Positions 1 to 34,579 of a DNA stretch of 34,579 bases are shown one piece after another. The notes beneath the pieces were generated by a model that saw only the letters and a program-made list of their open reading frames with translations, made no database searches and was not told where the DNA came from. Made by a program: the position numbers and the translations under genes. Numbering within the stretch: position 1 is the stretch's first letter; the number at the start of each line of letters is the position of its first letter. Source of the DNA: a virus; IMG/VR virus record IMGVR_UViG_3300007351_000038, positions 1-34,579 of that record; one strand, written 5' to 3'.

Positions 1-10
1 CTTACGGTTC

Positions 11-38
11 AGTAGCATAGTTCCATATTATACTACAG
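11..38. other. dif/att-core-like inverted repeat
   Basis: A 28-bp segment divides into an 11-bp left arm AGTAGCATAGT, a 6-bp centre TCCATA and an 11-bp right arm TTATACTACAG. The inner arms GTAGCATAG and, on the other strand, GTAGTATAA match at 7 of 9 positions. This 11-6-11 geometry is that of Xer dif sites and of tyrosine-recombinase core sites. The stop codon of the neighbouring recombinase fragment lies inside it. No second copy was seen near the right phage end, so its role is inferred only. Confidence 0.3.
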
Positions 39-662
39 CCCATCTTCTTGAAAGGATCGCCTAAAGGCGAGGGGTTTGCTCCCAAAGGGGGACACTAAAT
101 TTCCGTGAGTGTCAGCCGTCCAGAAAATCTCTCGAATGGGACGCCTGCCCTTGGATTTCTCCGTTCGAATTATTGCCCTCCTTTTGTCCATTTGCAGGTC
201 TCCTATGTCGAGCGATAAAACTTCGCCGTTTCGCGCTCCCGTATCCCACAATAGGTTTATGATTGCCAAGTTGCGGATGTGCCTTGGATCGTTGGTCTTT
301 GCTGGTATCGCAGTGAGGAGTTTTTTATAACCATCCTCGTCGGCGATGCGCGGGATTTTGTATTCTTTGCTCGGTATTGGTATCAGGTTTTCGTCGATCA
401 CTTGGTATCCTTGCAGTCGGTAAAATTCAAAAAACTTTCGGAGCGCCATGCATTTGCCGACGAAGCTGTTCCGATCCCATCCAAGCTCCGCCATCCCGTT
501 GAGGTACTCCATTACTTGGTCAAGAGTGATGTACTCAATTTGAGGGTTGCGCAAAAAGAGGCAGAAAGTGCGAAGCTCCCGATCATACCCTCTGACGGTT
601 TGCTTCTTTACTTTGAATTGTCTCCAATTTTTGAATTTTTCGATTGCCTCTTTAAACTCCAT
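33..662 (-). pseudogene. Truncated tyrosine recombinase (XerC/D or phage-integrase type)
   Basis: The 209-aa product has a helical core-binding domain at about residues 1-85 and the start of the catalytic domain. The first catalytic arginine is visible in DTGARNGEVLSL and a beta-hairpin lysine region in RTEKSKGRRPIREIFW. The HxxR box and the nucleophilic tyrosine are missing: the reading frame ends after about 30 unrelated residues, and the other two frames also stop before the window edge. It is therefore shorter than the usual 300 aa and probably cannot recombine DNA alone. It is preceded by a structured leader with its own promoters. It could be the damaged integrase of the adjoining prophage or the relic of an older element. 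An unusual short functional form is less likely. Confidence 0.75.
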
Positions 663-696
663 AAAAGCACAAAACCCGCCGAGGCAAATCGGGGGT
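662..696 (-). terminator. Terminator-like hairpin before the recombinase
   Basis: Positions 674-682 (ACCCGCCGA) pair with 689-696 (TCGGGGGT) with one bulged G. Read on the - strand, the stem is followed by TTTTGTGCTTTT just before the recombinase ATG. This would be an intrinsic terminator or attenuator for transcripts started at the two promoters upstream. Confidence 0.5.
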
Positions 697-699
697 TTA

Positions 700-835
700 G
701 TGCCGTTTCCATGTTCTTGCGAACATGGGCGTTGCCGCCACGTGGCGGGACAGACCGTCGTCTGTCATTACCACTATAGCACCTCCCGTCGTTTGCCTCA
801 AGCCCCGTGACTAACGGGACTCGACCCTTTCGGGC
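700..835 (-). ncRNA. Candidate structured leader or small RNA upstream of the recombinase
   Basis: Successive perfect hairpins lie in about 130 nt: CATGTTC/GAACATG (710-727), the 14-bp palindrome CCGCCACGTGGCGG (735-748), GACAGAC/GTCTGTC (749-766), CCCGT/ACGGG (804-818) and a weaker CCC/GGG at 825-834. No convincing protein is encoded on either strand. Promoter-like sites lie at 860-891 and 773-801 and a terminator-like hairpin at 662-696, all on the - strand. The product could be a free small RNA of about 100-190 nt or a regulatory 5' leader. No known RNA family was recognised. Confidence 0.4.
773..801 (-). promoter_or_regulatory. Sigma70-like promoter, proximal
   Basis: On the - strand, -35 TTGAGG (796-801) and -10 TATAGT (773-778) are 17 nt apart. 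Transcription would start near 766 and run through the hairpins toward the recombinase. Confidence 0.5.
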
Positions 836-862
836 GACAGAAATTTCTATTAAGTTTCTTCT

Positions 863-891
863 ATAATCGCATACTGACAAGGGGGTGTCAA
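863..891 (-). promoter_or_regulatory. Sigma70-like promoter, distal
   Basis: On the - strand, a perfect -35 TTGACA (886-891) is followed after 17 nt by GATTAT (863-868). An overlapping TATAGA gives a 20-nt spacer. It would drive the structured leader and the recombinase fragment. Confidence 0.5.
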
Positions 892-1002
892 GGACGCCTT
901 TTTCTTGACCTTACCTTGTTTTCATAAAAATTTTATCAAAATTTCATTCTTTGGGGCGTCTCCTACAACACTGGTCGAAGCCGTTTTTGAAGTCAAGCGC
1001 CC

Positions 1003-1027
1003 TATAAAAATAACGCCCCGAAGCGTT
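1003..1027 (-). terminator. Possible terminator of the leftward defence operon
   Basis: AACGC/GCGTT arms (1012-1016 and 1023-1027) form a short stem followed on the - strand by ATTTTTATAG. It lies about 330 nt beyond the last gene of the CD-NTase operon and opposite the upstream region of the 103-aa gene. The stem is short, so the call is weak. Between 892 and 1084 I see nothing else. Confidence 0.3.
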
Positions 1028-1084
1028 GCTAAGTCAAGTTGTCTTTTATTATCACCTTTTTGGGGGCTATGCTAACATCCGACT

Positions 1085-1396
1085 ATGGCTCAAATCAAAA
1101 TCAATCCCTTTGAAAATCTCCGAAAAAATGCCCACGTTTGGCGGGGCGAAAATACTTTGATTTGGTATACCGAGGGCGCGGTCGGCGGTTCTTTTACCGT
1201 GCTCATCCTCTACGACTTCGGCAACGAAAAACGCCGCCTCTTTTTGGAAGTTGGCGGTTCTCAAAAAATAGAATTCAAAAACGAGGAGCTTCCCTTCGAT
1301 CAATTCGAGCATCTCAAAAAAGAAGTTGAAACAATTGAGCGGTTGCTCATCGATCCTACGAAATCTGCAGAAAAGGATTCTCGTCAGCCCATGTGA
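1085..1396 (+). CDS. Hypothetical protein, 103 aa
   Basis: The product is mixed alpha/beta, with a central beta-rich stretch (FTVLILYDFG, RRLFLEVGG) and a charged helical C-terminal half rich in Glu and Lys. No family was recognised. The composition looks like real protein, with few Cys and regular alternation of hydrophobic residues. It is transcribed toward the CD-NTase operon, and its last 41 bp overlap the 3' end of the PD-(D/E)xK gene on the other strand. No Shine-Dalgarno is seen. It could be an independent gene or part of the defence island. Confidence 0.55.
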   Translation: MAQIKINPFENLRKNAHVWRGENTLIWYTEGAVGGSFTVLILYDFGNEKRRLFLEVGGSQKIEFKNEELPFDQFEHLKKEVETIERLLIDPTKSAEKDSRQPM

Positions 1397-1859
1397 CGTT
1401 CGCTCCGCCGTCCGCAAAATGGACGAGGGCGATTTTTTTGTACGGAGGGAATGAAAGCAGGTTGTAAACCACCTTGGACAATCTGAGTATTTTTTCGGGG
1501 ATTTCATGCGTGGAAACGAGCAGGGCGTATCTCGCGTCGAATAATTCCGCGTACTTCCTCGTCTGATAAATGTCGTCGAGCTTGATCGGCTCGTCTTTCA
1601 CCTCAACGACTATAAATTCTTTTGAGGACTCGGCGTCTTTTTTCACAAAGCCAGTAAGGTCAGGCGCGGCATCTTTTTTAAGGAAAGCGAAAATCAAATC
1701 TCTGTGCCTATCAATTTGCGCTTGGATGGTGTTGCTGAATACTCCGTTCGCTGTGATTTCTAAATGTCGGCTGGTGAATTTTTCGGCGAGAATTTTATCA
1801 AGCCAGCTTTTCACTGGCTCATAAAAATCCCGCTCGAGTTTTTTGCTTGAGTCAGCCAT
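1356..1859 (-). CDS. PD-(D/E)xK nuclease-like protein, third gene of the CBASS-like operon
   Basis: The 167-aa protein carries a PD-(D/E)xK core: PD at residues 66-67 in APDLTGF, then the E-x-K strand FIVVEVKDE (E86, K88), followed by a helix and the strand RYALLVST. It resembles the N-terminal nuclease fold of type I restriction R subunits but is a single small domain. It starts 2 nt after the stop of the SLATT gene (TAACTATG), so the two are surely co-transcribed. In family terms it should be a metal-dependent DNA endonuclease. In context it may be a second effector or an accessory protein of the nucleotide-signalling system. Its activity and any nucleotide control are inferred. Confidence 0.65.
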   Translation of the reverse strand: MADSSKKLERDFYEPVKSWLDKILAEKFTSRHLEITANGVFSNTIQAQIDRHRDLIFAFLKKDAAPDLTGFVKKDAESSKEFIVVEVKDEPIKLDDIYQTRKYAELFDARYALLVSTHEIPEKILRLSKVVYNLLSFPPYKKIALVHFADGGANVTWADENPFLQIS

Positions 1860-1861
1860 AG

Positions 1862-2338
1862 TTAATCGGGTTTATGTATGCCTTCTTTAACACGCCCCCT
1901 TGCTTCCTCAAACGATTCTTTGTCTGTTGGCGGAGCAAACCTCAATAAATCGTTATACCTATCATGCAAGGTTCGCACCGCGATCGTGTATTCCTCCTCA
2001 CTCATCTTTGAGGCGAAAACTTCTCGTAATGCCCGCGCATCATGTTTGAGCGCAGTGAAATTTTTTGCCGCATTTAGGTTGTCGTAGTATTCCTTCATTG
2101 GGTTGAGGACGTTTCCGACCGCAGCAATTGTGGCAGAAACCACGCTAAGCCATACCCACCACGCTGCGACAAAACCTCCTCCCACCGCAGCGCCAAGCGC
2201 CGCCGCGATAATTGCGGGAATAAGTTGAAACCACGTGCTCTTTTTTTTGTTGCGCAATGCGATAATGTGGTGAGCTTCTGCGGTGTAAGTGCAGTTTTGC
2301 TCGATGTTGTCAGTTTCCTTGTCGTATTTTTCTCTCAT
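1862..2338 (-). CDS. SLATT-domain two-helix membrane effector
   Basis: The 158-aa protein has a short polar N-terminus, two closely spaced membrane helices (about residues 36-56 and 57-77, rich in Ala, Gly and Val) and a long helical C-terminal domain. This is the layout of SLATT proteins, the two-TM effectors paired with SMODS nucleotidyltransferases. Such effectors are thought to oligomerise and disrupt the inner membrane when the cyclic nucleotide is made, killing the infected cell. The start at 2338 is chosen because its ATG overlaps the CD-NTase stop as ATGA; an in-frame extension to 2425 would overlap that gene by 91 nt. Next comes the nuclease gene. Confidence 0.75.
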   Translation of the reverse strand: MREKYDKETDNIEQNCTYTAEAHHIIALRNKKKSTWFQLIPAIIAAALGAAVGGGFVAAWWVWLSVVSATIAAVGNVLNPMKEYYDNLNAAKNFTALKHDARALREVFASKMSEEEYTIAVRTLHDRYNDLLRFAPPTDKESFEEARGRVKEGIHKPD

Positions 2339-3264
2339 ACCTGTGAAGGAAATGCCTCCCCGAAAAGGGCACGCCATGCTTTTAATTTCGCCGTATCGCT
2401 CCCCAGCTTTTCTATGCCATTGCAATGGTCTTTTATCTGCTCAAGGGTTTTTGAAACCGCAGTTTTTTTTGCCGCGTCCAATGAACAATGAGGCGAGTGG
2501 CTGTTTGGAATTTTTATCGGATTTTCCAAATAACTTCCCGCGTAGTTGAAAAAATCGGTAATCAAAGCAGGGAATGAAATTGAAGCGTTTTTTTGTTTGT
2601 ACCAAACGACGACAGCTGGAACGATGTGCGCAGCCATAATCTCGAGGTGAAAAGAATCCAAAAGTGGGAAGTATTCGCGTTTGGCTGTTTTAAGCATCTT
2701 GATCGTCGGAATCAGCCACCCGTCCGTAAGTTTATTGTGTCTTGTTATGTGGTCGGCGTCGTGATCGTAATCCGCCAACACCCATCGCCCATCCTTAGGT
2801 ATCCAATAAGCCCTTCCCTTCGGACTGTGAGGCGTGCCGTCTGGCGAGCTTCCTATTTGATCGAGGTATGCGGGCACTAATTCGACCTTCGTGTTGTCTT
2901 GGTATTTGAATGAAACCGTCGGCTGATCTTGCTGCGGATTCATTGAGTCGTACCGCTCGCTCTCGCTGACAATTCGACGAAGTTCTCCCATAGCTGCTTG
3001 CGGACTAATCCCTCCCGTTTCCCCTACCTGAAGCCAGCGGACAAAACTCCCAAGAACAACCAAAATATCAATATCAAAAATATCGCCCTCTTTGGGCTGT
3101 ATTCTTGTTTGGCGTTGCAACGACCCGATGAGTTTTGTCTCCACACCGCTTCCGTTGTTTTCAATCACGCTGCGGACGGCATTATGCCGTCGTTGTATGA
3201 TATCGTCGAAGGTGTCGTTGAGCTCTAAATTGCCTTTGAATTTTTGAAATGCTTCGTGCACCAT
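2335..3264 (-). CDS. CD-NTase (CBASS/SMODS-type oligonucleotide cyclase)
   Basis: The 309-aa protein shows the polymerase-beta-like nucleotidyltransferase signature: GS at residues 47-48 (IGSLQRQT), then D64 and D66 in DIFDIDILVVL, and a third acidic residue E128 in KVELVPAYL. The family converts NTPs into cyclic di- or oligonucleotides when phage infection is sensed, and these activate a linked effector. Here the effector is the SLATT gene, overlapping by ATGA, followed by a nuclease. No Cap2/Cap3, HORMA or TRIP13 genes are present, so it resembles a minimal type I CBASS with an added nuclease. A promoter sits so close to the ATG that the mRNA may be leaderless. The nucleotide product cannot be deduced here. 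Confidence 0.8.
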   Translation of the reverse strand: MVHEAFQKFKGNLELNDTFDDIIQRRHNAVRSVIENNGSGVETKLIGSLQRQTRIQPKEGDIFDIDILVVLGSFVRWLQVGETGGISPQAAMGELRRIVSESERYDSMNPQQDQPTVSFKYQDNTKVELVPAYLDQIGSSPDGTPHSPKGRAYWIPKDGRWVLADYDHDADHITRHNKLTDGWLIPTIKMLKTAKREYFPLLDSFHLEIMAAHIVPAVVVWYKQKNASISFPALITDFFNYAGSYLENPIKIPNSHSPHCSLDAAKKTAVSKTLEQIKDHCNGIEKLGSDTAKLKAWRALFGEAFPSQV

Positions 3265-3270
3265 TGCGAT

Positions 3271-3299
3271 AGTTTAGCAATTTGGGGATAATTTATCAA
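3271..3299 (-). promoter_or_regulatory. Promoter of the CD-NTase operon, probably leaderless
   Basis: On the - strand, -35 TTGATA (3294-3299) and -10 TAAACT (3271-3276) are 17 nt apart. The ATG begins 7 nt after the -10, where transcription would start. The mRNA would have no leader or almost none. Confidence 0.6.
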
Positions 3300-3318
3300 C
3301 CCTTACTTTACTCCTTTT

Positions 3319-3346
3319 TTGAAGGGGTGTACAATGTTGATATAGG
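3319..3346 (+). promoter_or_regulatory. Promoter of the HTH/restriction-modification operon
   Basis: TTGAAG (3319-3324) and TATAGG (3341-3346) are separated by 16 nt. The HTH gene starts at 3359, giving a predicted leader of only about 6 nt. The site is divergent from the CD-NTase promoter within a 94-bp gap, so the two may be regulated together. Confidence 0.55.
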
Positions 3347-3358
3347 TTAGATTTTCAT

Positions 3359-3538
3359 ATGAAGAGCTTTATCACAATCAAAGAAGCCGCCGATATTCTT
3401 GGGGTGAGTTCGCTTACTTTGCGACGTTGGGATCAAGAAGGTAAACTTAAGGCAAGGCGTAATCCTTTTAATAATTACAGAATGTACGGTCGAAAAAAAA
3501 TCGAATCAATTGCTAAAAAAATAAATTCTACTAAATAG
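3359..3538 (+). CDS. Small MerR/excisionase-type HTH DNA-binding protein, 59 aa
   Basis: Translation gives a 59-aa protein with the helix-turn-helix pattern of the MerR/Xis/HTH_17 family: ITIKEAADILGVSSLTLRRW at residues 6-25, followed by a wing (DQEGKLKARRNPFNNYRMY) and a basic tail. It ends 2 nt before the methyltransferase ATG (TAGCTATG) and lies first in the operon. It may play the part that C-proteins play in type II systems, setting the order of methylase and nuclease expression, and could bind the shared divergent promoter region. An excisionase-like role is an alternative, because the island adjoins a recombinase. Confidence 0.8.
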   Translation: MKSFITIKEAADILGVSSLTLRRWDQEGKLKARRNPFNNYRMYGRKKIESIAKKINSTK

Positions 3539-3540
3539 CT

Positions 3541-4677
3541 ATGAAAGTCATCGATACAAATCAATTGCCACTGGGCGATCTAAAGACAGAATCTCGATCG
3601 TATGCATCTGTTGTTTTAAGCAAGGCGACGTTTGCCGAAGCTTTGCATGAAGCCCATACTCTAAACGACTTTGATTCTTTCAAAAATAAAATTGTTGTTT
3701 TGAAAACCGCCATCACTAACCCGAATAAAAATGAGCGTCTCACTAAAATTAATGGCAATGGGGATGGGGTCTCTCTACGAAAAGACGTGCTACTTTCCGA
3801 GTTGGATCAAGTATTGGAATCGCAGACGCTTGAGCGCGCTAAATATTATGTCCAGCGACTCAAAAAGGGAGTAGAAAAAATCAAGACAAGCAAACTCAAC
3901 GACATAAATCTTTTGCGCTGGAAAGAATACGATAACATTTTGACTGACAGCTTGTGGCTGTTGGAAAGGAGGGATAATTCGGGCGCTCACATCGCTTCGT
4001 ACTGGGGCAATTTTATTCCACAAATTCCTAATCAAACAATGCTGCGGTATACAAAAAAAGGAGAATGTGTTTTGGATACCTTCGTCGGAAGCGGCACTAC
4101 TTTAATTGAGTGTCGTCGGCTCGGAAGGCGCGGGATTGGAATCGAGTTGGACAAAGGAGTAGCAAAAAAGGCAAGTGAGCTAATTTCAGAAGAAAAAAAT
4201 CCACACAATGTTGCCACTGATGTAGTTGTCGGGGATAGCCGATCAATCGACGTAGCCGAGGTTTTAAAGGAGCGCGGGATCAAAAAAGTGCAGCTACTCA
4301 TTATGCACCCTCCTTACCACGATATAATTAAATTTTCGCAAAGCAAAAATGATCTTTCAAATGCAGCAACCACAGAAGAATTTTTGAAAATGTTTGGCGC
4401 TGTCGTTGATAACGCAACGCCTTACTTAGAAAAAGGGCGGTACTTCGCTTTGGTCATTGGTGACAAATATTCTAAGGGAGAATGGATACCTTTAGGATTT
4501 CATTGTATGAATGAGGTTCTAAAGCGTGGCTATCTGCTCAAAAGTATTATCGTAAAGAATTTTGAGGAAACCCGAGGCAAGCGAAGCCAGAAGGAGCTTT
4601 GGCGTTACAGGGCGCTGGTTGGGGGGTTCTATGTTTTTAAACACGAATACATAATGATTTTCCAGCTCAAAAAATAA
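3541..4677 (+). CDS. DNA methyltransferase (N4-cytosine/N6-adenine type) of an R-M system
   Basis: The 378-aa protein contains the AdoMet-binding motif I DTFVGSGTT (179-187) within ECVLDTFVGSG, the acidic end of strand 2 in IGIELD, and the catalytic motif IV as HPPY (256-259). HPPY replaces the usual DPPY/SPPY. The first 140 residues are a mostly helical, charged extension that may hold target recognition. It is followed after 5 nt by a PD-(D/E)xK protein, so it most likely protects host sites from that nuclease. The modified base cannot be set from motif IV because His is unusual there. Confidence 0.8.
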   Translation: MKVIDTNQLPLGDLKTESRSYASVVLSKATFAEALHEAHTLNDFDSFKNKIVVLKTAITNPNKNERLTKINGNGDGVSLRKDVLLSELDQVLESQTLERAKYYVQRLKKGVEKIKTSKLNDINLLRWKEYDNILTDSLWLLERRDNSGAHIASYWGNFIPQIPNQTMLRYTKKGECVLDTFVGSGTTLIECRRLGRRGIGIELDKGVAKKASELISEEKNPHNVATDVVVGDSRSIDVAEVLKERGIKKVQLLIMHPPYHDIIKFSQSKNDLSNAATTEEFLKMFGAVVDNATPYLEKGRYFALVIGDKYSKGEWIPLGFHCMNEVLKRGYLLKSIIVKNFEETRGKRSQKELWRYRALVGGFYVFKHEYIMIFQLKK

Positions 4678-4682
4678 AAGCC

Positions 4683-5846
4683 ATGACTACACACGTTTTT
4701 ATCGTTGATTCGATAACTTTCAAACTCCACTTGGAGTATCTTTTTGCTGGAACGGGAGCAAAGGATACCTTTGTCGATTTCAATGGTCATCCCACGACAA
4801 AATTGCACTCGACAACAGAAAATATGCTGGCTGGCATGATTGCTGATGCAAGTAGGGTAAGAAAAGGAGATTTGATAATTTTTTATTTGCAGCAAAACTT
4901 CTCAGAAAAAATATCTGAAGGAAAGTTTTTTGGAATTTTTAAAGCAAAAAGCGACTGGTCATTCTTTGACAATAATGACAATCAGCAGTATTTGAAAGCG
5001 GGGCTTGGAAAATCTCTAACCTTTAGAACTCTTATCGAGCCGTATAAAGTATACGCCGAAGGCGTTACGGAATGGGAGGCGCTGGACGAAATAAAAAACA
5101 TTCAATCTCCAAATCAAATGCTTTGGAGCTTGATCTACAGAAAGCTAAAAGGCAACCGTGGCAATACGATGATTACGATCTACGAATCGGAGCGGCTCTG
5201 CCAATTAATAAGAAATAAAAACGAACGAAATGAGCTTGATTGTAAAAATAAATTATTATCTTTTGATCCAAGAACGCAGCGAGTAATTGCGTTAGAAAAA
5301 CGTCTCAATAAATACGAGGGGCGGGCGGAAGAAATTAATGTCCTGCCGAGGTTAATAGCAAAACTGAATGATGACAAGTCCTTTGAGCCGCACCTGCAGG
5401 CATACATCGTAAAAAATATAGGCACAGGATTAAATCGTACTTTGGATGCCATTGTGAATGGCGGGAATATTGAGTGGCTCGGGAATGAGGTTTCTGTGGG
5501 AGTGGGCATGCAGCGAATCGATGTCGCTCTCTCAATCCTCAAAAATGAGCAAAGAATTATTATGCCAATAGAATTAAAGGCGGTTGAGGCAAGCGATCGT
5601 AATGCGAATCAAATCCAGCGATACATTGATTGGATCGAACAATATTACATCCCAAACAGGGAGAGTGACGTGCAGCCCGTTTTGATTTCAAAAAAAATAG
5701 AAAACAATGGAACTGACGGGTATCAAAAAATTATAGAAAGCTTCAAAAAATTCAACGCAGACAATCATCAAAGGTGTAGCCCACTAAAGTTTGTAGAATT
5801 TAGCGTGAAAAATGATGACCTTGTATTTGAGGAAGTTAAGTATTGA
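4683..5846 (+). CDS. Restriction endonuclease with PD-(D/E)xK domain and possible EVE/PUA-like N-domain
   Basis: The C-terminal half of this 387-aa protein holds a nuclease core: E235, D280 in GMQRIDVALSIL, and E297-x-K299 in IIMPIELKAVEAS. This is the order seen in many type II enzymes. The N-terminal 120 residues (RKGDLIIFYLQQ, GKFFGIFKAKS) resemble an EVE/PUA-type beta barrel, a fold that can read modified bases; this is a pattern impression only. It directly follows the methyltransferase, so it is most likely the cognate restriction enzyme. If the N-domain recognises modified bases, a modification-dependent role against phage DNA is an alternative. It ends in TGA, 9 nt before the dockerin-type gene. 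Confidence 0.7.
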   Translation: MTTHVFIVDSITFKLHLEYLFAGTGAKDTFVDFNGHPTTKLHSTTENMLAGMIADASRVRKGDLIIFYLQQNFSEKISEGKFFGIFKAKSDWSFFDNNDNQQYLKAGLGKSLTFRTLIEPYKVYAEGVTEWEALDEIKNIQSPNQMLWSLIYRKLKGNRGNTMITIYESERLCQLIRNKNERNELDCKNKLLSFDPRTQRVIALEKRLNKYEGRAEEINVLPRLIAKLNDDKSFEPHLQAYIVKNIGTGLNRTLDAIVNGGNIEWLGNEVSVGVGMQRIDVALSILKNEQRIIMPIELKAVEASDRNANQIQRYIDWIEQYYIPNRESDVQPVLISKKIENNGTDGYQKIIESFKKFNADNHQRCSPLKFVEFSVKNDDLVFEEVKY

Positions 5847-5855
5847 TTCCTTTTT

Positions 5856-6413
5856 ATGTATGAAAAGTTCTTGGCAAGTAAAAGCATTCTCTCTCTCTCT
5901 CTCTCTCTCATGCTCATCTTGCTCGCCACAGAAACCCTTGCCTATCACGGCATCCCCATCACGATAATTGGCACGACCGCACCTGACGCCTTGGTTACCG
6001 CTCGGATTCCCAAACTCGAATTCTCCCAAGCAAAACTCGCCGACGAGGAGGGGCATTTTATTTTTACTTTTAACGACGTGCCTCGGGGCGTCTATCTCCT
6101 GCGGGTCTCCGCAATGAAAAACGGATCGGTGAACGAAACGGCGCAATTACTCGGCGTTCCCGAATCCGAGGCGGTTACTCAAATGACGCTCTCGGAAATA
6201 GCCCTCCCGCTCGAGCGCGTCAAGCCGATCAAAAAAGAAAAAGCCGACCTTAATGACGACGGTCGGGTTGATCTCGTCGATCTGAGCGTCCTTTTATTTT
6301 ACTGGTCGAGTCCGATTCGTAGCCAGCCAGTCAATCCCGACGCCGATCTCAACGGCGACGGCGCTGTAAATTTAAAGGACGTCGCCCTTTTGATCAGTCG
6401 CCTGACTTTTTAG
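5856..6413 (+). CDS. Secreted protein with two dockerin type I-like repeats
   Basis: The 185-aa product has a signal peptide (residues 1 to about 29, a SLSLSLS-rich hydrophobic core ending ETLAY). A beta-sandwich domain of carboxypeptidase-regulatory/CNA-B type follows (about 30-105; GHFIFTFNDVPRGVYLLRVS is typical). Two calcium-binding dockerin-like repeats complete it: DLNDDGRVDLVDLSVLLFYW and DLNGDGAVNLKDVALLISRL. Such proteins are common surface proteins of Parcubacteria. The signal-peptide codons include a (TC)11 run, so slippage would switch the gene off. It ends 6 bp from the stop of the oppositely transcribed holin-like gene. It may be a host gene, a phage-carried surface gene, or mark the junction between defence island and phage. 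Confidence 0.75.
   Translation: MYEKFLASKSILSLSLSLMLILLATETLAYHGIPITIIGTTAPDALVTARIPKLEFSQAKLADEEGHFIFTFNDVPRGVYLLRVSAMKNGSVNETAQLLGVPESEAVTQMTLSEIALPLERVKPIKKEKADLNDDGRVDLVDLSVLLFYWSSPIRSQPVNPDADLNGDGAVNLKDVALLISRLTF
5888..5909 (+). repeat. (TC)11 dinucleotide repeat inside a coding region
   Basis: Eleven TC units encode the Ser-Leu core of the dockerin protein's signal peptide. Gain or loss of one unit shifts the frame, making this a candidate contingency (phase-variation) locus. Confidence 0.85.
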
Positions 6414-6419
6414 CTGTAG

Positions 6420-6596
6420 TTATTTACCAGCGTACGGCTGGCTCGCGTCTCCCTTGTTGCTGAAGTAAAAGGAGAATGCCATCCCTGCGAGCACTAAGAA
6501 TTGCTCGCCCGAAATCTTACCCCCGAAAAGGGCGGCAACGGTTGCGATCGCCATCAGGACGAATACGGTTTTGCTTGCTGATTTCAAAATTTCCAT
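6420..6596 (-). CDS. Small two-helix holin-like protein, 58 aa
   Basis: The 58-aa protein begins MEILKSASKT, then has a hydrophobic helix (residues 10-26), a short turn with GGKISGE, a second helix (32-46, FLVLAGMAFSFYF) and a polar tail. This two-TM pattern, the small size and the position directly after the amidase fit a class II-like holin that opens the membrane for the lysin. The junction with the amidase is TAACATG. It is the last phage gene. Similar small membrane proteins could also be antiholins. Confidence 0.7.
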   Translation of the reverse strand: MEILKSASKTVFVLMAIATVAALFGGKISGEQFLVLAGMAFSFYFSNKGDASQPYAGK

Positions 6597-6597
6597 G

Positions 6598-7188
6598 TTA
6601 GTGCGTGGCTCGCTTTATTAATGCGAGACCTTCCTCTATTTTTTTAATGCCATCCTCGACCTCCGAGGGCAGTTGCGGTTTTTGATGTGTTTTGGCGAGC
6701 GCGATCAATTCACCTATGATCGCCTTGTTGTATGCGGGGCAGTTCGGGCGTCTCACGCTGTCGATCTGGTAGTGCCCGATGATGTGCTCGCGGTCTATCG
6801 GAATGCTCCATCGCTTGCAAATGTCGGCGATGAGCGCGGCGCTTGCTTGCCGCATTGCTGCGCTCCATGCGATTCCCGCATTGCCTTCGTGCTCGATGCC
6901 GATGGTGTAGCGGTTCGGATTAATGCTTGGCTTGAGCAAGCTCCATGACGGATTTTGAACGCGTCCCGCTTGCCATGCGGAATCCGCTTCCTCGACGTAC
7001 TGGTGGATTTCGCCGTTCTGCCCGATTCCGTAGTGCGAGCTTACCTCGCTTGATGGCGACGCAAACCATGAATCCGTTCCCGAAAGCAAGCCGTCCATAA
7101 TGTGAATAACGATGGCTTCGGGCTTGTACCCGTCGCGCCCGCGCCAAAAGTTCGGGGTCGGTTTTTTTATGATGTTAAGCGTTGGCAT
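6598..7188 (-). CDS. N-acetylmuramoyl-L-alanine amidase endolysin (Amidase_2/PGRP fold)
   Basis: The 196-aa protein is an Amidase_2 domain with zinc ligands H29 (AIVIHIM), H139 (IIGHYQID) and C150 (RPNCPAYN), plus typical core segments SSHYGIGQNGEIHQYV and YTIGIEHEG. It cleaves the bond between N-acetylmuramic acid and L-alanine of peptidoglycan. A charged helix of about 30 residues at the C-terminus is too short for a standard wall-binding domain. No signal peptide is seen, so release depends on a holin. It lies between two small membrane proteins in a lysis cassette. Confidence 0.85.
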   Translation of the reverse strand: MPTLNIIKKPTPNFWRGRDGYKPEAIVIHIMDGLLSGTDSWFASPSSEVSSHYGIGQNGEIHQYVEEADSAWQAGRVQNPSWSLLKPSINPNRYTIGIEHEGNAGIAWSAAMRQASAALIADICKRWSIPIDREHIIGHYQIDSVRRPNCPAYNKAIIGELIALAKTHQKPQLPSEVEDGIKKIEEGLALIKRATH

Positions 7189-7189
7189 G

Positions 7190-7459
7190 TTATTTTTTAT
7201 CTCTTATTAAGTGTTCGACCGCTTGTTTTTGGATTTCCGTGCTTTGCCGAATGTTATCGGCGGCTTCCCTGATCGCGTCTCGACATTCCGTCATCACTTC
7301 TATTGATTTGTGGTTGTTGGCTTCCACGAATTTTTGGAATGCGTCGTCGCGCTTGTTGAGGGCTTCTATGGCGACCCGAAATACAAGGTAAAGCACGACC
7401 ACCGCAGCGACGCCGACTCCGAGGTTTGGCAGGGTTTTCAAAAAAAGTTCCTCGATCAT
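7190..7459 (-). CDS. Single-span membrane protein of the lysis cassette (holin/antiholin-like)
   Basis: The 89-aa protein has one membrane helix (residues 12-30, LGVGVAAVVVLYLVFRVAI) and a long amphipathic, charged helix to the end. This layout resembles BhlA/XhlA-type phage lysis proteins or an antiholin. It overlaps the upstream 100-aa gene as ATGA and is followed by the amidase with TAACATG. A spanin-like role is less likely because there is no lipobox. Confidence 0.55.
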   Translation of the reverse strand: MIEELFLKTLPNLGVGVAAVVVLYLVFRVAIEALNKRDDAFQKFVEANNHKSIEVMTECRDAIREAADNIRQSTEIQKQAVEHLIRDKK

Positions 7460-7758
7460 AGAAGTAATTCCAACGCTTTTTGAACGTCTTGCGATGTGGC
7501 TGTGCCCGCCTTGACCTTTGTTTTTAGTTCCTCGCGCGTTTGAAGCTGAATAGCAAGCTCTGGCTTCATGGCAATTGAAATCTTTTTATTCTCGCTGTCG
7601 TATGTCAAAGCGTAGCGAGCGTCCTGCGTTTTTTTGAGTTCTTCCTCTGTAATTTCTACCGTCTCAATGCGGCAGTCGGGATTGGAAACCGTGATGTTGC
7701 CGCTTGCCCAGCCGTCCAATTGATTTGTATTTTTGTTGATGAGTAATTGTAAAATCAT
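7456..7758 (-). CDS. Hypothetical small phage protein, 100 aa
   Basis: The start is the ATG at 7758 (MILQLLINKN), one nt after the stop of the fibre gene; a TTG nine nt upstream would overlap it. The first half is beta-rich, with the strand DARYALTYDSENKKISIAM, and the C-terminus is a charged helix ending KALELLL. The position between tail fibre and lysis genes suggests a fibre chaperone or small tail appendage protein, but no family was recognised. Confidence 0.65.
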   Translation of the reverse strand: MILQLLINKNTNQLDGWASGNITVSNPDCRIETVEITEEELKKTQDARYALTYDSENKKISIAMKPELAIQLQTREELKTKVKAGTATSQDVQKALELLL

Positions 7759-7759
7759 G

Positions 7760-9085
7760 TTAGCCAAGAATTAGCATGTTAACGGTAAAAGCCGATCCGA
7801 ATGTGCCGTCCCGCGAAAAAGAAAAATCAAACCCCGTTTCTGTAATAGTCCCGATGCTTAGAACGGTGTCCGAAAAACCGCTTGTAACGTAATTGCCGCC
7901 TGCTCCCAAATCAAAGAATGAGCCGCTTTGGTTTGTTCTGAACCCTATGCTGCTTCCGTCAGCAAAATACCAAAATCCGTTTAATGCGTTTCCGTCCGAA
8001 GCAGTTGTATTGATAGTCATCAGAATAAGTCGCGGACGGAAGCCAACGGTAATGGTGTCTGTACCGCTTGTCGTTCCGCTTCCGCGCGACGAACTTCCAG
8101 ACGCGGATTTCATATCGGTTGGGAGAATCAGAATCACCGATGCTGTTATCGCCATGCCTACTCCATAAAAATTGCCTGCTGGAGCGGTGTTGATCGCGCC
8201 TGCCGTCGAGCTTACATAATATTTCGCGCCGACCGTCAGTGAGCTGAATCCTGACATCAAGCCCGTCAGTGTAACTTTGACCGTTGCGTTTGCGGAAACA
8301 TTTTGTCCGCCTCCGACAAAACCGACGAACTTATACGTGTTTTCGTCAAAGTCCGCGTCGGCTAACCACACCTTGCCGTCTGATGCCTTCAGGAAGACGG
8401 CTTGGGGTGTTGTGCTTGCGTTGATCGCTTCGCCAGCCGTGTAGTTTTCCTCCAGTTTCGTGACCGCGATGCCCGTGATGTTTGCGCCGTCGCCGTAAAG
8501 GTTCGTTGCCCGCAATTCCAACCACCGCCTCGCTGCCGATCCGAGCTTGCGGGTGTTGTCTGCATCGGGCAGCCAGTCCGCATCCACGTTTCCCGCATTC
8601 AGCTTCGACGGGCTGATGCTCGCGCCAGCAGCAACCTGCGAATTGTCCGATATGAAAGTCCCGCCGAGGAACGGGCGCGCATCGCGTTGGATGTAGCCCT
8701 GTCCCGCTACGTCGGTGTCGCGGATCGTGGTTTGCCCCACGCGGTTGAAAACCTCGCAAAGCACCACCTTGTCCGTCGGGTACGTAGGGACGCTCGGACT
8801 TGCCGCTTCCGTGCCGACGACGCGACTCAAAGTTCCCGCGCTGTCGATTACGAGAAGGTCGATGCGCGGATTGGTTGTAGGCGCTGTAAAGCTCGGGCTG
8901 TTTCCGCCAGCGAACACGACCTTTGTGATTCCTATAAAGGAAATGCCCGACTCGACCTTGAGCGTAAGGTCGGGCGTTGCCTGCTCATGCGGAAGCAAGT
9001 GCGCGGCTGCGAATGCATCCTTCCGCAGGTCGTTGTACTGCGCTGCCGCAGCGTTGTCTCCTATGTTTACTGCTGATGATCTCAT
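7760..9085 (-). CDS. Phage tail fibre or baseplate-appendage protein
   Basis: The 441-aa protein starts with a tail-associated region (NIGDNAAAAQYNDLRKDAFAAAHLLPHE). A beta-rich middle follows with the segment TRKLGSAARRWLELRATNLYGDGANITG, widespread in phage fibre proteins. The C-terminal domain (ITVGFRPRLILMTINTTA to the end) is Gly/Ser-rich, resembles terminal binding domains, and ends VNMLILG. Such proteins bind the host surface at the tail tip. A Ser/Gly linker (GSSSRGSGTTSG) precedes the last domain. It follows the second IGTG-type structural gene and precedes lysis genes, as usual for siphoviruses. Confidence 0.7.
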   Translation of the reverse strand: MRSSAVNIGDNAAAAQYNDLRKDAFAAAHLLPHEQATPDLTLKVESGISFIGITKVVFAGGNSPSFTAPTTNPRIDLLVIDSAGTLSRVVGTEAASPSVPTYPTDKVVLCEVFNRVGQTTIRDTDVAGQGYIQRDARPFLGGTFISDNSQVAAGASISPSKLNAGNVDADWLPDADNTRKLGSAARRWLELRATNLYGDGANITGIAVTKLEENYTAGEAINASTTPQAVFLKASDGKVWLADADFDENTYKFVGFVGGGQNVSANATVKVTLTGLMSGFSSLTVGAKYYVSSTAGAINTAPAGNFYGVGMAITASVILILPTDMKSASGSSSRGSGTTSGTDTITVGFRPRLILMTINTTASDGNALNGFWYFADGSSIGFRTNQSGSFFDLGAGGNYVTSGFSDTVLSIGTITETGFDFSFSRDGTFGSAFTVNMLILG

Positions 9086-9103
9086 GTTTTTGAAAAATGG
9101 TTT

Positions 9104-9595
9104 TTAATTGACGGTGAATTCCACTTCGACCGTGGTGTCCTCTCCGCTTGCCTTCGCGTAGGCGGTTGAAAATAATGCTCGGTTGAATAATCGACCCGAT
9201 CCGAGCGTCGCCGTGCCGTCGATAAAAGTTCCGAATTCTCGGTACGTTCCGTTGGGAAGCGTTGCATCCGAAAAGAAAAACTGGAGGTTCACAATGTTGT
9301 TGGTGACGATTGCGAGCGTGGTCGCTACGCGGACGGTCGGAGTTTGTAGGGCGGTATCTCCGTTCGTCGGCGCGTTCGTTCCCGTCCCGATTTCGCCGTG
9401 CGTAATGTTCAGCGAATAAGTGTTGTCTGATCCAAGCCGCCGCGCGATTATGTTTCTGCCGTATCCGCCCGTGCCCGTCACCACGAGGTTTCGGAATTTC
9501 AATTCCTGCAGAAGCTCCTTCGTGCCCGCACGAAACTTGCGAATCGTAATGATTCCAGTGATTCCGCTATTCTCTTTTAGCTTTTTTTGCTTCAT
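9104..9595 (-). CDS. IGTG-type phage structural protein (tail copy)
   Basis: The 163-aa protein contains IGTGTNAPTNGDTAL, a motif shared with the head-region protein at 23186-23764. Both continue into a beta-rich domain ending in a FSxxxxxxGxDxxVxxxF-like pattern. The start is the ATG at 9595 (MKQKKLKENS), 4 nt after the stop of the hub-like gene (TAAAAACATG). Proteins with this motif accompany phage fibre and appendage genes, so it is likely an appendage or collar component at the tail tip. The precise role is unknown. Confidence 0.6.
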   Translation of the reverse strand: MKQKKLKENSGITGIITIRKFRAGTKELLQELKFRNLVVTGTGGYGRNIIARRLGSDNTYSLNITHGEIGTGTNAPTNGDTALQTPTVRVATTLAIVTNNIVNLQFFFSDATLPNGTYREFGTFIDGTATLGSGRLFNRALFSTAYAKASGEDTTVEVEFTVN

Positions 9596-9599
9596 GTTT

Positions 9600-11021
9600 T
9601 TAAGACCACGTTGCAAAATTCCAACGAAAATCGTTCGACGATCCGATTCCCCATTTGTAAGGCGGGCTGTCTTTTATGGTATCCGCCGCCTTGCTTTCGG
9701 CTACGGTCGCGCTTTCAAAAAACGACTCGAGGCGCTGAAGCACTTCATTGAGCGCAATCACGATATTTTTCTTGTCCTGCCCGAGCAGGTTTACCATAAT
9801 GTCGGTGAAGGTGATCTGCCCCGAGGCGATGAGCGAGACCTCGTACTCCATGTGGTCGCTCCCGCGCGCCTTTCCAACGATTCGGTTGATTTTAAATTCC
9901 TTATTGATGCTTCGGAGCGCGCTGTTCAGCGTAATTTTTTGTCCGACCCGAAGCCCAGTTTTGACGGTTTTAAATTTCGACTCAAAAACCGTCTGCGAGT
10001 ATTTTTTTAATTCCGCCTTCGCTCGCGTCTGCGCTTCGCTCACCGATTCAATCGACTTGTCCACGAGCGCCGCTTGGTATTCGCCGTAAGTTGAAATGCT
10101 GATCTGGTCGCGGACGAGCGCAATAATTGGAATGTACGCATCGCCGTAAACCGTCACGCTGTCGCCGTTTGCGGGAGCGGTCGAGAAGCGAATAAATTTC
10201 TCATTGAAGTTGTATAAAGCGTTCACGGTTGCAGGGTCGGTCTGCTGGTCAGTCCCTATGGTCTGTATGACGCCGTTCTTTTTGACGGTGACGTTGTCGT
10301 ACTTATAGGCAAGCGGGAAGGTTACCTGCGTGCCGTTGCCGACGTACTTGTCTACCGAGTTAGCTTCGCTGATGGTCTTTTTGTATTCGCCGCCCCGCAC
10401 AAAGACCGCGTTTTTCAATTGCAAAAGGTTTTTATTTATCTCGAGCGTTTTCCATTCAAAGTTTCCGCTTGTATCGTCGAGGTCGAAGGGCGCGAGCGAT
10501 GTTTCCTCGTCGAAGAAATGAATGTCCTTGTCGTAGTCCACGTACCAATCCCATGCGATCTGATCCGCAAGCTGCGACAAGCAGCGGGTTACCTGCTCGT
10601 AGTTGAATTTTGTGGTTTTGACCGTCGGCGTTGTCACTGCCACATTGTTAGTGGTGAATCCCGATGTAAAAGTTGCGATGATGTCGAGGACAATTGCGCG
10701 CGCCGTCTGGTCGGCATATTTTTTGGTCACCACTTTGCGGTCGAGGAACTGCGAATAGTCCTTGCATCGTATTTCGTACCCGAGCAAAAGTCCGCCTCTG
10801 CTGACTTCGTTCCGCTCGACTATGACGCCGCCGAATATCTTGACCGCGCCTTCCTCAAGCGTTACCTCGTCGCTGATATCGGGGATGGTCTTGGCGGGCG
10901 TTTTCAAAATTTGAAACTCCATGCGATCCACCTCTTTGGTGAGCACTTCCACTTTTTGCAGCGTATCCCACTTGATGTGGTTCGAGCGGTCTATTGCGTT
11001 TATTTTCAGTACGAGCGCCAT
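9600..11021 (-). CDS. Tail hub/baseplate-type protein
   Basis: The 473-aa protein follows the tape measure and resembles the hub (gp27/gpD-like) family in its all-beta N-terminal half. Typical parts are MEFQILKTPAKTIPDISDEVTLEEGAVKIFGGVI near the start and the segment around ADQIAWDWYVDYDKDIHFFDEET. Hub proteins form the central ring of the tail tip and connect tube to fibres. No lysozyme or peptidase domain is evident. The junction with the tape measure gene is TAAAAACCATG. A distal-tail (Dit) gene was not seen separately. Confidence 0.65.
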   Translation of the reverse strand: MALVLKINAIDRSNHIKWDTLQKVEVLTKEVDRMEFQILKTPAKTIPDISDEVTLEEGAVKIFGGVIVERNEVSRGGLLLGYEIRCKDYSQFLDRKVVTKKYADQTARAIVLDIIATFTSGFTTNNVAVTTPTVKTTKFNYEQVTRCLSQLADQIAWDWYVDYDKDIHFFDEETSLAPFDLDDTSGNFEWKTLEINKNLLQLKNAVFVRGGEYKKTISEANSVDKYVGNGTQVTFPLAYKYDNVTVKKNGVIQTIGTDQQTDPATVNALYNFNEKFIRFSTAPANGDSVTVYGDAYIPIIALVRDQISISTYGEYQAALVDKSIESVSEAQTRAKAELKKYSQTVFESKFKTVKTGLRVGQKITLNSALRSINKEFKINRIVGKARGSDHMEYEVSLIASGQITFTDIMVNLLGQDKKNIVIALNEVLQRLESFFESATVAESKAADTIKDSPPYKWGIGSSNDFRWNFATWS

Positions 11022-11026
11022 GGTTT

Positions 11027-12400
11027 TTATGCCCTAACCGCAAGGTTAAGCTGGTTTTTAATAATGCGGGCGATCTCGTTTGCGAATCGCTCGGCTGTTT
11101 CGCTGTCGGTGTAAAAGTCGCCCTGCAAATTGACCGTTATGCCTCCGCCAAGCCCCGATGCTCCGAGGCGGTTTAAGGGTATGATTGCTTCCGCGCCGCC
11201 TTCGCCGACAACACCGAACGTCGGTCTGGTCACTATGCCGCCATGCTGGAAGCCGAGGACTCTGCCAAAAAATCCCGAGACCGCGGACGCAGCCGATTGA
11301 ATCGGCTGGCTCACGGCGCTTCTCACCGAGTTGTAAAAATTAAGGATGCCTGAGAGGGTGTTTCGGATTCCGCTCACTGCGTTTTCAACGATGCCGAGCA
11401 TGTCGCGCCACAGGTTTGCGAAAAAATCGCGGATGCTCGACCACACGCTTATGAAAAAGTTTCTGACGTCGTCCCAGTACAGCTTCCAAAGCGTCACAAA
11501 GAAAATAACGCCTGCTGCAATTGCGGCGAGCCATGCGAGGAGCGTTCCGAACGTGCCCATTAACGCGAGCGCTGCTGCGGTTGCCACTACAAATCCTCCG
11601 ACGAGTATTCCCGCGAGAAGTGCTGCTACAATCCGTATAAGTGTCTGGTGCTTTTCAAGCACGGCGTTGATGCCGCCCTGCGCTTTGACCCATTCACGTA
11701 TCATGTCAGTGACCGCAGCGATCGCGGGCGCAAATTGCGCGCCGAGCGCTTCGAGTCCTTCGCTCACGAGACCTCTCATGATGTCGAGCTGCCCTCTTAA
11801 TGTTTGGCTGTACGCTTCCGCCTGCCCGCGCAGTTGCGCTTGGATGCCTGCGAGGATTGTCGCTTTGCTTGCATGCTCGTCCACTTCGATGCCGTATTCC
11901 TTGAGCATCCGAGCGTTGCCCCCTAATGCCAAAGTGACGAGCCGCGTTGCGTCCTCGAGCCCTATCTGTTTTGCCCGCGCCAAATCCATCGCCGCTTGAA
12001 ATGCGTCGAAGGTAAGCGCGCCGTTTCTGGTCGCTTGCAGAAGCCGCCCCATTGATAGCGCCGCTTCCTCGTTGTCAAATCCGAATTGTCCCAGCGCTTC
12101 GTCCGCAACCTGCAGGATTTTTTCCTGCAGCGCCTGCAAATCGGGCGGAAGGGTTTTCATAATCGCGCCGAATTGCGACGCCTTCACTTCCGCGTCGCCG
12201 AATGCGCTGATTGCTTTTCCAATGATTGCGCCTGCTCCGATCGCTGATAGGGCGCTTGCGAGCGCATCCGCTTTTCCGAACGCAAAGTTGAAGCTGCCGC
12301 CGAGGTCGGAGACGTCGTTTGAAATGCGCGACAAAGACGCTGCGGCTTCGTCCCGCACCCGAACTAAAATTTGAAGTATTGCGTTGGATTCTGTTGCCAT
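11027..12400 (-). CDS. Tail tape measure protein
   Basis: The 457-aa protein has a helical, Ala-rich N-terminal region and membrane-like hydrophobic segments at about residues 255-305 (IVAALLAGILVGGFVVATAAALAL and following; quoted in part). Its C-terminal block GGIVTRPTFGVVGEGGAEA is a hallmark of tape measure proteins. Such proteins set tail length and act at DNA ejection. At 457 aa it would predict a short tail of about 70 nm, by the rule of about 1.5 Angstrom per residue. It lies directly behind the tail assembly chaperones and before the hub gene. Confidence 0.85.
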   Translation of the reverse strand: MATESNAILQILVRVRDEAAASLSRISNDVSDLGGSFNFAFGKADALASALSAIGAGAIIGKAISAFGDAEVKASQFGAIMKTLPPDLQALQEKILQVADEALGQFGFDNEEAALSMGRLLQATRNGALTFDAFQAAMDLARAKQIGLEDATRLVTLALGGNARMLKEYGIEVDEHASKATILAGIQAQLRGQAEAYSQTLRGQLDIMRGLVSEGLEALGAQFAPAIAAVTDMIREWVKAQGGINAVLEKHQTLIRIVAALLAGILVGGFVVATAAALALMGTFGTLLAWLAAIAAGVIFFVTLWKLYWDDVRNFFISVWSSIRDFFANLWRDMLGIVENAVSGIRNTLSGILNFYNSVRSAVSQPIQSAASAVSGFFGRVLGFQHGGIVTRPTFGVVGEGGAEAIIPLNRLGASGLGGGITVNLQGDFYTDSETAERFANEIARIIKNQLNLAVRA

Positions 12401-12404
12401 TGGT

Positions 12405-12620
12405 TTATTGGCGCTCTTTTGCGCGCCGCTCTATTGCCTTGCCTTCCGCGCGGAGCATCTCGACTATCGTATCGACAAAGGTTGCGGGCTGTTCGTCGAA
12501 TTCCTGCATCGTCCATCCCATCTCTCTGCATACAATTGCGGCAGCCATTTCGTCCGTGAGCGAGCCCCTGCCCATTGCGAAGTAGCGCTCCCACTCGTAC
12601 GCTACTTCGCTTGCGTAAAA
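12405..12620 (-). CDS. Tail assembly chaperone T-part, read by -1 frameshift
   Basis: This 71-residue stretch is open in the -1 frame relative to the upstream G-like gene. It begins FYASEVAYEWERYFAMGRGS and ends RRAKERQ, 4 nt before the tape measure ATG (TAAACCAATG). It has no good start of its own near the overlap. The product would be a G-T fusion of about 176 aa made by ribosomes slipping at GGGAAAT (12620-12626). In lambda-like siphoviruses, G and G-T chaperone the tape measure while the tail tube is assembled. Confidence 0.75.
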   Translation of the reverse strand, partial: FYASEVAYEWERYFAMGRGSLTDEMAAAIVCREMGWTMQEFDEQPATFVDTIVEMLRAEGKAIERRAKERQ

Positions 12621-12934
12621 TTTCCCTTGTCGACCTTTCCCGCTTCTGCTACCGCGAAGTCGTACTCGGCTGGCGTTGCGTCAAGCAACCGTTCGAGCAC
12701 GCGCTCGCTTGAGCCGTCGTACTTTGCGACGATAATCTCAATGTATTTATGCTCCGCCTTTTCGAGCACGTCGCCCGAAAGGTCTTTGAGGGTTGCGTCT
12801 TGCCTATTTGGGTCAATATGTACTCCCTCAAGAAATACTCGGCGCAGTTCGTTTCTCTCTCGCGCCGTGAGGTACGCCTTGAGTTCGAGTTCTTTGCCGA
12901 GCGGGGTTTGCAGTTTTTTATTTTCGCGTTCCAT
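12602..12934 (-). CDS. Tail assembly chaperone G-like protein
   Basis: The 110-aa charged protein (ELKAYLTARERNELRRVFL near the start) sits between the major tail protein and the tape measure, the usual place of lambda G/HK97 gp13-like chaperones. Its last codons contain the slippery heptamer G GGA AAT in the correct phase. The zero frame ends at TAG 12602, and the -1 frame continues for another 71 residues. The function rests on position and on the frameshift pattern. Confidence 0.75.
   Translation of the reverse strand: MERENKKLQTPLGKELELKAYLTARERNELRRVFLEGVHIDPNRQDATLKDLSGDVLEKAEHKYIEIIVAKYDGSSERVLERLLDATPAEYDFAVAEAGKVDKGNFTQAK
12620..12626 (-). promoter_or_regulatory. Slippery heptamer GGGAAAT for -1 frameshift
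   Basis: Read on the - strand in the zero frame as G GGA AAT, it fits X XXY YYZ and differs from the lambda G-T site GGGAAAG at the last base only. Slippage leads into an open -1 frame of 71 residues. Confidence 0.75.
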
Positions 12935-12960
12935 GTGAATTTTGCGTCATTAATTTTAAT

Positions 12961-12970
12961 TTCGACCTTT
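12961..12970 (-). promoter_or_regulatory. AAAGGTCGAA element upstream of the G-like gene
   Basis: The element AAAGGTCGAA overlaps the stop of the major tail protein gene and lies 27 nt before the next ATG. It is one of five close copies at similar distances before phage genes. Confidence 0.35.
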
Positions 12971-13958
12971 AGTAAGAAGCGACCGTGTTTGTGCACACTA
13001 TCGTCGCCATCTTTGAATCGGTGGTGTTATAGTGCGCTTTGAACGCGACCGTTTGCTTGACCAGTTCGTTAATCCGCACTGGTCTGGTGATTTCGCGGAA
13101 TACGACCGAGTGGAGGTCAATCTTAACCTCGGGGTTTGCCGCAGCTCCGATGATTGTGTCGGTATTCTTAAGTTGAATCCGCATCGCCTGTACCGTTCCC
13201 GCCAGCGCCGCATTTTTGAAGTCCGACTCGTTTTGCCATATTGCTTCGAGCGTTCCTTCAATCATGAAGTGCTTGTTGAGGAAATCGGCGGGCGCGGCGT
13301 TTCCGAGCACGTCGTCATCCTCGATGTTCTGGTCGATCTTGAGCGAAAGCGACTTGATAACAACGGCTGCTGCCGCATCAAGCCCCGCTTGCGTGGACGC
13401 CAGCTTGAAGGTGAGGTGCTGCGGAAGGAATCTGTTTTCTGCGGTTGTCGACGGAGTCAGGGTTGCCGTTGCGCCCTTCTTTGATTTGAAGTTGGCGACA
13501 TAGTCGATAAATTTTCCCTGCTCGTATGCAATCTCAAGCGACGCCAGCACTGCGAGGGCATGGGTATAATCCTGCCCGCCGAGCGGATCGTCGACGTATA
13601 GCGACAAGCTCTGGTGCTGTGCTCCCTGCTGCACACTGATGGTGTGATCCTTGACCGACGGATCGGTGTCTGCATTGTCCGTTGTGGCGAGCGTGCCGAG
13701 AATCGAGTAAAGCAGAAGCGGGAAGTGCTTGTCGCCGATCGGCGCTTTCAAGCTGCCCTCCGCCCATTTTTTTACGATCGATTGTCCGACGCTGTCCTCA
13801 ATCACGCCGCGCGTCTGCTCGTCGGCAATCTTAGTGTCCTTCTCGAAAAAATCAAACTCCGAGTGAGGAATCCAGTACGTCGCCGCAGCGGGTGAAGTTC
13901 CCCGCGTAGTTTCCCGCGCGATTCCGATTTGTAGTAATCTGCCTATTCCTTTGCTCAT
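12969..13958 (-). CDS. Major tail (tube) protein
   Basis: The 329-aa protein is predicted to be mostly beta, with the N-terminus SKGIGRLLQIGIARETTRGT typical of siphovirus tube proteins and duplicated beta-sandwich-like halves. It follows the head-tail completion genes and precedes the tail chaperones, the standard location. Its many copies would form the tail tube through which DNA passes. It starts 12 nt after the stop of the 66-aa gene, after the repeated ACCAATTAAAA-type AT-rich leader. Confidence 0.75.
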   Translation of the reverse strand: MSKGIGRLLQIGIARETTRGTSPAAATYWIPHSEFDFFEKDTKIADEQTRGVIEDSVGQSIVKKWAEGSLKAPIGDKHFPLLLYSILGTLATTDNADTDPSVKDHTISVQQGAQHQSLSLYVDDPLGGQDYTHALAVLASLEIAYEQGKFIDYVANFKSKKGATATLTPSTTAENRFLPQHLTFKLASTQAGLDAAAAVVIKSLSLKIDQNIEDDDVLGNAAPADFLNKHFMIEGTLEAIWQNESDFKNAALAGTVQAMRIQLKNTDTIIGAAANPEVKIDLHSVVFREITRPVRINELVKQTVAFKAHYNTTDSKMATIVCTNTVASY

Positions 13959-13972
13959 GGTTTTTTAATTGG

Positions 13973-14173
13973 TTACTGATTATTAATTGGTTCGACCTTT
14001 TTTCTTTTTTCCTGCCACAATTTTTCGGCTTCCTCTCGGCTTGCGGCTTTGACCGTGAGTGGCTCGTATTCAAGCCCGCCCGCGAAGTGGTACTCCTGCT
14101 CAGTTCTCACTTCGGCGGCTTTGTCTTTTATCCCCGCGCCGTCAATCATTTTATTTTTTGAATCTTTTTGCAT
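13973..14173 (-). CDS. Hypothetical small protein, 66 aa
   Basis: A charged 66-aa protein with a central segment YHFAGGLEYEPLTVKAASRE and a helical end (EEAEKLWQEKRKK). It lies between the tail terminator-like gene (TAAACCACCATG junction) and the major tail protein. Its 3' end contains one copy of the AAAGGTCGAA element, which here encodes Lys-Val-Glu. No family was recognised. A small tail assembly role is possible. Confidence 0.6.
   Translation of the reverse strand: MQKDSKNKMIDGAGIKDKAAEVRTEQEYHFAGGLEYEPLTVKAASREEAEKLWQEKRKKVEPINNQ
13991..14000 (-). promoter_or_regulatory. AAAGGTCGAA element upstream of the major tail gene
   Basis: The copy lies 33 nt before the ATG of the major tail protein, inside the end of the preceding gene, followed by an AT-rich stretch and ACCATG. 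Confidence 0.35.
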
Positions 14174-14179
14174 GGTGGT

Positions 14180-14641
14180 TTATGTTCCCCGATAAATATT
14201 TTTTGCTCGCAAAATCACCGAAAAAACAATGAACGCTTTGCCCCTCGAAGTCACTTGCTCAACGGGACTTGTAGACGGTTCGACCCCGCCGTCCGCACCT
14301 GCCGCTCGGAGCTTTGAACTCTGAACATTCAGCGTGTCATTGTCGAATTTGTTGAGGATCGTTTCGAGCAAATCCTCGATCGTAGCTGCGTCCTGCACTT
14401 CCTCTGCCTTATGGATCACCAGTATTTCGTAGGTGTAAATGCGGGCGTTGTCCCGATTGGTCTCGGGCGCGCTGTCTGCGGTCGGGGTGCTCAATACCGC
14501 GACAGGGTATCCTCCGTAGTCGCGGTCAAGCGCTCCCATTTTCAAATCGTCGACGTGCGTTTCTTTGAGCGTTTGATTGTTTACCAGCTCGTCGAGCAGT
14601 TCTTTTATTTTATTTTTTATGTTGGTCGGTGTGCTTGCCAT
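14180..14641 (-). CDS. Tail terminator/completion-like protein
   Basis: The 153-aa protein starts with a helix (IKNKIKELLDELVNNQ) followed by beta strands (RIYTYEILVIHK, AFIVFSVILRAKNI). This alpha/beta layout is that of phage tail terminator proteins (gpU/HK97 gp10-neighbour class). It follows the HK97 gp10-like gene and precedes the tail tube gene, which is the expected position. It would cap the tail tube and join it to the head. The call rests on order and fold impression. Confidence 0.6.
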   Translation of the reverse strand: MASTPTNIKNKIKELLDELVNNQTLKETHVDDLKMGALDRDYGGYPVAVLSTPTADSAPETNRDNARIYTYEILVIHKAEEVQDAATIEDLLETILNKFDNDTLNVQSSKLRAAGADGGVEPSTSPVEQVTSRGKAFIVFSVILRAKNIYRGT

Positions 14642-14645
14642 GGTA

Positions 14646-15176
14646 TTAAATTGGTCTCGTTTGGTTTGCGATCGTTCTCGTCACAATCTGAAGGGCTTGT
14701 CGGAATAAGGTATTAATGTCCGATTGCGAGTTCCGCACGATTTGCCGCATGAATGGTTTGGGCTTCGTTCCTCGATGATTCACTCGCATTGCAAACACGG
14801 CTGTGCCCTCGGTGCGGCGGTAGTAGCGCCTGCCTGATGCCGACGTGACGTACCGCGCGCCGCCGCCCGTTTCCCATCGCAGCGCTCGCGCGCGCACGGG
14901 AAGGATCAAGTGCGGCTTCGTTCCGTATTCCACGAACGGAGCGTACTTCGCCGTTGGAAACCATCGGGATTGCAGGTTGCCTCTTACGAAACGAAAACTT
15001 TGTAACAGGAAACCAGTTCGGAACGGAACGGGATTATTTTTCAATGTGTGCTTGGCAAAGACCGCACTCGTTGCGTCAACGGCTTTTTGCAGGATCGGCA
15101 CTGCAATTTTTGGATACTCCCGCAGCGCGAGCCGCAATTCTTTTATTCCCTGAATTTCTACTGCAATAGCTGGCAT
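14646..15176 (-). CDS. HK97 gp10-like tail completion/head-tail joining protein
   Basis: The 176-aa protein contains the family hallmark YAPFVEYGT and a final PFMRQIV segment. The middle part is basic, with many Arg and Tyr (SGRRYYRRTEG). The start is the ATG at 15176 (MPAIAVEIQG), 4 nt after the preceding stop (TAAAACCATG); an in-frame extension to 15248 would overlap that gene. Members of this family act at the head-tail interface of siphoviruses. Confidence 0.8.
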   Translation of the reverse strand: MPAIAVEIQGIKELRLALREYPKIAVPILQKAVDATSAVFAKHTLKNNPVPFRTGFLLQSFRFVRGNLQSRWFPTAKYAPFVEYGTKPHLILPVRARALRWETGGGARYVTSASGRRYYRRTEGTAVFAMRVNHRGTKPKPFMRQIVRNSQSDINTLFRQALQIVTRTIANQTRPI

Positions 15177-15180
15177 GGTT

Positions 15181-15807
15181 TTATACGAACGCTGGCAATC
15201 TGCGGTAGCGGGCGAGTATCTGCCTGTCGACCTCATCAAGCAGTTCATTCCATGTCACCGATCCGCCTTCGTACGACTCGGTTGCTTTTCCTTCTGCGTC
15301 GCGCTTTTTGAAAAGTTTTACGGCGAGGCGCTCCGCGAGGTCGCTCAAATCGAGCGGAAGCGTGTGCTTCGTCGTATCGCCCACGTTGTCGAAGTCGATC
15401 AGGTATCCCGCCGTGTAGGTAAACCGCAGGGTATTCGTGCCTTTCGGCGCGCGCCCGTAAATTTTTACAATTCCGCTTTTGCCGTCCTCGGCGAGTTCGA
15501 ACTCGTCTGCGGTGTATCCAGTCCAGCTCGGGTTTGACGGCGTTCCCGCACGGTATTGCGCGGAGGTCAGCGTCGTCACTGGCGCTTGCTTGAGCAGGAC
15601 GAATTCCTGCCGTTCGCCGTAGACCGAATAAACCTCGTTTGCGTAAGGCGTGCTTTTAAACCGCCTGCTGCATTCGGCTTCTATATAATCAGTGATCGCG
15701 CTCACAAGGCGATCGAGCAGGACATCGTGCTGCGCAGTGGTAAGCTGCAGCCGATCCTTGATTCTGTTTTTTGTGGTTAGGGCGTAGCCCACGACCTTTT
15801 CTGCCAT
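15181..15807 (-). CDS. Head-tail connector/adaptor protein (gp6/gp15-like)
   Basis: The 208-aa protein opens with a helical segment (RIKDRLQLTTAQHDVLLDRLVSAITDYIE, quoted in part) and later has a beta-rich part ending in LRFTYTAGYLIDFDN. That pattern is frequent in gp6-like connector proteins, where a Y-x-A-G-Y turn follows. C-terminal helices (DLAERLAVKLFKKRDAEGK) complete the family layout. It would bind below the portal. It is preceded by an 88-nt hairpin-rich gap. Confidence 0.75.
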   Translation of the reverse strand: MAEKVVGYALTTKNRIKDRLQLTTAQHDVLLDRLVSAITDYIEAECSRRFKSTPYANEVYSVYGERQEFVLLKQAPVTTLTSAQYRAGTPSNPSWTGYTADEFELAEDGKSGIVKIYGRAPKGTNTLRFTYTAGYLIDFDNVGDTTKHTLPLDLSDLAERLAVKLFKKRDAEGKATESYEGGSVTWNELLDEVDRQILARYRRLPAFV

Positions 15808-15895
15808 ATGATTTTTAGCTCGGGGTTTTTATTAATGTCCCCGCTCCGAGCCCCCGAGCGTTGCTCGAGGGCACGTCAGCCGAGACACAACGGCT
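15808..15895 (-). other. Hairpin-rich intergenic segment
   Basis: On the - strand this 88-nt gap forms AGCCG/CGGCT, CCCTCGAGC/GCTCGGGGG and CGGGG/CCCCG stems in series. There is no U-run typical of a strong terminator, so it may be an mRNA processing or stability element. Confidence 0.4.
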
Positions 15896-16285
15896 TTAGT
15901 TCGCTGGCTCTTTGAACGCCCGTCCAAGGAGGATTTCAATCGCCATCGTGAATGAAGGCGTCGTTCCTGCGATGGTTGCGACTGCGCGGAGGTAACGCTT
16001 GCGCGAAGTGCCGAGTCCTTCAACGCGCAAAATTTGCGAATTGTTGGATGCGGTTACCTGCGTGAAGGTAGCCCCCGAAACGTCAGCCCAGCCAGTCGAG
16101 CCGTCAGCCGATTCTTGGATTTTGACGTCCAAGGTCGGGGTCGTGCCCGATACTGCTCCGACTTCGAGCGATACGGCTGCGGAGTTGTACCCGAGGGTAT
16201 CAACCGCGCTTCCGTTGGTCGTTGCTGTCAGCGCTGCTGGTCGTTGCGTAAAAAGCGCTTTGATTGCATCGTAAACTGAACGCAT
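15896..16285 (-). CDS. Phage structural protein, possible capsid decoration
   Basis: The 129-aa protein is beta-rich with SAAVSLEVGAVSGTTPTLDV and ADGSTGWADVSGATFT. Very similar small proteins occur next to major capsid genes in many siphoviruses and are taken as decoration or head-completion proteins. It is the second gene after the capsid gene. The exact role is inferred from position. Confidence 0.6.
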   Translation of the reverse strand: MRSVYDAIKALFTQRPAALTATTNGSAVDTLGYNSAAVSLEVGAVSGTTPTLDVKIQESADGSTGWADVSGATFTQVTASNNSQILRVEGLGTSRKRYLRAVATIAGTTPSFTMAIEILLGRAFKEPAN

Positions 16286-16400
16286 GGTTTTAATTCTTTT
16301 TACCTATGAACTTGTCAGCTCCCCATCCATCGACTATTGGTGGCTGCGGACGCGCCATCTACGGATGAGCGGGCGCAGGTATGCCCGAAGGTTTAATAAT

Positions 16401-16685
16401 TTACTCCTGCCCCTTCTCGCCGCCTTCGCCGTTCTCGGGTTGCCCCTCGCCCGACGCGGGCGGATTGTCCGTCTCGTTTGAAGTGCCCCCGCCTTCGCCG
16501 CCTACGTTGCTTTCGCCTTCGCCTGCGGGAGGAGTGGCTTCCGAACCTTCCTCTACCAGCGCGACTCTTGGTTCGGATTCGCCGCCGTTATAATTCGCGG
16601 CTTCGGCTTCAGTAAGTTCGACGATGTCTCCCTCGTTGTAGCCGTTGGTAGGATGAATGACTTTGTATTTTCTTTTGTCGCTCAT
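16401..16685 (-). CDS. Small acidic head-region protein, 94 aa
   Basis: A compact N-terminal part (KYKVIHPTNGYNEGDIVELT, about 45 residues) is followed by a low-complexity acidic tail rich in Glu, Gly, Asn and Pro. The N-terminal motif is common in small proteins next to phage capsid genes. It lies between the capsid and decoration-like genes. The acidic tail may be a disordered exterior arm. A possible Shine-Dalgarno (GGAG) lies 9 nt before the ATG, unusual in this window. Confidence 0.6.
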   Translation of the reverse strand: MSDKRKYKVIHPTNGYNEGDIVELTEAEAANYNGGESEPRVALVEEGSEATPPAGEGESNVGGEGGGTSNETDNPPASGEGQPENGEGGEKGQE

Positions 16686-16718
16686 GATTTTTTTCTCCGT
16701 TTATTGCTTATAAGCCGA

Positions 16719-16728
16719 TTCGACCTTT
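16719..16728 (-). promoter_or_regulatory. AAAGGTCGAA element upstream of the 94-aa gene
   Basis: The copy sits 34 nt before the ATG at 16685, within the gap after the capsid gene and just beyond a long hairpin. Confidence 0.35.
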
Positions 16729-16729
16729 T

Positions 16730-16787
16730 GCTTCGGCTCTGGCTGCATCGCCCCGAGGAAGGAGGCGATGATTGCCAAAACCGAAGC
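16730..16787 (-). other. Long three-part hairpin downstream of the capsid gene
   Basis: Arms GCTTCGG/CCGAAGC, TGGC/GCCA and ATCGCC/GGCGAT nest within 58 nt directly after the major capsid stop. No U-run follows, so it is more likely an mRNA stability or processing element that separates the strongly needed capsid message from the next gene. Confidence 0.5.
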
Positions 16788-16794
16788 CCTATGG

Positions 16795-17976
16795 TTAGGA
16801 CGCTGCGGTCTTTCCGACAACGAACGCTTTCGGAAGCGTGATCACGAGCGCGTGGCGGTGCTTGTAAACAAGACCCGTCTGATCCGCAAGCGCGATCTCC
16901 TTTCCACCGAAGCTTCCCGACTGATACTGCGCGACCCTCAATTCTCCCTTGTCGCCGAACGCCATCGCTTTCAAATTTCCGAACACGCAGAATTTTTTAG
17001 AAACTGCAGTTTGGGCGTTTGTCGGCAGGTGGCGGATCGTGTAAACGGGGAATCCGAGGATTTCTCCTGCGGGCTTGACCCCGCCTCCCGTCGGATTATT
17101 CGCAAGAAGGGCAACCGAGGGAGCGCCTGCCTGCGGCAGCACGTAGTTCCCTGCGGTATCCTTTTTCATGCGAATCTTTGCCCAGACGGTTCGCTCAAAG
17201 TAGAATGCCGCGCTGTCGAGCACGGACTCCTCCACTTGAGCGATCATGTCGGAAGCGTCGTCGAGCGTGAACTCTGCGAAGGTGTCCTCGCCAGTCGGAA
17301 GTGTAAATACGTTGACGTCCGCATTTTCCAAAATGCCGACGAACGGATTGCTCGTTCCGATGAATGCCTGCTTATCGATCATGTTGGCGAGTGCTTCGCC
17401 TCCAAGCGCAAGCAGCCAGTCCGCGAGATTCACCGAGGCGTCCTGTATCAGGTCGTTGCCCGTAACAAACGCAAGCTGCCACTTCTTGGCGATCAGCTTA
17501 GCTTGTCCGAACGTGAGACCAGTTACCGCGCCAGCAGCGTCTACGCCGAGGTATTCTCCTTCAAGGAAAGCTCCCGTGTACGCAGGGATGTCGAGTTCAT
17601 CGGTGTTGAGCGCCCACTTTTGAGCTTGGCTCATGGTGACGCCAACCGATGCCGCAATCCTTACGATTGCAGCCGCGACTTCCTTCGGCACGAGGTATCC
17701 GCCTCGATTGTCCTGCTCCTCGATGAGCGCTTCGTTCGCCTTGGTCTTGATGCCTGCTGCCGCTTTTGCGATCTCGACGAACGACATTTTCTGCTCCTCG
17801 GTGAGTCCCGTGCGGTCTTTTCCAGTGAGGGCGCGTTCCAGCCGCAGTTCCTCGACGATTTTTCGCGTCTCGGAAGCGACGAGGTCGCCGACGACGGTCT
17901 TGAGTTTCTCCTCCATTACGGAGTCAAACACCGCCGCCATCTTTTGCTCGAGCTGTTCTATGATTTTCTCGTTCAT
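16795..17976 (-). CDS. Major capsid protein (HK97 fold)
   Basis: The 393-aa protein has a helical N-terminal delta domain (about residues 1-100), then RGGYLVPKEVAAAIVRIA, the standard opening of the HK97 capsid body. The P-domain and A-domain segments LDIPAYTGAFLEGE, AFVTGNDLIQDA and EILGFPVYTIRHLP follow, with the C-terminal strand HALVITLPKAF. It directly follows the protease gene (TAACCATG junction), as expected. The N-terminal portion is probably removed by the protease during maturation. There is no fused extra domain. Confidence 0.9.
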   Translation of the reverse strand: MNEKIIEQLEQKMAAVFDSVMEEKLKTVVGDLVASETRKIVEELRLERALTGKDRTGLTEEQKMSFVEIAKAAAGIKTKANEALIEEQDNRGGYLVPKEVAAAIVRIAASVGVTMSQAQKWALNTDELDIPAYTGAFLEGEYLGVDAAGAVTGLTFGQAKLIAKKWQLAFVTGNDLIQDASVNLADWLLALGGEALANMIDKQAFIGTSNPFVGILENADVNVFTLPTGEDTFAEFTLDDASDMIAQVEESVLDSAAFYFERTVWAKIRMKKDTAGNYVLPQAGAPSVALLANNPTGGGVKPAGEILGFPVYTIRHLPTNAQTAVSKKFCVFGNLKAMAFGDKGELRVAQYQSGSFGGKEIALADQTGLVYKHRHALVITLPKAFVVGKTAAS

Positions 17977-17978
17977 GG

Positions 17979-19151
17979 TTATCTTTTTGCATTGCGCCTT
18001 TCACGGATTTTTTTATTCATCCGTTCGAGCGCAACGCTTAGCTGTGTGCTAATTGAGCTCAGAAGCTGCCGAGCCATTAGGTACTCGTCGAGTTCCTTGA
18101 TGGCGGCATCGACCCCTGCGCTATCCGACCTTTGCTTCGGGGCAGCGCCATCGCGCTGTTCCTCCCCCTCGCCACCCTCAGGGACTAAGCCCTCAAAGGC
18201 GGCGATTGCTTTTTTCAATAATTCGATGGCTTGATTGAATTGAACGGTCTTTAAGACCTCGGTAATTTTTGCTTTGCCTTCCTCTCCGTTTCCGTATTCG
18301 CTCTGCACGATCTCAATAATTCGTTTCGAATGGACGACGACCGCGTTGTCGATCTCGCTCTGCATTGCCGAAAGTTCCGCGCCGATCTGCTCGGCATCCT
18401 TTTTCTGCGGTTCGCCTGCCTTCGCCTTTTCCGCTTCGTGCGCCTTCATTAAGTCGCAGAATTCTTGGTTGTAGTCGGGGCTGTTTGGGTCGCAGAAAAT
18501 CGCTGCACATGCTTCGGGATCGTAGTTCTCGCTGTCGGGTTCGCAAATCGCGGGCTTGGTTTTCTTTTCCGCTATCTCTTTTGGCTGCTCGTCCTCGATT
18601 TTTATTTCGATGCCCTTGGTTGCAAGCATCGCCGTATCGAGCCCGAGTTCTTGCGCTTTGCTCAAAGACAACGCGAATGGATTGGCGGGAACTGGCACGA
18701 ATGAAAATTCGAGCAATTCCGCTTTGGTGATCACGCTGCCTTGCATCTCGCGGGCAATGAAGCCGACCGATGTCGCGCGGACAATTTTCAAGTCATAAAG
18801 CCGCCGCACCTGCTGGGCGAACGGGTTTGCTTTCTCAGGTGCGAATCGTCCCTTGGCTACGAGGTTGCCGTCGCGCGTTTCGATTTCGTCTGCAATGCCG
18901 ATCGGCAAGCTCCAGTAATCGTGACCCCATAAGACGACGGGGTTTGTTTTGTAGTGCGACAAGTCCCAGCCGTTCTGGTCAATCGATTCGCCTTGCCGAT
19001 CGAAGTCGGCGGTTGAAATTACGACCTCAAAGCTGCCCGAGTCCGTTGCGGCTTTCGTTTTCTCGACGAATTCCCGCATCTCTGCCGATTGCAGAATTTC
19101 GGTCATCTTGGCTTTTATTTCCTCGGTTAGTTTTTTTGCTGCTTCGTTCAT
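17979..19151 (-). CDS. Prohead protease fused to a scaffold-like domain
   Basis: The N-terminal 165 residues form an S78-type caudovirus prohead protease: H77 in VVLWGHDYW, S128 in RATSVGF and an acidic residue E149 in LLEFSFVPVPANP. The remaining 225 residues are charged and helical and would act as internal scaffold around which the capsid is built before self-cleavage. An odd part at about 205-235 holds a duplicated Cys motif (ICEPDSENYDPEACA and FCDPNSPDYNQEFCD). At 390 aa it is longer than a plain protease. The junction to the capsid gene is 2 nt. Confidence 0.85.
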   Translation of the reverse strand: MNEAAKKLTEEIKAKMTEILQSAEMREFVEKTKAATDSGSFEVVISTADFDRQGESIDQNGWDLSHYKTNPVVLWGHDYWSLPIGIADEIETRDGNLVAKGRFAPEKANPFAQQVRRLYDLKIVRATSVGFIAREMQGSVITKAELLEFSFVPVPANPFALSLSKAQELGLDTAMLATKGIEIKIEDEQPKEIAEKKTKPAICEPDSENYDPEACAAIFCDPNSPDYNQEFCDLMKAHEAEKAKAGEPQKKDAEQIGAELSAMQSEIDNAVVVHSKRIIEIVQSEYGNGEEGKAKITEVLKTVQFNQAIELLKKAIAAFEGLVPEGGEGEEQRDGAAPKQRSDSAGVDAAIKELDEYLMARQLLSSISTQLSVALERMNKKIRERRNAKR

Positions 19152-19181
19152 GGTTTTAATTAAATTTTTAATTGGTAATGG

Positions 19182-19191
19182 TTCGACCTTT
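19182..19191 (-). promoter_or_regulatory. AAAGGTCGAA element upstream of the protease gene
   Basis: The copy lies 31 nt before the ATG at 19151, starting at the stop codon of the BppU-like gene, followed by an AT-rich stretch and AAAACCATG. The arrangement closely matches the one before the major tail gene. Confidence 0.35.
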
Positions 19192-19514
19192 TACCTTGGC
19201 AATTCGGGCTGGACGATTGCGACGATGTCGCCGAATGTGACGACCTTGCCCGATCCGAACGTGACCTCGATCTCGGCGTAGTATTGACCCGTTTCGTCGA
19301 AGTCCGTTGCCGCTACGTTGTACTTGCACGTTCCTGCTGTCGGCGAAATAACCGTCATCGTCCCGCTAAATTTCAAAGCCGTTGCGCCTTGTTTTTGGGC
19401 TTTGAATAAAATCTGCGAATTTCCAGTCAAATCAAAAGCATTCCCGTTTGCGTCCTGAAGGGTGAAGTTTATGTCGTATAGCTTGTCGCTTTTGAAAATT
19501 TTGATCTGGATCAT
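19191..19514 (-). CDS. BppU N-terminal-like small beta-sandwich protein
   Basis: The 107-aa protein reads as an all-beta domain with YDINFTLQDANGNAFDLTGN and QYYAEIEVTFGSGKVVTFGD. This matches the pattern of the N-terminal domain of phage baseplate upper proteins and related appendage anchors. It follows the 1199-aa repeat protein by one nt (TAAAATG), here within the head gene block. It may anchor or cap the long fibre. The role is inferred. Confidence 0.55.
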   Translation of the reverse strand: MIQIKIFKSDKLYDINFTLQDANGNAFDLTGNSQILFKAQKQGATALKFSGTMTVISPTAGTCKYNVAATDFDETGQYYAEIEVTFGSGKVVTFGDIVAIVQPELPR

Positions 19515-19515
19515 T

Positions 19516-22500
19516 TTATTGCTTGAGTTTTACAGCGAAGCTCCCGACTCCCGCAGCGAGTTTTATGTCGCGCGGTTCGACCTTGACCGAGTAGCTTACG
19601 TTCGTGGCTACGACGGCGAATGCAGTTGCTTCTCCTTTGATTGCTTTTATGAGCCCGTAAATGCCCGCGATTATGAATTCGCCGATCGGCTTCACGTATT
19701 CGGCAAATGCCGAATCGATGATGCCAATTGCTTCTTGGAAGGTTCTCGTTGTCGACCGATTGATTCTGTCCGCTATCGCCACGGCTTCGGTCAGTACCTT
19801 GGCGGTAATTCTTGATGCGAAGGTTTCAATGAGCGTTATCGCTTCCGCGAGCGCTTTGCCTGTTTGCTTCGTGAGTGATTCGGTGAGCGTGATTGTTTCT
19901 TGGATGGTTCGGCTCGCAGTTCTTGCGATGCTGTCGGCGATTGCCACGATCTCGGAAATCACTTTTGTTGCAGCGCGGTTTATAGCGTCTGCGATTGCAA
20001 TTGCTTCAGTGAGGGTTTTAAATTGCATTCCCGTGAGCTGTGTAGCAACGCTGTCGATGACTGATATCGTTTCGGCAATTGTTTTCGCCGCCTGACGAAT
20101 GATGCTGTCTGTAATCGCGACGGCTTCAGCGAAGACCTTGATTGCATTTCGCGCGATGCTGTCCGCTATCGTGATTGCTTCATTAATTGCTTTGCCCGCT
20201 TGTTTTGCGATGCTGTCTGCAATCAGTACGGCTTCCTCGAATATCCTTGATGCAGTAACCGTTCGGGCGAATAAATCGACGATGGCGATGGTTTCGCCGA
20301 CGGCTTTGCCCGCCATGCGGATTGCGGCGTCCGCAAGCGCCAGCGCCTCCGCGAATGTTTTGCCTGCCTGCTTTGCAGTTGAGTCGGCAATTGTCACCGC
20401 TTCCGCAATCACGCGCGTTATGCTCCGCGCGATTGAATCGGCTACCGCTATTGCTTCGGCGAGGAGTTTTGCTGCCTGCTTCGCCAATGAATCGGCGAGC
20501 GCGATTATTTCGCTGAATGTTTTTAATCCCTGCCTCGCAATCGAATCGGCGATTGTTGCGGTCTCGTTGAGAATCTTTGCTGTGATTTTCACCGCGATGC
20601 TGTCAATGATTGAGACCGCCTCCGCAAACGCTTTAATCGGCTGTCGGGCGAGCGTATCGGCAATTGCCACAATATCCGCGAGGACTTTGGTTGCTCCCCG
20701 CGCTGCGGAGTCAATAATTGCTACTGCTTCTCCGAGAATTTTTGCGGTAATCTTTGCCACTACCGAGTCAGCGAGCGCTATCGCTTCAGCAAGGACTTTC
20801 ACGCCTTGCTTGAGCAATGTATCCGCCAGCGTGATTGCGTCAGCGAGGACTCTCGCTGTTTGGCGCGCGATGGAATCAATAATCGCAACCGTGTCGGTTA
20901 GCGCTTTTGTTGCCTGCCGAATCATGCTGTCAGCGATTGCTATGGTCTCTGCTGCGAGTTCCTTTCCGATGCTTTTGGCGATCGTATCAACGAGCGCCAC
21001 CGCTTCCTCAAGCATGCGGTTGTATTGCTTGACGTTAATAATTGAATCGATGATTACGATTGTCTCCGCAAAAGTTTTCTGCGCTTGGTTTGCTATTGAA
21101 TCTGCAATTGCCACCGCTTCGGTCAGTACCCGCGTAATGCTTCGGGTCAAAGCGTCAGCGATTGCTATTGCCTCGCTGAGCGTCTTGCTGATAATTTTTT
21201 CCGTTACGGAATCCGCCAATACGAGAGCTTCAGCGAATACTTTTTGCGCCTGCTTGAGTGCAGTGTCCGCAATCACTATCGTTTCCTCAAACGTTCGCGC
21301 CGTTTGGCGCGCGATCGTGTCCGCAATCACCGCAATCTCCGCCAGCACCTTTGTCGCTTGGCGGGCGATGGTATCAATAACCGCGAGCGCCTCGCTGAAT
21401 GTTTTTTGCGCCTGCTTTGCGACGGTATCCGCTACCGCTACCGCCTCGTCAAGCACCTTTGCGGTTATCCGTTGCGCGAAGGTGTCGGCAATGGTGATCG
21501 CTTCGATTAGAATTTTTGCCGTAATCTTGAGGGCTATCGTCGGATCAATAATAGCGATGGTTTCTGCGAGCGCCTTTTGCGCTTGCTTGCTGATTGAGTC
21601 CGCAATCGCGAGCGCTTCATTGAAGGCGCGCTGCGTTTGTTTCGCCGCGCTGTCGGCAATCAACACCACCTCGCTGAATGCTTTTGCTGCATCCCGAATT
21701 ATCGAGTCCACAATCGTTACAATCTCATCAAGAATTTTTGCGGTGATTTTTACAATCACCGTCGGGTCGACAATCGCCAGTGCTTCGCTCAATGCTTTTT
21801 GAGCTTGGCGCGCAAGTGCGTCCATAATCGCTATCGCTTCCGCGAACGCGGTTTTGGTTGTCGATTTCGCTATTGAGTCAGCGAGCGCTACCGCCTCGTT
21901 CTGAGCTTTTTGAGCTTGGCGCGCGAGGGCTTCGGCGATAACGACCGCTTCCGTCAGCGTCTGCGTGAAGTTCTGCCCAGACGCTGGCGTGTAGTCGATT
22001 GCGATTCCGCAGTCGTATTGCGTGACGTCCTGCCCGCTTGAGCTCGTTTTGTCCATGCCGACCTGAAGCGAGTCGATGCTCGTTTTCGTCCACGCGCCTC
22101 CGCTTTGTGGGCGGGTCGCGTACGATCGGCTGTAGAAAAACTTGCCAGTCGTAATTCCCGCGTACCACGAGAATTGCGTGCTCTCTTTTCCGACCATGTT
22201 GCAAGTTGTTGCCGATCCTGCGGTTGATCGGAATCCGAGCACCCAGAACGCAACCGCGTTGATTGTGTCGCTTGCTCCGATCGGTGTTGAATCCTCAAGC
22301 CCGAACATTTCCTTTGCAGCCGCGTTTGCTGCCTGCGTCAGCGCGTTCGCCTCATTGGTCGGAATGTCGTCCACATAGTCCCATCGGTTCGTTCCCGATC
22401 CGACGGTTGTATCGAATTGGTTTGCGTCCCCAGCCGCATTCGGCAGTCGGTTTATCACCTTGCTGTCGCCGTGGTACTGGTCGTCTCTCGCAACCACATC

Positions 22501-23115
22501 GTCGAAGTAGAAATCTATTGGCTGGCTGTTGGCATTCGTGACGCCTCCGATGTTGACCGAGTTCACGTTTTCCGTCCCCGTGTTAAGGGACGTTCCCGTC
22601 TGCGTACTGCCTCCGTTGACTTTCATTTCAAGAATGCCGACCGTGGCGCTAATCACGCATTTCCATTCGATGCGTACCCATGTGTCCTCGGCAATCGAGA
22701 CGTCTGCTCCGACTTGAACGGCAGTTTGCCCGTCCAGTTCGTACCAAAGCTCGAGGTGTCCCGTCGTCGCGCTGTCTTGGTAGAAGCGAATCGACATAAT
22801 GTTGCCGAGGTCGGCTTGCTCAAGCACGAGGATTTTGTATTCGTTCGGCGCGAATGCCGACGCCCCGTTGTGCGACCAGCGGAACATGAATTTTCCGTAG
22901 CTATTCGCCACTGCTGCTCCCGAGCTGCCGCTCTTTTTTGCATCGTTGTAGTCAAAGAACAGGAAGTGAGCTTGTGTGCTCGCTGCCATGGCGCACTTCA
23001 GCGAGCGAGCTCCCGATCGGACAATCGTTGTTTCAAACGCAGGCGTGCCCGCGCCCGTACCCGACCATTCCCGAAGGTCGCCCGATTCGTAACCACTAAT
23101 AAAATTAATCGCCAT
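19516..23115 (-). CDS. Giant repeat-containing phage surface/fibre protein, 1199 aa
   Basis: Residues 1-210 resemble a concanavalin/LamG-type jelly roll (SGDLREWSGTG at the start, IDFYFDDVVARDD at the end). Residues 210-385 form a second beta-rich domain. From about 386 to 1140 come some 40 repeats of about 18 residues, consensus F-x-E-A-I-x-I-A-D-S-I-A-R-Q-A-x-K-x, with occasional KITAKIL variants. A non-repeat C-terminus of about 60 residues follows. The alternation of hydrophobic residues and strict spacing suggest a long fibrous solenoid or coiled fibre. It lies between portal and protease genes, so it may be a head fibre or whisker instead of a tail fibre. Confidence 0.7.
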   Translation of the reverse strand: MAINFISGYESGDLREWSGTGAGTPAFETTIVRSGARSLKCAMAASTQAHFLFFDYNDAKKSGSSGAAVANSYGKFMFRWSHNGASAFAPNEYKILVLEQADLGNIMSIRFYQDSATTGHLELWYELDGQTAVQVGADVSIAEDTWVRIEWKCVISATVGILEMKVNGGSTQTGTSLNTGTENVNSVNIGGVTNANSQPIDFYFDDVVARDDQYHGDSKVINRLPNAAGDANQFDTTVGSGTNRWDYVDDIPTNEANALTQAANAAAKEMFGLEDSTPIGASDTINAVAFWVLGFRSTAGSATTCNMVGKESTQFSWYAGITTGKFFYSRSYATRPQSGGAWTKTSIDSLQVGMDKTSSSGQDVTQYDCGIAIDYTPASGQNFTQTLTEAVVIAEALARQAQKAQNEAVALADSIAKSTTKTAFAEAIAIMDALARQAQKALSEALAIVDPTVIVKITAKILDEIVTIVDSIIRDAAKAFSEVVLIADSAAKQTQRAFNEALAIADSISKQAQKALAETIAIIDPTIALKITAKILIEAITIADTFAQRITAKVLDEAVAVADTVAKQAQKTFSEALAVIDTIARQATKVLAEIAVIADTIARQTARTFEETIVIADTALKQAQKVFAEALVLADSVTEKIISKTLSEAIAIADALTRSITRVLTEAVAIADSIANQAQKTFAETIVIIDSIINVKQYNRMLEEAVALVDTIAKSIGKELAAETIAIADSMIRQATKALTDTVAIIDSIARQTARVLADAITLADTLLKQGVKVLAEAIALADSVVAKITAKILGEAVAIIDSAARGATKVLADIVAIADTLARQPIKAFAEAVSIIDSIAVKITAKILNETATIADSIARQGLKTFSEIIALADSLAKQAAKLLAEAIAVADSIARSITRVIAEAVTIADSTAKQAGKTFAEALALADAAIRMAGKAVGETIAIVDLFARTVTASRIFEEAVLIADSIAKQAGKAINEAITIADSIARNAIKVFAEAVAITDSIIRQAAKTIAETISVIDSVATQLTGMQFKTLTEAIAIADAINRAATKVISEIVAIADSIARTASRTIQETITLTESLTKQTGKALAEAITLIETFASRITAKVLTEAVAIADRINRSTTRTFQEAIGIIDSAFAEYVKPIGEFIIAGIYGLIKAIKGEATAFAVVATNVSYSVKVEPRDIKLAAGVGSFAVKLKQ
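19690..21960 (-). repeat. Degenerate 54-bp repeats (18-aa units) in the giant fibre gene
   Basis: About 40 tandem 18-codon units diverged at nucleotide level but keep the pattern EA-(I/V)-x-(I/L)-A-D-(S/T)-(I/L)-A-(R/K). The divergence argues for long selection rather than recent expansion, though recombination could change the copy number. Confidence 0.75.
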
Positions 23116-23185
23116 GGTTTTTGCGGGCAGTCGCGCTTTTTACTGCTTTCCATTCGACGTCGGCGCTGCCTGCCCGATCAAATCT

Positions 23186-23764
23186 TTAATCGACGTCGAA
23201 CTTCCACGTCACCTGCAAGCTGTCGCCGCTCACTACGTTCACTGCCGAGAAGGTTTGCCGCGCAAGCATTACGCCTGCTGCCGCCGCGTTTAACGCTCCC
23301 GACTCGGTGACCGCAAATGTGGCGGTGAAGTTGAAGGTCAATACCAATTGCGCGGTATCATTTGTGACATCCGTCGTCACCCGCGATGCGGTTGCCGCCG
23401 CGCGCGCTCCGCCACCAGTCGTGATCTCCGCGCCCAGCGCGGTGTCTCCTGCTGCTGGCGCTACCGCGCCCGTGCCAATTGCGATAAAGGTGAATGCCGC
23501 CTCCGCGCCCGCGCCGTTAATGCGCGATGCGACTCCAGCTTTCCCTGTGTCGACGACGAGATTCGACCACACGAGCGAATTCGCCCAGTAGCCGAACAAA
23601 AACGGAATTTTCGGGTGCATCGGCGAAAGCCATCCTTTGTTGACGAGCTTTTGCACGAAGCCCCATGTGCGGAAGATCGGCTTGATGTTGCCGTCTCTGT
23701 CCCGAAGGATGTACTCAACGTTGTTTTTAATGTTGAATCGTCCGCGTGCTGATTTTGTATTCAT
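23186..23764 (-). CDS. IGTG-type phage structural protein (head-region copy)
   Basis: The 192-aa protein has an N-terminal part with LRDRDGNIKPIFRTWGFVQK, then AIGTGAVAPAAGDTALGAEI and a beta-rich end (RQTFSAVNVVSGDSLQVTWK). The same motif and ending occur in the 163-aa protein of the tail region at 9104-9595, so the two are probable paralogues. It sits immediately before the giant repeat protein and may attach it to the virion. The function is otherwise unknown. Confidence 0.6.
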   Translation of the reverse strand: MNTKSARGRFNIKNNVEYILRDRDGNIKPIFRTWGFVQKLVNKGWLSPMHPKIPFLFGYWANSLVWSNLVVDTGKAGVASRINGAGAEAAFTFIAIGTGAVAPAAGDTALGAEITTGGGARAAATASRVTTDVTNDTAQLVLTFNFTATFAVTESGALNAAAAGVMLARQTFSAVNVVSGDSLQVTWKFDVD

Positions 23765-23773
23765 AGTTTTTTA

Positions 23774-24061
23774 TTAATTAATTTCCTTGCCTGTTAATGA
23801 GGCGATTGCCTCGTCCGCCTTTTTATGGGCGGCATCGACCTTTTTTGATTGCTCGGCGAGCTCCTGATCGTTCGCGTAGGTTTCGATGAATTTCTTGACC
23901 TGCGCTTCGATCTCCTCGCTCCCCGTATCAAGCGGGAATCCGAGCTTTCGCGTTTCTGCAATCTCGCCGTCCTTGAACACTTCGATTTCGACGTCAAGGT
24001 AGGTTTGATTGTCCGCTTGCAAAATAAACTTTTCGATTTTCTTAATTTTTCCTGTGTACAT
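23774..24061 (-). CDS. Hypothetical small protein, 95 aa
   Basis: A 95-aa protein with two N-terminal beta strands (KKIEKFILQADNQTYLDVEI, EIAETRKLGFPL) and a long charged helix (EEIEAQVKKFIETYANDQEL). It follows the portal fusion and precedes the IGTG-type gene. No family was recognised. A head-assembly or appendage role is suggested by position only. Confidence 0.6.
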   Translation of the reverse strand: MYTGKIKKIEKFILQADNQTYLDVEIEVFKDGEIAETRKLGFPLDTGSEEIEAQVKKFIETYANDQELAEQSKKVDAAHKKADEAIASLTGKEIN

Positions 24062-24087
24062 AATTTTTTTAAATTGTTACCGAATAA

Positions 24088-26259
24088 TTACTCAATGCTG
24101 ATTTCCTCGGGTCGGATGTAGCAGCGGCAGGATACGTGGAGCGGAGGATTTCCGACGTCGTCGTATTCAAGCTCGAGCGTCGTTCCGTCCGATCCTCTCG
24201 CTGCGTCGCCCTTCTCGAAGAAGTTCTCATCAATGCCAACGACCTTTCCGTGAAGCGGGTCGCAGTACGGGCAGACGCGCTCATCGGCGGCGGTGTACCA
24301 TTTGATTGACCTGACGACGCCCGTCTGCTTCCACCCTTCATGCGTCGCCGCGTTTGCGATTCTGAATGTCTCGGTTCTGGCTGTCTGCTCTGCTCGGCGC
24401 TCGTCAGAAAACTCATAAACCTCGGCGACCCGATCTTTGAGCTCCGCGAGCGACAGCCCTTCCTCGAGTCCCTGCTCGAGCCGATCCTTGAGGAGATTCA
24501 AGGTGGTTTCGTTGTATGAATCCGCCATCAGTTCGAGCGACCGCTTGAGCGCTTTCCGCACTTCAGGAGTCATGATGTCGATATCGGAAACTCCAAGGAG
24601 CGCAGCGGCTTCCTTTCCTTCCTTTGCCATCAGGTCTCCGAGTATCGGCTCGCTTATGTCCACGAGTGCGCCGACCCATTCCTCCTTGTCGAACAGCGCT
24701 TCCTTGTCAATGCCTTTTGCGGATTTGATTGCCCTGCCGACGTTCGCTTCCGCTTCTTTTCGCTGCTTTGCGTTGAAATCGAGGATCGCTTCTTTGATTA
24801 GGTTTTCGTAAAGCGTCACGCGCGTGACGAATCCCTTCCACAGCATTTCGTATTCGCCGTCGCTCAGCGTCGTTATGTTTTTGCTTTTCTGAATCTCTGT
24901 TTTAAATTCGAGGAGGTCTTTGGCGAGTTTCTTCGCAAGCTCCGAAGCGATCTCTTTTCTCGCCTTGGCATTCTTGGCGTGGCGCGTAGTGCGAATCCTG
25001 CCGTTTGCTTTTTTGCTCGGGCGCTTCGATGCCTTCGGTCTCGGCTTGCCCGAACTCAAAGCGAACTGGAACGGGCGCGACACTTCGTCGCCGTTTTCCA
25101 CGGGTTCGAGCCCGAAGTATTCCTCGCGCGCCTCATTCACGCTCATGACGGGCTGCTGCGACATCGCCGCCTGCATCTCTTGGATGCGAAGCTCTCGGTT
25201 TTCGGGCACTGGATCGGCGTAGCTCAAATAAACATCATCGCCGTAGCGCGGAATAAAAAACTCGTTGAGGTGCGAAACAATGAGCTCCATCTTTGGCTTG
25301 ATCGTCCTCAATGCGAACACGTAGTTCGTCGCTTCGGCGTTCGCGCGGTTGACGTCGTCGGTGATTCCGAGCGCAGTCCTCGGCACGCGAAAGCCCGCGA
25401 GGATTCGGTCGCGCATCACTTGCATCAGGTTTGCAAAGTCCATGTCCTTCTGCGTTTCGCTTGCTTGCTTGAATGTCGTTCCCTTCGGAAGCGCGCCGAC
25501 TTTGTACGCGTTTTCCACGCCCTTGAAAATCGCTTCGAAGGATTTTTTGAGGTAATCGAGCTGTTCGGGCGTGTGTGCGTTTTCGCTTTCCAAAAATCCG
25601 CCGAGGCGAGCTCCATTCAAAAAGAAGCGGCGGTTGAATTCCATTGCGTAATTGTCCGCGTCAATCCATTGCGCTATCGTCTGCACCGTCCCGATGCCCT
25701 CGAACGGGTCGCTTGGGTCGGGGTATTTTATATGGAGCACCTCGTACGGCTTGAATTCGTATACTTTTGTTTCAGTGCGGTACTGGAATTTTTCAATCGC
25801 AGTCGGGAACACGTTTCGGTTGACCACTACTTTGATCTTTGCGGGATTCAAAACATAAAGCGCCGTCGGCTTGTCTTTTTCGCTTTTCACTCCTTCGAGG
25901 TAAACGTAGGCGTTGCCGACGGCTTCCAAATGCGCCGCTATGTTGTATTTCAATTCAAGACCCGTCTGATAAGGATTCACTGCGTCGAGCAGGTCGAGCG
26001 CTTCGTGCTCGAACACCTCCTCGTCGCCGTCAGTTCCGACTTTGAAAAGCTGAAGCTCCATTGCAGCTATCTCCTCCGCGATCGCTCGGATGCACGCGTA
26101 AACCCACCCCGCGTAAACTTCAAAGGCGCGGTCAACAGGAACTTTTTTTGACGAGCGCCAAATAATAAAAGGGTCGCTTCCGCCCGAGGCGCTTGATTGC
26201 AAAAGCCCTTTTCGGGAATATCCCCAACGGCTCAAAATTTTTTCTATAAAATTTGGCAT
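24088..26259 (-). CDS. Portal protein fused to a MuF-type head morphogenesis domain
   Basis: Residues 1 to about 395 match HK97-type portals: AGWVYACIRAIAEEIAAMEL near the start, the strand GNAYVYLEG, FFLNGARLGGFLES and LAGFRVPRTALGI. A very basic linker (about 400-435, many Lys and Arg) leads to a helical region and then a MuF-like C-terminus (about 620-723) with QTARTETFRIANAA, CPYCDPLHGKVV and PPLHVSCRCYIRP. Usually these are two adjacent genes; here they form one 723-aa protein. The portal ring is the DNA entry channel, and MuF proteins are minor capsid proteins ejected or bound near the portal. It follows a terminator-bearing leader. Confidence 0.85.
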   Translation of the reverse strand: MPNFIEKILSRWGYSRKGLLQSSASGGSDPFIIWRSSKKVPVDRAFEVYAGWVYACIRAIAEEIAAMELQLFKVGTDGDEEVFEHEALDLLDAVNPYQTGLELKYNIAAHLEAVGNAYVYLEGVKSEKDKPTALYVLNPAKIKVVVNRNVFPTAIEKFQYRTETKVYEFKPYEVLHIKYPDPSDPFEGIGTVQTIAQWIDADNYAMEFNRRFFLNGARLGGFLESENAHTPEQLDYLKKSFEAIFKGVENAYKVGALPKGTTFKQASETQKDMDFANLMQVMRDRILAGFRVPRTALGITDDVNRANAEATNYVFALRTIKPKMELIVSHLNEFFIPRYGDDVYLSYADPVPENRELRIQEMQAAMSQQPVMSVNEAREEYFGLEPVENGDEVSRPFQFALSSGKPRPKASKRPSKKANGRIRTTRHAKNAKARKEIASELAKKLAKDLLEFKTEIQKSKNITTLSDGEYEMLWKGFVTRVTLYENLIKEAILDFNAKQRKEAEANVGRAIKSAKGIDKEALFDKEEWVGALVDISEPILGDLMAKEGKEAAALLGVSDIDIMTPEVRKALKRSLELMADSYNETTLNLLKDRLEQGLEEGLSLAELKDRVAEVYEFSDERRAEQTARTETFRIANAATHEGWKQTGVVRSIKWYTAADERVCPYCDPLHGKVVGIDENFFEKGDAARGSDGTTLELEYDDVGNPPLHVSCRCYIRPEEISIE

Positions 26260-26275
26260 GCCAGTGCGAATCCAG

Positions 26276-26336
26276 AAAATAAAAAAGGACTCGCGACTTG
26301 AGCCGAAATTAAAAATCAGCTAAAGTCGCGAGTCCT
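26276..26336 (-). terminator. Strong intrinsic terminator between packaging and head genes
   Basis: Perfect 14-bp arms (26286-26299 and 26323-26336) enclose a second 6-bp stem that pairs fully only on the - strand, through a G-U pair, and are followed there by TTTTTTATTTT. It lies only 16 nt before the portal ATG, too close for another promoter, so head transcripts must read through or be antiterminated. Confidence 0.8.
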
Positions 26337-26358
26337 GTAGATTCCTACTCGGACTCAT

Positions 26359-26375
26359 CCCCGCGCGAAGCGGGA
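26359..26375 (-). other. Small GC hairpin in the late leader
   Basis: CCCGC/GCGGG arms (26360-26364, 26370-26374) form a compact hairpin between the promoter and the terminator. It could act in antitermination or as a structural part of a short RNA. Confidence 0.4.
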
Positions 26376-26399
26376 ATAAGTTTTCAATTGTACGTTTTA

Positions 26400-26427
26400 A
26401 TTATAGCAGGATGGCGCAATTGCTCAA
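26400..26427 (-). promoter_or_regulatory. Candidate late (head-gene) promoter
   Basis: On the - strand, -35 TTGAGC (26422-26427) and a perfect -10 TATAAT (26400-26405) are 16 nt apart, just after the 71-aa gene. Transcription would start near 26393 and give a leader of about 130 nt before the portal gene. Confidence 0.65.
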
Positions 26428-26448
26428 TGGTCAAGCTATCCACAGCTG

Positions 26449-26664
26449 TCAGGCAAGCGGGATGACCTCCAAGTTCTCGTCGATCTGCGGCTTTCGTTTT
26501 ATCGTGTATTTGACGAGTTCCACTTTTTTCTGATGTATGGAAATCAAAATCTCGCCGTTTCCCGTTGCGTTTTGTATTGACGAAGCTACCCGCATGATCT
26601 CGTCCCATTCGTGCGGAACGTCCCTTATGACTCTCGGTTTTTGTTTTGGTGTTCCGTTGCTCAT
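26449..26664 (-). CDS. Hypothetical small protein, 71 aa
   Basis: The ATG overlaps the large terminase stop as ATGA, so the genes are coupled. The sequence GNGEILISIHQKKVELVKYTIKRKP resembles the beta-hairpin of DUF2292-like proteins (quoted in part), but the match is weak. It closes the packaging block, just before the head promoter. Confidence 0.6.
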   Translation of the reverse strand: MSNGTPKQKPRVIRDVPHEWDEIMRVASSIQNATGNGEILISIHQKKVELVKYTIKRKPQIDENLEVIPLA

Positions 26665-28127
26665 AGTATTTCGACGACTTCGGGCTTTTCCATTCCTTCG
26701 CTTCGGATGCCGAGAATCAAATGGACGCAGGCATCCATGAGATCGTCGTGATCCTCAATGCCGAAGCCCGTTAATTGCGCGATCAAATCCTCTGCGCCTT
26801 TGCGCGGAAACAGCACCATGCCGTTTTGTATAAATGTAGCGGCGGCTCGGAGGCGGGCGCGTTTGTCAGTCCCGACTTTTATTGCCTCTGCGGGTATGCC
26901 GTGCCGTATCGCTTCCTCGATTGCTGCGCGCTGGTATGCCACGTCCTCAATGAAAAATGTCGGCAGCGACAGCTTTTTCATTGCCGCGCTCGTCGCTTTC
27001 ATCTGCTGGATGGTTTCAAAAAATGAAAGGCGCGCATTGACGGGGTTTGGCAGTATGAAAAGCTTGGGCATGCCTTCGACGTATGCCGTGATTCCCGAAA
27101 CCATCGCCGTGAAGTCGGCGGTTTCTTTTTTGCTGATTGCAAGGTCAACGGCTACGCCTGCTTGCAGAATCGGATTGACGACCAGCTTTGTTTTCTCATC
27201 CTCATAGCGCATCGGCAACGCGTCGTAGTATTGTATCCATTCGTCTTTTACCTCTTGTCCTTCGGGCGGCACGACCTTGAGAAGGTACTCGCGCATCCAT
27301 GCGGTGCGCCGCACTTTTTCCTCTTGCCTTTTTAACGCTTCGGGCGTTGGATACTTTGCTTTCCATGTGCAGTTTTCCCATGCTTCCTCGCCGACAAGGA
27401 GCGGATAGTCGCGGTGGAGGAATATTGGGTCTTTTTTAAGCCGCGCCATCATCGCGTCGGTGTGCAGTATGTTTCCGAGAATAATGAGGCGCGCGCTCGT
27501 TTCCTCAATTGCTGGTATTACTTCGTTTCGCAGCCAGCGCTCGGTTTTGTCGCGGTACTCTTTTTTCTCGACCTTCTCTGTTTCTTCGGGGTCGTCGATA
27601 ATCACGAGGTCGGGGCGGTATTGCCTGTGCCGCAATCCTCGAATGCGTTGTCCTCGAGATCGCGCCATAATGCGAACACCGCTTGAAAGGAGGAGGTTGT
27701 GCTTTGTCCATTCCTCTTGCTTTGAAATGCCCTTGCTCATGTCGCCGTAGTCGCGCAGTATGTATTCGTTTCCTTCAAGCTCGTATCTTAAGTTCGCAAT
27801 CAGAAGCTGCGCCTGTGCCGAGGTTTCGGCGATGAGCACGATAAATTTTGCCTTGCCTTCAAGCGCTGCCCACAACGGCAACGCGAGCGATCCAATCGAG
27901 CTCTTGGCGCTTCCTCGGAATCCGATGATTGACAAAAACTTTATGCTCCAATCCTCAAGCAATGAAAAAAGTTCTTTATGAAAATCTGCCCGCAGTAGCG
28001 TGAAGTAGTGCATCAAATACTGCCCGCAAAATCCCATGAGGGTCTGGCTTAATTGCCGCCGCACGTCATAGTCATCAAAAATATTAATTGGCTGCGGTGG
28101 GGGTAGGTTCGGTTTTGGTTGTTGCAT
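26661..28127 (-). CDS. Terminase large subunit
   Basis: From the ATG at 28127 the protein has 488 aa. It shows a Walker A-like loop GFRGSAKSS (69-77), Walker B LVIIDDPEE (174-182), a coupling region RLIILGNILH, and a RuvC-like nuclease domain with VAVDLAISKKETADFT and the final DHDDLMDACVHL. This is the ATPase/nuclease motor that cuts and pumps DNA into the prohead through the portal. Starts at 28139 and 28193 are also open but overlap the preceding gene further; even here the overlap is 44 nt. Confidence 0.9.
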   Translation of the reverse strand: MQQPKPNLPPPQPINIFDDYDVRRQLSQTLMGFCGQYLMHYFTLLRADFHKELFSLLEDWSIKFLSIIGFRGSAKSSIGSLALPLWAALEGKAKFIVLIAETSAQAQLLIANLRYELEGNEYILRDYGDMSKGISKQEEWTKHNLLLSSGVRIMARSRGQRIRGLRHRQYRPDLVIIDDPEETEKVEKKEYRDKTERWLRNEVIPAIEETSARLIILGNILHTDAMMARLKKDPIFLHRDYPLLVGEEAWENCTWKAKYPTPEALKRQEEKVRRTAWMREYLLKVVPPEGQEVKDEWIQYYDALPMRYEDEKTKLVVNPILQAGVAVDLAISKKETADFTAMVSGITAYVEGMPKLFILPNPVNARLSFFETIQQMKATSAAMKKLSLPTFFIEDVAYQRAAIEEAIRHGIPAEAIKVGTDKRARLRAAATFIQNGMVLFPRKGAEDLIAQLTGFGIEDHDDLMDACVHLILGIRSEGMEKPEVVEIL

Positions 28128-28704
28128 CGTTTGAAGCATTTTTTTGCTCGACTTCTTTTGCCTCGATAAGTTTTGGGGGTTCGGGCAGGACAAATCCGAG
28201 GTTTTGAAATGCCTGCATCATTTTTTCTTTTAATTCGGATGGGAGCGGGATGTAGCGCTTCTCGATCTCAAGCGTTCCGAGGTGTCGCTCAAACAGCCCC
28301 ATGTCCATCTCGGCGCTCAAAATGGCTGCGTCGAGTTTTATGATTGCGCTTAATGCCGCGATCTGGTCTTTGTAGGTTGGTGGCGGCATGCCTTGTTTCT
28401 GCAAATCCTCGGTGTAGTAGGCGATGCGGACGAGGCGGTCAAACACGAGGCGATATCGTTCTCGGAGCAGCGCGAGTCGATCGTCTACGGTTGCTCGCGC
28501 CACGTCCTCTAAAATTTCGCGGCTCACTTTGCGCACGAGCTTTGCCACGTAGTCAATATGCAACGGGTTTCCTTGAGCTGTTTTGTAGCTCTTATCAAAC
28601 AAGCGATCTTGCAATCGGCGCAGCGAAATCATCGGGTCAATGACTATGGTGTCCCGCACTATTCGTTTAAGCTCGTATTCTTTTGAATCGACGATTTTTG
28701 GCAT
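28084..28704 (-). CDS. Candidate terminase small subunit
   Basis: The 206-aa helical protein begins with a region suited to DNA binding (MISLRRLQDRLFDKSYKTAQ, VAKLVRKVSREILED). A helical middle follows, with a Glu/Lys-rich end (IEAKEVEQKN) that overlaps the large terminase start. Position directly before terL and size fit a small terminase, which recognises phage DNA. Sequence similarity to a specific family was not recognised. A repeat-like AGGACAAAACAGGAC precedes the start and may include a weak ribosome-binding site. Confidence 0.55.
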   Translation of the reverse strand: MPKIVDSKEYELKRIVRDTIVIDPMISLRRLQDRLFDKSYKTAQGNPLHIDYVAKLVRKVSREILEDVARATVDDRLALLRERYRLVFDRLVRIAYYTEDLQKQGMPPPTYKDQIAALSAIIKLDAAILSAEMDMGLFERHLGTLEIEKRYIPLPSELKEKMMQAFQNLGFVLPEPPKLIEAKEVEQKNASNDATTKTEPTPTAAN

Positions 28705-28725
28705 GTCCTGTTTTGTCCTGTTTTT

Positions 28726-30057
28726 TTAATTTCGCGCAGGTTCTACGCGGGTCTTTGGCATGGCTTGGATGCGCTCCCATCTATCTCGGATGGTGTCGCA
28801 AAACTTCGGATCAAGCTCTATCATGTATGCCCTGCGTCCTACTTTTTCTGCTGCCGCCATGGTGCTCCCCGAGCCAGCGAAAGGATCAAGCGCGATATCG
28901 TTGCGCTTGGTTGAATTTCGCAGCGCTCGCATTGCCAGCCAGTCGGGTTTTTCCGTCGGGTGAAGATAGCGCGTGACGGCTTTTCTCGGCATTTCCCACA
29001 CGTCGAATTCATTGTCGCCGAAGAATTGATGCGTCCCTTGCTTCCACCCGTAAACGATGCCTTCGGCGGTTTTGCGGTCTGGCTTCTTTGATCTGGCGAT
29101 CCACTCATGCTTGTAGCGGTAATCGTTCCACCCCATGCTCGGAACGTTTTTGACCCATATGATGACGCCCGAGTGCTGGAAGCCGTTCTTGAGCATGGAT
29201 TCTAAAAATTGCGGGTAGCTCGACCAGCCCGAGCAAATGTAAAAGCTCGCCCCCTCTTTTGCGTAGCCGAGAATGTTGGCGAAGGACGCGTCTATCAAGC
29301 GGCGGAACGCATTGTCCTCGAGGTTGTCGTTCTCGATGCTTTGCGAATCCTCGATTTTAAGTTTCTTGCCGCGCGAGTGGTAATTCACGTTATAGGGCGG
29401 ATCGGTGAACACCATGTCCGCTTTCAAATCGCCGAGAAGTTTTTGGTATGTTGCTGGATCGGTTGCGTCTCCGCAAATAAGGCGATGCCCTCCCAGCTCA
29501 TAAATTTCGCCGCGTTTCGAGCGGTACTCTTTTTTCTCGCCGCCTTCGTTTTCGCCTTCCATTTCGTCGGGCAGGGCGTGGTCAAGTATGCGGCTGATCT
29601 CGTCCTCTTTAAATCCTGAAGCGGGAATATGCGGCGACTCCTTGAGTTCAATAATAATCTCGGTCAGTTTTGTCTCGTCCCACCGACCTTTGATTTTGTT
29701 GAGTGCAAGGTTGAGAAGCTTTTCGTCGGTAATGTGCAGGTCAACGGGCATCGCGGGCACTTGCCACTCCGTCGGCACGGGTTGTCCGTTTTCAAGCAAG
29801 CCGTCGCCGATGATGCCCTTTGGCACTTCGCCTGCTGCGGTTAGTTCGTCGATCGCCGTGATTCTTTGGTGACCGCCCACGAGGATGTTTCTGCGGTCTC
29901 CGCACGCTTCGCATTGGTGCTGATTCACTACGACGGGTTCGACAAAGCCGAAGGTCTTGATGCTCGATTTGAGCGCTGCCATTTCTTGCGCTGGCATGAT
30001 TCTCGGATTGTATTCGGCGCGCCGAAGCTCTTTTGTTTTTATTGCTGTTATTTGCAT
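28726..30057 (-). CDS. ParB-like domain fused to a beta-class DNA methyltransferase
   Basis: Residues 1 to about 110 form a ParB/Srx-type nuclease-like domain (EYNPRIM, GFVEPVVVNQHQ, ILVGGHQRITAIDEL), here with a small Cys pair CEACG inserted. The C-terminal part is a methyltransferase with motif IV DPPY (VFTDPPYNVNY) before motif I (DPFAGSGSTMAAAEK). That order marks the beta class of N6-adenine or N4-cytosine enzymes. Such fusions are frequent in temperate phages and may protect phage DNA from restriction, possibly including that of the R-M genes in this window. It overlaps the coiled-coil gene by 10 bp. Confidence 0.85.
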   Translation of the reverse strand: MQITAIKTKELRRAEYNPRIMPAQEMAALKSSIKTFGFVEPVVVNQHQCEACGDRRNILVGGHQRITAIDELTAAGEVPKGIIGDGLLENGQPVPTEWQVPAMPVDLHITDEKLLNLALNKIKGRWDETKLTEIIIELKESPHIPASGFKEDEISRILDHALPDEMEGENEGGEKKEYRSKRGEIYELGGHRLICGDATDPATYQKLLGDLKADMVFTDPPYNVNYHSRGKKLKIEDSQSIENDNLEDNAFRRLIDASFANILGYAKEGASFYICSGWSSYPQFLESMLKNGFQHSGVIIWVKNVPSMGWNDYRYKHEWIARSKKPDRKTAEGIVYGWKQGTHQFFGDNEFDVWEMPRKAVTRYLHPTEKPDWLAMRALRNSTKRNDIALDPFAGSGSTMAAAEKVGRRAYMIELDPKFCDTIRDRWERIQAMPKTRVEPARN

Positions 30058-30425
30058 TCTTTTTTGAAAACTTGTTTAAAGAATTCGCGGCGCGCCAGTT
30101 TTTCCGACGCCTGCGCGCGGAACGTTACCGCTTCGCGCCTTACCGCTTCGACCTGTTTTTCGTATTCGCGGAGTTTCGTCTCCGCCATCTCGATTTCTTT
30201 TTCAAGCGCCTTTCGCTCTTGGCGCGCTCCGTATGTCGGGCTTTGCTCAAACTCGGCGATTTTTTCTTTGCGTCCTTCAATAGTTTTTCTTTCGGCATCC
30301 ATGAGCGTTTCAAGTTCGGGAACGACCGACTCGCTGTAAGCGGCGCTGATGCTGTTTTGCCATGACCCGCGCTCAAGGTCTGCGAGCGTTTTGCGCCTGA
30401 ATAAAAATCTGCGTATTAATTTCAT
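30048..30425 (-). CDS. Coiled-coil protein, 125 aa
   Basis: A very basic N-terminus (MKLIRRFLFRRK) precedes an almost continuous coiled coil (residues about 40-105, KEIEMAETKLREYEKQVEAV and neighbours) and a basic end (FFKQVFKKECK). No family was recognised. Its ATG overlaps the RusA-like stop as ATGA. It may be a DNA-binding or scaffold factor in the replication/recombination block. Confidence 0.6.
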   Translation of the reverse strand: MKLIRRFLFRRKTLADLERGSWQNSISAAYSESVVPELETLMDAERKTIEGRKEKIAEFEQSPTYGARQERKALEKEIEMAETKLREYEKQVEAVRREAVTFRAQASEKLARREFFKQVFKKECK

Positions 30426-30856
30426 TGCTTTTCTTGGTTAATGATAATTTTTACCTCGACCCGACCCTTGCCGTCTGGCGCTCGCGTGCTTTCAAACGAG
30501 CCGTCGAGGTTCTTGTCGTTGAAAAACAGCGCGTCGGCAATCGATCCGAACACGTTCTCGGGATCGCCGTGCGCCCCGTTTTTCCAAAAAATCCGAATAT
30601 CCATCCGTGCCTTTTGATCGTTGAGGAGAATGATCGGCTTGCCGTGGTGCAAAATCGCAACGCTCGCTATGTCGATCGCCTTGTACTCCCCGCGCTGGTT
30701 GAGGCATCCCAGCCAGCTTTTCTGCACCCAGCTTTTCCATGCATCGTATCTTTGCGCTTCGGGAGTCCATTGCGACCGCAGGGTTTTCCGAAGTTTCGGA
30801 ATTGGGTTGCCCGCTATTTCCTCTTGGTTGCCGTAAATCGTAAAGTTTATGACCAT
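30422..30856 (-). CDS. RusA-like Holliday junction resolvase
   Basis: From the ATG at 30856 (MVINFTIYGNQ) the protein has 144 aa. RusA-family traits are the opening beta strand with a conserved G, a basic helix (TPEAQRYDAWKSWVQKSW) and the acidic core HGDPENVFGSIADALFFND, equivalent to D-x-D-N-(x)-DAL-(x)-D. The first Asp-pair position is GDPEN here, slightly changed from DxDN. It would resolve four-way DNA junctions before packaging. A longer reading from 31006 would enter the 68-aa gene and is rejected. Confidence 0.7.
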   Translation of the reverse strand: MVINFTIYGNQEEIAGNPIPKLRKTLRSQWTPEAQRYDAWKSWVQKSWLGCLNQRGEYKAIDIASVAILHHGKPIILLNDQKARMDIRIFWKNGAHGDPENVFGSIADALFFNDKNLDGSFESTRAPDGKGRVEVKIIINQEKQ

Positions 30857-31053
30857 AGCTTTTTGATTTTCCGCCAAAGACGAAGCCACCACGATTCTGC
30901 TGCGGCGATCTCTTGCGGAAGGAGTATGCGTTCGATTTCGACGGGAGCTCGCCGTATGATGCCTAACGGCTTTCGGATCGGGTATCCGAGGTCTGTCTCG
31001 TACCATGCGTGAAATTTTCCTGATGTTATTTTCATAAGTTTTCCAATTCTCAT
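30847..31053 (-). CDS. Hypothetical basic small protein, 68 aa
   Basis: The start ATG (31053) overlaps the replication gene stop as ATGA, and the 3' end overlaps the RusA-like start by 10 bp. The protein is basic with a C-terminal Trp/Lys-rich segment (ESWWLRLWRKIKKLW) that could bind membrane or nucleic acid. No family was recognised. Confidence 0.6.
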   Translation of the reverse strand: MRIGKLMKITSGKFHAWYETDLGYPIRKPLGIIRRAPVEIERILLPQEIAAAESWWLRLWRKIKKLWS

Positions 31054-32069
31054 ACTCTTGCTGCGCGTTCCTCTCGGGCTATTCCCTCCTGCATCGCCGT
31101 CCTCTCGGAAGGGTTGAGCGGGATGGTCAGCTTTGAAGCGAGCTGCGCTTTTAATGCTGTCAATTTTTCGACCATTTCCTTTGTGTCGGCTTTTGCTGCT
31201 GCGGTCTGCGGCTCATCCCGCCCGCGCGCATGCTGCCTCCACAAGCCGTCTAATTTCGCGTAGAAGCCGTACTCGCGATGGCTTGTGTTGATAAAGTCAG
31301 CGATGACTTCTTTGCAAAGCGCCGCGCCGATTACGGGTCGCATGTTCGTTTTTTCTTTCAGAAACCATAAAAACAGCATCTCCACTTGACCTTCGGTGAG
31401 GTGCTTGAGGGCGCACTTGATCAAATTGCCGTCCTTGAAGCGCGCGAACTCGGGCTTCACGCCTCGGATCGTTTTTGAGTAATGGCTGAATGCCCCAATA
31501 AGGGAATTCGTCGGCAGTTTTTTCTTATTGGAATCAAGCTCGCTTGCTTTAGCTATATCTTTTGTAGAAGAGGTTTCTTTTGTAGGGGCACTTTTTGTGG
31601 GGGGCACTTTTTGTTCGGGGTATAAAAATTTTTGAGGCGTTTCTTGGAAACTTCCTGCCCCTGCACTTTTTGTGCGGGGTCTGTTCTGCCTGCTGAACAG
31701 GGATTGCTGTTGTGTCTGCAGGCGGTAGTAAATTTTGCCGCCGACTTTTGCTCTTTTGTCTGCTGTATCCAAAAGCTCGCCCTTTTCGCTGTACGCTTCT
31801 ATGACTCTGCCCTTAATAAGCGAGTCGATCGCTTTGCTGATTCGATAGCCGCTCTTGCCCGTTTTTTTCTGAAGCTGGTATCGGCTGATCCAGTCCCGAT
31901 CCTTTCGCCTTCCCGTTTCCTTGTCCTCAACCCAGCCGAGAGTTTGGCGCGTAACAATGAGGACGATCCGAAGCTCAACGTCACTCAGCGTCGGGAGGAG
32001 CTCGTCCAGCACGAAGTTCGGGACTTGCGTGGTGTTTGGTATTATTGATTTTTTATTTTGCTCATCCAT
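31050..32069 (-). CDS. Replication initiator-like protein (phage O/DnaD-type winged helix)
   Basis: From the ATG at 32069 (MDEQNKKS) the protein has 339 aa. The N-terminal domain matches phage replication protein O-type winged helices: TQVPNFVLDELLPTLSDVEL, then IVLIVTRQTLGW and YQLQKKTGKSGYRISKAIDSL (quoted in part). A Ser/Thr/Lys-rich linker is followed by a helical C-terminal domain near 230-300. It would bind the phage origin or load the host helicase. Starts at 32096 (ATG) and 32150 (TTG) are possible. No helicase loader or primase gene was found nearby. Confidence 0.7.
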   Translation of the reverse strand: MDEQNKKSIIPNTTQVPNFVLDELLPTLSDVELRIVLIVTRQTLGWVEDKETGRRKDRDWISRYQLQKKTGKSGYRISKAIDSLIKGRVIEAYSEKGELLDTADKRAKVGGKIYYRLQTQQQSLFSRQNRPRTKSAGAGSFQETPQKFLYPEQKVPPTKSAPTKETSSTKDIAKASELDSNKKKLPTNSLIGAFSHYSKTIRGVKPEFARFKDGNLIKCALKHLTEGQVEMLFLWFLKEKTNMRPVIGAALCKEVIADFINTSHREYGFYAKLDGLWRQHARGRDEPQTAAAKADTKEMVEKLTALKAQLASKLTIPLNPSERTAMQEGIAREERAARV

Positions 32070-32096
32070 GTTGTTGGGAAGAAAAGAAGGCGTCAT

Positions 32097-32268
32097 GATT
32101 TTTTGACGCTTCGCCCTGCTTGGCGCGGGAAGAAGAAAAGCTCGGATCAAAAGTCCCGAGTTTCCTGCCTTTGCTGCAGGGCACGCTCGACCTGCGTTTT
32201 TAATGTTTCTGCTGGGGATCGCTCCCCATCACTGCTCCCGCTTTCGCGAGGAGCAATGTCGAGAGCCA
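32097..32268 (-). other. Structured segment before the replication gene
   Basis: On the - strand there are tetraloop hairpins TGCTCC-CGC-GAAA-GCG-GGAGCA and TGGGGA-GCGA-TCCCCA, then GCAGG/CCTGC and CTCGG/CCGAG stems. A 40-codon ORF also covers much of it. It could contain the replication origin or act in mRNA processing. Confidence 0.35.
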
Positions 32269-32269
32269 T
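32147..32269 (-). CDS. Possible small protein, 40 aa
   Basis: Its ATG shares a base with the TGA of the zinc-protein gene (TGATG), which favours real coupling. It encodes a charged peptide starting MALDIAPRES and ending QQRQETRDF. The same stretch forms strong hairpins, so the ORF may be incidental. No family was recognised. Confidence 0.4.
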   Translation of the reverse strand: MALDIAPRESGSSDGERSPAETLKTQVERALQQRQETRDF

Positions 32270-32568
32270 CAGAAATAAATGGGGAAGTGCGCCTTGATGT
32301 ATTCCTCTGCTTCCTCTTGCTGGTGTAAATCGTCGGGATCGGGATCAACCTTTCCTTCTCCGTCGCAGGTTTTGCATCCCCACTCTTTGACCTGCTCGTC
32401 TACGACTTCTCCAGCTTCTTGGTGTGCGGGAATTTTTTCGGTTATGCTGCCCGTTCCGTCGCAGTCCTCGCAGTCGCGGGAATCGCCGCTCTCGATCCAT
32501 TCTTTTATTTTTTGCTCCTTGAAATCCTCGGGCAGTTCGTCCCATTCAAGGTTGAATTGGTATTTCAT
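32269..32568 (-). CDS. Small CxxCxGxG zinc-finger protein, 99 aa
   Basis: Two DnaJ-type zinc motifs, CEDCDGTGSI and CKTCDGEGKV, lie at about residues 33-42 and 69-78 between acidic helical parts; together they can bind one zinc ion. It is not a J-domain protein. Such small phage proteins occur in replication/recombination blocks and may support protein-protein or DNA interactions. It follows the Sak4-like gene. A copy of the AAAGGTCGA-type element lies 30 nt upstream. Confidence 0.7.
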   Translation of the reverse strand: MKYQFNLEWDELPEDFKEQKIKEWIESGDSRDCEDCDGTGSITEKIPAHQEAGEVVDEQVKEWGCKTCDGEGKVDPDPDDLHQQEEAEEYIKAHFPIYF

Positions 32569-32584
32569 TGTTTTTAAATTTTTG

Positions 32585-32599
32585 TGTTAGCTTGTCTCG
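32585..32599 (-). repeat. 15-bp leader repeat, copy 1
   Basis: TGTTAGCTTGTCTCG (+ strand) is repeated exactly at 33966-33980; each copy is upstream of a gene of the early block. Confidence 0.6.
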
Positions 32600-32605
32600 A
32601 CCTTT
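32597..32605 (-). promoter_or_regulatory. AAAGGTCGA element upstream of the zinc-finger gene
   Basis: The copy lies 29 nt before the ATG at 32568, immediately followed by CGAGACAAGCTAACA, which also occurs upstream of the Sak4-like gene. Confidence 0.35.
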
Positions 32606-32670
32606 GGGATTCGCTTCCCATCTCAGACCTCACGCTCCCGCGATGAGGGCTGAGTCGGAAGCTAATTGCC

Positions 32671-33921
32671 TTATTTCTTAGCTTCCCTTCTTGCCTCGGC
32701 GGGTTTTTTATTGGGTTCGTCCCCGTGCCCATTTCCGTTTCCATTGCCATTACCCGTCGGCTTGGCAACGAGTCGCTTTCGTCCGTCTACTTCGACAATC
32801 TCGGCGATGCCCATCTTGACCGCTTCGAGCCCGATTTTTTTGTATCCTTCCATGATCTGCTCGGGTCGGAGCTCTCCGATTGCGGTCATGCTGGTTGTGC
32901 CGAATATCTTATCGAGCAGGTCGAGCTTGAGCTGCTTTCCCTTGCCCGTTGACGCTGGGTCAATTCGGGTAAGCAAGCCGTCCAGCTCCTCGAGCGCCTT
33001 GTCGCGCTCCCTGCGCCACTCAAATTTTTCCTCCTCTGTTCTGAACAAGAGTCCTGTGTCGCCCTCGGGCATTGCGAATGCGTCTCGGGGCAGCGGATTT
33101 TCAAGCATCGCGTCGATTGACGGGGCGAAGTTCTCGAACGACGGATTCTTAAATGTCTTGCCGTCGAGGAGTGTCGAGCGGTCTTTGATAACCGTTGCCT
33201 CGCGCCATACTTTTTTGTCGTCTCCGAGCACTTCCTCGAAGCGTTCCATGAGGACGAGCATATCGGGTTCGTAGGCGGTTTCGCCCTCCACCTTCATCTT
33301 GATTCCCGATTTGAATATCTCGCGCTTGCCCGTATCGGCGTTCTTTTCGTTGTCGTACTCATAGCCCGCGCGCCCGTTCATGATGATGTGGTACGGGTCT
33401 TGCACGAACAGGTCGCTGAACTCCCGTTTCCACGTCGGCTTGATCACGCCCCAATCTTGGAATTCGAGGCGGGTGCGGCGCACCTTCTCGGCGTAGGATT
33501 GCAGGAAGTTTTCCCAGACGTGGGAGATTGAATCGATAAGGAGGACGTCGCTTGCGCCCTGCCTTAAGCGGGTCATTGTCTCTTTGAGGTCGGCGAGCGA
33601 TTTCGACTCGCGGACGAGCACCTCAATGCCTGCTTCGGTGAAAATCGGCTTGAGGAATTTCGCCGCCTTTTCAGTATCGAAAATGACGACGGGCTTTTTC
33701 GATTGGATTTTCTTATGGAGTCCAATCGCCACCAGCGCTGCGGTGTAGGTTTTTCCCGATCCAGCGAAACCTTCGAACCCTGCTTTGAAGTAGGGTTTTG
33801 TGTTTCCGATCGGCGTGAAGAATGTGTCTTGGGGCTGCGGCTTTTGAGCCGTTGGCGCTGCCGCCTTTGTCGGCTGCCCTCTGCGAACTTGCGCCTGCGG
33901 TGTGTTTAATGTGTTGTGCAT
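32671..33921 (-). CDS. Sak4-like ATPase (RecA-like phage recombination protein)
   Basis: The 416-aa protein has a disordered N-terminus (residues 1-40, Gln/Pro/Ala rich). Walker A GFAGSGKTY (51-59) and a Walker B strand DVLLIDSISHVW near 135 follow, matching the phage AAA_24/Sak4 group of RecA-like ATPases. Middle segments (IKPTWKREFSDLFVQDPYHI and around) are typical of this group. The C-terminus is low complexity with repeated Gly-Asn and ends in Lys/Arg-rich sequence. It would support single-strand annealing or strand exchange during phage replication. No SSB gene is next to it. Confidence 0.75.
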   Translation of the reverse strand: MHNTLNTPQAQVRRGQPTKAAAPTAQKPQPQDTFFTPIGNTKPYFKAGFEGFAGSGKTYTAALVAIGLHKKIQSKKPVVIFDTEKAAKFLKPIFTEAGIEVLVRESKSLADLKETMTRLRQGASDVLLIDSISHVWENFLQSYAEKVRRTRLEFQDWGVIKPTWKREFSDLFVQDPYHIIMNGRAGYEYDNEKNADTGKREIFKSGIKMKVEGETAYEPDMLVLMERFEEVLGDDKKVWREATVIKDRSTLLDGKTFKNPSFENFAPSIDAMLENPLPRDAFAMPEGDTGLLFRTEEEKFEWRRERDKALEELDGLLTRIDPASTGKGKQLKLDLLDKIFGTTSMTAIGELRPEQIMEGYKKIGLEAVKMGIAEIVEVDGRKRLVAKPTGNGNGNGNGHGDEPNKKPAEARREAKK

Positions 33922-33952
33922 AATGTTGTTATTGACTTCCGAAGGTTGTTTT

Positions 33953-33980
33953 GAGACAATTGAGTTGTTAGCTTGTCTCG
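33953..33980 (-). other. Leader hairpin and 15-bp repeat copy 2 before the Sak4-like gene
   Basis: GAGACAA (33953-33959) pairs with TTGTCTC (33973-33979); the right arm is part of the 15-bp repeat shared with 32585-32599. It may be an operator or an mRNA element. Confidence 0.4.
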
Positions 33981-34010
33981 GGACTCCCTTCGGGGGGTCT
34001 TTTCGTTTGG

Positions 34011-34256
34011 TTAATAATTTTTTGTTTTTGCATGGTTTTTAAGCTGCTTTAGGGTTTCTGCAATCAGCGCCCGATGCAGCGCTTCCCATGCCTTTTCGAC
34101 CTTTTTCTCATCGTCAGCCGAGAGGGTGGTTAGCTTTCCAGCAAGCTCCCCGCTCCACTCAGCGACTTCGTCGAGCATTGGCGGGAGGACTCGCTCCTCG
34201 ACTACGCTCGGAATCCGCTTGCGTATGATTTTCGCTATCTCTTGTTTTGTAGTCAT
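34011..34256 (-). CDS. Hypothetical small helical protein, 81 aa
   Basis: A charged helical protein (MTTKQEIAKIIRKRIPSVVE at the start, DDEKKVEKAWEALHRALI later). It is the first phage gene after the secA terminator. No family was recognised. The position suggests an early gene, perhaps regulatory or a DNA-metabolism accessory. The upstream 130 nt contain GGAGG/CCTCC and GTCGG/CCGAC hairpins but no clear promoter. Confidence 0.6.
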   Translation of the reverse strand: MTTKQEIAKIIRKRIPSVVEERVLPPMLDEVAEWSGELAGKLTTLSADDEKKVEKAWEALHRALIAETLKQLKNHAKTKNY

Positions 34257-34387
34257 CTGCTTGTGCTGCGTGATTAATGGTTGCCGATCTTTGGCGTCGG
34301 CTGCCCGACCTTTTGGAGGGTTTTGTCCTCCGATCTGGCGGCGTGCGGGCGAATAAAGTTATTTTTTCCCTGCCGCCAAATCGCAAT

Positions 34388-34425
34388 ACAAAAGCCCCGT
34401 GATTTCTCACGGGGCTTTCGCCTTT
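34388..34425. terminator. Intrinsic terminator downstream of secA, usable in both directions
   Basis: A perfect 12-bp stem (34391-34402 with 34407-34418) and a TTTC/GAAA loop are followed by TTTTGTATT on the - strand and by CGCCTTTTTT on the + strand. It ends the secA transcript and probably marks the host side of the phage junction. Confidence 0.85.
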
Positions 34426-34467
34426 TTTCGAGCTATTTACGAGGTTTTTCGGGGTTTTCCCTATCCT

Positions 34468-34578
34468 CTACGAACCATGGCACTTCTTATACTTCTTCCC
34501 GCTGCCGCAGGGGCAAGGATCGTTTCTGCCGGCCGCGGGGGCGGCGTTATTTTTGGTCGGATTTCCTGAAGAAGCCTG
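34468..34578 (-). CDS. secA: SecA C-terminus (partial)
   Basis: The final 36 residues are a flexible linker followed by [20 protein letters not shown], the zinc-binding SEC-C tail that in SecA binds SecB or ribosomes. The gene enters from the right window edge and ends at TAG 34468. SEC-C tails also occur in other proteins, but the linker and position at a C-terminus fit SecA best. It appears to be host DNA next to the phage. Confidence 0.8.
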
Positions 34579-34579
34579 G

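What the first reader, a model, noticed from the sequence alone, without database searches (positions are those of the whole stretch)
1356..3264. CBASS-like operon with SLATT effector and an added PD-(D/E)xK nuclease next to a CPR-type prophage
The sequence shows a CD-NTase signature (GS at 47-48, D64, D66, E128), a two-helix SLATT-like protein coupled by ATGA, and a 2-nt spaced nuclease with E86-x-K88. Known CBASS systems pair one cyclase with one effector; a membrane effector and a nuclease together, without Cap2/Cap3, is not a standard layout I know. It may be a two-effector system, one arm attacking the membrane and one DNA. CBASS in Patescibacteria, which have tiny genomes, would be notable.
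Basis: partly seen in the sequence, partly recalled or inferred. Interest (0 to 1): 0.75.

Follow-up and report, generated by a model that had tools for sequence, protein, structure and literature searches.

The report
Phage-borne CBASS immunity in tiny bacteria
A temperate virus from a lineage found in ultra-small (Patescibacteria) bacteria carries, in a swappable cargo slot, an ordinary two-gene self-destruct immune system (a signal-making enzyme plus a membrane protein) with an extra nuclease-like gene in the same apparent operon that its relatives lack.

Summary
The three genes are real. The 309-aa protein is a CD-NTase (SMODS 5e-15; predicted fold, pLDDT 92, best PDB match P. aeruginosa CdnD). 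The 158-aa protein is a SLATT_4 effector overlapping the cyclase stop (ATGA). This is a normal type I CBASS pair: SLATT directly follows the cyclase in 28 of 76 surveyed loci and in all 3 nearest relatives (45-50% identity). The 167-aa gene, 2 nt downstream, has a D...ExK motif and weak PD-(D/E)xK links, but no family call and only a poor model. No relative of it was found in those 76 loci (many with short flanks) or in one later one; three of its relatives sit beside DNA methyltransferases. So a 'two-effector CBASS' is unsupported, though not excluded. The locus lies inside, not beside, a temperate phage, in a 5-kb slot (1330-6419) near the integrase; a sister phage (portal 89%) carries a different defence set there. 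Syntenic prophages lie in Patescibacteria genomes, one between host genes. A CBASS cyclase profile hits 28 of 379 Patescibacteria genomes: uncommon, not exceptional.

The parts
2335..3264 (-). CD-NTase (CBASS cyclase, CdnD-like), 309 aa
   Evidence: Pfam SMODS 5.1e-15; PADLOC Cyclase 2.6e-37; PDB phmmer 6p8u/6p82 about 1e-10; AF2 pLDDT 91.9, pTM 0.90; Foldseek best 6p82 P. aeruginosa CdnD, E 9e-16, TM 0.76/0.78
1862..2338 (-). SLATT_4 two-transmembrane effector, 158 aa
   Evidence: NCBIfam SLATT_4 8.4e-20, 71.2 bits > cut-off 55; PADLOC RTasSLATT 9.2e-21 and 2TM effector 2.6e-18; Pfam SLATT_4 24.2 bits, below its 27 cut-off; hydrophobic stretch within residues 34-79
1356..1859 (-). Putative PD-(D/E)xK nuclease, 167 aa, 2 nt after the SLATT gene
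   Evidence: D67, E86-x-K88, Q99 conserved in 3 of 3 aligned; HSDR_N_2 E 0.02 below cut-off; local 33% match over residues 82-130, E 7.9e-4, to an L061 protein that is PDDEXK_3 at 7e-18, not recovered by the profile; AF2 model poor, pLDDT 45.7
1336..1349 (-). Terminator-like hairpin just after the nuclease gene
   Evidence: 5 found against 3.4 (sd 2.3) in shuffles, so not significant alone
3271..3299 (-). Promoter-like site upstream of the cyclase
   Evidence: 9 of 12 match, 7 found against 3.5 (sd 1.9) in shuffles; weak
1330..6419 (.). Variable cargo slot: the stretch that differs from sister phage G422
   Evidence: DNA similarity to the sister covers 94-1329 (94% identity) and resumes at 6420 (83%)
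33..662 (-). Tyrosine integrase, truncated near the record end (209 aa against 301 aa in the sister)
   Evidence: Pfam Phage_integrase 1.8e-8; sister ORF 301 aa; the sister's C-terminal part not found in the window
1085..1396 (+). Small conserved phage gene flanking the slot (o103); its last part runs into the slot
   Evidence: 94% identical over 88 aa in the sister phage
3359..3538 (+). MerR/excisionase-type HTH protein, 59 aa, divergent from the cyclase
   Evidence: Pfam MerR 3.2e-12
3541..4677 (+). N6/N4 DNA methyltransferase of a neighbouring restriction-modification pair
   Evidence: Pfam N6_N4_Mtase 2.5e-19; PADLOC MTase_II 8.8e-142
4683..5846 (+). Probable restriction enzyme partner (C-terminal PD-(D/E)xK-like), 387 aa
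   Evidence: PADLOC PDC-S02 1.3e-6; NCBIfam PRK00809 27.1 bits, cut-off 139; NucS_C and HSDR_N_2 sub-threshold; no PDB relative
5856..6413 (+). Dockerin-domain protein at the slot's other edge, 185 aa
   Evidence: Pfam Dockerin_1 9.8e-11

Best explanation
A type I CBASS carried as defence cargo by a temperate tailed phage of a lineage that infects Patescibacteria. When another phage infects the lysogen, the CdnD-like cyclase makes a cyclic oligonucleotide; this makes the two-TM SLATT protein assemble in the inner membrane and break it, so the cell dies or stops before the invader is released. The neighbouring gene is a PD-(D/E)xK-type nuclease taken up into the same transcription unit; most likely it is an accessory or hitch-hiking restriction-type nuclease, like the restriction-modification genes swapped through the same slot, and not a necessary part of the CBASS. 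Shown here: gene identities of the pair, conserved catalytic residues, predicted fold of the cyclase, gene overlap, position in a slot that differs from the sister phage, host phylum of related prophages. Inferred: nucleotide product, SLATT gating, immunity, co-transcription, and everything about what the nuclease does.
For: Cyclase identity and fold. SLATT identity. SLATT directly downstream of the cyclase in 19 of 45 genome loci, 6 of 20 Patescibacteria loci, 2 of 9 plasmid loci, 1 of 2 viral loci, and in all 3 nearest relatives L012, L013, L152. The four cyclases form one clade, support 100/100. Slot: sister phage G422 holds instead a 5mC methylase, NgoFVII-like enzyme, Vsr, GIY-YIG, HTH and Peptidase_M78 genes. 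Host: portal homologues at E<=1e-20 in 6 of 379 Patescibacteria genomes, four at 48-62% identity; the G155 prophage has the same gene order and lies between murC/secA and pepN-like/secD/mraY genes. L012's pair also lies near a protein 40% identical to the window's terminase.
Against: No activity test. The cyclase clade sits on a long branch and no member has been studied as far as I know. SLATT misses Pfam's own cut-off and the cyclase misses NCBIfam's (106 against 200 bits). The 2-nt spacing and a terminator-like site on this strand only after the nuclease gene fit the nuclease being one unit with the pair. The host of this very phage is not directly shown. No CD-NTase was found in 19 related virus records, some of them fragments, so this cargo was seen once in the lineage.
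Confidence: 0.77

Rival explanations
1. Two-effector CBASS: one cyclase signal fires both the SLATT pore and the nuclease, hitting membrane and DNA together.
For: Single apparent operon with 2-nt spacing, no terminator-like site on this strand between the genes and one after the nuclease; D...ExK present. Matched G+C of the three genes, 0.46-0.48, is weak support, as the flank on the integrase side has 0.467 too. Elsewhere L056 has a cyclase-SLATT pair followed after 13 bp by a DUF4268 protein that I read by eye as nuclease-like.
Against: Nuclease family not found in 76 other cyclase loci nor in the 3 nearest relatives; three of its relatives occur beside DNA methyltransferases, with no cyclase seen near; 167 aa leave little room for a separate nucleotide sensor (inference).
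Confidence: 0.1
2. The nuclease is an ancillary regulator of the CBASS (for example trimming DNA that triggers or represses the operon), or guards the phage's own DNA.
For: Nuclease-type ancillaries exist in some CBASS operons: the review PMC10419184 describes a Cap18 exonuclease (passages seen). Same apparent transcription unit.
Against: No conservation with the pair; similarity to Cap18 was not tested. Two of three relatives, L012 and L152, instead have a gene that I read as a LexA/S24-type repressor upstream.
Confidence: 0.08
3. The cyclase-SLATT pair is not immunity but a phage tool, for instance a lysis or host-killing module used in its own cycle.
For: It lies between an amidase-like gene (by eye) and the integrase.
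Against: The other arm of the slot looks like a restriction-modification pair, and the sister has other defence-type genes there; the same pair occurs on contigs where I saw no phage genes near, e.g. L013 beside cysS-like and PfpI-like genes by eye.
Confidence: 0.05

Closest known systems
Type I CBASS with 2TM/SLATT effector (PADLOC 2TM effectors; SMODS-SLATT pairs)
   Same: CD-NTase followed directly by a SLATT protein, no Cap2/Cap3/HORMA/TRIP13 found in the cargo; same layout as the L003 and L004 plasmids and 19 of 45 genome loci
   Different: Cyclase at most 50% identical to any relative found, with an extra segment shared with L012, L013 and L152; nuclease-like gene added downstream; carried in a phage of a Patescibacteria-infecting lineage
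P. aeruginosa CdnD (6p82, 6p8u)
   Same: Best fold and sequence match among solved structures
   Different: 22-23% identity; the title of 6p8u names a HORMA partner, and none was found here
Defence hotspots of P2-like phages and P4 satellites (Rousset et al. 2022, PMC9122126)
   Same: 1-5 kb slot of swapped antiviral genes between two conserved phage genes (passages seen)
   Different: Here in a Patescibacteria-infecting phage lineage, between lysis-side genes and the integrase; few genomes compared
RTasSLATT (DRT-associated SLATT)
   Same: Best PADLOC profile for the SLATT protein (9.2e-21)
   Different: No reverse transcriptase among the scanned cargo proteins; partner is a cyclase
NucC / Cap4 / Cap5 nuclease effectors
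   Same: Cyclic-nucleotide-gated DNA cutters in CBASS (review passages)
   Different: No match of the 167-aa protein to any solved chain by single sequence (E up to 10); by profile only hits at E 0.6 or worse, to encapsulated ferritins

Membership tests
CBASS, type I | CD-NTase with Pol-beta-type fold and GS...DxD...D/E site | tested here: met
CBASS, type I | Effector gene next to the cyclase in one operon | tested here: met
   ATGA overlap; SLATT identity. Co-transcription itself not tested
CBASS, type I | No Cap2/Cap3, HORMA or TRIP13 partner | tested here: met
   Seven main cargo proteins and two flank proteins scanned against Pfam, PADLOC and NCBIfam; none found; small alternative ORFs not scanned
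CBASS, type I | Cyclase makes a cyclic oligonucleotide that activates the effector | not testable with these tools
   needs biochemistry
CBASS, type I | Protects against phage by cell death or arrest | not testable with these tools
   needs infection assay
SLATT_4 | Reaches curated cut-off of the family model | tested here: inconclusive
   NCBIfam met (71.2 against 55); Pfam not met (24.2 against 27); relative L013 meets Pfam (29), relative L012 has no SLATT hit in Pfam
SLATT_4 | Two transmembrane helices | tested here: inconclusive
   hydrophobic stretch within residues 34-79, long enough for two helices; hydropathy only, no topology program
PD-(D/E)xK nuclease (gene 3) | D...(D/E)xK motif conserved in relatives | tested here: met
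   D67, E86, K88 in 3 of 3; in the looser 5-row alignment D67 is kept in 5 of 5 but the ExK is lost in L062's second copy
PD-(D/E)xK nuclease (gene 3) | Reaches the cut-off of a known family | tested here: not met
   Pfam, PADLOC, NCBIfam, PHROGs
PD-(D/E)xK nuclease (gene 3) | Matching fold | tested here: inconclusive
   single-sequence model, pLDDT 45.7; matches mixed, Z 7.0 or less
CBASS effector nuclease (NucC/Cap4/Cap5) | Kept next to CD-NTases in relatives | tested here: not met
   profile found none in 76 cyclase loci, many with short flanks; none seen in L152
Patescibacteria temperate phage | Homologous prophages integrated in Patescibacteria chromosomes | tested here: met
   phylum read from the title of L020. 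Holds for the lineage; the host of this record is not shown

The most novel reading that the evidence does not exclude
A two-armed CBASS in which one cyclic-nucleotide signal opens a SLATT pore and also switches on a minimal 167-aa PD-(D/E)xK nuclease recruited from a restriction system, carried by a phage that guards its ultra-small host against rival phages.
Probability: 0.1. Interest if true: 0.68.

Novelty: new member of a known kind. Interest (0 to 1): 0.42.

Why it matters
It points to a swappable defence slot in a temperate phage lineage of Patescibacteria, with CBASS as one of the alternatives. That makes phage-against-phage competition a plausible source of immunity in hosts with genomes near 1 Mb, and the slot is a place to look for new systems. 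The third gene offers a cheap test of whether a type I CBASS can recruit a second effector.

Tried and rejected
Single-protein scans of viral contigs with the nuclease and the cyclase found no relatives; a 3-row nuclease alignment found none either. tblastn of the nuclease: no plasmid hit, one phage hit. tblastn of the cyclase: 60 plasmid records, no phage record. The profile search for the nuclease family rang in 2 of 379 Patescibacteria genomes, but those two supplied rows of the profile, so it added nothing new, and it did not recover the G283/L061 match. The nuclease fold search was made on a poor model and lists nitrilases, a tRNA-synthetase editing domain and others, Z 7.0 or less; I draw nothing from it. 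A PDB profile search gave only hits at E 0.6 or worse. 'MADS' labels on the HTH and methylase were rejected: I saw none of the other genes that I recall for that system. Taxonomy look-up of SZUA-485 found no name; its phylum was inferred from shared genome handles. G423 (portal 58%) gave no integrase match, and on G211's contig the region beyond the tail genes is missing; both were left out of the slot comparison. The slots of G155 and G167 showed no defence genes to my eye; not profile-scanned. In the nearest genomes (41 relatives of G001) no portal relative was found.

Limits of the counts: the 76 cyclase loci include probable duplicates (L020/L063, L033/L064 by identical scores, L032/L034 alike), several stop soon after the SLATT gene, and the 20 Patescibacteria loci carry only about 1.5 kb of flank. 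In L011 and L044 a SLATT gene lies upstream of the cyclase and is not in the 28. The genome scan used two short motifs, so it is a biased sample. Of the 28 Patescibacteria genomes with cyclase-profile hits, the weaker ones may be other nucleotidyltransferases; of 14 control genomes only E. coli rang. The tree used 72 rows: the window, L152 and 70 of the 76 loci, after dropping duplicates, rows with X and short rows.
Full report
What is there. Three minus-strand genes at 1356-3264 are confirmed. The window is a virus record of 34,579 bases. The cyclase stop and the SLATT start share ATGA, and two bases separate the SLATT stop from the nuclease start. By length alone only the 309-codon frame exceeds what shuffles give (longest stop-free run 201 codons in 300 shuffles).

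Cyclase. Pfam SMODS E 5.1e-15, PADLOC cyclase E 2.6e-37, NCBIfam CBASS_cyclase_b E 2.2e-30 but below its strict cut-off (106 against 200 bits), solved CD-NTases by sequence at about 1e-10. GS, D64 and D66 are invariant in 25 aligned sequences, window included, and E128 sits at the D/E position. A model from 23 sequences has pLDDT 91.9 and pTM 0.90; its best solved match is P. aeruginosa CdnD (E 9e-16, TM 0.76/0.78).

SLATT protein. NCBIfam SLATT_4 above cut-off, PADLOC SLATT and 2TM effector profiles, Pfam just under cut-off, and a hydrophobic stretch within residues 34-79.

How ordinary is the pair? A genome scan gave 45 cyclase loci. A SLATT gene lies directly downstream in 19 of 45 of these, in 6 of 20 Patescibacteria loci, 2 of 9 plasmid loci and 1 of 2 viral loci, 28 of 76 in all, some of them duplicates. 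The nearest relatives are L012 (48-50%), L013 (45-46%) and L152 (46%); with the window they form one clade with 100/100 support on a long stem, and all three carry a SLATT gene next (L152 by eye). The review PMC10419184 names one synthase plus one Cap gene type I CBASS (passages seen). So the pair is a standard layout.

The third gene. No family reaches threshold. Support for a PD-(D/E)xK nuclease: D67, E86-x-K88 and Q99 conserved in the three-sequence alignment; a sub-threshold HSDR_N_2 hit (E 0.02); a 33% match over residues 82-130 (E 7.9e-4) to a Patescibacteria protein that Pfam calls PDDEXK_3 at 7e-18. Against: the family profile did not recover that protein, the ExK is not kept in one of two copies in L062, and the model is poor. 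Relatives: a Lachnospiraceae phage (E 6e-3) and 3 of 379 Patescibacteria genomes by single sequence; the profile found 2 of 379, both already in it. In the phage and in L060 the gene follows one that I read as LAGLIDADG-like (no Pfam hit for L060's), itself after a DNA methyltransferase (annotated in the phage; cytosine type by eye); in L062 a similar part is fused to it and a methyltransferase lies beside it, by eye. L061's neighbours look like housekeeping genes, by eye. A profile of this family found nothing at E up to 1 in the 76 other cyclase loci, and I see none in L152. In favour of a link: tight spacing, and a terminator-like site on this strand only after the gene (not above chance by count). 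G+C is 0.46, 0.48 and 0.47 for the three genes, against 0.36-0.42 for the divergent HTH, methyltransferase and enzyme genes, but the integrase flank has 0.467 as well and the dockerin gene 0.52, so this says little.

Surroundings. Capsid, portal-MuF, terminase-like, head-protease, Rep-O-like (just under cut-off) and ParB-methylase genes mark a tailed phage. The closest virus record, G422, has a portal 89% identical and an integrase 100% identical over 190 aa. DNA similarity breaks off at 1329 and resumes at 6420. Between these points the window has the CBASS arm and, divergently, an HTH gene, a methyltransferase, a probable restriction enzyme and a dockerin protein; G422 has a 5mC methylase (2e-93), an NgoFVII-type enzyme (6.5e-14), Vsr (2.7e-24), GIY-YIG (8.8e-5), HTH and Peptidase_M78 genes. 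Prophage G227 has a methylase-helicase-like set by eye and a reverse transcriptase; G155 and G167 show no defence genes to my eye. Swappable antiviral slots in phages are known from P2/P4 (PMC9122126, passages seen). A CD-NTase was not found in 19 related virus records.

Host. Portal relatives occur in 6 of 379 genomes of the phylum of L020, a Candidatus Paceibacterota record. In G155 the same gene order lies on a 263-kb contig between murC/secA and pepN-like/secD/mraY genes. L012's genome shares its class with a handle (G285) drawn from that phylum, and its pair sits near a protein 40% identical to the window's terminase, though no portal relative was found among 41 genomes near it. This supports a Patescibacteria phage; the host of this very record is not shown. 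CD-NTase hits in that phylum: 28 of 379 genomes at E<=1e-8, 12 above 100 bits. In the groundwater study PMC12259885 (passages seen) CPR genomes have fewer defence systems each but a higher density, and CBASS is listed among accessory systems; I saw no CPR-specific CBASS figure. PMC12455944 (passages seen) reports Paceibacteria prophages, two with genes for DNA methylation or carbohydrate metabolism. A search for Patescibacteria plus CBASS found one paper, on archaea; with prophage added, the same one; 'Candidate Phyla Radiation' with CBASS found PMC12259885. So I know of no report of this arrangement in the searched library; most subscription papers are not in it.

Mechanism. Shown: the parts and their places. 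Inferred: signal synthesis on infection, SLATT pore formation, death of the infected cell. The nuclease most likely came with the restriction-type gene traffic through the slot; a second-effector role is possible at about 10%.

Noticed in passing
window 3359-5846: HTH, N6/N4 methyltransferase and a 387-aa protein with weak EVE-like (by eye) and NucS/HSDR-like matches look like a second, divergent restriction-modification system in the same slot.
   Followed up: partly
L129 9049-13176: Sister phage G422 carries a different defence-type set in the same slot: 5mC methylase, NgoFVII-like enzyme, Vsr, GIY-YIG, HTH and Peptidase_M78.
   Followed up: yes
L139 14180-15563: Prophage G227 has a reverse transcriptase (RVT_1) with a small divergent gene beside it, suggestive of a diversity-generating retroelement in a Patescibacteria prophage.
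   Followed up: no
window 1-93: The first 93 bases do not align with the sister phage and cut the integrase short; possible assembly end or rearrangement.
   Followed up: partly
L012 4349-4990 and L152 2672-3307: A gene that reads as a LexA/S24-type repressor lies just upstream of the cyclase in two of the three nearest relatives (one small gene between in L152); possible damage-linked control of CBASS.
   Followed up: no
L062 328-1962: A 544-aa protein joins a LAGLIDADG-like part (by eye) to a domain related to the window nuclease, followed by a second copy.
   Followed up: no
L056 6372-7379: A cyclase-SLATT pair followed after 13 bp by a DUF4268 protein: another possible third gene.
   Followed up: partly
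L070, after the SLATT gene at 2806-3354: An ORF that looks by eye like the start of an HsdR protein begins 6 bp after the SLATT gene of a Patescibacteria cyclase-SLATT pair.
   Followed up: no
window 5856-6413: A dockerin-domain protein at the edge of the cargo slot in a phage.
   Followed up: no

Follow-up and report, generated by a model that had tools for sequence, protein, structure and literature searches.

Closest described systems

In phage Sf14, the portal gene (gp29) is followed by the whisker genes gp30 and gp31, the decoration gene gp33 and the capsid gene gp34 (PMC11821841). The gene order in FelixO1 is TerL–portal–ORF54–ORF55–protease–MCP, and ORF54 and ORF55 correspond by homology to two neck chains of solved structure, 9c39_I and 9c39_K; therefore, the very slot that is used by the locus described here encodes an established neck structure in that phage. 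Anabaena phage A-1(L) has a long, modular neck fibre, gp80–gp82, with a distal carbohydrate-binding module (PMC10966104). In HFTV1, tail fibres are borne by the baseplate hub, and capsid turrets with sugar-binding domains were proposed for reversible adsorption (PMC12494034). The concanavalin-like genes found in Patescibacteriota phages were interpreted in 2025 as auxiliary and as serving adhesion to the host (PMC12911398).

The DNA analysed here, referred to as the window, is the complete IMG/VR virus record IMGVR_UViG_3300007351_000038 (34,579 nucleotides, 34.6 kb). Between the portal and prohead protease genes it encodes a giant protein with 18-residue repeats, which is very probably a virion fibre of some kind. 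Our preferred reading, to which we assign a probability of about 0.52, is that the protein is an accessory, mobile fibre with an adhesin function, attached at the portal/neck vertex. Phage accessory fibres are an already known kind of structure. Three elements are new: a widespread shaft of 18-residue repeats that had no function assigned to it, the conserved combination of this shaft with an IGTG protein, and the movement of the cassette between head backbones.

The cassette resembles the whisker genes of FelixO1 and Sf14 in lying between portal and prohead protease. However, the whisker proteins are 110–166 aa long and come without a giant fibre, repeats or a ConA domain. The A-1(L) neck fibre is a functional analogue only; it is a bead chain of separate gp81 trimers, whereas a single repeat polypeptide is found here, and, unlike the cassette, it is encoded far away from the head block.

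Late gene block of the phage

All of the late genes, from TerL through the endolysin, are encoded on the minus strand:

26661-28193, minus strand, TerL
24088-26259, minus strand, portal fused to a Mu-F domain (PF04860, 1.6e-61; PF04233, 2e-19), upstream border of the slot
23774-24061, minus strand, small conserved cassette gene, 95 aa, of a family present in 21 loci
23186-23764, minus strand, IGTG protein, predicted fibre-anchor adaptor (phrog_5417, 3.4e-17)
19516-23115, minus strand, giant protein, putative fibre, whole ORF with ATG start, 1199 aa
19191-19514, minus strand, stand-alone BppU_N domain protein, 107 aa (PF10651)
17979-19151, minus strand, prohead protease (phrog_80, 9.7e-21), downstream border of the slot
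16795-17976, minus strand, major capsid protein, MCP (PF05065, 3.3e-28)
15181-15807, minus strand, head-tail adaptor
14646-15248, minus strand, Neck1-like protein
12969-13958, minus strand, minor tail protein
11027-12400, minus strand, tape measure
9600-11021, minus strand, hub/tail protein
9104-9616, minus strand, second IGTG gene, a paralogue located next to the hub within the tail-tip block (phrog_5417, 6.3e-16)
7760-9085, minus strand, putative tail-tip fibre after the second IGTG gene, named from position and sequence only (phrog_36881, function unknown)
6598-7188, minus strand, endolysin

The initial annotation had placed the giant ORF at 19516-23115, between portal and protease and flanked by an IGTG-type and a BppU-like gene. 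Its coordinates were exact, and the position and flanking genes were confirmed by PHROG and Pfam matches. Since tail genes are present, the phage is long-tailed and has, besides the cassette, its own tail-tip pair of an IGTG gene and a fibre-like gene. The second IGTG gene beside the hub shows a separate anchor for tail fibres. Members of the small-gene family are as a rule located immediately upstream of IGTG. We propose that the fibre is encoded by a self-contained, swappable cassette that would comprise the small gene, the IGTG anchor, the fibre and a BppU_N plug.

Domains of the giant protein

The giant protein was divided into four parts:

22471-23115, minus strand, N-terminal concanavalin A-like jelly roll, residues 1-215 (AF2 and VIA)
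21964-22470, minus strand, linker and second beta-rich domain, strands at residues 284-376 (AF2 pLDDT 60-84)
19702-21960, minus strand, repeat array of 41 degenerate 18-residue units, residues 386-1138
19519-19701, minus strand, C-terminal tail without repeats, residues 1139-1199

The jelly roll previously suggested for the N-terminus was recovered in the AF2 model of residues 1–600, with strands at residues 39–211 and pLDDT mostly 60–84, and by VIA Z scores of 13 to PL7 alginate lyases (7p25: Z 13.2, rmsd 3.6, 181 residues aligned). The viral fold matches of this domain include virion structural and receptor-binding proteins, and the domain is predicted to be a sugar-binding adhesin. The adhesin domain often has a gene of its own (L021, L115 and G376/L167), which follows IGTG and precedes the repeat protein; therefore, the giant protein is an adhesin–shaft fusion. 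A homologue of the second beta domain is a stand-alone protein of 178 aa in L115 and forms the end of the separate N-domain gene in L021. The C-termini of many relatives carry short, K-rich, strand-like motifs with W or L. In the sibling locus L003, whose portal is 89% identical, the giant protein is equally long and no indel was found, with identities of 91.5% in the N-domain and 73% in the first half of the array.

The giant protein matched no Pfam family, and its best PHROG was a family of unknown function. For the giant protein, IGTG and BppU, neither single-sequence nor profile searches of the PDB gave more than marginal matches. An ORF of 567 aa on the plus strand (20099-21802) was rejected as a separate gene because it is the antisense of the repeats.

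The 18-residue repeats

The self-similarity of the giant protein peaked when the sequence was offset by 18 residues (mean BLOSUM62 score of +1.07, against −0.11 for the best of 100 shuffles), and an 18-mer HMM found 41 units within residues 386–1135, in agreement with the approximately 40 repeats of 18 residues noticed earlier. Of these units, 36 fitted the strict core, with steps mostly of 18 and in some cases of 19–20 residues. Units were mostly spaced by 18 residues with occasional steps of 16–22, and their consensus is RTLTEAIAIADSIARQAG. TRF detected no DNA repeat over the array region, and the mean identity between units was 48% for DNA and 37% for protein. As the array has diverged and is invisible in DNA, it is an old array and not a recent expansion.

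The units of the giant protein are conserved at alternate positions, namely K1, L3, E5, I7, I9, D11, I13 and K/R15. In 369 units of relatives, the odd positions 1–15 (K/R, L/F, E/D, I/V, L/I, D, I/L and K/R) had a mean of 2.41 bits, compared with 1.25 bits for the even positions; the period-2 conservation was significant by permutation (p 0.00025), and the 100-degree helical component was small. Within the giant protein alone, the same alternation was only suggestive (p 0.059). The relatives L008, L115 and L124 are rich in Thr. Judged from the sequences, this pattern is characteristic of a long beta strand followed by a short turn; the conserved acidic positions of the strand lie six residues apart. 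The array is probably a beta rod, probably oligomeric and probably trimeric, and the 41 repeats would then keep the adhesin away from the particle. In the AF2 model of residues 1–600 the repeats were drawn as a helix at a pLDDT of ~30, which is unusable for or against a helix. The length of the rod depends on the fold and could range from ~20 nm (one 4.8 Å rung per repeat) to ~110 nm (continuous helix).

The portal–protease slot in relatives

Portal relatives were found on 46 viral contigs and 13 genome contigs, and the slot was compared in 57 loci with both portal and protease present, some of which are identical copies. The gap between portal and protease was 6–47 bp, i.e., empty, in 10 of the 57 loci and ~0.7–9 kb in the remainder, where the slot usually holds at least one protein of 350–1540 aa. 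For the soil relatives, the large proteins of the slot gave no informative Pfam match. The larger filled slots nearly always contain a BppU_N gene, placed either immediately ahead of the protease or with one gene in between; this gene accompanies the large slot proteins and is missing wherever the slot is empty. Roseobacter phage CRP-6 carries a BppU_N homologue and genes annotated as "tail fiber", one of them collagen-like, between portal and capsid. The initial annotation had held that receptor-binding proteins are not expected at this site. This was wrong, as fibre-like modules fill the slot in most relatives and in CRP-6, and it is also contradicted by the neck-whisker genes in the same slot of FelixO1 and Sf14. 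The position of the giant gene between portal and protease is not anomalous.

In a quick version of the portal tree, L010 groups with L009, L011, L012, L013 and L059, all of which have an empty slot, while the slot of L010 holds a cassette with IGTG, a 558-aa repeat protein and BppU_N. The portals of L010 and L009 are 86.5% identical and their proteases 80%. Because L010 carries the cassette within a cassette-free clade, the module has been gained or lost as a unit, and this clean pair of empty and filled slots among close relatives makes the effect of the cassette testable by comparison. The cassette-free L058, L059 and L060 retain an IGTG homologue beside the hub; therefore, the cassette is accessory.

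Occurrence of the cassette on further head backbones

A scan with the IGTG alignment yielded 60 loci. A repeat HMM built from 70 units of five proteins was run on the loci from the scans and matched ~40 proteins, nearly all of them encoded downstream of IGTG at a distance of one to three genes. The 18-residue-repeat protein is now paired with a conserved partner of recognisable fibre-anchor fold. The cassette was found on at least three head-gene backbones. Type A, that of the window, has the order portal–cassette–protease–MCP. Type B has the order MCP (phrog_1005)–cassette–head-tail adaptor (phrog_195)–Neck1 (phrog_26)–tail genes, and was found in L103 and L115 and partially in L124, L107 and L132. 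Type C has the order portal (phrog_1216)–MCP (phrog_1357 or phrog_267)–0 to several small genes–cassette–lysozyme/peptidase virion proteins, and was found in L105, L114, L118, L123 and L136, where the genes right after MCP are without assignment; these loci are possibly podoviruses.

Portal, protease or MCP was recognisable in 22 of the 34 non-redundant loci with IGTG and repeats, and the other 12 could not be placed relative to head genes. Relatives standing only among tail genes had been named earlier as evidence against a head association; instead, a head gene was found within 4 kb of the cassette in 21 of the 22 loci. A search of phage records with the repeats by tblastn matched few isolates, namely MW202615.1 and Curvibacter phage P26059A, and in both the match runs antisense to the annotated gene (in MW202615.1, it is a repeat ORF opposite to the annotated CDS). 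We tentatively suggest a broader model, in which a mobile cassette of small gene, IGTG anchor, repeat shaft and sometimes BppU_N would move as one piece between head backbones that are unrelated, both long- and apparently short-tailed, giving phages, CPR phages included, an extra neck-mounted tether; the repeat rod would be an undescribed fibrous fold.

IGTG as a predicted anchor and the probable site of the fibre

The AF2 model of IGTG had a mean pLDDT of 86.8. Its best fold match was the HFTV1 baseplate hub (PDB 9H4P; VIA Z 11.7, rmsd 2.5, 130 residues; Foldseek 4.5e-5), in which the matching part is a domain of a 954-aa tail-tip hub, whereas IGTG is encoded by a separate gene in the head block. 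Listeria phage A511 gp105 and a phi812 arm segment followed with VIA Z of 8.4 and 8.3, respectively. The fold is also shared by the fibre I/fibre-tail adaptor gp80 of phage GP4 (PF23140, PDB 8JOU; 8jou_a, VIA Z 8.3, 116 residues, rmsd 3.3). The sequence match between IGTG and GP4 gp80 was marginal (E 0.03), and IGTG scored 15.8 bits against PF23140, below the Pfam gathering score of 27. Both proteins belong to fibre attachment, a role that is predicted for IGTG; GP4 is a podophage, and the make-up of its fibres differs.

Neck proteins of Sf14 and Bas63 matched the IGTG fold more weakly (VIA Z 6.4). The second whisker protein (gp31/ORF55) gave a VIA Z of 6.4 over 95 residues and a weak Foldseek E of 0.07–0.2, and the match of IGTG to the whisker family phrog_240 was marginal (E 0.095). 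No sequence link between IGTG and FelixO1 ORF55 was found by hhalign (probability 0.2%); therefore, the whisker argument is one of position and fold, not of proven homology. The modelled anchor fold points to attachment at a neck, connector or baseplate, and IGTG would serve as the docking adaptor of the fibre.

The strongest fold matches lie on baseplates, namely the fibre-bearing HFTV1 hub and the A511 and phi812 arm segments, an IGTG paralogue stands beside the hub of the same phage, BppU_N is known from a baseplate protein, and the BppU relative of Methanoculleus virus Blf4 is encoded in the tail region. All of this would fit an extra tail-tip or side tail fibre; in that case IGTG would bind the hub or baseplate, and the location of the gene in the head block would only reflect history. 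We consider this less likely than a fibre at the neck, as the tail-tip block has its own IGTG and fibre-like genes, which are retained where the cassette is absent, and repeat cassettes adjoin portal, protease, MCP or connector genes across backbones. The accessory adhesin fibre would most likely sit at the portal/neck vertex in the manner of a whisker, and it may act as a first tether to the host surface, with the separate tail-tip fibres engaging afterwards.

The BppU_N protein

The BppU_N domain is named after a lactococcal baseplate protein. The 107-aa protein of the window scored 31.9 bits against PF10651, above the cut-off of 23.1, and its gene starts 1 bp after the stop of the giant gene. 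It has the N-terminal domain in common with lactococcal BppU; at only 107 aa, it is without the C-terminal part that carries the receptor-binding trimers and is no full BppU. The gene lies in the head block between the giant gene and the protease, not in a tail/baseplate module. We propose that the protein may help the fibre to dock or to oligomerise.

If BppU_N were instead a shell-binding base, the giant protein would be a fibre or spike on the capsid shell, a true head fibre like phi29 gp8.5. BppU_N is encoded just ahead of protease and MCP in the relatives of the window, and in Halorubrum virus HRTV-25 it follows a 1569-aa laminin-G protein ahead of TerL, in the head/packaging block; for the HFTV1 capsid turrets described above, which bear sugar-binding domains, a role in adsorption has been proposed. 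Against this, no capsid-binding feature was found in the cassette, genes for capsid decoration usually adjoin MCP, and the fold relatives of IGTG are necks, connectors and baseplates, not shells, so that a fibre on the shell appears quite improbable. The initial annotation had proposed a head fibre or a host-tethering structure. The host-tethering part is supported by the cassette being kept beside portal, protease and MCP genes, whereas a strict head fibre on the capsid shell is a less probable reading.

Probable host of the phage

Portal relatives occur in MAGs of Peribacteria, Kaiserbacteria, Nomurabacteria and Magasanikbacteria. Two contigs with such relatives hold host genes (DnaK, PriA and tRNAs in one, DnaG and MetG in the other), and a binning error is therefore unlikely for those two. 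One Kaiserbacteria groundwater contig, only 3.3 kb in length, encodes a portal 94% identical over 219 residues. From these sequence relationships, the phage of the window likely has a CPR (Patescibacteria) host.

That portal relatives are CPR prophages, together with the concanavalin-like N-domain and the published auxiliary reading of such genes (PMC12911398), would be compatible with a non-structural lectin of lysogenic conversion, or an auxiliary lectin, that alters adhesion at the host-cell surface. We regard this as very improbable. Neither a signal peptide nor a TM segment was seen in the giant protein, its gene is tightly packed with the BppU_N gene within the late structural block, and it is paired with a fibre-anchor fold in ~40 loci. 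In cassettes of this type, the fold of the anchor and the place of the gene in the operon favour a role in the virion over the auxiliary reading, and the concanavalin-like Patescibacteriota phage genes that were interpreted as auxiliary metabolic genes (PMC12911398) may encode fibres of the virion. Phage access to CPR cells is largely obscure, and the accessory tether proposed here, carried by relatives of CPR prophages, offers a direct candidate that can be tested.

A search of 380 CPR genomes with IGTG gave only 2 matches, and the cassette itself is therefore rare in CPR MAGs. A more distant portal relative (40%) was found in a 232-kb Acidobacterium contig.

Repeat ORFs and their antisense frames

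The 18-residue repeats were also found in MW202615.1 (locus L049), at the following position:

4710-7709 (+), 18-residue-repeat ORF of 1000 aa, immediately upstream of TerL

In the public annotation of MW202615.1, the gene called is the antisense ORF 5774-7585 (-), opposite the repeat ORF. Long open antisense frames arise in this record, and likewise in the window at 20099-21802 (+), because the repeats are rich in Ala, Ile and Asp. Many repeat proteins, such as those of loci L114, L118, L119, L125 and L133, end in short tandem strand-like motifs (xxWTKxxK, xxYxxKYxx and ILKxK), which are possibly a docking or trimerisation tail.

Adaptors and other occupants of the slot

Other genes were identified at the site of the cassette in Roseobacter phage CRP-6 (L052, portal-capsid slot) and in locus L045:

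CRP-6, 4114-5580, collagen-like protein
CRP-6, 7736-9004, 46-residue-repeat protein
L045, 12990-13553, conserved gene (186-192 aa across L045 and its relatives), preceding the large slot protein

The collagen-like protein carries KGQKGE repeats, and the 46-residue-repeat protein adjoins BppU_N. The site is the same in CRP-6 and in the cassette, but the shafts are different. Soil relatives, one of them in an Acidobacterium MAG, have the conserved gene where IGTG would stand. This gene possibly represents another anchor family.

The 95-aa protein family of window 23774-24061 was placed upstream of IGTG at 21 loci and has no known domain; it could be a fibre chaperone or a second anchor part.

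A second IGTG paralogue was located in the tail-tip block of the window:

9104-9616, the paralogue, immediately following the hub gene
7760-9085, putative tail fibre, next after the paralogue

This pair and the head-block cassette share the adaptor-then-fibre gene order.

Other features of the window

The starts of several late genes, such as 24061, 23764, 19514 and 19151, are preceded by AT-rich DNA that lacks an obvious Shine-Dalgarno site. Further features were:

31585-31675, within the replication O-like gene, 15-16-mers resembling GGGGCACTTTTTGTG, in three copies
3541-4677 and 28726-30057, each a DNA methyltransferase-type gene (phrog_498/67)

The 15-16-mers look like origin iterons, and the second methyltransferase-type gene carries a fused ParB-like domain.
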